A stretch of DNA of 64,000 nucleotides, taken from Ulva prolifera. Lineage: Eukaryota; Chlorophyta; Ulvophyceae; Ulvales; Ulvaceae. Each line of letters begins with the position of its first letter. Within the stretch, counting starts at the first letter, position 1. The position numbers and the translations under genes are program-made. Shown piece by piece: positions 1 through 64,000 of the stretch. The stretch spans positions 1,185,713 to 1,249,712 of the forward strand of contig CM041201.1 in the NCBI GenBank assembly GCA_023078555.1, given 5' to 3'. The notes under the pieces are model-generated. The model worked only from the letters and a program-made list of their open reading frames with translations. It was not told the DNA's origin and did no database searches.

Positions 1-336
1 GGTGCCTCACCAACCATTCTGTATGCGAGCAATGCATGTGCCCCTTCCAGGGCAGCGCCCGTGTGCCCAGTCAGCACCTTCGTGGAATGGTCGGTGCCTC
101 ACCAACCATTCTGTATGCGCCCAATGCATGTGCCCCTTCCAGTCCGCTCTGGGGCAGCGCCCGTGTCCCTAGTCAGCACCTTCGTGGAATGGTCGGTGCC
201 TCACCGACCATTCTGTATGCGAGCAATGCATGTGCCCCTTCCAGTCCGCTCTGGGGCAGCGCCCGTGTGCCCAGTCAGCACCTTCGTGGAATGGTCGGTG
301 CCTCACCAACCATTCTGTATGCGAGCAATGCATGAG
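1..336. repeat. Left hairpin-repeat array (about 3.5 units of about 102 bp)
   Basis: Each unit holds a near-perfect hairpin, GAATGGTCGGTG / CACC(A/G)ACCATTC around a 3-nt centre, at about 86, 187 and 289, with a partial one at position 1. The hairpins are joined by a linker reading AATGCATGTGCC, then a 35-bp stretch, then CCCAGTCAGCACC. Read on the opposite strand this is the same unit as the array at 8640-8910, but with an extra insert of about 35 bp and shifted hairpin centre. ORFs that run through it are by-products of the repeat. The array is cut by the window edge. Confidence 0.9.
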
Positions 337-615
337 CCCGGCTGCTGAAGTGTCGACAGGAAGCCCACGAGCACCGAGTATCGACTTTGCTGAACTCTGG
401 AGTGACCGTGGTACCTTCCAAGTTTCCCAGAGCGCTGTGAGTCGCTTCAGACGAGGCAAGGTTGTTGTCGCGTGACCGCAGTCTCATCACGGCATTGACA
501 TAGACTCAGAGTTGTGTATCTATCGCTGGTATCGTCCTGGCGTCTACTGCGGCCAGCTGATTGTGTGCTGCGTCCCGAAAGTTTTTTCAGATAATTTCGA
601 AAAGTGTTGTAGAAG

Positions 616-1399
616 ATGTCTGTCGTGGGTGGTGAGGAAGCTGTAGCCTGTTGCCCTGGCGATGCCCAGCCTGACACAAGCGTTGCTGCGTTCACACCAC
701 CCGCCTGTCTGCGGCCGGCGCTGTCTCCCGTGATTGGCACGCTGATATCTCGGTCAGGCCATTTTACGGACTTGGGGCGCGTCGGCCGTAAAGGACAGCC
801 CGGCTCTGACAGCGCTTGCGACGCTTGGTTGAATGCCGGGCTACAGGCGGTGGGCCGTGTCTCGCAAACAGTAGAACAGGGCGTAGCATACGTGCAATAT
901 TCTGTAGTGCTCGCTTGTCTGCAACTCGGGGCGTGGATGCGCGAGCAGGAGGAGTTGTTGGTGCCAGCATGGGAGGGAATCTCAGCACCTCCACCTGGAT
1001 GTGACGCCCCTTGTGTGTTGGCGAAGTTGTACGGTCAGAAAAAGGTGTGCCCACCCCAGACCCAGGAGGTCCGTTCTGTTTGGCCCCGACATTACACACG
1101 GGAAATGCACTGTCGGCGCCCATGCCCATCCGCCACACCCCCGCCCTTGTCACACCCACCCTTGTTGGTGAATTCGCCATTCCGAGTCCCCCCGGATCAT
1201 GTAGGTGCCTGTAACTGGGAATGTTCGCCAGCATGCCCCACCAGCGCCCGCTCGGGCGACTACCGAATCGGGTCACGCTGGGGCTGCTGGCTCCGAGACT
1301 GTGCAACAGAGCGACAGGGCGGCGCGCGGGCTCCCGCAGTTGAAGAGCTCCAAGAAGCGGAAACAGCCCGATGCCCCCCCGAAGGAACACGGCAGTATG

Positions 1400-1435
<36 letters not shown>

Positions 1436-4400
1436 TACGACACTTGTGTACTGTCGACAGTGCCTCCCTGTCGCCGTGTTTCCGACAGTTGCACGTGGTG
1501 TATCACGTTGTGTGAGCGGGGTGTGTTTTGTAGAGTACTACGTCGCCACTCCTCGGGCCATGTTGTGGGCCTGGTGCTTTTTCTTCAGTGGCCTCCCCCC
1601 AGACGCTCAGTGCATGGACGTGCCCAGCACCAAGCGTTCAGAGGCCGAGGAGGGGACGGGCGGTAAAAAGGGCAAAGCCAAACTCAAGGTGCCCGAGCCC
1701 ACCTGCAACGTGCCGGTGGGTTGTAACCCCCTGTGCTCGTTGTTTTTGTACGAGAAGACGAGGGCGGCACTTCTCTGCTCTGAAAGCGGGAGGTCTCCAA
1801 GCGATGAATTGGCAGTGCGGGTCTATCAGGAGACAGCTTGCCGATCCGTCCTGTCAGGGCACAAGGGTGAGGTGTCCAAAGCGGTGACAAACTTGGCCGC
1901 CGGTGGGGGTCTGCTTACCGACATCCACATATTCTACCCTCATCTCATAGACGTACATGTGCGTTCCTCCTCTCTGGGCACCCTCTACAAACTTGCCTGG
2001 CGCATGTGACGGTGACCAGTAGCCTATCGCTGTTGTCCCCATTCCGGCCTTGCGTGTGTCCTTTTCGCCCAATCGGGGAATCAGGTCAGGGGTGCAGCGA
2101 TTTAGCAAACAGACCGTCTGCAGGACATTGACATCATCGGGGAGTTTGTTGCGGCCGTCTATAATCTGGCCCCTTTTGTTGTGGAGTACGCAGCGGCACA
2201 CCCTCTGCTGAATCCGAGGCTGGTGTGGCTCCTTCAAATACGAATCTCCCTGTAGCCACGACTACGGCGTGTGTTAGCTGCACATGTAGTCACTCAATCT
2301 AGGAGTTGTATACTCAACTAGCATGCAGGAGTCTGATCAATCGAGGCTTTTTGCTGAATGCTTCGCAGATGTCACGACGTTCCACCAAGCCATGCTTAGT
2401 GCCTGCGTCGCGTACATGCCAGTACGTGGGTCCTCCTGCGGGTCGGGGCTGCAGCTTTGCTTCGCCGCCTACCAGGCTATGGTGTTTGGGTGGGCGCACG
2501 CAGACCCCGATGTCAAGCAGCGGGTCCCGGGGTGGGAATATGAACCCTATCGCGAGGCCGGGCCCTGCTTTTTGGATCCTCTCATGGCGGCCATACTGGT
2601 CACCGCTGTGAACACTTCCTGTGCGTCCCTAGACTGCCTCTGCCTGTTCCGAGGTGTTGCTGGTTCGGCTCCCTGGTTTGGTAGTGTACGCGATGCCTTT
2701 CCCCCGGTGGGCCTCTAAACGGTACCCCGCTTGCAGGGCTGTCACCCACCGGCGTCGGGAGCCCGGTGCACCGTTTCACCTCCCTCCTCATTGACGTCTG
2801 CCCGGGCGATACCATCTGGCATTGGGCATTGAGGGCATGGCGGTTCCTGTGCACCACCAGTGTCCCTGAGATTGAAGGTGCCGCAGATCAAGGGGGCGCA
2901 AAGAAGAAGAGTAAGTTGCTTGCCCTTGTCCCAGCGTCGTTCCAGGACATTGAGGACTGGGGGTACGACGCGGCGCAAATCCTGGCTACAAGGGCTATCG
3001 TCATGGGGATGCAGGTTCCAGAATGCGCCAGGTGTGTCATGCCGCTCATGTGTGTTTTCCTGGATGCCCTGCAGTGTCATAACAGCGTTCAACAGCCCGC
3101 GTGAGACACAGCTAGGGGGATGGTTTCAAACACACTCGCTGTTTGTACAGCGGCGAGCTTGGGCACCTCCCACATTGTGTACGCCAGCAGCTACCCCCCG
3201 ATGCCCTGGGTGCACCGCTGGTGTCCACTGCGGAGGGGGGTGGGAATAGTTCCACCTGCACCACCGGCGGTGGAAAGGGATCTGGTAGCGACGTGGACAA
3301 GGGTGATGGGGACCTCGCCGGGCGCAGGGCGCAGCCCAAGCCACGGACTGGCGCGAGTGCGTCTGTCTGGGGCCTGCCAAAGGCCGCGGGTGGGGGGAGT
3401 GGTGGCAGTGGCCCCGCCGCTGCAGCCGCCGGCACTGACAACGCCGCAGCTGCGCTGTCGCAGCCGGCTCAGCAGGCAGCTGCTGCCGGGGGGGGCCTGC
3501 CGAAGCCCCTGGGTGGGGGGGGTGGTGGCAGTGGCCCTGCCGCTGCAGCCGCCGGCACTGGCAACGCCGCAGCTGCGCTGTCGCAGCCGGCTCAGCAGGC
3601 AGCTGCTGCCGGGGGGGGGCCTGCCGAAGGCCGCGGGTGGGGGGGGGTGGTGGCAGTGGCCCTGCCGCTGCAGCCGCCGGCACTGACAACGCCGCAGCTG
3701 CGCTGTCGCAGCCGGCTCAGCAGGCAGCTGCTGCCGGGGGGGGCCTGCCGAAGCCCCTGGGTGGGGGGGGGTGGTGGCAGTGGCCCTGCCGCTGCAGCCG
3801 CTGGCACTGGCAACGCCGCAGCTGCGCTGTCGCAGCCGGCTCAGCAGGCAGCTGCTGCCGGGGGGGGCCTGCCGAAGCCCCTGGGTGGGGGGAGTGGTGG
3901 CAGTGGCCCCGCCGCTGCAGCCGCCGGCACTGACAACGCCGCAGCTGCGCTGTCGCAGCCGGCTCAGCAGGCAGCTGCTGCCGGGGGGGGCCTGCCGAAG
4001 CCCCTGGGTGGGGGGAGTGGTGGCAGTGGCCCCGCCGCTGCAGCCGCCGGCACTGACAACGCCGCAGCTGCGCTGTCGCAGCCGGCTCAGCAGGCAGCTG
4101 CTGCCGGGGGGGGCCTGCCGAAGCCCCTGGGTGGGGGGAGTGGTGGCAGTGGCCCCGCCGCTGCAGCCGCCGGCACTGACAATGCCGCAGCTGCGCTGTC
4201 GCAGCCGGCTCAGCAGGCAGCTGCTGCCGGGGGGGGCCTGCCGAAGGCCGCGGGTGGGGGGGGGGGGGGGGGTGCCGCAGATAGGCCAGGATCTGGCAGC
4301 AGCTCGGGGCCCAGGGATGATTGGGGCTGCGCGTCAGGGCCACTAACGGCCCTGAACGCATCATGGCCCGACGGAGGTACCCTTCTGGGTACTCTGGCCC

Positions 4401-4452
4401 GCGTGTCAGGCGTTGCCCCCCCCTCTTCGGATCCATCCTCTGGGGTCTTGCA

Positions 4453-4486
<34 letters not shown>

Positions 4487-5105
4487 CGGAGGGGGGGGCA
4501 CCCCGAGCGTCGTGAGGTCCACCGCCTCACAGCCCCCAACGGTCGGGCCTCAGTATGACCCCGTCGACCCCACGTCGGGACCAGACCGCCCTATGTGGGA
4601 CCCAGCGACCTCGCTGGTGCCAGCCGGTCCTGGGACTCTTGTAGTATCCGTTAACAAGCAGGACCGTGGCCGCAAGACCGTCATAACCATAAATGACGAT
4701 CCGCCTTCGTCCGGTCCATCCACCTGCGACAGGGAGACGAAGCTGCAGTGTGCCGCTGCCATGTGGGGGACAATGACGCGCTGCAACCCGCGTCTACAGT
4801 CACCCGGGGATGACCAGAGGATCATGCTCATGGTGGTCCTTTCTGGCCATGGGCTGATTCCAGACGCCACCACCATGAACGAGGTCCTCTTGACGAGTTA
4901 GGAGGTGTGTCGCTGGTTGTATGAGTCCCCTGTCCACCTACGTCGTCCCTGTCCGGTCCACCGTATCTACGATCCCGAAGTGTGACCTCGTGATGTGGCC
5001 TAACTGGCGCCGTGTTTGCAGTCTCCCCAAGACCCCATGAGTGAACTGCGAGAGGCGCTGGGTAAACTGGAGGCGGATGACGGTGACATTGCCGGCGGGG
5101 AGTAG
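616..5105 (+). CDS. Unknown glycine/alanine-rich protein gene of the putative large transposon (about 6 exons)
   Basis: I do not recognise the family. Exons that join in frame: 616-1044 (ATG at 616, donor after AAAAAG), 1536 to between about 1864 and 2000 (donor unresolved), 2329-2653, 2737-3073, 3151 to about 4890, and 5022-5105 (TAG). The 2653/2737 and 3073/3151 junctions both restore frame with consensus GT..AG. The middle exons are Cys/Trp-containing and look globular. The large exon encodes seven copies of an Ala/Gly/Gln-rich repeat of about 41 residues (SGGSGPAAAAAG..LSQPAQQAAAAGGG). A 34-G tract at 4453-4486 then forces a frame change before a unique tail (REDRG-like, acidic end DDGDIAGGE). 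Intron 1 carries a 32-C tract. Convergent with the Ulp1 gene. TGTAA lies about 90 bp after the stop. It may be an accessory transposition protein, by context only. Confidence 0.55.
1402..1433 (+). repeat. Poly-C homopolymer, 32 nt, in intron 1
   Basis: An uninterrupted run of C between exons 1 and 2 of the gene at 616-5105. Its length is likely uncertain because of sequencing slippage. Confidence 0.95.
3367..4257 (+). repeat. Coding minisatellite, about 7 units of 122-123 bp
   Basis: Tandem units begin GCCTGCCGAAGCCCCTGGG and end at CAGCTGCTGCCGGGGGGG. They are nearly identical, and differ mainly in G-run length and in a CCCCTGG/GCCGCGG variant. They encode an Ala-rich repeat in the gene at 616-5105. 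G-run differences keep the frame open throughout, which suggests the array is translated. Confidence 0.95.
4453..4486 (+). repeat. Poly-G homopolymer, 34 nt, inside coding sequence
   Basis: The reading frame used upstream (Gly/Ala minisatellite) differs from the one used downstream (unique tail to about 4890). The simplest explanation is a wrong or variable G count; a real frameshift or an intron boundary is also possible. Confidence 0.9.
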
Positions 5106-5621
5106 GCTGCCTGTAGATTTGTAGGGAATTTGAAGGGGTTCATTGCAGTGGCGTGTGTGTGTTAGCGTGGGGGTGCGATGTGCCACAACACGGATCTGTA
5201 ACCTGCAGTCCGTGTATACCTATGCAATTACTGGTGCGTATTGTCTCGAGCTGATACTTATGTTCGTGATGCCATTTCGCTGCAGCTGCACTGTACCTCG
5301 TTATCTCGAGTACTGCAGCGCTGCGGGCTGCTGCCAGGGGGGCACAGTTGACACTGTTCTGAACACAATAGGTACATAAGGCAAGACGCCGTAGTTAACC
5401 TACGGATTTCGACTCAGTATCCCAATCGTTATCGCGTGTAATCATAACTATCCATCCTCAATGGCTTCAGTTCGCGTGCAACACATGTCTGCTGTTAGTA
5501 TTACAATCATCAAACGACTCAACTTTGTCAGTCGTTTCTGCTAAAATAACATCCGCCTGGACAGCATCAGTCATCTACTGAGCAGCGCAGCTGCTGTACT
5601 CAACATGCGCATATTCTGTAT
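5106..5621. other. Convergent intergenic region
   Basis: Lies between the 3' ends of the glycine-rich gene (+) and the Ulp1 gene (-). It has TGTAA near 5197 on the plus strand and TTACA near 5500 (TGTAA on minus), each about 90-120 bp past the respective stop and consistent with facing poly(A) signals. No supportable ORF. Confidence 0.5.
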
Positions 5622-8408
5622 TTATCGCCTAAGGCTTGGCAATGACATTTGGAATAGGGATTGATACTCGGCGTTCAGGGCCATCGCCGGCTTCTGAACA
5701 CTGGGGACAATTTCAGTCCACAATGTCGTCCTGAACCAGTGCCTGCAGACAGATGCTCCGGCGTCAGAAGACATGCCAACTATCGATGGTGCCTGGACAT
5801 GGACACGCGCAACGTACATGCATTGCACTGTGGGAGGCAATTGGTGGCTGGAGCGGTACCGTAGTTCCTCTTCCGTGAGGTCCGGGCAGATAGGCTCCTT
5901 CAGGTTCACATCCCACCTGGCATCAATTAAGATGCGTCGGGCCTCCTCTGAGCCTAGGCGACCAACGAAATCCCCTGCACGCCCCTTATTCTCCCATTCT
6001 TGTAGCAGTGTACGTGCCATGAGGACACGGTATATCACTACATGCTCCGCCTTCAACAGCTTCAGCCGGCTGACAGCCCCCCGTTCCACAGCGGACCCGT
6101 CGCTGGGGGACAATACCACCATGTTCTGGCGACCCTGGTCGCACTGTTTAATGGCGTCACCCACAGCCTCTGCCATCAGGCAGGTGTGGACCCCGCAGTC
6201 AAAGGTATTCCGCTGTTCAGGAACACCTTTCACCTGCACACCGCGCCTGTGTTCAGAGGCCCCACTTGTGGCTGGCAGGACTAGTCCGCCACACTGTGAT
6301 GCGGTGTAACTGACGGCGACAGTGAGGTGACACACAGATGAGACATACCACGCGTAACTTGAGGAGGTACTTCGGCTTCGGCGATGGCAGGGCACCTTGT
6401 TTGGCTCCGCGCTTCGGCTGGTACTTCTGTCGACCAGGTGTCGATAACCCCTCTGGCAGCTCAGTTAGGGGGGGTACCCCCTTAAGGCCCTGACACAGCG
6501 CCAGGCTCATCACGTCTATGAGGGCAATTGGTGCTGACGCCGACGCGTCGGCAAGTGAGTCGAACCAGCTCATTACGGGGCTCTTCCCAAGCAGCAGAAG
6601 CCCTGCATGTAGGGGTGGTTAGAGTGTCCACAGCGGCACTGTGTCATACGGCACAAACGGGGGAAGGTGGGGAAATCGGGGGGTTTTGGGGGGGGGTGTT
6701 CACATGCACAGTCACAAGTGCATACGATGGTATTTGGAATCGCACTTGGAGAGAACACCGCTGCAAGTGCCCAGTGCTTCCCCGTTGGCACCGGCATGAG
6801 GAGACACCTTGAGTTCAGTGCGTCCGCCCTCTGCAGCCACTTGGCGAGGTGCATCAGCGTTCTACGGGCCTCGGGGTCGCTGCTAGGGTCACGGGTGACC
6901 AGTCCTGCGATGTGGTCTGACGGGACCGCAATGACCCCCGGCCCGGCTAGGACAGCCGCCTTCACTACCGCATACTGCACCGGGAGAGAGCTGAACCACT
7001 CTGTCACCCAGAACTCCCGGAAGTGGTCGACAGCCACTTCGACTGTAACTTTCGTGGCACCGAAATCTGCCAGGTGCACTTCAACACTGGGCACTTCAGC
7101 GCTGCCTGACGGACCCTCAACATCCACCACGTCGACCTTCAAGCCGCGGAGGAGGTTCCCCGTGGGGGCCTCGTGCGACATTTCCGCGGCCAGCCGCTTC
7201 AGCGGCCGGGCATCCGACCTCTCCGGAGCCCGGTTCATTGACTGTCTCCCTCCCCCGCCCTCCGGTGGCAGCAAGCTCGCTGGGGACAAGAACCCCTTCC
7301 CCACGGCGGGTGGGTGAACTGCGCCATCCCCACCGTCTGGGGTGTCCACCTCCATCGGCCCAGCGGCACCGGCTAATTGGCGCGGGGAGGCCGGTGTGGG
7401 CCCAGGAGGGTCCTGGGCGGCTGCAGCCAGTACTGCGCCGCGGCTGAACCTCCTGGGCTGGGCAGGGAGCATCATTGCACGCCCAGAAGCAGCAGCCCCC
7501 TTTGCCTTGGGGACCGCGCACTCCTGTCGATCCGGCAGAGCCGCTGGCGGTGTTGCCGCCACTGCACGTTCCGCTGCGTCATCGTCCCGGGGGCTGTCGG
7601 GGGCTGGTGCCAGGCGGGACGCCACCGTGGTCCCCACAGCGCTCTGGCCGCAGGATTCTGCCCTCTCGGGAGGGCCAGGCTTGGGGGCCTGCGGTGACCC
7701 AGATGGCATGACACCGCCATGCGGGGCCGACGGCTGTGCACCCTGGAGTGCGAGCTGCGGCGGCATTACTGGCGCCGTTAAGCGGGCCTCGAGGACCGCC
7801 GGTCTGGGCCACATCGGAGTGGCTGGTGGGGCGCTGGCCTGGAGCCTATCCCACCATGCTGCAATCGGCCGGCCACCTATGGTCATCCGGAGGCGAAGCA
7901 GAAGCCCTGCCATGGTCTCGTCGGGGCCTTGGGTCGTGGCGACGGACCTGTACACCATGATGGCATGCAGCCCGCACGGTGCTTCTGACTGGACGGCCCG
8001 CTGAAACGCGGCTTCTCGCAGCGCGACCCATAGCAGCTTTAAATGGTGCGTAGCAGCTCGGTATGGAGTACTTGCGCCCGCTACTTCGCGGGTTAGTACC
8101 CTTCCCATGGACGAGAAGCCTGCCATCATCCTGGACTCCGCCTTTTTATCGCCGGCAAGGATGGTATCTATCATCGCGACATCGTAAGCTGTCAATACCC
8201 AGCCGGATTCCATCATGTCCACCGGAAAGCCGTGTGGCCTGTCCATGACCAGCGACGGGATGCGGTGGCCAGGAGCCCAGTTTCCCTGTGACGCTACCTC
8301 CACGAACCTATAAAAAGTAGGCTCATATTGAGCTCTACTATCTAATTCAGTGAGGTATGATTTCAGCGTTTGCACGGTGATCGTGGCAATGTTCAACGTT
8401 GAAGACAT
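5622..8408 (-). CDS. Ulp1-type SUMO/ubiquitin-like cysteine protease, transposon-associated
   Basis: Three exons join in frame: 8408-6726, 6582-6349 and 6233-5622, giving 842 codons plus stop. Introns are 143 and 115 nt with GT..AG ends. The C48 peptidase signature is complete across the exons: His545 in GKHWALA (end of exon 1), Asp569 in SWFDSL (exon 2), Gln646 and Cys652 in PEQRNTFDCG (exon 3). Spacing matches Ulp1 proteases, so the enzyme could be active. Residues 1 to about 250 look globular; about 250-430 are Pro/Ala-rich linker; the protease domain is C-terminal. I chose ATG 8408 because the upstream open frame only reads through the hairpin array at 8640-8910. Ulp1-like domains are well-known passengers of large Mutator-, CACTA- and KDZ-type elements. 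Its substrate here is unknown. Confidence 0.85.
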
Positions 8409-8639
8409 CGGAATGAATCGCGGGCCACGGGCTCGAACGACAATGGGAGCTAATACTACACAAGCTGGAGCGAGACGCGTGGTGTACTGTAAAGGAGGTA
8501 CATGGATACAGCGCGTGTGAGAAGCGCGTGTCCTTGAGAAGACAGGCTGGCCTTGGCCAACTCCACAGGACGTCACAGCATCGACGCTGTGCACGCGGGC
8601 ATCCTGTAGACACTGGTGTAGTGCTGGCCACATGCATTG

Positions 8640-8910
8640 CTCGCAGGCGGAATGGTTGGTGGGCCACCAACCATTCCACGGTGGCGCTGACTGGGCACAT
8701 GCATTGCCCGCATGCGGAATGGTTGGTGGGCCACCGACCATTCCACGGTGGCGCTGACTGGGCACATGCATTGCCCGCATGCGGAATGGTGGGTGGGCCA
8801 CCGACCATTCCACGGTGGCGCTGACTGGGCACATGCATTGCCCGCATGCGGAATGGTTGGTGGGCCACCGACCATTCCACGGTGGCGCTGACTGGGCACA
8901 TGCATTCCGC
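8640..8910. repeat. Central hairpin-repeat array (4 units of 66-67 bp plus a partial)
   Basis: Hairpins with arms GAATGGTTGGTGG / CCACC(A/G)ACCATTC around one central G occur at about 8650, 8717, 8783 and 8850. They are separated by a linker reading CACGGTGGCGCTGACTGGGC then ACATGCATTGCCCGCATGCG. The array is in inverted orientation to the one at 1-336. It lies between the Ulp1 start codon and the transposase stop codon, so it could be part of the Ulp1 promoter or 5' leader. Confidence 0.95.
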
Positions 8911-8940
8911 ATGGTGGCCGCCATATGGGGGATGACCTAC

Positions 8941-11900
8941 TTACACAGTACGCCCGGAGGCCTTATTCGCTGTCTGCCAGTACTGAACACCTCCTGCCGT
9001 CCGTTTCACCGGAACCAGCTGCCCGGCCATAGCATCAATATTCACTACATACCGGCCAGTGTAAGCCGAGGAACGGTGATGCACGCCATCAACCCTGTAA
9101 AACTCGGGAGCGCGGTTCAGCTCCTCATCCGCCTCCCTGCATCCGGGTGTATAGGGTGTACTACACTCGTACACGTCTGTCACACCGAGGTACAGTACGC
9201 TGGCCTCTACAGTGCAGGTTCTACAGATATGCGACCCGTCTGCCGTGCTGAGCCTGGCCCGGACTATGTATTGCAAGTCGCCGACATAGTACCGATCCTG
9301 GCCCCTATTCGTACCCTCTTCTACTACATGGTACTTCAACAGGCACCATCGATTGTCTTTCTTACCCTGACCAGTGTGCTGCGCACAGGTCAGGACATCC
9401 CCTACCAAAGCCCGCCCTCGCAGGAATTTTCGCAGGTGCACCTCACAGAGCTGCCGCTCAGCAACAACCTCCCCAGCAATCGGCAGCCCAAGCGCCCGCA
9501 TGATGGCCTCTCTCCTGCCGTAGCCCGCACCCAGGACCCGCTGGGTCGGCCACCCTGCCTCCTGCAGGGCGTCCTGGTGGTAGAGCAGGTAAGGCAGCCC
9601 GGACAACTCACCGACCCCAGTGTACCCCAGCGGCATCACTTCTTTCTTCTCTTCGGCGTCGAGGTCCTTACCCGCCCCAAACACCCTGTCGTCATCACCG
9701 TCATCAGAGTCGGTGTCGCCCATGTGCACAGCGGCCCGGACCTTGCGCCGTTTTGACCGACGGCGTTTCTCTGAGGCCACGGCCTCTTGCAACGTGCGCA
9801 TGGCCGCCTCTGCTGTATCGCTGCTGTGAAGGAGCCTCATGCATGTGCGCCGCAGCAGCTCATCGTTGACATACACTTTCTCTGGTGATTTGGTGGAACG
9901 ATACTTGATCAGCCGTTTGAGTAGCTGCACCATGCGTTCGATCCAGAACTCTAGACAGAAGAACGCAGGCCCACAGCATCTCACCTGGTCCGGTAGGTGC
10001 CAGACTGCAATATGAAGCTTGAAGGTGCAGATCACCTCCCCCCCAAAGAGATCTTCTGCCATCGCGCCGTACTTCATCAACGCGTCTTGAGCTGCTTTGA
10101 TCCGGGGTGCGGTATGCTGGAGCTCCTCGTACCGCAGGAAATACAGGGTGCCTGCCCGGAGGTGCGTCCACATCTCCTCGAACACCAGCCGAACATCCTC
10201 CTGGTCGGGCTCCCAATGGAGGTCGTGCAGCAAGTACAAGGAGAACGTCTCTGTGAACGCAAGCCAGTCCTCCATGAGCCACCGAGACCGGTGCCTGCAG
10301 CAGTGCAAACTTGAAGCGAGCCACCTGCTGGCCTCCACAAGCTGTCAGGTTCACGACACGTGTGCATGGGACAGCTGCCAGCAGTAACCTGTGACCGCTG
10401 CCGTATTGTGGGGGGCCGCGGAACCGCACTTGGTGATGTCGGTGTACACTTTCTTGAACAGATAAGTGTGCATGATGTGAGACGCGCGGGCAGCAATCTG
10501 GGCCACCACCTCTTTAGGCAGCTGATACAACTGCCTGGGGCCTGCAGGGCGGGCTTTCTTACGCCTCTTCGAACTCGGCAGCCACTGATTCCAGAAGTCC
10601 ATGAGGAGGCCAAGGAGGAACACGTGCGCGACACCGTAGCGGAAGAAGTGGCATGGACTGCAGAAACAACCTCCTTCACGGTGTATGCATGGGTGCAGAT
10701 GACGGTACTGCAGCTGTCCTGTGGTAGGGGTGCGCACTTGAAGTATGAGAGGGTGCTGAAAAGGGATGACCCTTTAACCCCCAGGCGGATGTGCTCCTTC
10801 TTCGCAAGTTTCTGCCGTTCCAGCAGGGTGTCTTTGGCAGTGTAGCGGTCCAACGTGGGGCTGGTGGTCTGCATGCAAGCCTCCTGGTGGGCGTATCGGC
10901 AGAACATCGACCATGCATGCAGGCACATGGGCCGCATGACAGAGGAAAGATTCAAATACAAGGGTACCCGCACCTGATCAGTCAACTGGTCTGCTGTGTG
11001 GCCGCGAGCGCACATCTCCGAAGCAGAGTACTTCAGCCGGCAGTCCTTTGCCAGAGTCGCCGGGTCGATGGTGGTAACCTCGGACCACTTCGTGCGAGGG
11101 GGGGGGGGCGGGCGCGGGGGGGCCCGGGGTCTGGTTCCAGACTGCCGGGCACCATCCTTGGCACCGCCCCCGCGGCAATGTCGGCCTCTTGCGCCGCTGT
11201 GAGGGGCTTTCCTTGATCAGGCCCCGCAGCGTGAACCGGCTGAGGCTGGATGACCGGGCCATGGAACCCAAGCCAGCTGCACGGCGGATGTCTGATAAGG
11301 ACAGTAGGGAGCCCCCAAGCCATGTCGGAGGGGGTGGCGGAGGCGGGCTTGGCCGGGATGCCAGGGGTAAGCAGTGGTGGTCAGAGGCAGCATGGCGACG
11401 GCACGGCAACTGGAGCCAACATACCGTACTGTGTTGGCTGCGAACACCCAGACGCCGTTCTGGGCGCAACGGTAGCACGCCCTCTTGCCGCCGTGCCCGA
11501 TGCTGTTGGTCAACTTCTGCATCCATGGAATGTCGCCCTCCACACAGCAGAGCACAGGCCAGATGCGCAGAACTGTCCCGTCGGGCATCTCAACTTTGAA
11601 AGCCTCGATCCCGTCCTCCCCCTTCCTGGCTGCATCGTAGGGGGTTCATAGTCAAACACAGCCACATCAAGCACTGGCCGGACATGAGTGTGCGTTAGGT
11701 ACACACTCACCAGACTGACACGTACCTGGGTCATGCTTCTTGAAGAACTCGAGTACCTGTGCAAGGATGCTGTCCATGTTCGTGGGTTCAGTTGGGCCCT
11801 CGACCACCCCCAGGGGGATCCAGGCATCATTGCAATGAGACAGATGAGGGGGGAGGTCCAGCAGGCGGATGCCCCTGATTGTGGTCCCGTGTTGCTTGTT

Positions 11901-13321
11901 CACGTACAGTTGGGCGCCGTCACCCCCTGCAAGCGGGCTCAGTGTCCGGGAGAGGCTACTGCAGGCCCCACTGGACCCAGCCGATATCAATGGCCTGGCT
12001 ACTGAGTGATGATGACGCAGGATAGGTCGAACTCAAGGCGAGCGCACCCAAGCTGAAAAGCAGTGCAATCTCGTCCGGGTCAGCCTTGTCGAAAATCCCC
12101 CCGCACTTGGCGTTCAGGGCACGTCCGGCAGGGGACTTCCAGAAACCGGCGGGATCCTGTAGGGCGTGCACTCGATGAGCACGAACCGCGGCAAGGACGC
12201 CGGGTTGCAGAATCAGGTCTTTCAGCGATGCGGCCTCCCCAAAGTAGAAGACACTCCGGCAAGGTGCACCCTTGCCTGCCAGGTCCACCTCGAAACGCTT
12301 CTGGGTGCACCCTGGGGTGTTGCAGATGTCGTCCAAGTGGTGGGTATGATCACACGGCTTTATACCTGGGAAGAGAGTCCAGCACTGTGGGCACACGTGT
12401 CGGGTCACCGAAGAGACATCTGGTACAGCCAGGACAGCCTTGACCAGGTGGAAGGATGGGGGGAACATATTCCCATCTGGTAAGAGTAGATAATGCACAA
12501 AACGACACCACATGTCCACCACAACATCACTCATCCGGAACATGCTTTTCAGGCTGGCGATCCACATTGATACAGTCAACACTGTGAGACGGCAGGTGTC
12601 GGAGACCGGATCCATCCGTCTCTGACGCCACCATGCGGCAGTCCCCTTCACGGCTGCAGCCTCGGCTGAGACCTGTGGACCCTCGCGGCCGTCGAGGGCG
12701 TCGCTCTGCACATAGTCACCAGCCATTGACGCCGAGAGGGAGCAGGGGGTGGGTGCCCAGCATAAGAGCAAGTCGGATAATCTTGCTGCGTCGGGGGACA
12801 CCGAAAGGACAAACCTCGGTAGAGTCTGTGTCCCAGTCATCTCCTGACAGGCTGGAGAGGACACTGCTGGCGTCGTCGTAAAGGCTGTCGGCATCGTCGT
12901 CTCCGTAGTCTTCTTCGGATACGTCGGAGCCCTCAGGTACCTGGCCACATGACACCAATCACGATCACCAGATAGTCAGCACTCGGAGATCAGACGAGGT
13001 GTTCAGGGACAGGCACACCTCGATGAGGACCTCGTCGACTCGACCGAGGTCGACATCGCCCGGAGGCTGGTTGCCCGCCACTTGCTGGCTGCCTGTGTCA
13101 TCGCCAGTGCCATCGTCACGAGTCTGAGCGCGCCCCGCGGGGCAGGCGCGGGGGTGCTTCTGGGCGGTTAGAAGCCTGTCAAACGGTTTACTACATTTAG
13201 TGCACTTGTATAGTAACTTTCGGTCCCCTTCACGAAGAGGAGGATCAAGGCGCAGAATGCCAACGGTTGCAAGGTTGTCGTCTACAGTACGCTTGGCGGT
13301 GCGAGGCCTACGCGGAGCCAT
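8941..13321 (-). CDS. Tnp2/DUF4218-like DDE transposase (CACTA/EnSpm-related), multi-exon
   Basis: Resolved exons: 13321-13019, 12940-12815, about 12730-12048, 11926-11726, 11629 to about 11430. Less certain blocks follow to about 10730, at about 10640-10420, and from about 10330 to the stop at 8941. Order of signals: a C2HC zinc-finger-like motif (CTKCSKPF..HPRAC) in exon 1; an acidic exon; the Tnp2 N-terminal part; GGDGAQLY and a VEGPTEPTNMDS block typical of Tnp2; EGDIPW..GHGGKRACYRC; LGVKGSSLFSTLSYF; a GVAHVFLLGLLMDFWNQWL helix; then a DUF4218-like region (LHIAVWHLPDQVRCCGP..FWIERMVQLLKR), and a DUF4216-like C-terminus. It is probably a functional or recently functional transposase; catalytic acidic residues cannot be assigned with certainty. 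It is head-to-head with the coiled-coil gene, as the paired genes of CACTA elements often are. Confidence 0.8.
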
Positions 13322-13653
13322 TATCTGCACAGTAAACGTCGATAAACTCTGCCTGGATGAATGGAAAGACGTCGCGGCAAGCGAGCGGCGTGGTATGAAC
13401 GAGGTTCAGGCGTAGTGCAAGCGTACTCGGGGACGAGTTGAGTGGCGGGGGATAATCATGCGTGAGGATGTAACGAGGGAGTGTCCCTGTGGCCAATGGC
13501 CGGGCACCAACACGGCACTGTGTTTTCAAAAGGTTGGATACCAGCATCGACGGATAGGCTTCGCCAAGTTCCAAAGAAGTTGAAGTTACTGTAAACGTAT
13601 TGGCTGCTAAGTGTCTGTTTGGTTCCGGTCCTCTCTGTTGTGTACGCGTCGCG
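13322..13653. promoter_or_regulatory. Divergent promoter region between transposase and coiled-coil gene
   Basis: These 332 bp separate two start codons on opposite strands. There is no clear TATA box. Its place suggests a shared bidirectional promoter; this is positional inference only. Confidence 0.45.
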
Positions 13654-16600
13654 ATGTCGGACAGCCTTCAATTTCAGTTCAAGCGAGAGGCCGCGATCGT
13701 CGTCGACAAAGACACTGCGGATGACGACTCTGCGAATGGGATGCTGGACGTGCTAGCGAGGAGTATCTGGCGAAGGGGAGGGGGGTCGGACGGCATGACA
13801 CTGTCGTCGGCCAACGACGAGGACGCCACCTTGGACCTCGACAGCGTGGAGTCCCTGAAGAGATGTATTTCATTCTACTTCGAGAAGGGGAAGATCGCTG
13901 GCGGCATCGAGCCCCCGGTGTTGGTCCAGCCCATCAACCTGCGGAAGAATCGTGGCTCCGCTCCAGGGGCGTCGGCACGCACAGCGGGCTCCACTGCTAC
14001 CGCTGCGACGTGCGACAGCGATCACGTGTGGGAGGTACTACAGTCGGGAGTTCTGATGTGGACTGACAAGCTGTCGGCGATCCTGGGCCAGATGAGGGAC
14101 GAGGACAAGGCGTCTCCGCTGATGCAGGCGCTGCTGAAGGACACCGGCGACCCAAAGTTGCGGATGTTTGAAGGAAGTATGCTGATGCATCAGCACGTTG
14201 GTGCGATCGCAGCGGCAGCAGCGGGGGTACGCTTGTGCTATGCCTGCTACCAACTTGACTCTATCGCCGGCCTGACTTGCTGGGGCGGTTGCCATACGGT
14301 AGTGTGAAGATTACGGTGGATTGGGATGGTTTCGTGTTGTGTTGTATGGCTGAGCGTGTAGTGTGAATGACCCAGTTGTTGTTTTCTTGCTGGAAGTGGT
14401 CGCCACGGACTGTGCTCCGCGGGAGGCAATGGCCACCACAGTACATCGATGACGACCAGACTTGATTGACTTCTGCAGGCGGGCAAAGAGGGGACGGCGT
14501 ACACGGCTGCGAGGAACATAGCAGCAGCATTTCGGGGCCAGCAAGCCATGTTGAGGGACGTGAAGTACAAGTGCGTGTCCTCTTGAGCATGCGACATCAC
14601 GACTGTGCATCACGACTGTGTCAGGATGCACCTGTTCGGCCGTAATCGGTGGTCATCCTGTGTTCGTGTAAGCACACACGCACAGTCGTGATCATCCTGT
14701 TCTTGCAGGGGTTTCCCTCGACGAGCATTTGATCACAACAAGAAGATGCGGCAGAGCGAGCGAGACCGCAAGGACCCGAGAGTGACCGCGGCAGTGAAGG
14801 ACGTGGAGCAAGAACAGGCGCGTTCTTCTTGCTCCCGGATCGTGACGTACATGCAGGACTGCTCGGAATGGTTGGTGGGCCGCCAACCATTCCGAGGCGC
14901 GTTAATAGTTACATGCATGCATGCCCGAATGGCTGGTGGCCCACCGACCATTCGGGGCCCGTGGATAGTGAGATGCCTGAATGCCCGAATGGTCGGTGGG
15001 CCACCAACCATTCCGAGGCGCGTTAATAGTGACGTGCATGCATGCCCGAATGGCTGGTGGCCCACCGACCATTCGGGGCCCGTGGATAGTGAGATGCCTG
15101 AATGCCCGAATGGTTGGTGGGCCACCAACCATTCCGAGGCGCGTTAATAGTGACGTGCATGCATGCCCGAATGGCTGGTGGGCCACCGACCATTCGGGGC
15201 CCGTGGATAGTGAGATGCCTGAATGCCCGAATGGTCGGTGGGCCACCAACCATTCCGAGGCGCGTTAATAGTGACGTGCATGCATGCCCGAATGGCTGGT
15301 GGCCCACCGACCATTCGGGGCCCGTGGATAGTGAGATGCCTGAATGCCCGAATGGTTGGTGGGCCACCAACCATTCCGAGGCGCGTTAATAGTGACGTGC
15401 ATGCATGCCCGAATGGCTGGTGGGCCACCAACCATTCGGGGCCCGTGGATAGTGAGATGCCTGAATGCACGAATGGTCGGTGGGCCACCAACCATTCCGA
15501 GGCGCGTTAATAGTGACGTGCATGCATGCCCGAATGGCTGGTGGCCCACCGACCATTCGGGGCCCGTGGATAGTGAGATGCCTGAATGCCCGAATGGTTG
15601 GTGGGCCAGCAACCATTCCGAGGCGCGTTAATAGTGACGTGCATGCATGCCCGAATGGCTGGTGGCCCACCGACCATTCGGGGCCCGTGGATAGTGAGAT
15701 GCCTGAATGCCCGAATGGCTGGTGGCCCACCAACCATTCCGAGGCGCGTTAATAGTGACGTGCATGCATGCCCGAATGGCTGGTGGGCCACCAACCATTC
15801 GGGGCCCGTGGATAGTGAGATGCAGGCATGCCCGAATGGTTGGTGAGCCACCAACCATTCCGAGACGCGTGAATACTGACGTGCATGCATGCCCGAATGG
15901 TTGGTGGGCCACCAACCATTCCGAGGCGCGTGAATACTGACGTGCATGCCTGCCCGAATGGTTGGTGGCCCACCAACCATTCCGAGGCGCGTGAAAATAG
16001 TGACGTGCACGCATGCCTGAATGGCTGGTGGCCCACCAACCATTCTCGTGCACCGCGCCTGACCCATCTGATGCGGACGTTTTGATACTGCACAACGAAC
16101 ACATTAGGCAACAGCATCCTAGTGCACGTGACAAGCGCACGCCACTGACACATCACCTATACATGCAGCTGTCCAGAATCGGAACCAGGACTGCTTACGG
16201 CGATGGCACGATGAAGTCGGCCGCGCAGTGGGCACGGGAAGACGGAGTGTACGTGGCTGACAACCACTACTTTAGGGATTTCATCCTGGGTGAGATGAAA
16301 AGGGAACAGACAGCGGAATCTCCGTTGCGTCCCACTCACCGGAGGAGCCAACAGGGTGGCCGGGTACGTCTTCGTGGCCATGCTGTACATGACGCAGGGA
16401 TTTTAAAGCGATGTCAGCCGTGGAAGTAGCGTCGATACAGAATCGCGACATGCTTTGCTACGCAGGCCGAGACCAGCAACGGCGGGAGACGCGCCCGCAA
16501 GAGAGGCAGCGACAGGTCACTCGCCGATCTCCCCCCTTCACCTCCGGTTCTCAACCGAACACGGGAGGATGTACCTGACAGCGATGACGTAGAGCTCGAG

Positions 16601-17256
16601 GTCCTACCCCACCTAGTGGCAGCCGGCCCGGAAGTTGCGGACGACGAGATGCCAGTGCCCAAGACTCGGCGAAGCGGCCCAACAGAGATGGACATACAGG
16701 AGGATGAACCGGTACGCCTTGATCTGTACATACCTCCACAAGGTTGACATAAACTGTGCTTTCATAAGCCCAGGCTCATGTACGCGCGTTCATAATGATG
16801 CAGTGCGCTTGCTGATGCATCAAAATCGTATATATGCTGGTCATGTGAGTTTACAAAAGAGTGATGCTGGTCATGTTGTTTCCGTAGGTGCGAGAGATCG
16901 TGTGACAGCATCGTTGTTCTGCAGAAGGCAAAGAAAAAAGATACGCATCCAGCTCTGGAGAAGCGCCAGGCAGAGGCCGAAGAAGAATCTCTCAGGCATG
17001 CCCTCCAGGTTCTCAATGAAAGAATAGCCAAGTCTGAGGACGAATTAGCGAAGCTGGCATCCGGCCCCGCCCGCAACCGGAAGGGTCCGCAGGCAAAGAA
17101 GCTCGATGAATCAATCAAACAGGACAAGGTATGCCACAGTTTATCTGAACAAGTATATCTCAATATGTGTGTACTGTCAGCGGTATGATACAGCGGCGGA
17201 GCGTGCAGGAGGAGGTCCGGGAGCTTATGCAGACCTTGATTGAGATGCTGTCGTGA
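13654..17256 (+). CDS. Unknown coiled-coil protein gene of the putative transposon (7 exons)
   Basis: Exons 13654-14298, 14479-14570, 14709-14841, 16169-16363, 16466-16711, 16925-17128 and 17194-17256 join without a break to 525 residues; every junction keeps frame. The family is not recognised. Exon 1 (residues 1-215) is acidic to mixed, with WEVLQSGVLMWTDKLSAIL. Residues about 240-290 are basic and charged (KKMRQSERDRKDPR). Exon 5 is acidic and Pro-rich. Exon 6 (438-505) is a clear coiled coil (LEKRQAEAEEES..LNERIAKSEDELAKL). The last exon ends RELMQTLIEMLS. Intron 3 (14842-16168) holds the whole right hairpin array. ATG 13654 is preferred over an in-frame TTG at 13600. By position (divergent partner of a Tnp2 transposase) it could be a TnpA-like DNA-binding accessory protein, but no known domain supports that. 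The donor of intron 1 (GTAGTG) is weak. Confidence 0.6.
14866..16048. repeat. Right hairpin-repeat array, about 20 hairpins, intronic
   Basis: Eight composite units of 121 bp (14868-15835) each hold two different hairpins. Type B is GAATGG(T/C)(T/C)GGTGG.. / ..CCAACCATTCCGAGGCGCG. Type A has longer arms starting CCCGAATGGCTGGTGG, ends CCATTCGGGG, and is followed by CCCGTGGATAGTGAGATGCC. Four further type-B-like units of about 61 bp follow (about 15834, 15895, 15955, 16018). The arms match those of the arrays at 1-336 and 8640-8910, but the linkers differ. The many 95- and 115-residue ORFs here are artefacts of the repeat. Confidence 0.97.
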
Positions 17257-17859
17257 GGTGAAGACTCAGATTGAAGATGTCTGTATATTAGTTGCACACC
17301 AACGGGGGCTCAGAAGACACTGTCCCTGAACACAGGCGGTCGTGACCGAGTGTATGAGTGGGGTATATGACACGTTAGACGTGGCATTACCTGTTATAGT
17401 AGTAATGTCGTTCCGTATGGACATGCAGAGGTCACCAGGTGACGAGATCTCACTGTAAGCAATGTCTATGATAGTTTATGATTGCCTATGCAAAGCATGA
17501 CCGCCTGCCTACAAACTCGTGTGAACACATCAACAAAGCTGTCTTGTTTCGGAACCACGGTGTACATGCTGCTTGTATACGCGTACGCGAAACTGCCTAT
17601 CCCGCAAGACCGTATGTCATGTGCGCACCATTCGCGATTCACGTTGAAAACCTGGTGCACCTGTTAAAATAGAGTGAATAAGAGAGAACAAACACCGATA
17701 CCGAGTCGCATCCGTGTCAACGGCAACATGCACGTGGCACACATGTAAAGGAGGCCTCGCTGACCTCACCACGTACGTACTCTGCCTCCGGCACGGTCGA
17801 ACAGAGAGTAACCAAGTAATAACCCCTCATGAACCAGCATGTTCGTCCACGCTTCCGGA
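17257..17859. other. Intergenic, with a degenerate foldback-arm copy at about 17661-17745
   Basis: TGTAA near 17453 could be the poly(A) signal of the upstream coiled-coil gene. From about 17661 (TAGAGTGAATAAGAGAGAAC) to 17745 the sequence is a diverged copy of the 73-bp foldback arm found at 22022-22094. Nothing else is supportable, and no clear terminal inverted repeat marks a right end of the large transposon. Confidence 0.5.
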
Positions 17860-18185
17860 CGGCTTCCGCAAGGCTCCGCTGGAACGTCCCCGGATCCGAA
17901 ATCATTCCGAAATTTTAAGCATTCTTCCTCAAACAGTCCTCTGGATGCATTGCGGAACCTTCGCGCGTTCCGGCACCACTCCGGAAACGTTCCGGCGGAA
18001 CACCCACGTGGAGTGCACTTGGAAACCACCCGGTCGGAACGCTCGCGGAACTTCCTCCCACGCTCCGGACTGCCTTCCGGACGCTCCGCTAACAGTCCTT
18101 TCGCTGTTCCGGGGGCTCCGCCACGCATCCGCCCCTCTTCCGCGAGCCGTCCTCGCACGTTCCCCACCACCACGTCACCATTCTC
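17860..18185. other. TTCCG/CGGAA-dense patch
   Basis: About 13 occurrences of TTCCG or CGGAA fall within roughly 290 bp, several as palindromic TCCGGA or CCGGAA words in both orientations. The patch ends exactly where the truncated Copia element begins. ORFs exist on both strands but look like by-products of base composition. The function is unknown. Confidence 0.5.
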
Positions 18186-18195
18186 CTAGTGATGT

Positions 18196-21100
18196 ATGCA
18201 TGAAAAGGATGAGAAGGGTCAGGTCATCCGATGGGTTGTGGACACCGGCTGTACACAGCATATGCTGAAGGATGCACAGTTTGCAAGCAACGTCCGCGCA
18301 TGTGATGTCGACGTGATGATTGCAAACGGGGAGTCTGTGAAGGCTCGTGGCAAGTGCGATCTGAAGCTGACCACCTGGGTTGGAGACAAATTCTTTAAGA
18401 TGCATCTCAAAGACATCCTGGTGGTGCCTCAAGCCCCGCATAATTTGCTGTCGGGACCAGCGCTGGCGCGGAGCAACAATGATGTTGAGCTCCAAGGCGG
18501 CAGCTGCAAAGGGGTTCTGAAGCGCGCAGGCGGGTATGTGTGGGGTGTCACGACGCCTGATGACAAGGGACTAAGTATCCTGGTTACATATCGGGCAGCA
18601 CCGGAGGGTGCCGATGCCCATATGGGTGTCCCGACGGGTGGCAAGACGATGCAAGAAGCTCTGTGCGCGAGCCGGGATTCGGCTGCGCTGTGGCACAGGA
18701 GGTTGGGGCATTTGAGCTACGCAGCCATCGCAAAGATGGCTCGGGATGGAGCAGTCGCCGGAATGCCGGTGCAGGCAAAGCGGCTGCAGGCCAAGATTGG
18801 CACGGCGTGCAAGATCTGCATGGAAGCCAAGCATGCGGCGGAGCCGCATGGGATATCGGAAACCAGAGCGACGTCACCACTGCAGTTGGTGCACTCTGAT
18901 CTGATGGGGCCGCTGAGACCAGCGAGCGCTGGAGGCAATCAATACATCCTGACGGCTGTGGACGACTACAGCGGGTACGCTCAGGTGAAGCTGATTAGCC
19001 AGAAGAGTGACGCCGGCAAGGCGTTGCAGGAGATCCTACTGATGTGGGAGCGGCAGTTGAATGCGAAGGTGAAGCGAGTCCGGACGGACAGGGGTGGCGA
19101 GTACGCGTCATTCGATCGCTGGTGTGACACCCGAGGCATCCTGCGTGAGCGGTCTGTTGCATATACACCGGAGCAGAACGGCCGGGCTGAACGGTTCAAT
19201 CGAACTGTGACCCAGAAAGCCAGAGCAATGGTGATTGATGCTGCATTTGCCAAGAAATATTGGGGTGATGCATTCACTACGGCTGTGCTGGTGTACAATG
19301 TGTCTGCGCGGATGACACAACCGAAGACACCGCATGAATTGTTCTGGGGGTTGAAGCCAGACATCAGCCACTTGCGGGTTTTCGGCTGTAAAGTATTCTG
19401 CAAGCGAAACCCGTCAGACTGCAAAAAAGCTCACTGCCTGGAGTGACGAGGGACGTTTCCTCGGATATGATGAGGGTACCAAGGGCTGGAAGGTCTTGCT
19501 GGACAATGGCAAGATCGTCATTCGGGCGAATGTGAAGTTCGTCGAAGAAGCAGCAGCGGAGGAGGAGCACGCAGCGGATCATGCAGATCACAACGCTGCT
19601 GCACCTGATCGTGCTGATCAGCATGCTGCTGCATCTGCGAACGAAGGTGCATGCTCGAATGAAGGCATGCAGCCCGATGACAATCACTCTGAGATGGCAG
19701 CTGGCCCTGAGGTCAATGATCATGAAGATGCTGAGATCTCTGAGGATGATGCTCATAATGATCCGGCAGAGCCGGAGGTTGCAGAGGAGGAAGTGCAGTT
19801 GCCTCAGAAGAGGGTGCTGCCTCCGCGAACCAGAGAGCCGTCCAAGAAACTCAGAGATGCGTATGCTCTGCTTGCAAAAGATGGGCTGCCTGATGAGCCG
19901 GAGCTTCATGTGGCTCAGCAGCAACCGGACTGGTCGCTGTGGGAGATCGCTATTGAAGAGGAGATGCAATCTCTGATTCAGATGAAAGCATTTGAAGTGA
20001 TTGACAAGCCGGACGCTGTTGCGAAAGCTTTGAAGTGCAAGTGGGTTCTGAAGAGGAAGAGGACCAAGGAAGGTCACATCGAGAGGTACAAGGCTCGCCT
20101 CGTGGCCAAGGGCTTCACGCAGCAGAAGGGAGTCAACTATGATGAGGTATTTGCTTCGGTAGTCAAGTATTCCACAGTGAGGGCAATGCTGGCTATGGCT
20201 GCAGTGGAGGACCTCGAGATCGAGCAGATAGATGTGAAGACAGCTTTTCTGAATGGGCCTCTGCAAGAAAACATCTACATGGAGATCCCGGAGCTGTATG
20301 ATTTCGGGAAGAACAAGGTGCTGCATCTCAAGCGAGCGTTGTATGGGCTGAAGCAGGCTGCCAGAGCATGGCATCAAGAGCTCAATCGTGTGTTAAAGCG
20401 ATATGGCTTTGAGGTGTCATACGCTGATTCATCTCTCTTTGCGTTTGAGAGGAATGGCAGGCGCTCGTTCCTGCTGATATATGTTGATGATGGCCTCGTG
20501 ATTGGCTGCAAGGCAGATACCAATCACATCATCGACATTCTGGCTGTCGAGTTCGACATCAGAAAGTTGGGGGCAGCATCCTACTTCCTGTCGATGGTGA
20601 TACAGCGTGACAGAGGCGCACGCACAATCACACTGCATCAGAAGAAGTATGCTACTGAGATACTGCAGCGGGGGGGGATGGCCGAGGCTAAGCCCAAGTC
20701 CATACCGCTGGCAGTGAATCTCAAGCTCAGCAGCAAGGGTGATGATCAGATGGAAGATTCGTCTGATTATGCAGCGATCGTGGGCAAGCTAATGTATTTA
20801 GCTACATGCACACGCCCGGATCTGGCGTATTCTGTGGGGCTGCTGGCTCGATTTATGGCCAAGCCTCGGGAGGAGCATTGGCAGTGTGTCAAGTGGCTGC
20901 TCCAGTATCTCAAGAAGACTCTGTCATTAGGACTGAAGTATGGGGGACAGCAGCAGCTTGAGTTTGTGGGATATACTGACTCAGATTTTGCTGCTGATCC
21001 GGACAAGCGGAGGAGCACAGGGGGCTGTGTTTTCCTGTTCGCTGGTGGAGCCATCGAGTGGAACTCGAAGCTGCTTCCTACAGTAGCAACATCCACAATG

Positions 21101-21451
21101 GAGGCTGAATACATGGCAGGTGCTATTGCAGCCAAGACAGCCTTGTGGACAAGGAAGCTGATGGCAACAATCCGAGGAGGAGATGAAAAGATACAGGGCA
21201 CAAAGCTGCACTGTGACAATCAAGCAGCGTTGGCTCTGATGAAGAATCCAGTTCACAACCAGAGGGCCAAGCATATTGATGTGTGTCATCACTTCATCCA
21301 AGAGAGGGTTGCCAGAGGAGAGCTGGTGGTTGACTATGTGCCAACCAAGGAGATGTATGCTGATATGATGACCAAGGCTTTACCAAAGCCGCAGTTAGAA
21401 TATCATAGGACCAAGCTGGGTTTGTTTGATGTTTGCGAAGAAGCTGAATAG
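18196..21451 (+). pseudogene. pol: Copia pol polyprotein (protease-integrase-RT-RNase H), one frameshift
   Basis: Frame 1 covers 18196 to about 19410. It has protease motif DTGCTQHM, a GAG-pre-integrase HHCC-type finger (ALWHRRLGHLSY..CKICMEAKH), and integrase core with all three acidic residues visible (HSDLMGP, RTDRGGEY, TPEQNGRAE). A one-base shift near 19405-19410 (after FGCKVFCKR) moves to the frame that runs to 21451. There the RT shows RYKARLVAKGF, IDVKTAFLNG and the catalytic YVDDG, and RNase H shows YTDSDFA, MEAEYMA and DNQAA. The two frames together make a nearly complete pol. The missing N-terminus and the shift make it non-autonomous, although the shift could be a sequencing error. 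Its coding preservation suggests a young insertion. Confidence 0.9.
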
Positions 21452-21474
21452 TCTAGACACTGATTCAGGAGGAG

Positions 21475-21733
21475 TGTTGAAAGTGGGTCAGCATCTAGAA
21501 GCTTCTGATTACGTATGGTGTTGGAGTGTACTGGAAGTATCCAGTTGGGGCCAGATAGGCCTGGATACTCTAGAGGACTCTAGATACATTGTGTGAGACA
21601 AGTGTGCTTTGGAGCACAGCACAAGACAGGCAGTAGGCCTGGTGTGCGGAACATATATAAAGGCGCGGTTGCGCTGGTGTTGTTTACTCTTTCTCTGTCT
21701 CCGTGTAACATCGATATATACCAATTCTCAACA
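21475..21733 (+). repeat. 3' LTR of the Copia element (259 bp)
   Basis: It begins TGTTGA and ends TCAACA, a perfect 6-bp inverted terminal pair, directly after the polypurine tract. Inside are a TATA box (ACATATATAAAGG, about 21650-21662) and TGTAA near 21706, giving a plausible promoter and poly(A) signal. Confidence 0.85.
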
Positions 21734-22021
21734 AGTTCTGCATCTCCACATCATGATGTACTACAACTGAGTTGCGTGCGTTGACCCTCTGCGACAGTGA
21801 GGTTCCGCCGCGTGCACATTACTCTGCAGACAAGTGGCAGCCAAAGGCCTGAGCCCAGCTAGAGTCCTGCATAATATGCACGTCCCACCTCGGCATATGA
21901 GCTACCTCGCGCGTGAGGCCTCGGAGACACGAGTCTCTCGCCTGTTGGGAGCCGTGACTCCATGCATTGACTATTCGGTGTTGCAATTGCTGACGGCGGT
22001 AGCGGTTCACGTTTAACTGTG

Positions 22022-22510
22022 TTTACAAAAGAGTGAACGGGAGAAAACAAACACTGAAACCGAATCTCATCCGAATCAACTGCAACATACACTCACACAC
22101 ACACGAACACTACAACCGCACTCACAACTCAGTCCGGCAGGATCGCGTCCTCCAGGCCCGCATCATATCGCAACCCTTGCTCCCGAGAGATGACAAGCAC
22201 AGACTTCCGATACATATCCGCATTGCCGCGCTGCAATGACACCGACAACACCCGCAGCGCCCACTGGACAAACGCGCCTTTGGAGATGCGCCCACTGGCA
22301 GCGGCCACATCCCCCAACTGACCGACGAACCTCACGGTATTGTTTTCTCCCGTTCACTCTTTTGTAAACAATACTACGACCACGCGCGGCCGCTTGGCAC
22401 GTGCATGTGCCAGCAGCTACTGTAACGAGCGCGACTGGAGTGTATGTTGATGTTGATTCGGATGAGATTCGGTTTCAGTGTTTGTTTTCTCCCGTTCACT
22501 CTTTTGTAAA
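22022..22510. mobile_element. Foldback element with 73-bp inverted arms
   Basis: The left arm 22022-22094 and right arm 22438-22510 are inverted copies identical apart from a few bases. The outer end reads TTTACAAAAGAGTGAACGGG and the inner end AACATACACTC. A third, partial inverted copy of the outer 30 bases is at about 22339-22372, so the structure may be nested. There is no transposase inside. Diverged copies of the arm are at about 17661-17745 and 44511-44580. The superfamily is not assigned. Confidence 0.8.
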
Positions 22511-22879
22511 TACCTCACGGCAGCCTTGCCCATGAAGCCACACGATTCATGCACCATACATATTTGCATGCGTATCACCGACTGCATCCTCTATCTCAGA
22601 GATACAGGATCAGCCTGTCGATGCGCATGCCCGTGGACGAATGCAGACACTATCTGCAGTCCATCGATAGTATTTGCAAAGCTCTGACCATGTGGTGGAG
22701 GCCGATAGTAGTTCTGCTGGCTTTGCCAATCCTGCCGCTGCTGGGACGCAGGTGACATGCAGCTGCGTCCCAGACATTATCCCTTGACGTGTCTATTTCA
22801 ATGTGAACTGTTACTTACCAATGATCTCACGTCGAATCATGAATGCATGCCATGAGAGAGCACCACATATGCTGTACAT
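22511..22879. other. Spacer with no supportable gene
   Basis: No conserved motif or long real ORF is seen between the foldback element and the 3' end of the non-LTR retrotransposon. Confidence 0.5.
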
Positions 22880-23513
22880 GTGTACAAGGACAAAGCAAGC
22901 AAGGCAGGTAGCACCGCGAGCAGAAACCAGGGGAACCGGTCCCCGGGCCCCACACTACGCAACAAGCCACACGCAGCACACACCAACACACCCACGCACC
23001 GCCAGCACCCGCGCTGGCCACAGCCACACAGCCACACACACGACCACACACACCCACAAACACACACAAGCATCCCACCCAACACCCACAGCTGTGTCTC
23101 CCACCCAACACCCACAGCTGTGCCTAGGCACACCCACACGCCCACCCCCACCCGCACCCCACCCCGGCCCGGTGCCACCAGCCAGGCGCAAGAGCCCCGA
23201 AATGAAACACACGCAGCCAAGGCCGCCGAGCAGAGAACCAGCGAAATCCCTACAACAATCCCTGCCCCGGGGAGGCCCCCGCCTCCCCCAGCACAACCCA
23301 CCCCACCCAGCCCCTGCACAACACCCCACCCACCCGCAAACCCATACCCGCAACCCCCCAAAGTCCAGCCCAGCTGCAGCCTGCCCACACCACCCGGCTG
23401 CGCCCCAATGGCGGGCCACACGCAGACGCACGGGGAGGACAGCGGCGAAGCATGGCACGCCAGGGCCACCACTACGACGAGGCGGACCAGGCCGCGAGCG
23501 CACGCAGCGCCGC

Positions 23514-26285
23514 TCAGGCCGGGTGGCCTGTGAGCGGCGTGATGTCATCGGACGGGACAGCCAGCCCCGTCAAACCTGCCTTGCCCGCATGGTGTGCCAT
23601 CAGCATGGCAGCAGCGTGCACCTGCCGAGCCACCGCGCGGCACAGCGTCGCGGACAGGTCGCGCATCGCATTCTCCAAGAACAGCCGCCGGGAGGCTGCG
23701 CCCGAACCTGCAGCAACGTCAGCAAGCCGGTTCAGGAAGGCGAATGCGGCCGGGCCGATCCTGCCGTACGTCTCGTGAGAGAGCGGCACCAGGGTGAATA
23801 TGCCGGAGCCCGCCCGGCCATATTTGTCGCGCTTGCGCTGGTCGGACTTCGCTGCGGCGGCGTCGTCACAGGTTGCCGCTGAGCGGACATTGGAGCCGGC
23901 CAGCGGGTGAGACACGAACACGTCGCCGATCACCGGACAGATGGGGAAGAACGCAAGAATGTAGCCGCGCTGAGCGCCTCTGCGCGACCGGGGAGGAAGA
24001 GCCGAAGGGGCACTCCGGACGGTGGCCGACCGCTGCGAACGCTGCCCGGCCGCCAGAGGCCGCCAAGGGACAGCGGCGTCATGCACGTGGCCCGCCGCCG
24101 CCGCCGGCGCCGGCACCGCTGCTCCGGGCTCAGCCGGGGTGGGGGTCGGGCCGGCATCGGTGGCAGGTGCGACACAGGGGGCACACCCCGAGGCAGAGAC
24201 AGCAGCTGCGTACGTGACAGGAGGGGGAGCCTGGGCGCCATGGGAGGGAACAGGCGCGTCCGAGGCAGGGGAGGTGTCGGAGACAGGTTTCGGAAGCTGA
24301 GCTGTTGCCGGGAGGGCCGGCCAGGGGTCAACCTCGTCGTGGGCGCGGGGCGAGTCTGCGCGAACGGCAGCGGCGCCGAGGACGGCTACGCCGAGGACCG
24401 CAGCATTGTCGGCGGCAGTGCATGATGCGGGAGCAGCCGCAGGGAAGATGGAGGGCAGAGCCTAGGCGCCTTGAGAAGTTGCGGGCGCGGCCGAGGCCTG
24501 GGCGGGTGAGGGTTCAGTGGAGGGTGACGTGCGGGGTGCTGCCGGGCGTGCTGGGAGGCCACGGCCGAGGCCATGCGGGAGCATGCTCAAGTGCGGTTCC
24601 ACCGCGGAAGCGATGCCGCTGCGCGCTATGACGCAGCGCCACGCCTTCACGAGCAGGTTGTGGCGGGTGACCACAGTCCGACCCCCACAGGGGGCCCCCA
24701 CAGGGGGCCCCCACAGCGACTTGCAGACCAAGGAGTGGGTGCTGGACTCCCCGCTGCGGCCACAGGGGCAGTCACCATCGTCGCTCAGGCGGGCCATCGC
24801 CGCACGAGCCCCCGCTGCAATTTGGGCGGAGCGGCCGTTCGGTGCCGTGAGCAGCGCCTGGAAGACTGCAGCTTTGCGCACGTGTCGGCCTAAGCCCGGG
24901 CTAGCGCGCGCTGCAGTTGGGTCAGCCGCACCTTTGCCGAGTTGAAAACTGCCCAGTTCGCCGCGCCCGCGGGACTGTTGGCAATCTCGATGAATGGAGA
25001 CACTCCACGTCAGACGAAGTCTGTCGCGTACCTGCTGCATCTCGACGGCTGCACAGCCCCGGAACGGCAGGCCTCGCTCGACACCGTCGGCGAGGGCGCA
25101 TTGAGCCAGCGCCGCGGATGACATGAGCGCCGCATCCGCGACGTCCTCGCAGTAGTGCCGGAGCCCCATGTCGCCGTGGCGTCGAGGCAGGATGGCCTAC
25201 TCGGCCTGTGCCGGGGTCAAATCGGACACGCTGATAATGCTGCAAAGGCCACGCAAAGTTGCATCTTCCACAGCTGGCACGTGTTCCCGGAGCGCACTCC
25301 ACGGCGTGTTTCGGAGGAGATGCGCCTCCCAATTCTGCAGGCAGTGGAACAGGACCGCCCACTTCGACTGGGACTGCAGCGGCAGTCCCACGAGCTTGTC
25401 GATGAGCTCCACAGTCCGCTAGCAGCGCTGCCGCACGTGGGCGTCGAAGAATGCCTGTGTGCCAAGCGGGGTGCCGCACACAAGGAGCCCCTCCGGGGCC
25501 ACCGAGGCCCGCAGCTGCGCCGCCACATGGCGCGCCTTCTGAGGGTCTGCGCAGTACACAACTGTTTTTGCGCGGTTGCACTTGTGCCGCGACAGGATGG
25601 CATTCGCAGCTGCCACGACGCTCTCCGCGTCGCCCTGCACATACGTATCATCGTGGCACGATGTGACCAGGGCATTGGGGGCAAGCCACTGTGCTTCCTT
25701 CAGGGTGGGGAAGTAGGCGAGCGTGAACAGGAGCGGGCCCAGGGGGTTGCCTTGTCTCACCCCCGACTTGCTGCGCAGCTCTGCTGTGGTGCCGTCCGGT
25801 CGCACGGCGACTAGCGGGCTGCCCCGCCCGTACACCGTGTGGAAGTACGGCAGGAGCTGTGGCAGAGTCTCTGCAAGCTGCGTCCTCATCGTCTTCCGGG
25901 ACATCTCATTGAAGGCATTCTGGAGGTCTGTGGAAACCGTGACCGTGGCAAGGACAGCGAAATCTGGCCGCAGGGCATGCCCAGGGATTTTGGAGCCACC
26001 TTGGATGCCGACGCCGATCTGAAGAGGAGCAGTCACCCTGCGGCCTCGGCCATCACTGGCTTTCCTGTCCGCCAAAGCGTACACTGGCAGGCCGAGCAGG
26101 ATATCTTGGGCGTTGTTGACGCTGGGTGCGTGGCCACGCTCGGCTGCGTCTGCGATAGCCTCGCAGGCCTCCGCGACCGCTCCTGACCACGCCTTCCTGC
26201 CCTCCAAGGGCACAGTCTGGCCGACGCGGCCGCGGGAGGCCGCCGGCTGTTGGGGGGAGGGGGGACGGTGGTTCGCCGTCCACAA
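23514..26285 (-). pseudogene. Reverse transcriptase ORF of the non-LTR element, frameshifted
   Basis: RT motifs in order: VSTDLQNAFNEMSR (first catalytic Asp), SKSGVRQGNPLGPLLF (motif B), and TSCHDDTYVQGD (the DD of motif C, with HDD in place of the usual ADD). Further frames carry MELIDKLVGLPLQSQSKW (about 25412-25197). A finger-like CPCGRSGESSTHSLVC followed by RHNLLVKAWR (24462-25169) resembles the end regions of algal RT-containing elements. The C-terminal KRDKYGRAGSG..LSHETYGRIGPAAFAFLNRLA ends at the stop at 23514. At least two frame changes separate these blocks, so no full protein can be made from this copy. Confidence 0.75.
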
Positions 26286-26710
26286 GGCTGTGCTCCGCCG
26301 CGTCCCGCATGTGCGAGTCTCTCGCGGTGTCGCCGTGGATCTCGGCGCGTGCGATGTCAGGGACGATCGCCCGAGCCTTGGACGGGGCAGTGGGCGGCTG
26401 TGTGCGGAGTTGCTGACGATCTCCCGGGGGAGCAGCGGTCGGACGGGTGGGAGGTGAGGCTATCCCTGCGTGCATGGGACCGGGTAGCGCAGGGGCGGTG
26501 GGGCCGGCCTGCTGTGGCGACGGTCCGCCATGCATGTGCCACAATGCATGGGTGTCAACCGCCGTGCATGCGGCCTCCGGTGCCCCACGCGTGCCTCCCA
26601 GTGTGGGTTGTGCTGGGGTGCAGTGAGTGCCAGAAGCAGGGTAACTATGCAGCTCAGGCATGTTGTCCTCATGCATTGTGGCATCGGCGAGGGATCCTGG
26701 TAACGGGACG

Positions 26711-27570
26711 TCACCTGATGCCGCCAGCCGAGCTGCCCGCGATCCACACGTGCACATCATGCGATGCCAAGACCATGTCGGAGCGGGCAGCCAGCTGTTC
26801 AAGCGGCGTGGTGATGCCTCCGTCACCGCTCGTGGCCCCAGGGCATTGCGGGTCGGGGTCCCGCGCGCCCTGGTCACAGCGCGACGTGCGGTGCACCAAG
26901 GCGTCGTCCGCATGCGGTTTGTGGCGGTAACGCTCCTCCCGCGTGCCCTGCGTGTGGGGCGCAGCTGGCGAGGAACTCGGGGAGGGCTGCGGGTGGTGGG
27001 GAATCAGCTGTTCTCTGCTTCGGCTGCGATGCTGTACAGGTGGCGGGCAGAACTTGCAGTGCTCACTAGCCACGTGTTTTGCGAATGCCCCTTTGTACGT
27101 AGAGAACGGCAGTTTGCAATATGGACACGGCTTCCAATTGTGTAGCTACAGCTGTTCAGGTGTAAAGTAAAGTAAATCTGAATTTACTGAGCCGGTGTGT
27201 ACTCGTGGCCGGGATGCTGTGTACGATAGTGCCCGCCCAGTCGCCCTTTCTTGTGTTCCCGGTCGCAGACCGGGCATGGCAGCACGTCCTCCGGCGCCCG
27301 CCGTAGCGACGAATGCTTCGGAATCTGCGGCATCTCCTCTGAAGCTTCCGTGATGGCACGTTGTCTGAGCAAGGTGGCGAGATTTGCCGTGGTGCAACCA
27401 CACCCGCAGAAAGTATGAGGCCAGGAGGACAAACCCTCGAGGACAAAAAAGATTATTAAGTTATTATTTATACACAGTGACAGGCGCCTGAGGCAGAGGC
27501 AGGGCCGACCAGGAGGCCGGCTCGCGGCTGCTCCAAAGGCAGCGCAGTAGCTCCGTGCAACTCCACACAT
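26711..27570 (-). pseudogene. N-terminal zinc-finger region of the non-LTR element
   Basis: Two C2H2-type fingers lie in different frames: CPVCDREHKKGRLGGHYRTQH (about 27285-27200) and CPYCKLPFSTYKGAFAKHVASEH (about 27105-27055; only its Cys/His positions matter here). Pro/Ser-rich sequence follows. Such fingers precede the RT in many non-LTR elements. The stop codons between the blocks show decay. Confidence 0.55.
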
Positions 27571-27590
27571 CTCACGTCCAGAACTATGTT

Positions 27591-29265
27591 TGCTTCAGCT
27601 CTGCGCACACTGGGCGCTGTGCAGTACCTTTCAGTCCCACTTGATCATCGTCACTCACTGACTTGGAACGTGCCATGTTTAGAGCCACACCCATGGATGT
27701 GTCTGGGTGAGCCAGCTAGGTGGTTCTCGGCGCTTTGGGGCGGTTCGCCGACGATGAGCAACATATTGTAGGCCACGGCGGTGTGGCACCATCTGGAATC
27801 TCGCATATTGCTCACAGTTATTCCTGTTGGTGCTCACAAGGCCAGGCTACCTCCACACTCCGGCTGATATCACATTTCCGTGTTCCGGCCGTGCATATGC
27901 AGTGCAAGTCTTGCCGCAAGACAGGCCATGACCGGACTCAATCTAAGGCGACTAGACACTGCCGTGGCAGTGCAACAACATACACCTCTTGACCATGGAC
28001 ACTTTGTGGGCAGCCTCTGTGCTATCTGCCTGCTGCCGCGGCATGCCGGACACATGATGAAGTAACGTTGATTGAACCGCCAAGATTGTCACAATCGCAA
28101 CGTAACGGTTACGATCTCATCTCGAAGTCCTAGAATGCACACTTCTCGGTGTACCTTGGTGTGCTGGTGGCAAATCTTCGCAGGTCTGTAACAGCAGGTG
28201 CTCGCCAGTGATATATTTGCAGGCGCCATGTAAGTGTCCGACCAGTGAGGTACCCGTCGGAATCCAACTGGCAGCCACCAAACGTTCAACACCTTCATTT
28301 CCTCCTCACGTATTTGCAAAAAGAACGACGGGCCAGAAGCACGCAATGAGCGCAGTTTGTGTGTGGCAATCACGTCCGGTCAGTTGAGATTCATGGGACG
28401 TTAACGTTGAAGTTGGGGGCCGCATGCACACGTACACAGGATACTGAAGACCGTCCGGGATCATACAGCAGCAGCCTGTACATCGGCCTACTAGCAGCAG
28501 CTGTCAAGCGAGCCAGCTGCGCCACCACCTCCTCTGCCAACGCCCCAGGTCGGCCGCCGCCGCTGCCAGTGGCCAGCGGTGTACCCGCCGCCACCGCCGT
28601 CCCCTGGCACCACGACCGGTGCTTGTGCCACACCTGATGGGAGCGCCTCGCCTTTGCCCTGTGCTTTCATCAGCACCACAATGGATTCCACAACCGACGC
28701 ATCTCCATGACGACACAATTCACACCGACAAAAATGTGAAGCTACTTTGTGGTGGACTTTCGGGCCCACATCGGCCTGCCCCGGCCCGACCTGCGGCAGG
28801 AGCTGCTGCACCTGCAGGAGATGCGGAGCGTGTGGGGCCAGGTCGGGTCGCGGTATGCATGTGTGGAAGGGTGGTCGCGTTGCGGCATGCATGTGTGGAA
28901 GGGTGGGTGTCTGTTGGAGTGCGGGTGTGTACCGGTGTGCGGGTGTGGCGTCGACGTGCCGCTGTGTCCAGGCAACGATACAGAAACCCGAGTGTTGCTG
29001 CGTCGTATCCCCTGAGGACCTGTCCTGATAAGCGGGACCACATATGACGTGTGCAACAAGGAGAACGCGGTGCGGATCGATGTATGGCTCCGGTGGAGGT
29101 CCGCCAGAGGTCAGTGCATCCACCGCGGCTCCCAACCTCCTTAAAAACAACACCATTGGCGTCACCTCGGTCACTGCCGCCGGTATACCCAGACCATCAT
29201 CGCCACCGCCGATACAGCCCACCCCATCACCGCCTCCATCTCATCGGCTGCCCCCGCCTGCGAAC
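27591..29265. other. Gene-poor region, possible unplaced exon near 28747-28845
   Basis: Plus-strand 28747 to about 28845 reads VDFRAHIGLPRPDLRQELL then HLQEMRSVWG and looks protein-like, but no flanking exons could be joined. From about 28850 to 28960 there are GTGTGGAAGGGTGG-type short tandem repeats. Nothing else is supportable. Confidence 0.3.
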
Positions 29266-29367
29266 CAGTGTTGGGTCGCTTCGCAGCATTTCCGGGGCGG
29301 CCATCCAGACAGTAGACCTATATATTCGGAATTGTTCTATGTAATCGGGCCCGATGACCCAACACTG
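29266..29367. mobile_element. hAT-type MITE, 102 bp, with perfect 8-bp target duplication
   Basis: Terminal inverted repeats CAGTGTTGGGTC / GACCCAACACTG are perfect over 12 bp. The flanks are exact direct repeats CTGCGAAC at 29258-29265 and 29368-29375. The 8-bp duplication and the CAG start are the hallmark of hAT elements. There is no coding capacity. A related, inverted copy is at 47797-47893 and a truncated one at about 47450. Confidence 0.9.
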
Positions 29368-29375
29368 CTGCGAAC

Positions 29376-30892
29376 CGCCCAGAGCTTCCACCTGAAGCAA
29401 AGACACACGCCAACACACCACAGCACCAGGGCGAGGCAACTGTGTACCGCGATGAAAGACACGCAGTGCGCTTTGGGGAATTGAAACGGCCGTGCGTGAC
29501 CACCTCGCTTCGCACAGGAGGAGGCCGTGTGAGTTGCGTACGGTCGTCTGAAGGGGGTTTCCAGGTGGTTTACCCCTTCGGCATATGTGGTCCCGTTAAC
29601 TCGGAGTCGTCAATGTCCAATAGGACACGGCTCAGTAATTCAGATTTACCTGACACGCTTGATTCGCAGTGAGGCTTACGGACACCGCCATAGGCAAGAA
29701 TCGCCTGATCTCAGTCGGAAAGCTGCGACTGCAGCACAAGATACGTAATGGTGGGGCAAACTGCCTGGACACTCTCCACAGACAAGTGTTGACAGCTGAT
29801 GCAGCCTTGTTTGTGCATGGAGGGGCAGACAATGGCCTGGACATCTCTCACAACTGACCAGTGGGTCAACACTGAACAATCACGGCACACAAAGCATTGT
29901 AACATCTGCATTCCGTGTGATTGTAGGTTGCTGTTTACAATTTGGGCACACAGCCAGAGTTTTGGCGAAGAGGTGGTGCCAGGGACGCAGGCTCCAGGCG
30001 AGGAAGCTGAGCTGAGGATTTGTCGTCAGCAGGGACACGAGCCCAGAGTACATACCATGGGAATCTGCCCTGGTCCTCCGCACCATAAGCCAGAGCCTAA
30101 CATAGTATGTATATGTACACCTTGAGCTAGAAGCTGGAATGGTATGTGTAGCTGCCAGGCCATGTCGGAGTGACAGAACACACCTCTATGGATGCAGAAA
30201 CGCCGAGCCGGATGCACTGGATGCGCTGGGCACTGGCCACTCTCGGTTTGACAGCGCCAGCAAAGCCCATCGCGTCGACAAATTGCGGCGGTCGGAAGCT
30301 TGGCGTGTACCCGAACGTGACAGCATGAAAGCAATGCATCGACCATGCAGCCCTGTTGGCAGCGACGGGCCAAGCGTAGATACACAGTGCGGGATCTTCG
30401 TGACCTTCGCAAGTCCATAGTATCGGACGTGCGAGAGGACTGATAGCTGGACCTGGCAAGCTGCCACGGGACGCAGCACTTCACGGAGACTTGTGAAGAA
30501 TCTCACTGAAGATCACCGGAGAGGCTGCACGCTGACATGCCAGCGGTCCGCGTCCAGAGAACATGCTGAGCATTCTGTGCCAGGAGCTTTCTCACCGAGT
30601 GATGCTGTCCACTTATGTGAACATTCTCATCAGCTGTCGTCGCCCTCACGAGGGCTAGGCGTGCACCTTCTATTCGACGAGCGTTCGAGCCGAGCTATCG
30701 CGGCACCGCAACGTGTCAGTGAGCACGCCCATCAGCATGCAACGCAGTGTAAGCCTCTTGGCCCACAACCTGATCCTGCGCGACCTCACGTGGATCGCAT
30801 ATATCAGGGCGCACGGAGGCAGCGCTTGTTGGTCATATGTTCCCTGACGTTGCTCAGCGCGACCAGTTGACTCGCTGCAGTCATATCTCGCG
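29376..30892. other. Region without supportable gene
   Basis: Only short ORFs without family features or codon consistency. It is the upstream region of the gene at 30893. Confidence 0.4.
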
Positions 30893-31909
30893 ATGCCGCA
30901 TTCTCGTTGCCACAAGAAAAAGGTCACTGGACGTTATCAGCTTCAGTTCCCTTTGAACTGGGTTCGTGATCACCTCAGGGGAAGAACTGCTGAAGAGTGG
31001 CGTGAGATAATTATTGCTGCCTGGGACGTCAGCTCGCCGGATCTGCAGCGGCAATGGAGGCATACGTTTGAATCGACTATTGATGACCTAATGAAGACGA
31101 CGCTCACAGTGAAGAACCGGACTGGCAGGCGCTTCGACCGTGATGCCTACGCGCGTGAGGCTCACTTCGTGTACGGCCCTGCTGTGTCGCCCTCTGACGC
31201 ATCCCCGAAATTGCTGGCACGATGCTTCAAGCACAGTGTAGATTTCGTGTTGCATCACGGTCTGTCAAACAGCACGGTGGCAGACTCGTGTACGAACACA
31301 GGTGAGCACACCGTGCCCAGCGACCCAGGTCGTTCAGACCTTCCCAGTGCAAACTCCGGGGAGACTGAGAAGTGCACCATGAGAAACCTCTGGGCGAACG
31401 CTCTGAGCTCGAAACTCCCGCCAATGACGTTTCGTTTCGGGCGTGAACCTGTTCCCGACCCGGATCCGATGATGATGGACATGCAAGAAGACGATGACCA
31501 GTACACACAGCTGTTAGATGAGATGTTGAACAGCCCAGAAGATGAACTTTTCAGCTGCGAAGAAGACTTGCAGTTGCAGGATGAGCCTGAGCACATGCCT
31601 GACTTGCCTCTGTTTGATGATTCCTGTCCGTCTTCACCTCTACATCCGGAGTCTTCTGAAGATGTTTGGCGCTCCGCACCCACGTTAGAAGAATATGCGT
31701 ACGCACCAGGTCGGGAAGGTGATGCGTCGATGTCAGACTGTGTCGAGCTGCAGCTTCTGAGGGCTAGGGAAGATCTTGCTGCTGCTCGACAGCAACGGGA
31801 TGATGCTGTGAGACTGTGTCAGCAGCTACAGCTACAGCTTGCGGAGGCTGCGGAGCAGCGTGCGCAAAGCCCTGGCACCGACGTGCCGGAAGACGGCTGC
31901 TTCAGGTAG
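30893..31909 (+). CDS. Unknown 338-residue protein with C-terminal coiled coil
   Basis: An uninterrupted single-exon ORF with a clean layered composition. The N-terminus is basic (HSRCHKKKVTGRYQLQF) and followed by a Trp-rich helical segment (TAEEWREIIIAAW, LQRQWRHTF). There is an acidic Met/Asp-rich middle (DPMMMDMQEDDDQY) and a Leu/Gln/Ala heptad coiled coil near residues 285-325 (LLRAREDLAAARQQRDDAV). TGTAA is found about 145 bp after the stop. I do not recognise the family. It could be a host regulatory protein or a gag-like or transposon-derived ORF, but no RT or transposase lies beside it. The ATG at 30893 is the first in frame. Confidence 0.6.
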   Translation: MPHSRCHKKKVTGRYQLQFPLNWVRDHLRGRTAEEWREIIIAAWDVSSPDLQRQWRHTFESTIDDLMKTTLTVKNRTGRRFDRDAYAREAHFVYGPAVSPSDASPKLLARCFKHSVDFVLHHGLSNSTVADSCTNTGEHTVPSDPGRSDLPSANSGETEKCTMRNLWANALSSKLPPMTFRFGREPVPDPDPMMMDMQEDDDQYTQLLDEMLNSPEDELFSCEEDLQLQDEPEHMPDLPLFDDSCPSSPLHPESSEDVWRSAPTLEEYAYAPGREGDASMSDCVELQLLRAREDLAAARQQRDDAVRLCQQLQLQLAEAAEQRAQSPGTDVPEDGCFR

Positions 31910-34900
31910 CCACCCAACCACTTCACAGGCAACCTGTATATTAAAATGGCCCTGGTGATTTTTGTGAGCACTGTCATTCAAGAGGTGAAACAGGGCCCTT
32001 CCAATGAAATATGTTGAAGATGATGAGTTTTGCATCCGGTGCACACGTCCCCAGTGTAACGTGGTGTTCTCCACATGTTTTTTCTCCTGTTGAAATGTTC
32101 CAGCGTCACTAACATATCAGTTTTTCACAGGGGATGGGTGATGGCGCGGGCTTATGAGATGGTCAGAAGTTGCTGCCTCACATGGCTTATGGTATGCTGT
32201 CATTGCTGGCAAGAAGCATCTTGCCAGCAACTGGCAGACATCTTCCTGTGACCCGCAAAGACCTCCATCCTTTACAGCCATCCTATCATCCCAACCCCTA
32301 CTGCCCAAACCAAATGCTGTTGTCCTGCCCTAAGTTCATCATGTGTCCTGTTGGTTTGAATCTCTTTCGGAACTGTGTCAAGGAGTTTGTGTGTGAAAGA
32401 TTCGGTCTCTTGCGTACACCCTCACCAACTTTGGTGTCGACCAGCTGCGTTTCCAAAACTACAGTTTCTTCGGATGGCTCACACATTCTGTCATCATGTG
32501 CCTGGTTTGCGGACATGCTTTGCATTGCAACACTCATGGGTGATGGTTAATGTCTTTTCTGCATTGTTTGCACTCACGCGGCGTTCACATGTGATGGCTA
32601 TGCCGGCCCTCCCTGAATCAGCTTCGGTCATGTTCATCGTTGTGTATACATTTCGATCCTTGGTTCTCCTTGTCAGCACAGCGATTTTCTTGGCCAGTGT
32701 ACAGTTGTTTATCTTGAGATGTTATGTTGGGCTTGCACATGATGTGTACAGGCAGACCAATATAAATAGATGTACTCTTTTTCCTGAGAGTTACAACTGC
32801 TCTTGTCTGTGCGAAACATAATGTCGCAGTTTGACTTTGGCCGGTACACTCACGATTTCGCATGGGAACTCTGAAATGTCCAAGTCTGTACGTCTCTTGT
32901 TTTAGCAATGGTATGTTGTCCTTCAGACAACAGCCTGCTGCAAGTTTTTCGTATATATTTGCTGCTGCATTGCAGGCCCACAACATCTTGCTATAGACTG
33001 TCGTCCGTCTCAACCCATGCCAAAATGCTCACTTGCTGGCCGACACTGACGTTGGTGAGGAGGACAGGCAGATACTACACATGGTCGAACCAATACTGCC
33101 GAAATGATGTATTGTCTTCACATTGCTCTTTCGTCTCCAGTACTGTGAACTTGCACGGTGGGTTCAGGTGACATCACATGGTTGAGGGTATGTGGTTAGG
33201 CTCTCACATGGATATGGTGGCCAACTGCTGGCAGTCTCGCAGGCAATTCCACTCTGAACCGTTGTGGTCTGGAATAGTGAATGTGACGTGGCGATGCTAC
33301 AATAAAGCTGTTACCCTTTTCACACCCTTTTCTGGATGTTGGCGGTGGACCGCCTGCACTGGCACTGGTGATGCTGCACCATGGAAGTTGGATGCCGAGT
33401 GCGCAGTGCTGCGGTGTAGTTAGACTATTGAATCCGCACTGGCGGCAGCTGCAAGGTCGCGGCATGATCAGACTTCATCGAAAGCAGGGTGTGTGGCGCT
33501 GTCCCATACCGTTGATGTAAAGCTGCTGCTTATCATGTTGGAGCTTTCACTAGGAACTTGGATGGGTTTGCAGGCTGGGATTGAATGAATAGGCAATGTC
33601 ACTGACCAGTATACCATGCAACGCTGGCCTGTACATCGATGTAGGTAGAGGTGGCGTGCTTGGCCCATGCACAGACAAGTACCATTACGTTGACGCCACT
33701 GTACATTGTGATGTGAGTACATTCTGTCCCCTGGGTCCAAGTGTGTAACGTCTGTGATGTCTACTGTCGTATGTACTTCTGCACTGGCAGCTGGCAGCCA
33801 TCTCCCCGCGCAGCCGTGGTCACGCTCATACATGCGACAACAATATCACAGGATCTGACCAACATTCTGCAGTCGATGCTTGCTGCAGTTGGAACGCAAC
33901 ATATGGGCATCGGGCATTCTAAAATTGATGTTTCAATCATTGCGGAATGTTTGCCTGTACCTGTTGCACTGTCATACAACAAAGTGTGACGACCATTGAC
34001 GTAGGTAGCATGTGTAGGCCTGCCTGCGTGCACAAGTCTGCAATGCGGCCGTCCAATTGTAGGTGTCCAGGATAATCACTGGCAATGGCACATGCAATGT
34101 CACCCACTAGGCACAGGGCTGGGCCTGAATATAACGCTGCGTTCAGGTCACAGAAGGGGTGGGCGCTCTTCATTTTGAACATTCAATGTGCTCTAGGTAG
34201 TTGCCTTCAAGCAGGCAGCGAGGATCTTTTAGACCTCATCGACATCAACATCAGATGAATGTGAGTTGAGTGAGGGTGCTGCAGCATATAGAACATACTG
34301 GCACTGTTGCTGCCTGCCCGTTGCAGCGGTGACTAAGCAATCGATGATGGAAAGCTTCGTGATCTTCAAGTTCACAAGCAACTGGGTAACACTGCCTACC
34401 AACTGCAGAAGCAGATGTTTGATGAGATTGTCACGTTGAACTTGTTGCCTGTAGCTGTGGCTAGCCTATGTGTCGCTGTGGCCTGCCAATTCAGTGGTGA
34501 CAACCAGCCACAGGTTTAGGTGACCAAACGGATCTGAGCACATCTCAAGAGAAATAAGCCTCGAGCCTTCCCTCCACAAACTCGTTCCATTCGGCAGCCC
34601 CTTTCCCGTATGTCTGCTTTACTGCCTTGGCACTGGCAAGCAGGAATGCCTTCATATTGCAAATCTAGCAGTCATCCCCATTCCAAGCGGAAATCATCAA
34701 AGTCGATGGTCACAGCCAATGCAGACTGGTGTATATATCGTAACTGCTTTTGCTCTATTGAACCTGCACTGTTTCCGAGCATAGACGGCAAAGAGCTGTG
34801 TTGCAGGGGTACCTCACAAGTATTGGAATACATATGCAGCAGCAAAATCGATGCTGACCAGCTTCAGTATGCTGATTCACCTGTGGCACAACAGCGGTTT

Positions 34901-35142
34901 GGGCAAGTAGTCCATACAATGACGCTCCATGCCGGCCAAGAAAAGATGTTACCGCTTCCCCTGCGCATTTACCTACTCCCCATCAACACACAACGACCAC
35001 ACTCAGTGTAGCGAAAATGGTAATGAGCGTTACATTCCCTTGGCGCCGAAAGACATGCTAGTAGATGCAGGCGTGTACCACACGTGGCCACGTACATGAT
35101 GGACCTGCTGAAGTACGAACGCAAGTTCTACCCTGAGCAGAT
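31910..35142. other. 3.2-kb region with no recognisable gene
   Basis: It is AT-richer than its surroundings, with only short ORFs. A perfect stem-loop (12-bp arms TTGCTGGCAAGA / TCTTGCCAGCAA, 4-nt loop) lies at 32203-32230. No repeat family or RNA gene was recognised. Confidence 0.45.
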
Positions 35143-35565
35143 TTAAGATGTAAAATACGAATAGAATGTTATACAGGTCAGCCCAGCAAGCATGGCGGCG
35201 ACCAGTGATGCCATAATCACAGGCCCTATCCTGTCATCATACAGCCCCACAGACTTATTTGCCATCGATATGTTACGATGCCTGTAAACAAAAAACCCAT
35301 ACCACAGCATACAAAGAGATGCCGGTCCCATCATCATGCTTGCTGTAGCGATTGTTGCCGGCGAGATTGGGCCTTTGACGTCCATGTCCTGATGCCTGTG
35401 AGTTGTAAGCGCGGTCAGTGCCGCAGATGTACCCGCGAATGCAACAGCCATATTAGCCCAGGCCAAGAACGTCCGCTCATTGGCGAACCAGGCCTTGGGG
35501 TCCAGCTTCAGGGGTATTCTGCGCGGCAGGCGACTGACATCGATCTCTCGGCTGGCGCCATCTAG
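35143..35565 (-). CDS. VTC1: Vtc1-like vacuolar transporter chaperone membrane subunit (partial, last exon)
   Basis: This terminal exon opens after an acceptor (GGCAG) at 35566-35567 and ends at TAA 35143, about 140 codons. It carries the VTC/DUF202 signature PLKLDPKAWFANERTFLAW and three membrane segments (about residues 40-60, 75-95, 115-135). Before the last comes YDDRIGP, matching the Vtc1 hallmark. Vtc1 is the small membrane subunit of the VTC complex that makes polyphosphate and moves it into vacuoles or acidocalcisomes. The exon alone is about the length of a whole Vtc1 (about 130 residues), so only a short N-terminal exon with the start codon is missing; I could not place it between 35566 and 36000. 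It is divergent from the PAS1-like gene. Confidence 0.8.
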   Translation of the reverse strand, partial: LDGASREIDVSRLPRRIPLKLDPKAWFANERTFLAWANMAVAFAGTSAALTALTTHRHQDMDVKGPISPATIATASMMMGPASLCMLWYGFFVYRHRNISMANKSVGLYDDRIGPVIMASLVAAMLAGLTCITFYSYFTS

Positions 35566-36263
35566 CTGCCATCGTACACTCGCTGCACATCATCCCGAAC
35601 GTGAGCAGTTCGCGACGGGCAGATGGTATACCTCAACGCAACACTTAAGTCATGAAAATTGTCATCGATAGGCTTGCAGGAATCACGCACGTTGCGAAAG
35701 GAACGGCTGTGTAACGCCATCACGCTCTGCTGCTGGAGCAATGTTCGCGGTCCTGCTGAGCCAGCCTCCTGTGTCAGCCATATCAAATCACACTGCAGTA
35801 CTAGACTAACACATGACGACCTCTTGAATGCCCCGCTGTTGGCAAGGCGTCTCACTGTACACGTTTTACGGAAGCCGATGAAGTAGCGGAAATGCTTGCT
35901 AATTTGGAGCCACCGAACTCAATCACAGCTATCACGTTCCGACGCAAGCATACATGTGCATGTGCATGTGGTTTCAGTGTCGTGTCATGACAGCGCACGA
36001 GAGATGTTTCTCACCCGGCTCGAGAGATCGCGACTCGTGGCATGGCCATTCGTGCATCGCAAGCGCTACATGCGCACCCATCACAGGTCCGACGCTACGC
36101 GGAACCAGTGATTTCTCAAAATCGAGCCGAGGCATCATCGCGACCGAAGCGCTGTGTATGCGTGATCCGTGCTTCAGCTCGGTCAACATGACGTCCGGCG
36201 TATGCCACAAGCAGTAAGCAATTGTGGGTTGACATCGAACACAAATCGATCTACATCGCCATC
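35566..36263. promoter_or_regulatory. Divergent intergenic region between the Vtc1-like and PAS1-like genes
   Basis: It should contain both promoters and the missing first exon of the Vtc1-like gene. No TATA box or convincing motif was seen. Confidence 0.35.
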
Positions 36264-39200
36264 ATGTCATTTATGGACTATATACGGAGCCTTATGGCCA
36301 TCACCGAGGTTCCAATCGAGCCTTCAGTGAGCAAGCTGTCGAAAGAGAAGCAGCGTGAATTGCGGTGCGGTGCAAAGCTCAGGTGCTTCTGATCATGCGC
36401 GCGTAAGGCCGGGCGACTTCTGCATCCTAGGTCTAAGGCTCCTTCACAAGGGCTATCGATCATGGAGAGAACAGCACTGGCCCCATGGCATTGGGTCAAT
36501 TGAGACATCCAGAGTGCAGGGTAGCTGCTGGACCGAGTGCTTGGATGCAGGGAGCAGCAAGACTTGAAACACAATGCAGTTCGGACGGCAGTTCTTCATG
36601 AAGGTTCAGGTGACAGTCCCAATAGCGGTGACATTGCGATCTTTCACTACACCATTCGGGAGCCAGGATCCAAAGCTGTCTTAGCGACCACCTCCACATC
36701 TCACGGAGGCTGCGGCTGCCCACACGTGTGCGCAATCGACAAGCCTCAGCGGATACCAAGAGGATGGGAGCTCGTCTTGGTGGGTATGCTTGCTTCTCAT
36801 GTTTACACAGGCATGGCCTGCAGACAGCAGCCATGTGTCACCTTCCGGTTATCCGCATGAGTACCACTCGAGGCGTCCCAGCATCGCTCTGTCTTCAAAT
36901 CGCTGACAGCTTGACACAAGACAGCAGCGTGCGGTGGCCGCAAAGCAAACCTGAGTCAATGTCTGAACATCCTTGCTGCTCCTGGGCCCTCGTTGTGGTG
37001 GTGCATACATCCTTGACGCTGACACACCTCCACTGCACAACAGCATGAACAGCCATGGGCACTCCCGGTGGCGTATGCCGTGTTCACTGGATGCAGATAT
37101 GAAGCCAGGGCAACACAGCATCATCGAGACGAATGCCGAGTACGGATTCAGCTCTGCCTGTGAGATGCCTAGGCCCCGTGGAGTCCCTGCTGGCCGTGAG
37201 CTCGAGGCTGAGATCGAATTGCTCCATACCATGCCCTCTCGTCAGGTGCTGTACCAGAAGGACTGTCACATGTGCTGCCGCACTGACATAACTGCTGCTA
37301 TCGCGAACTAGATGAGTGTGCAACTTGGTCATTTGGCACCACCTTGACAGGTCCACCCACGAGCAACGATGCCCAGATGTCCACGCTGTGCCTCACAGCG
37401 CAAACTTCAACTCTCGGTGCACCATGTGTTCGATGTCGTGCTGTCTCATGCTTGACAGAAGACGATATCCTAAGCCCAGCCCATGCACCTGAATCACAGT
37501 TTTGTTGCAGCAATTCAGCGCTTTGCTTCTCGTCTACGTGCCACCAAACATGGCATGGGGAGCAAGCCCGCTCACCCATGCCTGCCGCAATGCGTCTCTA
37601 ACCCCTTTGCTGTACCTACTTGGACGATGCTTTTAGTACTCTCCATGTGACCAGGCCCGATGACCTCTGTTACGACACGCCTGCGATGAATTGCGCAGTG
37701 CAGTACAGCAAGGTCTGCAAACTCTCTACTCTCTGTAGGCCGCACCTCTACCCAGCATGGTATCCTCGCTTCATGCTCTGCAGGCCGCACCGCTACCCAG
37801 CAACCCAGCAATCATCAAGTCAGTCATCACGTCAGCAGAGGGCTGGCAGACGCCGCGCCCGCCCAACGCTGTATCGTTCCGCTGGGCCGCTGCCCCAACA
37901 ACAGACTTCTGCTCTGGGAGTGGCGCTCCGCCGCCCGTCACCGACACCACCCACACCATGGGCGCTGGCACTCTGCCGGCGGGCCTGGAGAGTGCGCTCA
38001 ACAGCATGCCAGAGGGCGAGACGGCAGCCTTTGTGATGCCGGTGGAGCTACTTGCACTGCCTGACGGCCAGCCGTGGGCGGAGGTGGCGGGGACGGCCGG
38101 CCACGCCACAATGCTGCTCACGGTGGATCTCTACCGGGTAGAGGAGATCAGAGACATGACTGGGGATGGCCGGGTGCGCCCCTTGAGAATATGCTTCACC
38201 GTCGGTCAAAATTTGACAGTCTGAAGCCGTACATCATCAAGGACTCCGCAGATTCGGCACAGCAGCCCGTTGCATGTATACCGCACCATTCCTCTTGACT
38301 CCATTCAGATCGGTCAGGCTCGCACGTGCAGGTCCTCAAGCGGAAGCTGCAGGAAGGCACTGGAATGTTCCCGGTGGACGCGCCCATCCGGGACGCCGCT
38401 GTCACCATCCGCTACTCCCTCCACCACGCCTCGTCAGACGGCCGGCCGGCGGCGTGCGTCCATAACGGCGCCACGGAGCCGCCGAAGCAGCACGATGCAA
38501 CGTTCACAACCGGAGAGGGTGCAATGCCGGCTGGGATGGAGATGGCGGTGAAGCTGATGCTGCCTGGGGAGCGTGCGGAGGTGCTCATGCATCCAGACTT
38601 TGGGCTCGCGACGTGTGACGACGTGCCGCCAGACCTGGCGGCTGTGCCGGTGGACCAGCAACTGGTGGCGGTGGTGGAGCTGGTGTCATTCGAGCGGGAG
38701 GGGCACCCAGAGGTGATGGACGCGACGCAGGTGTGCAGCCGCTGCGCGGTGATCGCTGCGCGGTGGTGGATCGCTGTGACGCGATGGCACGTGTCTGGCG
38801 TCCAAGCCGACACATTACCGCGGGGCCGCTCTCCTCGCCGATCGCTCGTGGCACCGTGGTGGGGGCTGGGTGCAGTGTAGTGATGAAGGGAGTCACATGC
38901 GGGGGGTGACGAGCCCCATCTGGGGTTGACAGCATGACCGGGCGCGTGCGACTGGCAGAGTGATGGTGCTGGCTTGCTACGTTCGGTGATTTGCGTCAGC
39001 GCGCTGGGCTGCGCGAGTCTGGCGGCGCGGTGGTGTAGGGTTGCTACGCTCAGTTTGTGGCTGTGGCGAAACCGGGCGCGTGCGACTGCGGCGCGATGGT
39101 GCAATACAATGACGATGCAATGGGTGAGCGGCGGCAGCGCAATGGTCTGCTGGAGTCTGACGGCATGATGGGGCGTGCAGGTGCTGGAGTTCTGCCAGCG

Positions 39201-40310
39201 GCGCAAGGAGCGCGGCAATGCGCTCTACGCGGCGCGCAAGTTCGACCACGCGCTCAAGCGCTTCGACCACGCGCTGCAGGTGATGAAGTCGTTCCGGGGC
39301 GACCAGACGCAGCAGCAGACGGACGCCCTGACGGCGCTGCACATCTCGCTGCTCGGGAACTCTGCGGCTGCGTTCATGGCCATCGAGGTGCCCCCTCAAT
39401 TCTGCTGAATGACGACACTTTTCTTGTTGAGCTGTTCGCGAGGCGCAGAATGCAGGGCAGAGGGTGTCAGTTTGTATGTGAGGTTGCGGCAGACGAGGCT
39501 GTACGGCAGGTGCAGTTGGCGTGCTGCTGTTTGATGGGCATGTGGGTTTTTCTGTTGTAGTGGTCAGCTGAAGCACTCGCCGTAGTGCATGGGGCACTCG
39601 TGCTCTGCAGCTGCTTTGTCCTGGACGTGAAATACCACATTGATGCTCTGCATCCCTGAATGAGTGGAAGCGCTTGCTCTGGGGCACCATGTCAGCACTG
39701 CAGCTTAAGAGCAGTTCGAGGTCTGCGGATGTCGATATATCAAGTTACACATATCGGGCCATCATATGGCAAAGCAAGCATATACACCAAGCCAAAGAGC
39801 GACCGGTTTGCGGATGTCGATGGTGCCCCACACCGGCAGTGTGCCGTTCGCAGTCTTCACCGTGGCACTACTCAGCGGTGCTGCACCGGCGGTGAACATC
39901 AAGACACATCTTGCGGAGCCGTTTTTGACACAGAACTTCAGGAGATGGGGAGCTGCAGATCGTAGCCACAAGGTCACAGCATTACAGCCCTTAGACTGCC
40001 AGCTTCGAGGGGCTGCCATGAGAGCTTCTGACATGCGCGCGTTGCTCTGCAGAACTACCCGGAGGCCATCCGAAGGTGTGAGGCGGCCTTTGCGCTGGAC
40101 CAGAGCCCCTCCAACTTTAAGGTTCTCGTCAGGCGAGCTCGGGCGACCATTTTGAACGGAGACCACAGCGAAGCGGACGACATCCTGAAGGCGATGAAAG
40201 TCCAGGCTCCCAGTGATATGATCGAGGAGATCGACAAGCTGCTGGCGTGGAGCCAACAGAAGGCCCGTGCTGCCCGCAAGAAGCAGCGGGCTGAGTTTGG
40301 AGCGTTCTAG
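36264..40310 (+). CDS. PAS1: PASTICCINO1-like multi-FKBP-domain TPR immunophilin (7 exons)
   Basis: Exons 36264-36369, 36580-36783, 37097-37245, 37784-38173, 38332-38730, 39181-39387 and 40053-40310 join in frame to 570 residues. FKBP domain 1 (about 36-150) has VLHEGSGDSPNSGD, IPRGWELVLVDMKPGQ and an EYGF..GVPAGRELEAEIELL end. Degenerate domain 2 (about 160-270) has TLPAGLESALNSMPEGE. Domain 3 (about 284-410) has VLKRKLQEGTGMFPVDAP and MLPGERAEVLMHPDFG. The TPR part begins at about 417 (RRKERGNALYAARKFDHAL) and ends NYPEAIRRCEAAFALDQSPS, then a basic tail KARAARKKQRAEF. Order and linkers such as RDMTGDGRV match plant PAS1, which acts in cell division and very-long-chain fatty acid elongation. 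Typical FKBP active-site aromatics seem poorly kept, so it may be a scaffold rather than an isomerase. An in-frame ATG at 36294 is an alternative start. Confidence 0.88.
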
Positions 40311-40879
40311 CACCGTTACACAGCGGCGCGGGGATGGAGGCCCACCTTGAACAGCTCCAACTGTGTTCCGTTGATGTTGTGTACGGTCTGCTACTTGCTT
40401 CTGTCTGTGCTTGCAGTACGCTGGCATGCTAGTTCACGACCTCTTAGGGGCGACATAGGACTGCAATCTGGGTCCTGGGTGCGAACTTCCTGGAAGTACA
40501 TGCTGTTCACTTACTGTGCAGTTGTAAACACGGGCGCTCTGGCCACTGACATACCGACTGTGCCAGTCACATGTAAGGTGCACTAGAAGCACATATCTGC
40601 AGCCACACGTCACAGCTGCGTCAGGCTCCCGCTGAAAGAATTCCTGAGGCAGCTGCCAAGTAGTGCGCAACCAGGCAACTCTGTAGATGTTGGGACTCTC
40701 ACATGGAGCTGTGGCATGATGAGTCATCAGCACTATATATATGTATGACCAGATCCTCAAAGGAAGTAGTGCACCTTTGGATTGGTGCTTTTCCTGACAA
40801 GCTGCCAGAGTGAATGCGCTTGCGATCCACGTTGTTCAACAACCAAGTCCCGGGGGATGTTGTGGGTGTTTGTGTTACA
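40311..40879. other. 3' flank of the PAS1-like gene
   Basis: It contains TGTAA near 40524, a possible poly(A) signal. No other feature. Confidence 0.4.
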
Positions 40880-41790
40880 AAGGAAAAAGCCAGAGGGGCC
40901 GGTAGCACCGCCAGGACCAAGCGGGAGTGCACGAACAGCGCAATGCGCGCGCAACAGCCAACGTCAAGGCAAAACAAGCACCCACACGCACCCACCCTCA
41001 CACGCACCTCCACACGCACCCGCACACAGTCCAGCCCGACCCCGACACACACACCCCCGCGCCGACATGCTACACGACCCCGCCGCCCTCACGGCCGCGG
41101 CAGCCCCAGGCGGCGGCCAGGCCGGCGCCTGCCCCATGCGCAAGCCGCCGGGGACCCCGAGGACCCCCAGCCCAATGCCCCGAGCGCCGGAACAACGCGC
41201 ATGGGAGCGCCCCCATCTTCTGACCCACCCGGAACGGAGCACGCCCGAGGCGTACTCTGTCCGGGGGCTGGGGCACACGGCAGAGGCGGCACACGCTGTC
41301 CATCAGTGCGCCCGAGCCGCGGCCGACGCATGGACCACGAGGGGGCGGCGAGGACGCCGCGGGCGGCTCGCCGCTCAGGCGGGATGGCCCGTGAGCGGCG
41401 AGAGATCATCACATGGGACCGTAAGTGTTGTCAGTACTGCCTTGCCCGCGTGACGCGCCAGCAGCGGGGCAGGGGCGTGAACTCGACGCGCGACGACGCG
41501 GCACAGCGTCGTGGGGATGTCGCGCATTGCATTCTCCAGGAAGCGCCGTCGAGAGACCGCGCCCGCCCCTGCAGCCACATCGGCGAGCCTGTTCAGGAAT
41601 GCAAACGCAGCTGGACCCACGCGCCCGTATGTTTCATGTGACAGCGGGGCCAGGCTGAGCCCTCCGACTCCTGAGCGGCCGTACTTGTCGCGCTTCCGCC
41701 GGTCGGTTGCGAAGCGCCGCATCGCGAACGTTGGAACCTGCAAGCGGGTGAGTGACACACACACGTCGCCGATCACCGGGGCGCCAGAAA
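40880..41790 (-). mobile_element. 5'-truncated copy of the same non-LTR retrotransposon
   Basis: The 3' region (GGTAGCACCGCC near 40900, CA-rich stretch, then coding end) parallels that of the copy at 22880-27590 in order and orientation. Homology stops near 41790, just upstream of the PVIGDV block. Truncation of the 5' side is the usual result of target-primed reverse transcription. Confidence 0.75.
41375..41790 (-). pseudogene. C-terminal fragment of the non-LTR element ORF
   Basis: It matches the first copy in PVIGDVCVS, KRDKYGRSG, LAPLSHETYGRVGPAAFAF, LNRLADVAAG and the LTGHPA end. The shared protein sequence, with many silent-looking DNA differences, suggests two separate insertions from a coding lineage rather than a recent duplication. 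Confidence 0.75.
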
Positions 41791-42539
41791 AAAACGCATG
41801 TCGCCTCGCTGGGTGCCCATGCGTGACCAGGGGAGGGCGGTCGGTGGGGGGGCCTGCTCGGGACTCGAGTGCGGCTCTCCGTCGCAGGGCAGGCGAGTGG
41901 CCGTCGGTGCACATTGGAGGTCCATGCATGGCACGGTCCCTTTTTTACTGATCGCGCATAAAGCGCGTCGATGTTCTGGTCCGGACCAATCTGACCCTCT
42001 TGCAGGAAGAAGCTGCGCTGCAATGGTCCATTCCTCATTCTCGCATTCGTGTCGCACTTGATCTGGGCCCGTCCCTAGCCAATCTTCCCGGCACAGCAGG
42101 ATGTCGAGAGACGCCAATGTGATTTACAAATGTTTGTTCGGGATGCGGATCTCCAACTTCCGCATGTCCTATAGGTATACCGGTACCTTGGTCGATTCCC
42201 CTACGCCGCCACCCTCGAGCGTGCGCAAGAGTTGGCACCCTTGCGAACGTGGACGTACAGAAAACTACCGCGTTACTGCGCGCACGCTGCGGTGTCATCA
42301 CATAATACCGAGATGTCAGCCCCGGGCCGGCACCGCTAGTAAAATTCCAAGCGCGCTAGGGCGGCTGCTTGGCTTCGATGTCGAGCCTTGCACCCCGGCA
42401 GCGAACACCGTCCACTTTTTGAACAGTTAGCCCCACGCGCAAGTCACAGCATTGATGTGTGTTTCCGGCGGTGTGATTCCGGCGGCCCACCCATGGCCAA
42501 ATTTTGATTCAATTTAGGATCTCCACAGCCTCTTCTGTC
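41791..42539. other. Spacer without recognised feature
   Basis: No supportable coding or repeat content beyond short ORFs. Confidence 0.4.
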
Positions 42540-42948
42540 TTCTGATCGACATTGTGCTGCACATGACGCCAATGGCCGTGCTGTAGAACTTCTTTGTTAT
42601 AGCCGCGACATGGAGTGGAGACACAGGGATCTTCTCCGGAGTTGCAAGGTCATGCCTGCCAGAGGAAGTGGTTCTGGAGCGACAGAGCCCACTTGGGATC
42701 TGCACTGAAGCTCCTTCGCAACCTATATGTACACCTCCGACGCGACCATCTGTGGCTATGATGCATACGTGACTGTGTTGAGAGGAGGCGATGACTGCGG
42801 CCTTGCCAAGTTTTCGCTCTATGCGACTGCGTGGGGTGTGGAGATCGCAAGACGTGTGTGCACACGTGCTGCTGGCGACTGCCCGGGACCATACAGCAGC
42901 GCTTCCGAGTTTGGTTTGTTCGCAGAGGAGCTGCATTGTTGAGGACCG

Positions 42949-42983
<35 letters not shown>

Positions 42984-43706
42984 CCGCTGCGCGCCTCCGC
43001 CTCCACCGCCACCAGCCCCCACCCCCACCGTCGCCGCCTCCACCTTCACCACCACCACCCCTTCCACCACCTCCACCTTCACCGCCACCACCCCCTCCGC
43101 CGCAGCCGCCTTCACCGCCACCAGCTCCACCCCCGCCTCCGCCCTCACAGCCACCACCACCGCCGCCGCCTACGCCTCCACTGCCACCAGCCCCACCCCC
43201 GCCTCCGCCCTCTCAGCCACCACCACCGCCGCCTCCACCGCCACCAGCCCCACCCCCGTCTCCGCCCTCACAGCCACCTCCACCGCCTCCGCCTCCACCT
43301 CAACCAGCCCCACCCCCGCCTTTGCCTCCGCCTCCATCCCCACCCCCATCACCGCCTCCGCCTCGTTCCCCCCCGCCGCCTCCCCGCCCCCGTAGTACCA
43401 CCTCGAGACAATGGTACTGCTCCTGGTCAAGTCCCTCCCTTCATTTTGATCATCACAACCCCCTCCAATCGGCCCCAACCGGGCAGTTTCAACTTTGCCA
43501 ACTGCGGCCGCCCTGGCGAGGCTTGCTGTGTGGCCGTGTTTCCATTTATCTCAATTGGTGTCTGCTTTGACAGTAGCACGTGTGATGTTGAGTCTTTCTC
43601 TCCAGCATGCCTCAATACGGCTGTGTGCGATGGGAATGCCAATTCATTTGGCGGGATCACTGCTCGTGGATCTGATATTGGCAACGTATGCGCATCCTTC
43701 TTTTAA
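42540..43706 (+). CDS. Proline-rich, Cys-rich extracellular-type protein (hydroxyproline-rich glycoprotein-like), copy 1
   Basis: Exon boundaries are not resolved. Coding blocks: CAAHDANGRAVELLC (about 42551-42600); ICGYDAYVTVLRGGDDCGL and ATAWGVEIARRVC (about 42745-42890); a 28-33-C tract then a long Pro/Ser stretch of SPPPP type (42953-43395); and a Cys-rich C-terminus NCGRPGEACC, GVCFDSSTCDVESF, CLNTAVCDGNANSFGG ending CASFF at 43704. The Pro stretch and the Cys-rich end are in different frames, so an intron or a homopolymer miscount lies near 43390. Poly-Pro spacers between globular Cys domains recall pherophorins and other algal wall or matrix glycoproteins, but the domains are not clearly pherophorin. 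The start codon and signal peptide are not identified. A related gene lies 3.6 kb downstream. Confidence 0.6.
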
Positions 43707-44083
43707 GCACGTGTCTGATTTCTAGCTCTAATGGAGTCTGTTCTCTCATAGATGTCAGCGGGCTCCTTCGTAATGAGTAATTTGTTCTGATCGAGTCCAC
43801 CCTGCACTGCTTTATAATACTATGGGTGAGGGGGGTCGGGCCATGGGTGTGGGGCCTGGTGCGGGTCGGGGAGGGTTTTGCTGGGGGAGGTACTACGACT
43901 CGGAGTGGCTGTGTGTGGTTGGGACTCCGGATGCGTCTGCATTGGGGTAAAGGTTCTGAGCCATGTAGTGGGCGTGCGTGTCGTTGTGGGTGTGCATGAG
44001 TTGCTGTAGGTGGTAACGCCTGTGTGCATGAGTGTTATAACACTTAATTAACAATTGGGAGGAGTGGGTGATAGTATGTGCGG
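43707..44083. other. Spacer without recognised feature
   Basis: No gene seen; it has GT/CA-biased stretches. Confidence 0.35.
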
Positions 44084-44147
44084 CGGTGTAGGCGTGCTGC
44101 AGCACCGCCTACACCGAACGCAACACAGACCATGGTCTGTGTTGCGT
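44084..44147. repeat. Two adjacent palindromes (33 nt and a perfect 30 nt)
   Basis: 44084-44116 folds with 11-bp arms CGGTGTAGGCG / CGCCTACACCG around a self-complementary centre with a one-base bulge. One base later, 44118-44147 is a perfect 30-bp palindrome whose half is ACGCAACACAGACCA. Confidence 0.95.
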
Positions 44148-44510
44148 ACGGGTGGTTGTGTGGGCGTTTGTAACCTGGGACGCTACCTGCCTCTATGGTT
44201 TTGTCCTTGAACCACAGCGCCGGCCAATCTCTGTATGTGGGCGTGGTGACCCGGACTCTGTCACACTGAAGCATGAATGTGTGCAAGTGCTACTTTACTA
44301 GTAGTGGGGCCATGTTCATGTGTGGGGCTCTGTTCTGCAAGAGATCATTTTTTCTGTGGTTGTCGATACTCTCGTTTGCACTTCTGGAACACGTCAATGT
44401 ACACAACCTTAAGGATCACATGCACCGTGCAAACGCTCGATGCTTTCTATCAGGTACATGTTGCAGCTGCGAGCACCGGTGCCTCGAAGAGGCTCTTGCA
44501 ACAATCATGG

Positions 44511-44580
44511 TACAGATGAGTGAACGGGAAAAGATAGCACAACAAAAGAATCTCGTCCGAATCAACAGCCGACTGAGACA
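44511..44580 (+). repeat. Diverged foldback-arm copy
   Basis: GAGTGAACGGGAAAAGATAG and then GAATCTCGTCCGAATCAACA follow the arm of the 22022-22510 element base by base with scattered changes. It is followed by a 37-bp tandem duplication containing GGAAAACCTTCCCAATGCAT-type units (about 44585-44640). Confidence 0.65.
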
Positions 44581-44771
44581 ATACGGAAAACCTTCCCAAT
44601 GCATTACCAGCACAATACAGAAAACCTTCCCAATGCATATGCATGCACATATGTGTCAAATTCTCTATGGATTTTGCGCGCCCACTATAGTCCCTATCAG
44701 CCGGAGAACATGGCCCCCTGCTGAAGAAGAAAGGTGACATGGCACGTGATTGCTTTGATCGTATCGGTCGA

Positions 44772-44886
44772 ATTATGGCTACTAGCCATAATAGTATGGG
44801 TCCACTGCTACCACTTCAAGACAACCTTATGCCTCGGTACTACCGAGGCATAACAGTTGCAGGCCTATAGTATAGGCCTGCAACTG
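44772..44886. repeat. Three consecutive perfect odd-length palindromes with TA-N-TA centres
   Basis: 44772-44792: arms ATTATGGCTA, centre C (21 nt). 44827-44853: arms TTATGCCTCGGTA, centre C (27 nt). 44854-44886: arms CAGTTGCAGGCCTATA, centre G (33 nt). All arms are mismatch-free, every centre reads TACTA or TAGTA, and the last two abut. Confidence 0.97.
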
Positions 44887-46194
44887 CGCGTCTAGGACTC
44901 GGGAGGTGTATGTACTCAGGGCACACACTTCAAGATCTTGAAGTTCATCGATGGCATGCTCAGTCACAGCATCCCCGGCCCCAACCAGCCTCGCTGGGGC
45001 CACCACTGCCCTGTGCGCTGGCCACCGCGCCCTGCGCGCTCACCTGCCCTGCGCCGGACAACCGCAGATGCGAGCCCCGAGCAGGAAGCTCCACCGGCCG
45101 CCCTCCCCAGATCGGAGTTGCATGGGTTGTTTTGCAGAAGAGTGAACGGGTGCAGACAGATCTCGCGGTGTGCAGGCAGTGAGTGACGGCGTCAAGCATG
45201 GTCGTGGCACTCGCAGCTGCTCTGCTGGCGCACGTGTTCCTACGCCTTGGCAAAACCGCCGCGTAGTTCACCGCTGCGGACTTTGCCGCCATCTGCGACG
45301 ATCCTGGATGCGCGGTCTCGGGGGGGGGCATGTCAGGCAGCCGACCAGCGCTGTGCAGTCAGACCGATAGATCGGTCATTCTGTAGGTGAGACATTGAAG
45401 CGTGTGTGCTGTTCCGTTGCGGGGATGCCTCCAACCTCATCCGGACTATTCCAGTCCCTGAAGACTGCTTCTGCGAGTCCTCAGATGAGTGCGAGGGGGA
45501 CCCAGAGTGCGCCACCGACGGCCTCAAGGCCAATACATGCTAGGAGCGGCATCTCTGCGCCGCAGCTCCCACCGAGTCTCGGTCACTGTGCTATAATGTG
45601 TGAGCATGTGCCGCACCTGGCAGCCTCGGTAGCCTATGTACAGCCGGCAGGCCATCGTATGGTGCATGGGCTACTTGCATGCTCGGGTAACAGTGGAGGA
45701 ATAGTTTCGATCGAGGTCAAGTGCTGCACAGAAATTCTATACAGTCAAAAGACCCCACTGCATTTGCATCTAGCCCCTTCATGTATGCACATAGCAGGTG
45801 GATGTGACAGAAGCGAGGGTGTGGGTGTACATGTGTTTAACCGGGCTTGTGGGTGTGTACTTGATCTGCTTGCTTCGTCCGCGGTGCTGCCCGCCTCATC
45901 ACCTTGATCCTTATCACACACAGAATGCCGATGGTGCTTTCAGCTCCATGCCATGGTATCTTGCTGCACATCGTTAAGAGGGGTTCCATCCTGTCCTCCG
46001 TCCAGCAGACGCCATGCTTTCTCTGCAGTCCTCAATACACCGGTCAGCTTTGGCTATCGCGTGCGCAAGCTCATGTATCCCTGACTTAGGATGAACCCAT
46101 CTGTTTGTGTTGTTGAGAGCACAGAAACGTACAGGGCATGGCAAACATCCGTGCCCTTGCCTGACTGTGCTACGCATCTGATCAACGGCAACAC
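44887..46194. other. Spacer with weak coding hints
   Basis: Plus strand 44928-45010 reads ILKFIDGMLSHSIPGPNQPR and looks protein-like, but no start, partner exon or family could be assigned. Nothing else is supportable. Confidence 0.25.
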
Positions 46195-47089
46195 CGCAGA
46201 ACTTCTATGTGCTTTCGGTGTCATGGAGTGGAGACTTCACCGTCGATCTCGGGTGTCAGGAGGGACCAATCGTGCGTTCCCAAGAGGACGCCCGACATTC
46301 AGAATCGAACCGGCAGCTGTTCAGAAGGCTCCTCTGCATCGTTCATACCTTCCACGGCTTCTGTGATCTGTGGCTTTGAAGCCTACACGTATGTGATGGA
46401 CGGCGGCAAAGACTGTGGCCTCGAGGAGCTCAAGGTCAGTGCAATTGCGTGGGGTGTTGAGGTCGCGAGCCGCTCTTGCTCGCGTGCGCGTGCGGCCGGC
46501 GACTTTACAGGGTCGTATAGCGATGCCCTAAACATTGAATGTTCCAAGAGGAATTGATTTGTGAGGAAGCGGTGCCGCCGCCTCCACCGCCCCCACCCCC
46601 ACCGCCACTGCCTCCATCTCCACCACCTCCCCCGCCGCCTCCACCGCCGCCGCCTGCTTCCCCGACACCACCTCCCCCCCCGCCGCCTCCACCGCCCCCA
46701 CCCCCGCCACCCCCACCGCCACTACCTCCATCTCCACCACCTCCCCCGCCGCCTCCACCGCCGCTGCCTGCTTCCCCGACCGCCACTACCTCCATCTCCA
46801 CCACCTCCCCCGCCGCCTCCACCGCCGCTGCCTGCTTCCCCGCCACCGCCCCCTTCAAGGTGGCGGTGAAGTTCACCGCCACCAACACCTCCGGAGGATC
46901 GATCCGCCCCCGCCGCCACCTCCAGTGATATGGCCGCGGGTGTCGAACTACCGACCTCACGAACCCAGCTTTTGTGGCAATCCAGTGGTATAGCGGTCAT
47001 ATCACTGGATTGCCACAGATGCCAACTCCTCTGGGGGGATCAATGCTATTGGACGTGGTGTTGGCGAAACTTGTGCATCCTTTTTCTGA
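46195..47089 (+). pseudogene. Proline-rich, Cys-rich protein gene, copy 2, apparently disrupted
   Basis: Parallel to copy 1 in order: CATHLINGNTAELLC (about 46168-46212); ICGFEAYTYVMDGGKDCGL and AIAWGVEVASRSC (about 46365-46480); Pro stretch (46570-46860); then an end reading DANSSGGINAIGRGVGETC and ASFF (stop 47087-47089), aligned with the end of copy 1. The Cys-rich block NCGRPGEACC of copy 1 is missing. In its place lies a 97-bp palindrome (46921-47017) containing an in-frame TAG. The reading frame of the Pro stretch runs out near 46926. An intron ending at GCCACAG (47018) could still splice around it, so 'disrupted' is likely but not proven. Confidence 0.6.
46921..47017. repeat. Nested palindrome with tRNA-like internal sequence
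   Basis: The inner hairpin 46973-47017 has perfect 15-bp arms TGTGGCAATCCAGTG / CACTGGATTGCCACA and a 15-nt loop. An outer arm TCCAGTGATATGGCCGC (46921-46937) pairs with GCGGTCATATCACTGGA (46993-47009) with one mismatch, so alternative folds compete. The plus strand holds a box-A-like TGGTATAGCGG, and the minus strand a box-B-like AGTTCGACACC. Confidence 0.75.
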
Positions 47090-47449
47090 GGGCGTACCTG
47101 GATTGTTCTGTTTTGTTTGGCTCTGGTCCATAGCCCTCCTGTGCGATCGTACATATTGCCAAGCCGCAGACGGTATTGCGCGTACAATGCATATATTGAT
47201 TCTGTAAATGTTCTGCGTTGCATCATGGTGATTAGCTATCTTACTGTGATCCCAGTACCGTGTCATCTGGTTTGAAGATTTGGACACCACCGCAGGTGAG
47301 GTGGTGCATCAAGATGTAACAGTTATGTCCAAACAGTGTGCAATGGAAGCCCGATAAGTGCCACAGTGTTCTGCAATCGCCAGTGCCATTTATCAGCAGG
47401 ATACCATTTGCAGTTGAGTACCTCAACGGTGATGCACGCCAGCGCACAC

Positions 47450-47545
47450 CAGTATTGGGCCGCTTCGAACTTGCAACATTTCCAGGGCTGCCATCCAGAA
47501 ATGAGGCTTGCATGTTCGGAATTGTTGTCACCATGACCGAGATCT
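47450..47545. mobile_element. Truncated relative of the hAT-type MITE
   Basis: It starts CAGTATTGGGCCGCTTCG and follows the interior of the 29266 element (ACATTTCC..GGGC.GCCATCCAGA, TTCGGAATTGTT). The right terminal repeat is not recognisable. Confidence 0.6.
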
Positions 47546-47744
47546 TCGAGCGCATGTGACGGACAGTGAAGTCAAAGCGATGCCATAGTGTCTCGGCCGA
47601 GGCCGGCGCATCAACCCTGTCGGGGCCAGTATGTACAGACACCCAGATGCGCCATGGTAACCCAGGCCTGGCCCGCGCCTTGCGCCTGGTCGCCCCTGAC
47701 GCCGGATTGCAGTCTGCACTGGAGCCGCGCTACCTCGCTCCAGC

Positions 47745-47796
47745 TACTAGTAGCAGTCCAGTGGCACAGCGGTCATATCGCTGGACTGCCACACGC
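47745..47796 (+). repeat. tRNA-Gly-like 5' half in a hairpin
   Basis: Arms GCAGTCCAG / CTGGACTGC surround a box-A-like TGGCACAGCGG, then CTGCCAC as in the anticodon loop of tRNA-Gly(GCC). It parallels 46973-47017. The 3' half of a tRNA is absent; a MITE begins right after it. Best read as a SINE-like or retroposed tRNA fragment, not a functional tRNA. Confidence 0.45.
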
Positions 47797-47893
47797 CAGT
47801 GTTGGGTCGTCAGGCCCAATCATATGTAGCAATTAGGAATGTTCAGGTATCTGGGTGGCAGCCATAGAAGTAATGTAAAGCGACCCAACACTG
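47797..47893. mobile_element. hAT-type MITE, 97 bp
   Basis: Terminal repeats CAGTGTTGGGTCG / CGACCCAACACTG are perfect over 13 bp. Flanks CCACACGC and CCACACTG agree at 6 of 8 positions, a decayed target duplication. The interior aligns with the 29266 element in opposite orientation (AGGCCCAAT.., GTAAAGCGA). Confidence 0.85.
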
Positions 47894-48989
47894 CCACACT
47901 GTGGCACGCGCGCCCTTGGGCGGGGCGCGGAGACATCGTCGTGGTCATGCCGCGCATGCATGCGTGGCCGCTGCATATGGAGATAGCTGCCGTGGACGTC
48001 GTGGTCCCGCATGCGCCGGCGGCCTCGTCGTACGTGGCCGCTGCGGCATGCGTGACGGGTGCAGCGGCAGTGCAGAACGTGTGCCTGTCCGTTGCCATGA
48101 TCATGTAGAGAACCGACGTCGCCAAGGAGGGCTATAGCCATCCTACACTGTCGCCGTGGGTGACCCAGCTTCACCTGTCTGCGCCTGCTAATCAGCATCG
48201 TAGTACTATAAATTGAGGTCCATGGGCACGCGCCACACCTGTCAAATGAAGTAGGCTGCACGGAGCTGCGCACACATGCATGCATGCATGTGGCAATCCC
48301 TCACTGCGCCAGAGCGCAGTCAATGTCCAACGCCATCATCGCCATGCATTCCCGGTCAATCTGCAGGCTTGCGGAAGCCTTGAAACTGTATGATTATTGT
48401 CTCAAAGTACAAACGCATACTTGATGAACGATCTACGGGACCGTGAACACACCGCAAACCACATGTTGCCAAGGTGTGAGGCGAGATCCAGTACAGCTGA
48501 GCCAGCAGGCTATTTACAGCGCTGCACGGCGATCGTGTAGCTCAATGCTACTGCATCACCTTCCATCTACACGGAGTGGTCCGCCAACTTCATTTCACCA
48601 GGCGGCCGGTCTACCGAACACTCTAGCCATCCTCGAGCGTCGAAAGTGACGAGCAGGAGCCGAAACGAAACAGCCCGTTCCTGTGCACATCATACTGAGT
48701 TTGCTGCCACACTTCCCCACTGTGTCGGCTGTGCGTAAGCCCGTCAGCAGCGGTGACACAGCCTGCTGCTCCAGATCTGTCGCTGCGACCACCCGCTGAC
48801 GACGAACAAACAGGGCGCCGGCGCCCAGCTGCGCTACAGTCGTCCATGCCACTCTCTTCTTGCAGCTCTGCCGCAGGCAGCGCGCCTCTGCTGGGACGTG
48901 GTGTGCGGTCACTGAATGGCACGTGGTGCTTCGAGGGAACGTGGGCACAGCTTGTGCCTCGGCTAGGAGCGGCGGTCACAGCTCGCTCT
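47894..48989. other. Spacer without recognised gene
   Basis: Short ORFs only. It contains the 3' flank of the minus-strand gene ending near 48990. Confidence 0.35.
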
Positions 48990-51900
48990 TCAGGCGCCTG
49001 CACTTGACCATGGCGTGCTGGCGCTGACGTCAGGGTACATTGAGGCTGGACGTGGATGCGTTCCCACAACGTGCTCGCACATCGACACCTGTGGGGCGTT
49101 CGCAGAACCAAGACAACCTGCTGTGCACAATCCATGCAGAATCCGCACCGCGCTTGTCCGCGGGGGCAGCCGGGGCATGGCCTCAAGCACCACCGGGATC
49201 CCTGCATCCTCGCCCACACTGTTCCGCAGGATTGCTGCAATGTGCTCATGCTCCAGCAGGTGCAGGAAGACCATGTCCTTGACGTCGGTGCGGCTGCGCG
49301 CCTGCGTCCCAAACAACCGTCCCCGCGCCGTGGCTCCCAGGTCGACCCCAGTTCTCCCATGCAACCTGCAAAGGCCACCACAGATCTAGACGCGACACCT
49401 TTCGTCGCAGAGTCTTGAGTCCAGGACAACAGGCTGCAGTGATGTCCTCATGATCAGTGACTCATCACAGCGCCTACTAGGCGCCTAGTAGCCGGCAGCC
49501 GTACTGCATGTGAACCATGTGCAGCGTTCGTCGTCGGGCTACACACGTGCCGAGATGCGGGCGGGGCTCACCTGGAAGGCCATTCAGACTCACCGACAGG
49601 ACAGTCCGGCTGCTCCTGGCTGCCCACTTCCACCGTGGGCCGCCCTGCATTGCCGCGTTCGATCTGCAGCTGCGCCCATGCGGGCGGCCTCTGAGTCGCA
49701 GCTGCAAGGTGGTCATTACTCACAGTTGCAGAGGAGCCACCTGTACTCATGTAGCCACGCGTAGGGGCACGGGTCCTCCCAATTCATTCGCACGTGCACA
49801 CATTCCTGTGACTGCATAGTCAGTAAAACAGGAATATTGCATGTCTACTGGAGCAGCTGCATTGATGCAGTGCGTATATCATTCCAGCAGGTGAAACACA
49901 TCATGCCGGCTGCACATCTGAGGTCCACTCCGGATGACGCACCACGCACCGAGTGTCCGTCCTGCCGAGAAGATGCCTCTTCAAAAGCTGCTGCAAGCCG
50001 TGAGACCTGGTGTGCCTCGGGCAGTAGCGACTGCTCCATCTTCACTGGACTCCGTGCCTCAAACTTAAGGTCCTCCCCAGTGGCCACAGGCGCTGCCAGC
50101 GAATCCTCGGCTCCCACCGATGCTGACCCCTCCTGCGCTTCACCTCTGGACCCGCTAGGAGCAGCGCTGCTGCTCCGGAAGCCGGGTGCTGAGTCGCTCT
50201 GCGCCATGCACTCACTGCGCAGCCTCGTTATTGGCGATGCGCAAGCTCCGCTGGCCACGCGCTCGTGGCCAGGGGGGCCCGGGGGCCTCGGCACGAACCA
50301 GCTCGAGCCCGTCTGTGCGTCCCGCACGCTCCTGCTATCCGGCGAGACATACCCAAGCGCCTTCATCGCCCGCAGAACCGGGCTGTCTGCGGCCGCCGGA
50401 GAGCGGCTGCCCCCCGTGGCACCCACGTCGCAGGACCGATATGCACCACCACCCGCGTCCGTGGTAACCCCCCCACTGCATCTCACCGCCTTCAGACCCC
50501 GGCCGCCAGCCACGCCTCCTTCTGCATCCCCTGCGGAACCCCCACAGCGACCGCCGCTCAGGCTCGGCATGACAGCGGCGTTGGACTCCCGCCCAGCTGG
50601 AGAAAGGTAGCTGGCCTCACGGCCCGAGCCCGGTGTTAGCAGGGCCAGCTCATCCGGGCGGCAGGAAGCACCGTCTCCGCCACCCGTCCGTGGCGTAGCT
50701 TGCAGCTTGGGGTCAGGAATCAGAGATGCTGCTTCGTTATGAGGTTGTCCAGCATGCTGGACTGGGTCCTCAACGGAGGGGATGCACGCATGCTGCTCCG
50801 CATGCATCCGCAGATCCTGCACGGCCTTGAGCTTTTGCACGTCGTCGGACCTTGTTCGAGCCACGTCAGTCTCTCTTGAGGTTGCCGGCTGAGATAGCGC
50901 TGGAACATGTGCAGTTACGGAGGTCGCCTGTGCGGCGGCGTTGATGCTGTTTAGCGCCACCACGTGCACAACAGATGCGCCGGGGAGTATACTCGACGTG
51001 ACCGACGTGCACCTATCCACTCCCGCAAGCTCAAGGGTCTGCATTGAAACGTCGCGCCCCACAACACCGCCACGGCTGGCGGGCGTCCCTCGAGGACACA
51101 CGGATCCGCTTTCCGGCCTCTGCGGCATCAGGGGCTCTGCCTGGCCGGGTAGCCCTGGCGCGGCTCCCATCGCTCGCGCGCCATCAGGCCACGAAGGTGA
51201 GCCTTGCTCGGCAGTGCACTGAAGCAGCGGGCTCCGTGCCTCGACCGCCTGAGCCCCGGCTGCGGTGCTCACCGGCGCCTGTGGCACCTCTGTTGCTGGA
51301 AACACGGCCGGCATGCTGTGGCTGGGTGGCGCAGCACCCGGCCGGTGCGGTGGCCGCGGCAGCACACAGCATGTGGCAGCTGCTGCAGCCGTGCGAGAGC
51401 CGCTACCCCCGCAGCCCATAGGCAAACTCGACGCCGCCTCGTGGAGGCGCGGCGGTTGCGAGTTGCCAGAGACAGCACCGCTGCCGACACCGCCGCCGCT
51501 GCTGCCACCGCTGCCGCCCGTGTGCCGATGCAGCAATATGCGGACGAGCACCGCCTCGACCTGCGCAGGCGTGAGCGCGGAGCCGTTCACGTCAAAGAGC
51601 GCCACTGGTGCCCCCTCAAGCCACCCCTTCACTACGTCTCGACGTAGGCTGCAGTTTCCTTCTGCAGTGCCACGCTGCTCCAGCTCTGCAGGCGCAGTCC
51701 TCACGAGCGATGCTGGCTCCGTCCGAACGGCGTGCCCTCCGCCCACTGGATCCGCTCGCACCTGGCCTTGGCTGCTGGCCACACGGCTGCAGTGCGGTCC
51801 CACTCCATCCTCTGAGTCTACCACTGCACACGTCACCAGCTTCATCGTAATGCCACTCCCCTGAGAGGCCCTGGGCGTGCTCACATGCATGTGTGGCATG

Positions 51901-54900
51901 CACGCGGGTGTCGCTGTGCTGTTCGCTCCCCCTGCATCAACGTTGACCGTGTTGGTACAGGTGACAGGAATACGTCTCCACCTGACAGAAATGCTGCAAA
52001 GGCAGCATATGTCGCGGCAATGGCCACTTGCAGTCACAATGCCGCGAGACTGTGTCCATGATTGACAACATCGAGGAGCTGAAGCCCTCGGCTGCGATGG
52101 CCGCACCTGCAGCTGTTTGGACGCGCAGCGGCGCAGATGCCGGACAGCAGCTGCCGAACTCAGATCTACCCACACTCCTGGCGGGGGTTGGTGTGCCTTG
52201 CAGCGCCCTCGGTGAAGTCTGCCCGCTACCTGTTGCAATTTCCCGGCCGACGCTGCTACGTTTGCCATGCATGTCGGGGCTGAGCTGGCCGTGCATCAGC
52301 CCATCATGCTGCACCTGTGGGACGCCGTCGAACCTTGGCGAGGCCGCTTCAGCATGACTCGAGGAGCCATCCCCAGTACTGTGGTTCGCAGGTAATCTGG
52401 TCTGCTGTGTGGATTCAGTGGCGCGTTTGATGTCGGACTCGTGAAGACTGCTACGTGCTTGTATGGGAGATGAGGTATCCACCATCAAGGACTCCTGGTC
52501 AATAGCGCTTCCAGAACAGACCAACCTGCTGAGCTTCTGCATGGGTGGTCCGATCGATTGGGTCGTTGGCAGCGTGGTGGGGGCCTCAGGCTGTGTCCCG
52601 ACCCTGTGGATCGAGGACGATACAGCAGGAATCCTGGGGGAGGTGTCTGCACATGCACACGGCCTCGCACCAGGGGGTGCATTGACAAGGCCACGCACCG
52701 CTGTGTCACCGACAGGAAAGCTGCAGATCCTTGCCGCAGACGCTCATCAAGCAGCACTGGACAGCTCTCGCAGGCTAGATACACAAAGGCCCGAGACGCA
52801 TACCTCCGCATTTTCTCGCATTGCACACCAACTTTCCAGTGGCTGCAGGCTACCTGGTTCCATGAAAAGACAACACCAGCTGCAGGATGGCCCCGCACAG
52901 CCATTCACGGCGGCGCACGAGTCTAACTCAGATGCCGTAGTCCTGTGCGACCGCATGCGTGGAGCTCGCACTGCTGGACAGGATCACGCATATGCATGCA
53001 GGACACACCACGGCCACACTTGCAGAGGTGCGCACACACCTGGCTCTGCGCTGTCGAAGCAGCTCATTGCATAGATGTTACTGTGCCATACAGGCATCTC
53101 CCCAAGGCACCCATGTTGCCTGTAGACACATTCCGCGCCAGAGTCGTCGGATTGCTGCAGTGACGGAGCCCGACAACCTGAAACAGGCACACGGCAGCAG
53201 GGGCTGGCCTTTGTGCTGGCGGCCCCATCAAGGGAGCTAGCCGTATCAAACGCCAACCTGGCATCACGCTCATGGCCTGACTTGGGGTCCAGCTCGGTGT
53301 CATGCAGCCGCTTGAGCTTGAGCTTGTGGGGGGTGCTGGAGTGTAGGGACGCCCGCATGTGGTGCCGGAGGGTTTGGTCCCTCCGCCGCAGCTGCACGCA
53401 AATCAGGACATTGTGACCCTGTGCACGGTGCAGTGTCGCCTCGACGCGACCCCGTCCGCCCACCACATTGGTACCGCGTATCGTGTGCAAAACTCCACCC
53501 ACTTCAATCCCCCGTGTCGTTATGTCAACTTGGCCGCAATCATGTCATTGATGTCAGCAGGATCAAACCTAATTTCAGGACATGGCGGGACGGTCACTGT
53601 GTCTCCACATTGTTTGATTTGTGAAAGGCATGTGGGCCAGTGTGTGAAAGCGCTGGGAACGACCAAAACCATTTTTGGTACCACCACCCATGACACAGCG
53701 GTCAGCCAGCCCAACACTGTTGAGAAGCGCACACACATTGGGCAGTCGAGCCCAGTCACATGAAACGGCTCGAAATTTGAGGTCTAAAATGTCAACATGT
53801 CAGCCCTAAGATTGGTTTAAGGTGACACTCGCTCCGCGGCACCCGCACACAAGGCAACAGCTACCTGAGCACACAGTAGACAACAGATGCTCCCAAACGG
53901 ACCAACGGCCAGCAGAATGGACACGGCGGTGGTGTCATGAGCAGGCTGCTGTGAGGAGGCATGGGAGCACACCTCAGCAGTGCGTTGGCGCAGGGCAGCT
54001 AGTGCAGCATCGACGGCATCTACCACAGCTACACCGCTGCCGCTGCGCCCCGCCGCCACGCAGCTGGTCTCTGCAGCGCTCGGTGCTTCCACCCCCGGTG
54101 ATAAACGATGCCCACTATTCCCGCTCGCTCTCAGCCCTCGCAAGCCTTGTTCAAGCAAAGAAGGGCCCGCAGAGCAAGCTTGCTGCCATGCGGCGCGTGG
54201 CTGTGGTGTGGCGCGTGGCTGCAGTGCAGAACCTCGCTCTCTGCGAGAGCCACACGGTCGCCCCAGACGTCGTTGAGAATCATCATGCTGTGCCCAGAAG
54301 CTGCATCCCTGACCGGCTGTTCCGTCCAGCGGTCCGCATAACTCCCTTGGCGGCTCTCTGTGCCGGTGTGGCGCCGACCATCCGGCTGTGTCGAAATCAT
54401 GTGGAGTGGCGTCCACGTCACCAGAGCCGCAGCTGCTCGGGCCCGTTGGCAGATGCTGATGCCGAGCTCCTGACACCTCGAGGTGCCGCTGGCTTGTGTC
54501 AGTAGGTCCAGCGCTGCACCGTTTGGTCACCGATCTACAATACTCTGAACACGAGCGTGCCAGGCTGCTGCGAGGAGACTCCACGCTGTCTGGGCTGCTG
54601 GCCAAAGACTCACGGATCCAGCGCTTTGCCATCTGTGTTAGCTTGGGCGGGCCTGGCTCAGGGTGCCGCTGGACCAGCACAGCTTCAGAAGGACTACATC
54701 TGCGAGCATCTGTGCCATCTGGACGTCTGTGTGCCTGCTGTTGGGCAAGCGAAGGAGTTTGATCAGCGGCAATCTGGTCGGAAGCATGTTTCGGTGACCT
54801 GGCTTGCAGACGCAGCTGTCTGCTGTGGGCCTTACTGAGCCTTGCATATGGGCAGAAGGCCTGCGCCTTCTGCACGTGGTGCTGCAGTGCGGCTTTTGCA

Positions 54901-55676
54901 TGCCGCAGCTTCGAGTCAGCTGCTGAGTGCAGACAGGCAGACTGGGCATATAGCCTGGAGTCTGCTGTGGTTGCACACGGCTGCTGTGTGGCCTGAGGCA
55001 TGCATGGCAGGGCAGCAGGGGTGTGGGAGCCTGTGACGCAGACACGCTGCATGCACATGCACGCTTGAAGGGGCGTGTAGAGTGCGCTGGGCCAGGAGGG
55101 AGGCGGGTGGCACGACTGTGTTGGACTGTTTGTGAGGCGTGATTGTAGAGGAGCGCCCGTGCTCGGCGCTGGGAACTGCTGAAGACCACATGTACTGCCG
55201 CTGGAACTTTCCACACAGCAGTGGGAGGATGATGGCTGCGTGTATTGACGGGACCAGGGCTGTGGGGGTGCCGGTGGGTTGGTGTGATGGCAATCGACAT
55301 GGGCTGTGAGGTTTCCTGGTGTGCCTGTTTGTGTTGCAGCTGTGGCACGGCAGGCTGGCTGTGTACTGGTGAGCGCAGCCGAGCCTGCTGAAGGAGTGAC
55401 AAGGGCTGGATGCCGTGGGGAGTGACAGTCTTCTGTCTGGTCATCATCGCTGGTGTCAGAAGACAGGCACCTCGCTAGCTGCCTCTGTGCAGCCGCGAGC
55501 AACCGGGGCTTGGCCCTTTGCCAAGCCATAGACATGTCTATGCCATGTGAAACCGGCTGTGGCATGTCGGATCGTTGAGCACTGCTCACGCCACATGGCT
55601 GTGGGATGCTGCTCGTTCTGTCACGCTGCTCTACATTGAGCTCATACGTTGCAAAAGTTGATTCGAAGCAGCCCAT
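48990..55676 (-). CDS. Long unrecognised low-complexity protein gene (multi-exon, joining tentative)
   Basis: Best exon blocks on the minus strand: 55676-53973 (568 codons, from ATG); about 53530-53240 (VGGVLHTIRGTNVVGGRGRV, LRRRDQTLRHHMRASLHSS); about 52904-52770; about 52480 to 49890 (807-residue open frame); 49750-49575; and about 49360-48990 (LFGTQARSRTDVKDMVFLHL, LRNSVGEDAGIPVVLEAM). The N-terminus MGCFES is a possible N-myristoylation/palmitoylation signal. Most of the rest is Ser/Pro/Gln-rich and probably disordered, and the terminal block looks helical, possibly HEAT/armadillo-like. No family is recognised. It could be two adjacent genes, because the exons between 53,970 and 52,480 are not all joined. 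Confidence 0.45.
49470..49491. repeat. Overlapping palindromes with TACTA core
   Basis: GCGCCTA-C-TAGGCGC (49470-49484) overlaps the perfect 18-bp palindrome CTACTAGGC/GCCTAGTAG (49474-49491). Same core as the 44772-44886 cluster. Confidence 0.85.
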
Positions 55677-57380
55677 TCAAAGCAGTGGTGAGGTCGCTCA
55701 GATTAAAAACGATCATTTACATCATTCAGGGCTGTGTGGGCCACATGAGCAGGGACTGCCATGGCGCGCGACGCGTGCTCAAACAAGGAGCGTACCGTCC
55801 AATGTCGGAGAGTTGACACGGGAGACTGATGCCTCGCCCTCTGCACGAATTATATAGGTGCGCGGATCTGAGGCCTTCTGCTCCGCTCTCCACTGCACAT
55901 GCGTTTGCAACGTCAGCGCTGGAGGGCTCGACATTGCACTGTCAACGTGCATGTTGAGTTTTGCTCAGGCGAAGAACAGCACGAGAAACTGGCATGTTTC
56001 GTTCACGACGTTGTACACGAAAGCATCCCATTACATGTGCACGCCGCTGTGGGCACTGTGCGCTACAACTGAGATGTGTAGCATTGACGCAAGTAAACCC
56101 ACAGGAATCATCAACGTCGAACGGCGTACTGACGGGAAGCAGACCAGTCCCTTATTTGTTTTATGTTCTCTTGTCACATGACTCATGTATGATGATGAAT
56201 GCTATATTTGCCAGCAGGCCGCATTGCTGCAGGCCGATCAAGAGCAACGCGTGGCTACCAGGATCTTTCTTCAGTATGCATCAGTGGCGGCGGTGCGGTG
56301 CCACGTAAGGTCCTAAAGACATGTAGGTCTGACAATACCCACGCACATGGATTGTTTGCAGTTATTTGTTCTGCTTGGGGGATGCGTCCGCACGGTTCCA
56401 TGTAAGGGCCCGTATGCCGATGCGTGGAGAGGAGCTTCAACTGATTGGTTGGCTCGCGATGTACAGCAAAGTATATCTGGAATAACTCAGCCGTATCCGT
56501 GAGACGTTGACGTGACGTAGAATATCTGAGATTGCGTTACTGCTGTAACTTTGTCCTTATGTTGCCACGGACAGCCAGCCCAGGCCCGCTGGGCACATAT
56601 TGGCACAGATGCTGTTGAGGAATACGCGTCGCACCTGCCTGCCAGATCTGTAGTGCCCTGTGGGCCACTGAGATTTAAATACATCAGTTTTGTGTTGACC
56701 ATGTGATGATTCTGATGATCTATTATTGTCAAGTTGCTACAAAAGTACAGCTACGTTCAAGGTACATGACCTTACGTTCGGTCAGGCAGACACGCTTGGG
56801 CCAGTGGCAGCGTGGGAACAAGAAAGTATGCCGCGACAGTGCGAAATCCAGCATCTGCACTTCGCCAAGACAGTCGAAATCGTGCCGGTACGGTACTGCA
56901 CGTGAGTGCATTGCAGAGTAAACCATCAGTAGGCGTTTGCTGCGGAGCTGCTGCAAGTTGCTCATGGAGTGTTATGCAGCCCAGAGACAGAGAGAGCAGA
57001 CTCACCATCACAAGTCTGGAGCAAGAAAAATATGCGCAATTACAAGATGAATTCTACGTGAAGCATGTTGTGGAAAAAACAATCTGAATGGAATCAACAT
57101 GTGGCAACGCCTACACAGCTCCCCACCTACTGAGTATTCATGCCTTCAGCAGGCTCTGTCCAGCGCTGAAGAGCACGCCTGCTGCCCCGACGCTACACAA
57201 CATTGCAGGCCTCGCAGCCATCATGGCTTCTGACACTTGCTGCAGCGCACTCGAATCGAAATCAGACTCAAGCACGAGGGCACGTTGTGGATAGCTCAGC
57301 GTTTCCCAGGACGCAGCCATGAATCAGAACACATACTCACAAAGTATTGTGCAGGGTAGTATTGTTATAGACACTGCCAG
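55677..57380. other. Intergenic region
   Basis: It lies between the minus-strand gene starting at 55676 and the 3' end of the senescence-domain gene. No supportable gene; it should contain the promoter of the former. Confidence 0.4.
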
Positions 57381-59588
57381 TTATGCTGTTTTGTATGCAC
57401 CAGTAGCCTCATACGCACTACTTCCAGCAGTGTCGACATCCGTCTTGGCAGGTGTCGACACTTCCATGGCAGAGTAGCCTGCTCCACTCTCCGTCTCTTG
57501 GTCGCCGTGCGGATGTTTGAGGGCACCCTTAGCGAAAGCTTTGACCATGGCCTTTGTTCGCATGGACTTGTATGCTCCATACACATCGTAGGCATCGACA
57601 GCGATGTTCATGCCCTTGTGCGTCGCCTCAGCAGCTTCGCCCCCATACCTGGAAGCATCAGTAAAATGCATGACCTCAAGTCCAAAAAACACCCTGAGAT
57701 GATACATACTTGCAGCATTCCAGGCAACTAGACTGGCAAACCACCTGCTCTCCGCAAGAAGTGACTAGCAAATTCACATTGACTTGGGAAGCTTCACAAG
57801 GGCGAGATGAGAAGCAGATGTACTGGCGCGGGACATCACACAGCCCTGGACTACGGGAGACTGCAACTGGCATCCTTGATGCACTGCCTGCGCGTCAACA
57901 CGATGCACGATGCGACCATTGGCATCGGCAGCGTTACAAAACTCATACAAAAACAAAATGCGTTTGCGAGGATAGCAGAAGTGCATGCGATTGGTCAGCC
58001 CGAGTACACAGGACTGGACTGAGTATGGCGCACCTGTACTGGACACATGTCGCTGTCTCCGTCGCCCCTTGCTGGACGACTTTGCGTCCAGCATCATGCA
58101 TCGCATCAAACACTTCAACCAGTGCTACCAGCCCAGCCTTCCCAACTCTGGCTGCATGCCTGGAAGAGGACCCTTCCTTGGCGAGCCCTGACCTCTTTGC
58201 AGTTGACACGGCGCCATGAGCCACTGAGCCAACAGCTGTGCCGACAGCCCCTGCAACTGCTGTGGTGACCTTGGCGAATGTTTCTGTTGTCTTCTTGGTC
58301 CGGTCCAGCCTGCACAGGCAGAACTCACTCCATTGTAAAAGAATCACATGCACAGCACATGGCAGAACCGAGATCCATCTCATTGAACAACTCTGTGGAT
58401 GAGTTGAAGAACAGTGCCCAGCGTAACTGGCAACACCTGGTTGGCATAACACACCTGGACTTTGTTCGATCGCTGACTTTGACGTCTTCCTCGCATGGGG
58501 CATACCGACTACGGTACCACTCCCCGACCTGAACGATTCCCTTGCCTACATACTCCCCGACTGTTTGCACACCAGAAGCTACTGCTGACCCCGCTTGCCG
58601 GACATTCTGAGCCAGGTCTGGCGTAGTTGTGAACTCATGTCCGGCATCAGATGAGACCTTCTCAGATGACGGGATGGCGCTGGCTTGCTGCACATCGTCT
58701 GAGACTGCATATGAGGTGAACTGCTGCAAGCAGGCCTCAAACGTAGCCAGAACCTCGGTAGGCGTGTCTGCACGAGCAGAAGGCCATTAGCTGAGCAGCA
58801 GCTACGTGGGTGTATATACATCAAGTTCACCAGTCCCCAGAACAGTGTCAACATAACCACCTGGGATCGTGCAGGCTGTACCCATGGGAATCCTCGGAAG
58901 AAAGATTGCAAAGCAGCTGCGGCCACCCAGGCGTGTAAGGATGCTCAGCTCTCGGCAGATGTACTGTCATGTATGATTGATACAAGTGAGAAGGCCATCA
59001 CATGTGACGTCACGTTCAATTCTTTTCACCACCAAACAGTTGGAAGAGAGGCACCTGGCAGGAACTCAACCAAGTTGTACTGCTGTGAGTATGGCACAGC
59101 GAACATAATTGCACAATTACTAACCTTCAGGACGGGCATGTCAGATGTGAGCTGCCATGTTATCAAGTTTTCTGGTACTCCGATCTGAATGACCGGTACG
59201 GAGCCATGTTCGATGCGGCCCAACACCACAGGCCCCTCAGCAAGGAGCACTCTTCCGTCCTTGGATTCCTCATCGGCGTTTGGAACCTGCAGATAAGCGA
59301 GTCAGATGATGTCCCATTTACTATGCAAAGTTCATTGTGCCAAAGCCCCAGGTAAACGTTATGAGCTGTCCGAGTGTACTGCAAATGTCTAGCACCTACA
59401 TGCTACACTCCCCAACGAGCCATCGCAGCATGAATGCTGACAGCTGTGAAACCGTCTTCCGGTCGAGGTATCAAGAGCAGTCGTGTTGATCTGACATACC
59501 CCGCATGTATTCAAACGAGACGCACCCCTTGCAGTTGCACATACTCGTGCACGAAGATTCTTTCAGCAGCCGGAATGAGCATCGCCAT
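57381..59588 (-). CDS. Senescence/spartin-domain protein (ERD7-like), 5 exons
   Basis: Exons 59588-59526, 59286-59055, 58767-58455, 58309-58034 and 57648-57381 join exactly to 383 residues plus stop; all phases agree and all introns are GT..AG. The N-terminal part has LLAEGPVVLGRIEHG, ENLITWQLTSDMPVLKV and FAVP, matching the lipid-droplet- or membrane-associated N-region of plant ERD7/senescence proteins. The C-terminal senescence domain shows VASGVQTVGEYVGKGIVQVG, TKKTTETFAKVTTAVAGAVG, VGKAGLVALVEVFDAMHDAG and YGGEAAEATHKGMNIAVDAY. In plants such proteins bind lipids and are induced in stress and senescence; the family includes spartin in animals. The C-terminal tail is Ser/Thr-rich and Ala/Tyr-rich. 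The domain call is firm; the short first exon (MAMLIPAAERIF) is less certain. Confidence 0.85.
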
Positions 59589-60790
59589 TATATAATATGG
59601 CCTCCACAGGCACTGCTGATGCAACTACGGCAAGATATGTCGCAGCACACGACCCCGATGCCGCACAATGACAGTGCTCACTCGCAGACCCGCACACAAT
59701 CGCCCGGGGCTACAGGTAGCAGAAGGATCACTTAATGATCAATACAGGAAATTTGCGTCAGTAGACGCTGCGAGCACGTCGTTAAGAGTACACGTCGTTA
59801 TGAACACAAGGATTCGTACGCGGTTGGTGGAACGTCGAGATGAATGCAGGCCACTAATTTACGTGCGCTCAAACGCTGGCCAGGCATGCTGGTACCTGCG
59901 ACACCAGTTCCAAGCATGGGACCGTCAATGTGTACCTGCAGTATCTTGTCGGACACATGTCACGGAGTGCTCTGTCAACCGAGCCTCGAAGACATGCCAC
60001 ATGCATTGTAATGCATTGTGTATGCAGTTACCAAGGACAGAGGCCGGGCAGCAAGCCGTTGCTCGGAATGCACTTGCAAATCCACTCATTCACCAGTTCC
60101 GTGCATGCCCACAACGGGCAGTTCCGTGCATGCCCACTACGGGCAGTTCCGTGCATGCCCACTCTGGGCCAGTTCCGTGCATGCCCACTCTGGGGCGGAA
60201 TGCATTGTGTCCAACTGCGTCGCCAGCAGGGCCAGACCCCGGAGCCACGCGTGGCCACGCCCGTTTCACAGCGGTCCTCCGCATGTCGCGAACCACATTA
60301 CAAATAGCCACCATTCAATTCATCCGAGCCTGTATATCGCGCATCCTGATACCGTTCCTGGTTTTTTTCAGGTGGATAGCCTGGCGCGTAAGCTCGAACA
60401 CCTCCGTACGCAACAGCCTGGTCGTCAGAGTAGCTTGTTGCATCTTTCCAAAAGTGCGACCGTTCTTGTTGATGTTTAATCTCTGTCGTTTTGCCTCTTT
60501 TGCACGCCCCAGGCATGCCACACCCAACGCGAGCTGGAGTGGCTAAACAGTCCAACAAACATGTACGACACATGTAGCGTTCAAACAATTTGTCAGAGCA
60601 TATATCATCATGCAGGTACATCTCGTTGCGTTCATTCGCGGGGAGGAGGTTCAAATCATGAGTTTCAATGCCCGAATGTCCCACGCGTTTCGCTCTCAGT
60701 CGTCCATTGGCAGGGTCGTAGCAGGTGCGACTTGTCCATGGCACTGAAGTGGAATATTCCGCTATCCTCTACACTTCGCGCTGCTTGCAG
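59589..60790. other. Intergenic, includes a short tandem repeat
   Basis: It holds the promoter side of the senescence-domain gene and unplaced upstream exons of the gene ending at 61119. No other gene is supportable. Confidence 0.35.
60095..60194 (+). repeat. Four tandem copies of a 25-26 bp unit
   Basis: Units start AGTTCCGTGCATGCCCAC and vary in the last bases (AACGGGC, TACGGGC, TCTGGGCC, TCTGGGGC). Confidence 0.9.
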
Positions 60791-61119
60791 ACCCCCTACC
60801 TGATTTTGATCCAAATGATCCTTTGGAGATGGCATCAAGCATTGACAGAACTATCAGCCAGATGCGCAGACAAGCGGTGCACCCCGCTTTTGACCGCACG
60901 AAGTCTCTTTCAGAACGTGCGCAATATCTACCTGAGGCGCCAGCAGCAGCCGGAACTGACCCCACCCAGGCTCATAAACGTGCAACAACTGATGTTGCTT
61001 GGCTCCCTTACATGTCCAAGAAAGAGCGCCTGGCTTCATGGGTGGAGCCTAGCTCTCAAGCCGATGCTGGGGACAAGCGGTCTCTGTTCAAGCAGATGTC
61101 CAAGGATGAACGTGGATAA
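60791..61119 (+). CDS. Terminal exon of an unrecognised gene (partial)
   Basis: Opens after the acceptor CTTGCAG (60784-60790) and reads DPLPDFDPNDPLEMASSIDR, then HPAFDRTKSLSERAQYLPE, AWLPYMSKKERLASW, ending at TAA 61119. It is charged, with tidy coding composition and no membrane segment. Earlier exons could not be found. Family unknown. Confidence 0.45.
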
Positions 61120-61760
61120 TTGGAATTGGAACGGGGTTTGTTGCTTGGATCTGCTGTCCCATCACCAATCTAACCTCAGGTTGCGTCATGGATTTTGATC
61201 AAGTACGAGAAAGCCAACTTGCAGTGCTGCTCACGATGATAAATGCTTACAATCTGTGGCAGCTCTGTAACATGTATAAAAAAGAGCAGTTTTGCCACAC
61301 AGCGACTGCATTCATCGTTTGCTAAGAAGTGGAAATGAAACTTTTGGCACTCTTTGGCCCGTCAAGGTTCATGTGATCGAAGGGATTATTGCATTGGCCA
61401 ATGCGGTTATTTCCTGGATGTCTGGCGATCCAGCAAAAGAATGGCGTATCTCATTGAGTATGCACTACGGCAAACCACTGCATCATCACATACTGCAAGG
61501 GCGCTCCATGCGAGTGCCATCGTATATTGGATTGTTCATGTGTCTTCACGGTGGCGGTGAGAGCACTGGGATACTGGTTGACAGTGTAAAGCTTCTTGTG
61601 GCTACCATGCAGTATCGCTTGTTTGGAGATTGTTCTGGCAAGCTGGATCTTTCTGAAACCTGCTGCCAAAGACGACCTGCATGGTGAATTAAAAATATCA
61701 TTTCGAATCTGTCATCCCTGGAGGCCAGCGATTCAAACTCAACACGGGTATATCACACCT

Positions 61761-63131
61761 CTAGCCGATGTGAATTGTTCCAATTTCAAAGCTGACGCTG
61801 GATTCAGAATGCTCTGGCGCTGCGGTGTTATGGTGAGTGGCCAGCGCATCAATGAATGCTTGCCTGTGCTCCCGAGTTTGTTTATTGAGCAGCCAGGTTG
61901 TCACCTGACACCAGCACCCCGATGGGACTTCAAGCTGCTCCTCGCGCGCTGATCGCAACCAGTCAAGTTCTTTCACAATGGCAAGAACCTGCAACCTCGC
62001 CTCTCACTGTGAGCCAATAGTCCATCTCATTCCAACTGTAGTCAGACATTCATTGAAACAGACACCGATGTCTTAATGTATGTGCGTTTCTGCAAACCAG
62101 GTCTAATCTCCACCAGTGTCCACCGAGAAAGCCAAACTTCCCCTGATGTGAGATATATCAAAGCTGAACTTATCACAATCAGGAGTGCAATAGGTAAGGC
62201 ATCTCTGCACTGACTGCAGTTCATGGCGTTCCATTGAGTCCAGCACCACCCAGATGTGTTCACCATTCAAGAACATGTGCAAACCATAGCAGCACACCCG
62301 TAGCGTGAAGATGACCACAAACACCTTTGTGAGTATCCAAAGGTTGTAGCTTAGATGTGACGCGTACATGCTGGCGTACAGTGGGGCATGTGCTAGCGTG
62401 ATGATGAAAAGAACTGTTGGAGAGTCTTGTGCGCAAGCGAGAAGTGTTGCTACATCGAGCATGATGCACGTAGAACTCACGGATAAGACAGCCCAAGTTG
62501 GAAGTGTCTCCTTGGCTCCCATATCAAGACCGTATTTTTGGGCAACAATACAGATCACAGGCCAGAGCATGGCACCCATGTCCACTCCTGCAATGCAATT
62601 ACCACGGCTAAGTTTTCTGCACCACGCTTCAAGTTGAAGGTCCCAATCGCACCATGCAGACCAAATGACCATCTGGTCTGTGCTGAGGCACACAATCAGT
62701 TGTGTCTGCTGCATGCACTGTAACACACTGCTCTGGAGTCTAGCCTGAGAGCGAGTGTGCACATATGTCTGGGCGATGACCACACCCACTGGAGTCAGCA
62801 TCAGCCGCTTTCGAGATGAAAGAACGTTGTGCAACGTGGTGGCGTAAGCCTGGAATGCTATGTGCAGCCACCGATTTCCACCTGGCTGCAGGGATGAAAC
62901 TATGCGGGCTTGTTGTTTCCTGTGTGCATCGGCCGTCTCGTGCCGTAGCCTGTGAGCATCCTCGCCAAGACTAACATCCCCGTTTGGATTTTGTACAACT
63001 ACTCTTGGCGGAAGGTGCTTGGGGGACGGTGGTGCTGAGCCTATTGATGAATCCTGCCACGTGTTGTCCACTCCCTGTTGAACGTCTACAGATTCACTGG
63101 CCATATCTTGCAGAGCTGTCTCTGCCGGCAT
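61761..63131 (-). CDS. Multi-pass membrane protein of unknown function (2 or more exons)
   Basis: The main exon runs from ATG 63131 to about 62103-62150; the donor is unresolved. A second block from about 61990 to the stop at 61761 reads VLAIVKELDWLRSAREEQLE and HRQAFIDALATHHNTAAPEH. After a hydrophilic N-terminus (about residues 1-75) come five to seven hydrophobic helices, e.g. LMLTPVGVVIAQTYV, GAMLWPVICIVAQKYGL, LPTWAVLSVSSTCIMLDVAT, VLFIITLAHAPLYASMYA and LWILTKVFVVIFTLRVC. The C-terminal block is soluble and helical. No transporter or channel signature was recognised. Confidence 0.55.
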
Positions 63132-64000
63132 TGCCAATCAAGTGTTCACCTACAGGCACAGAACCTTCAGCCACTTGAAACAATTGCAGAACAGCCAAAC
63201 ATTCAAGACCAGGCACATGTCTATCGGCATATATGCAACGTGCAGGCATAGTCACCCCGCGCTTAGGTGCGGCAGCTGCGTGGTCGTGACATTTGGCCTC
63301 GGCTCGGTTTCGTTCGCTGACAGGTCATGACGTTCGCACAAAATACATCACAGAAAGTCAATTCAGAAACTTTACAATGTAAACACGATGTGCGGATACA
63401 TGCTGATGTTTCTCTACGCTAATCAGGCGTTCGGGGTCTATAGCTGTGTATGTAAGCTCTCAAGAGCTATTTAAATCACTGGGTCCGCGAGAACATCACT
63501 ACATCCCTAGGACATCATCTGACTAGAAAGGACAATCAGCGAAACACAGTGTATCATGACAGACTGGCGTGCCTTGTACTTCAATCGACGTGGAGATGCC
63601 CCGTACACTTCGGGCGACGATGTGTGTAGTGCTCAGGTTGACCATTGTAGACGTTTCAGAACACGGAGGTAGAAGTTATCGAGCATACATTCTCTACCTA
63701 CTTAGCATTCGGAATCTTGTGACTGGGGGTTTCCTGGTCGCCGCGCTGTTCAGCGACAGACATGGACGTGATGGTGCAGGCATTCATTTTAAATTGGCCA
63801 GATGAACTCAATGCACTGAGAGTTGATTGAGCAAGAAAAAACAAATAACACACTTTAAATCCATGGCAGCACACCTTGGCACGCAGCTCCTGTAATGTCC
63901 TGTCGAAAGGACGACGTCACGATGGCCAGTCCGCTGTTCGCAAAACAACTGCAGTTTGTGCATGCAATGGCTTCTTCGCAACTCAGGTCACGGCAGATGT
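63132..64000. other. Region without recognised gene
   Basis: Contains only short ORFs, and probably the promoter of the minus-strand membrane protein gene. The window ends here. Confidence 0.35.

Follow-up and report, generated by a model that had tools for sequence, protein, structure and literature searches.

The 64,000-nucleotide stretch of Ulva prolifera DNA analyzed here (the window) harbors a genuine DNA transposon of the CACTA/EnSpm type, whose transposase misses the Pfam Tnp2 profile, and which is a large, probably autonomous, cut-and-paste element. Chlorophyll a/b-binding proteins place the host in the green lineage. It carries three arrays of palindromes, and on the basis of sequence comparisons we consider it rather likely that these palindromes are putative binding sites for a protein encoded by the element itself.

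Limits of the element and its target sites

The element in the window is a 19,276-bp copy, with its left end 1,084 bp outside the window and its right end at position 18191 (Table 1). Thus the initial annotation, which confined it to 1..17256 and placed everything within 17 kb, drew its limits too narrowly, with Copia-like sequence lying beyond the true right end. Its expectation of CACTA terminal inverted repeats and 2-3 bp target duplications was borne out. An 18-bp repeat, CACTAGGAGAATGGTGAC, which begins with CACTA, is present at both ends, and at ≤1 mismatch it occurs 198 times (104+94) across the genome as against once (1+0) for a control. The target duplications are of 3 bp and are identical in eight of the nine complete end pairs, the ninth pair being ggc/ggg. 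The flanks of the window copy itself are mismatched (cct/atg) because of a 158-kb inversion between two copies of the element: pairing the flanks of this copy and its inversion partner crosswise yields CCT and ATG. A Copia identity considered for the left flank was rejected, as the inversion explains this flank. Scanning of 332 bp per end also recovered the short motif TTCCG/CGGAA at the left end (8 versus 0.90 expected) as well as the right, and these repeats constitute an ordinary short subterminal set confined to the outermost ~350 bp at either end. The palindromic arrays thus form an additional layer farther inside.

Table 1. Features of the CACTA-type element and its right flank, in window coordinates
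Feature	Position	Strand	Remarks
CACTA-type element, part in window	1..18191	.	right limit common to many copies
Left end of 19,276-bp copy	G000:C6:1184628 = window -1084 = L039:8916		
Array 1 (left), right part in window	1..315	.	period 92/102 bp; 0.6-1.4 kb from left end
Gene 1, function not assigned by Pfam	709..3050	+	exons, about 709-1056, 1518-1976, 2118-2213, 2305-2625, 2715-3050, conserved in F2; no Pfam match
123-bp tandem repeat x7.2	3369..4261	.	several frames open
Ulp1/C48 cysteine protease gene, multi-exon	5634..8399	-	Peptidase_C48 match; conserved in F2
Array 2 (middle)	8624..8913	.	67-bp period; flanked by the 5' side of Ulp1 and the 3' side of the transposase gene
Transposase gene, multi-exon	8944..13330	-	DUF4218-like C-terminal exon below cut-off; motifs by eye
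Accessory gene, divergent to transposase	13654..17256	+	exons tested 13654-14235, 14704-14823, 16181-16423
Array 3 (right)	14866..16045	.	60/61-bp period; between two accessory-gene coding segments
End-proximal repeats TTCCG/CGGAA, both orientations	17842..18173	.	13 versus 1.86 expected
Right terminal inverted repeat CACTAGGAGAATGGTGAC	18174..18191	- (read on - strand)	18 bp
Copia-like retrotransposon, outside the element	18192..21451	+	named by eye

Gene content of the element

Profile searches did not recover the initial designation of the transposase as a Tnp2/DUF4218 protein: Pfam Tnp2 (PF02992) gave no match to the joined exons, and none genome-wide, in a search whose control also gave no match anywhere, while DUF4218 scored below threshold (19.3 bits versus a 27-bit cut-off). 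Visual inspection revealed GDIPW and CYRC (C(2)C) motifs and an N-terminal Cys/His finger; the motifs established do not include a DDE triad or the H(3-4)H motif named in PMC12730594. Other copies have stop codons in a 339-codon stretch, but as this stretch extends beyond the conserved exon (12049-12660) they were rejected as signs of decay. Six short patterns taken from the transposase frame matched nothing in viral contigs. Structures predicted for an accessory exon and the DUF4218 exon were too poor for use (mean pLDDT 36 and 39).

The joined exons of the Ulp1 gene matched Peptidase_C48 at an E-value of 1.2e-8, scoring 35.5 bits against a cut-off of 20.7, and the full catalytic set claimed for it can be discerned by eye across three exons as His (GKHW), Asp (FDSL) and Cys (QRNTFDCG). 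A sister family, F2, whose transposase is 65% identical to that of the window family, conserves this gene together with the three other genes of the element, including the exons of both multi-exon genes that had been left unrecognized. The accessory gene, whose exons after 16181-16423 are taken as drawn in the initial annotation, shows no match to any Pfam family. In 31 of the 32 rows with hits in the window family, and in 56 of 58 in F2, no more than 4 kb separates it from the transposase gene, to which it is divergent, so that the linkage of the genes holds in other copies. In a further group, F3, none of 29 rows had an accessory-gene match, though a diverged gene could have been missed, and the one F3 copy scanned had no perfect palindrome array. 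The ends, target duplications and linked genes together support the original proposal of a single CACTA-type transposon with its own repeated sites.

Organization and conservation of the palindromic arrays

The 13-nt arm first noticed in the window occurs there 58 times at ≤2 mismatches, versus 2.25 expected from shuffles, and such arms pair into 27-nt palindromes. Exact arms number 635+653 genome-wide as against 4+0 for the reversed pattern, which excludes a chance origin at this scale as well. All three arrays are real, and the exact arm is common to arrays 2 and 3, with array 1 displaying a variant palindrome, GAATGGTCGGTG-CCT-CACCAACCATTC. Array 1 comprises nine palindromes in the whole element (three fall entirely within the window and a fourth straddles its left edge), array 2 four (8650-8877) and array 3 twenty, situated 2.15-3.3 kb from the right end. 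Their description as perfect hairpins proved too strong: among 90 palindromes in five sequence sets, pairing is complete at all 13 positions in 23, extends to 12 in 37 and to fewer in the other 30, and in those of the array-1 type pairing always fails at the position adjoining the center.

Two full copies bear arrays at the same places, with 9/4/20 and 3/3/14 palindromes respectively. A non-autonomous 6.5-kb derivative (C1:1022395-1028905) retains its right array and, on the left, a few degenerate palindromes, and has no blastn match above 150 bits to parts of the transposase or Ulp1 genes; further end pairs of 6-9 kb share the element ends, and the arrays of derivatives differ in period (61/71/74 bp). 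Among the matches listed, 31 of 41 right arrays of the window family are positioned 1.2-2.5 kb inside the correct end, indicating that the arrays are tied to transposon ends rather than widespread without linkage to them. A comparison of four arrays, using 55-80 bp units only (19, 13, 14 and 17 units), gave a conservation of 0.89 for palindrome columns versus 0.32 for linkers, the former figure being helped by the selection of palindromes at ≤5 mismatches from the consensus.

The F2 family carries its own, different palindrome at left and right, near the ends. The first 50 palindromes listed out of 331, all of them on C1, fall into 13 clusters, and each of the 13 is found at a near-fixed distance inside an F2 end; 0.5% of C1 is as close to an F2 end as these clusters. 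The middle array was not found in the F2 copy scanned, and at two of six F2 loci (L073 and L074) the arms have drifted apart, leaving 1 and 0 palindromes, respectively, with arms of at least 10. Relative to the window family, the GAATGG half-site is everted in the F2 palindrome, and half-site and terminal repeat differ between the families at the same base: GAATGGT/..GAATGGTGAC in the window family versus GAATGGC/..GAATGGCGAC in F2.

Possible functions of the palindromes

We favor a role as putative binding sites, in which the half-site recognized would be GAATGGT in the window family and GAATGGC in F2, a sequence also found within the terminal repeat. The binder could be the accessory protein (13654-17256), but the N-terminal Cys/His finger of the transposase is an equally open candidate. 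Binding might load the protein at both ends, leading to synapsis and excision, while the sites located between exons of the accessory gene, and those upstream of Ulp1, could also regulate expression of the element itself; the Ulp1 protein, to judge from its domain only, may be a SUMO-protease helper. Against this model count the mere 7 nt shared by terminal repeat and half-site and the single base involved in their joint change; moreover, the 5' arm of array 3 reads GAATGGCTGG in 10 of its 20 palindromes, which shows that the window family does not follow the T/C rule strictly. The palindromes may also not be transposition sites at all, because ordinary short subterminal repeats already lie nearer the ends. 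We only tentatively entertain a more elaborate version, which on present comparisons appears doubtful: that the inner arrays form a second tier of cis-sites at near-rigid positions, one between accessory-gene exons, co-evolving with the terminal repeat and a dedicated accessory protein, such that one protein would both assemble the transposition complex and gauge element expression, with specificity changed between the sister families by turning the half-sites inside out.

Alternatively, the arrays might be passive, functionless minisatellites that expanded by slippage, unequal exchange and template switching within an ancestral element and are kept homogeneous by gene conversion. Their freely varying copy number (9/4/20 versus 3/3/14), the differing periods of derivatives, the decay of F2 arrays at L073 and L074 and the lack of excess compensating changes would fit such an origin, and gene conversion could be an alternative source of the likeness of left and right arrays. 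We nevertheless regard it as unlikely, since among the matches listed the arrays keep near-fixed offsets from both F2 ends and from the right end of the window family, the linker drifts while the palindrome core is conserved, left and right arrays share the same family-specific palindrome, and shorter derivatives keep right arrays.

A role at the RNA level, with transcribed hairpins feeding a small-RNA pathway, blocking intron processing or ending transcription, could be envisaged from the self-complementarity of single units on one strand and the location of array 3 between coding segments. It was rejected as quite improbable: Rfam recovered nothing in window 1-18300, and pair counts over the 90 palindromes displayed no excess of compensating changes. 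The most variable arm pair, 8-20, reads TA 34, CA 26, TG 21, CG 8 and GG 1 times, i.e. paired in 42 of 90 against about 48 expected if the sides varied independently; its two-sided changes (8 of 90) are fewer than independence would give, and its changes resemble CpG decay. Elsewhere two-sided changes were seen in one F2 palindrome (pair 10-28, L073:4434) and one degenerate palindrome of the window family (pair 7-21). GAATGG is, furthermore, retained despite its reversed place in the stem between families. This lack of covariation in pairing favors protein-binding sites over RNA hairpins. A structural role at the DNA level, in which cruciforms extruded by the arrays would serve, for example, in replication timing or inter-copy recombination, seems very improbable; the DNA is indeed palindromic and recombination between two copies did happen, but in 67 of the 90 palindromes one or more positions are left unpaired, and conservation follows sequence rather than pairing.

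Comparison with known CACTA systems

The two sister families, each with dozens of copies in one genome, have diverged in their repeated sites, terminal repeats and accessory proteins. Thereby a long-standing question about CACTA elements, namely what keeps a rapidly changing helper protein in step with its sites, becomes testable by inter-family site swaps. The inversion, demonstrated at the base-pair level, shows that recombination between such elements can generate a large inversion.

In maize En/Spm, the transposase is accompanied by a second protein, which recognizes repeated subterminal sites and can influence transcription as well; the motif is of 12 bp, and TNPA and TNPD derive from one gene. 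The Ulva element likewise combines a transposase with a second gene, coding for a putative DNA binder, but unlike En/Spm, with its smaller motif and single gene, this second gene is divergent and has no Pfam match. TNPA is summarized in PMC2613891, whose available sections describe the soybean Tgmt*/Tgm1 CACTA elements as about 20 kb long, with CACTA ends, a 3-bp duplication and asymmetric ends; the Tgmt* subterminal repeats comprise direct and inverted pairs that lie no more than 159 bp and 732 bp from the ends and form stem-loops, of which the right border has 12 and the left 2, and their motif differs between subfamilies. As far as those sections go, the Ulva element resembles Tgmt* in size, CACTA ends, 3-bp duplication, stem-loop-type repeats, asymmetric ends and a motif that varies between related families, and the palindromes alone are not new, since the Tgmt* stem-loops precede them. 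It differs in that its arrays begin about 0.57-0.6 kb from the left end and 1.2-2.5 kb from the right, in the presence of a mid-element array and a right array between accessory-gene exons, and in the reversed half-site polarity between the window family and F2. CACTA elements with Ulp1 are described from rice and, as Cactavine-2, -3, -4, -5 and -13, from grapevine in PMC2528002, where the Ulp1 is presented as a transduplicated host domain and the main text lacks the words "subterminal" and "palindrom". To the extent covered by that text, the Ulva element is similar to these in pairing a CACTA transposase with an Ulp1-type protease, and distinct from them in that this protease is a separate gene conserved across two sister families.

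Limits of the element and its target duplications

A DNA search with window positions 16100-19000 as query revealed position 18191 to be, to within a few bases, the common right limit of many copies in the 88.9-Mb genome; to the right of it, long matches came only from the window itself (C6:1185713-1249712) and two Copia-like copies. Read as its reverse complement, the right end opens with CACTAGGAGAATGGTGAC; a second occurrence of these 18 bases, 1,084 bp to the left of the window start, indicates that the four-gene unit, which the initial annotation ended at 17256, is an element of 19,276 bp (C6:1184628-1203903). Genome-wide, 198 such ends were recovered at up to one mismatch versus one for the reversed control pattern, and the 3-bp flanks were identical in eight of nine end pairs compared (the ninth being ggc/ggg). 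The host encodes green-type chlorophyll a/b-binding proteins.

The two flanks of the window copy differ, one being cct and the other atg. The second half of the Copia-like target, which ends CTGCATG, is found next to the left end of a copy in opposite orientation, C6:1007637-1026717. The other flank of this copy begins CCT, and only crosswise pairing of the flanks of both copies restores exact target duplications (CCT and ATG). Most simply read, these inverted copies recombined and so inverted the 158 kb between them; both look like reciprocal products of this inversion. Identity between the window copy and a copy on contig C7 is about 98.6% over the first 4.9 kb, about 95% in the middle and 83-85% in the right quarter, which is consistent with exchange among copies.

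Gene content and linkage

The ends, together with the target duplications and the subterminal repeats, lead us to file the element, with its putative transposase of that type, as a CACTA/EnSpm transposon; the Pfam Tnp2 profile recovered no match in the transposase, and its DUF4218 match lies below the cut-off. The Ulp1 protease scores above the Pfam cut-off when its exons are joined, and no Pfam family matched gene 1 or the accessory protein. In the sister family F2, whose transposase is about 65% identical, exon-level tblastn recovered all four genes, arranged as in the window copy: gene 1 (+), Ulp1 (-), transposase (-) and then the accessory gene (+). Between the window and C7 copies, differences at codon positions 1, 2 and 3 numbered 18, 11 and 29 in accessory exon 1, 6, 6 and 14 in accessory exon 4, and 7, 1 and 15 in the final exon of the transposase, a third-position excess as expected of coding sequence; accessory exon 3 (5, 6, 5) lacks this excess, as do two Ulp1 segments out of three (5, 1, 4 and 9, 6, 6). 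A 123-bp tandem repeat (7.2 units, several frames open) lies downstream of the gene 1 exons at 3369-4261.

The accessory gene is divergent from the transposase and less than 4 kb from it in 31 of 32 match rows in the window's family and 56 of 58 in F2, and lies within 4 kb in none of 29 rows in the more distant F3 group, a few rows being two pieces of one copy.

Coordinates of genes, right arrays and element copies
Feature	Coordinates	Strand	Remarks
Gene 1, window	five exons between 709 and 3050	+	tblastn matches in a second F2 copy; end of the gene also matched in the first
Accessory exon and right array, window	exon to 14820; array from 14866		
Accessory exon and right array, F2	exon to 12452; array from about 12476		
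Elements with short right offset, examples	C2:772985-781358; C7:154787-163594		
F3 copy	C3:9264589-9277450		12,862 bp; ends CACTACAAGGATGGT, CACTA; target duplication TTG

Palindrome arrays

The C7 copy bears arrays at the same three places as the window copy (3, 3 and 14 palindromes), while a 6.5-kb derivative on C1 retains a right-hand set of 16, among them one of 26 nt, and a left-hand set of three that are degenerate. Among 41 right-array clusters (from 100 listed of 130 matches, compared with 100 listed of 198 ends, reaching as far as C7), 31 have a matching, correctly oriented right end at 1.24-2.46 kb, with the other end also within 30 kb for 24 of them. Six of the remaining ten have an end 5.6-12.6 kb away; those at C1:980240, C2:3936465, C7:6265971 and C11:71084 have none nearby among the ends listed, the C11 cluster having a right limit 2.2 kb away by DNA search with the element's right end. 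In one group of elements, mostly with 6-11 kb between ends, 1.24-1.32 kb separates the right array from the right end, versus 2.1-2.5 kb in the other elements.

F2 has its own ends, CACTAGRAGAATGGCGAC (60+68 at up to one mismatch, control 0), and a different palindrome, GTGGCCATTCGSCGAATGGCCAC (331 occurrences, control 0). The first 50 listed, all on C1, form 13 clusters, and all 13 lie inside an F2 end: at left-type ends the distance is 566-569 bp for five clusters and 669 and 1,062 bp for two more, and at right-type ends it is 1,937-2,014 bp for the other six. The accessory exon that precedes the right array is the same one in both families. GAATGG reads outward from the centre in F2, and inward from the outer edges in the window's family. 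The inner GAATGG of F2 is nearly invariant in 42 palindromes from six loci, of which two (L073 and L074) have outer arms that have diverged from each other. The terminal repeat GAATGGTGAC of the window's family matches its half-site GAATGGT, and GAATGGCGAC of F2 matches GAATGGC, one arm breaking this rule in 10 of the 20 palindromes of array 3. In four arrays of the window's family mean identity is 0.89 in palindrome columns versus 0.32 in linkers, for palindromes chosen at up to five mismatches from the consensus. At arm position 8 and its partner, a CpG, variation is nearly all T/C and A/G, as expected if the sites were methylated and decaying by deamination. F3 is a third CACTA family; its one copy scanned (C3) lacks a perfect palindrome array, carries a 344-bp tandem repeat (4.3 units) and gave no match to the accessory gene.

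Functional considerations and known relatives

The arms display no excess of pairing, which speaks against selection of the palindromes as folded RNA. We favor the arrays as putative protein-binding sites, because their place and sequence are conserved at both ends, because in each family they share one base with the terminal repeat, and because they are absent where the accessory gene was not found. Given the separate, ordinary subterminal repeats nearer the ends, the palindromes may act in regulation no less than in transposition.

No description of this arrangement was found in the open-access literature searched. Known relatives are soybean Tgmt*, through its stem-loop subterminal repeats (PMC2613891), and the grapevine and rice CACTA elements, through their Ulp1 (PMC2528002).
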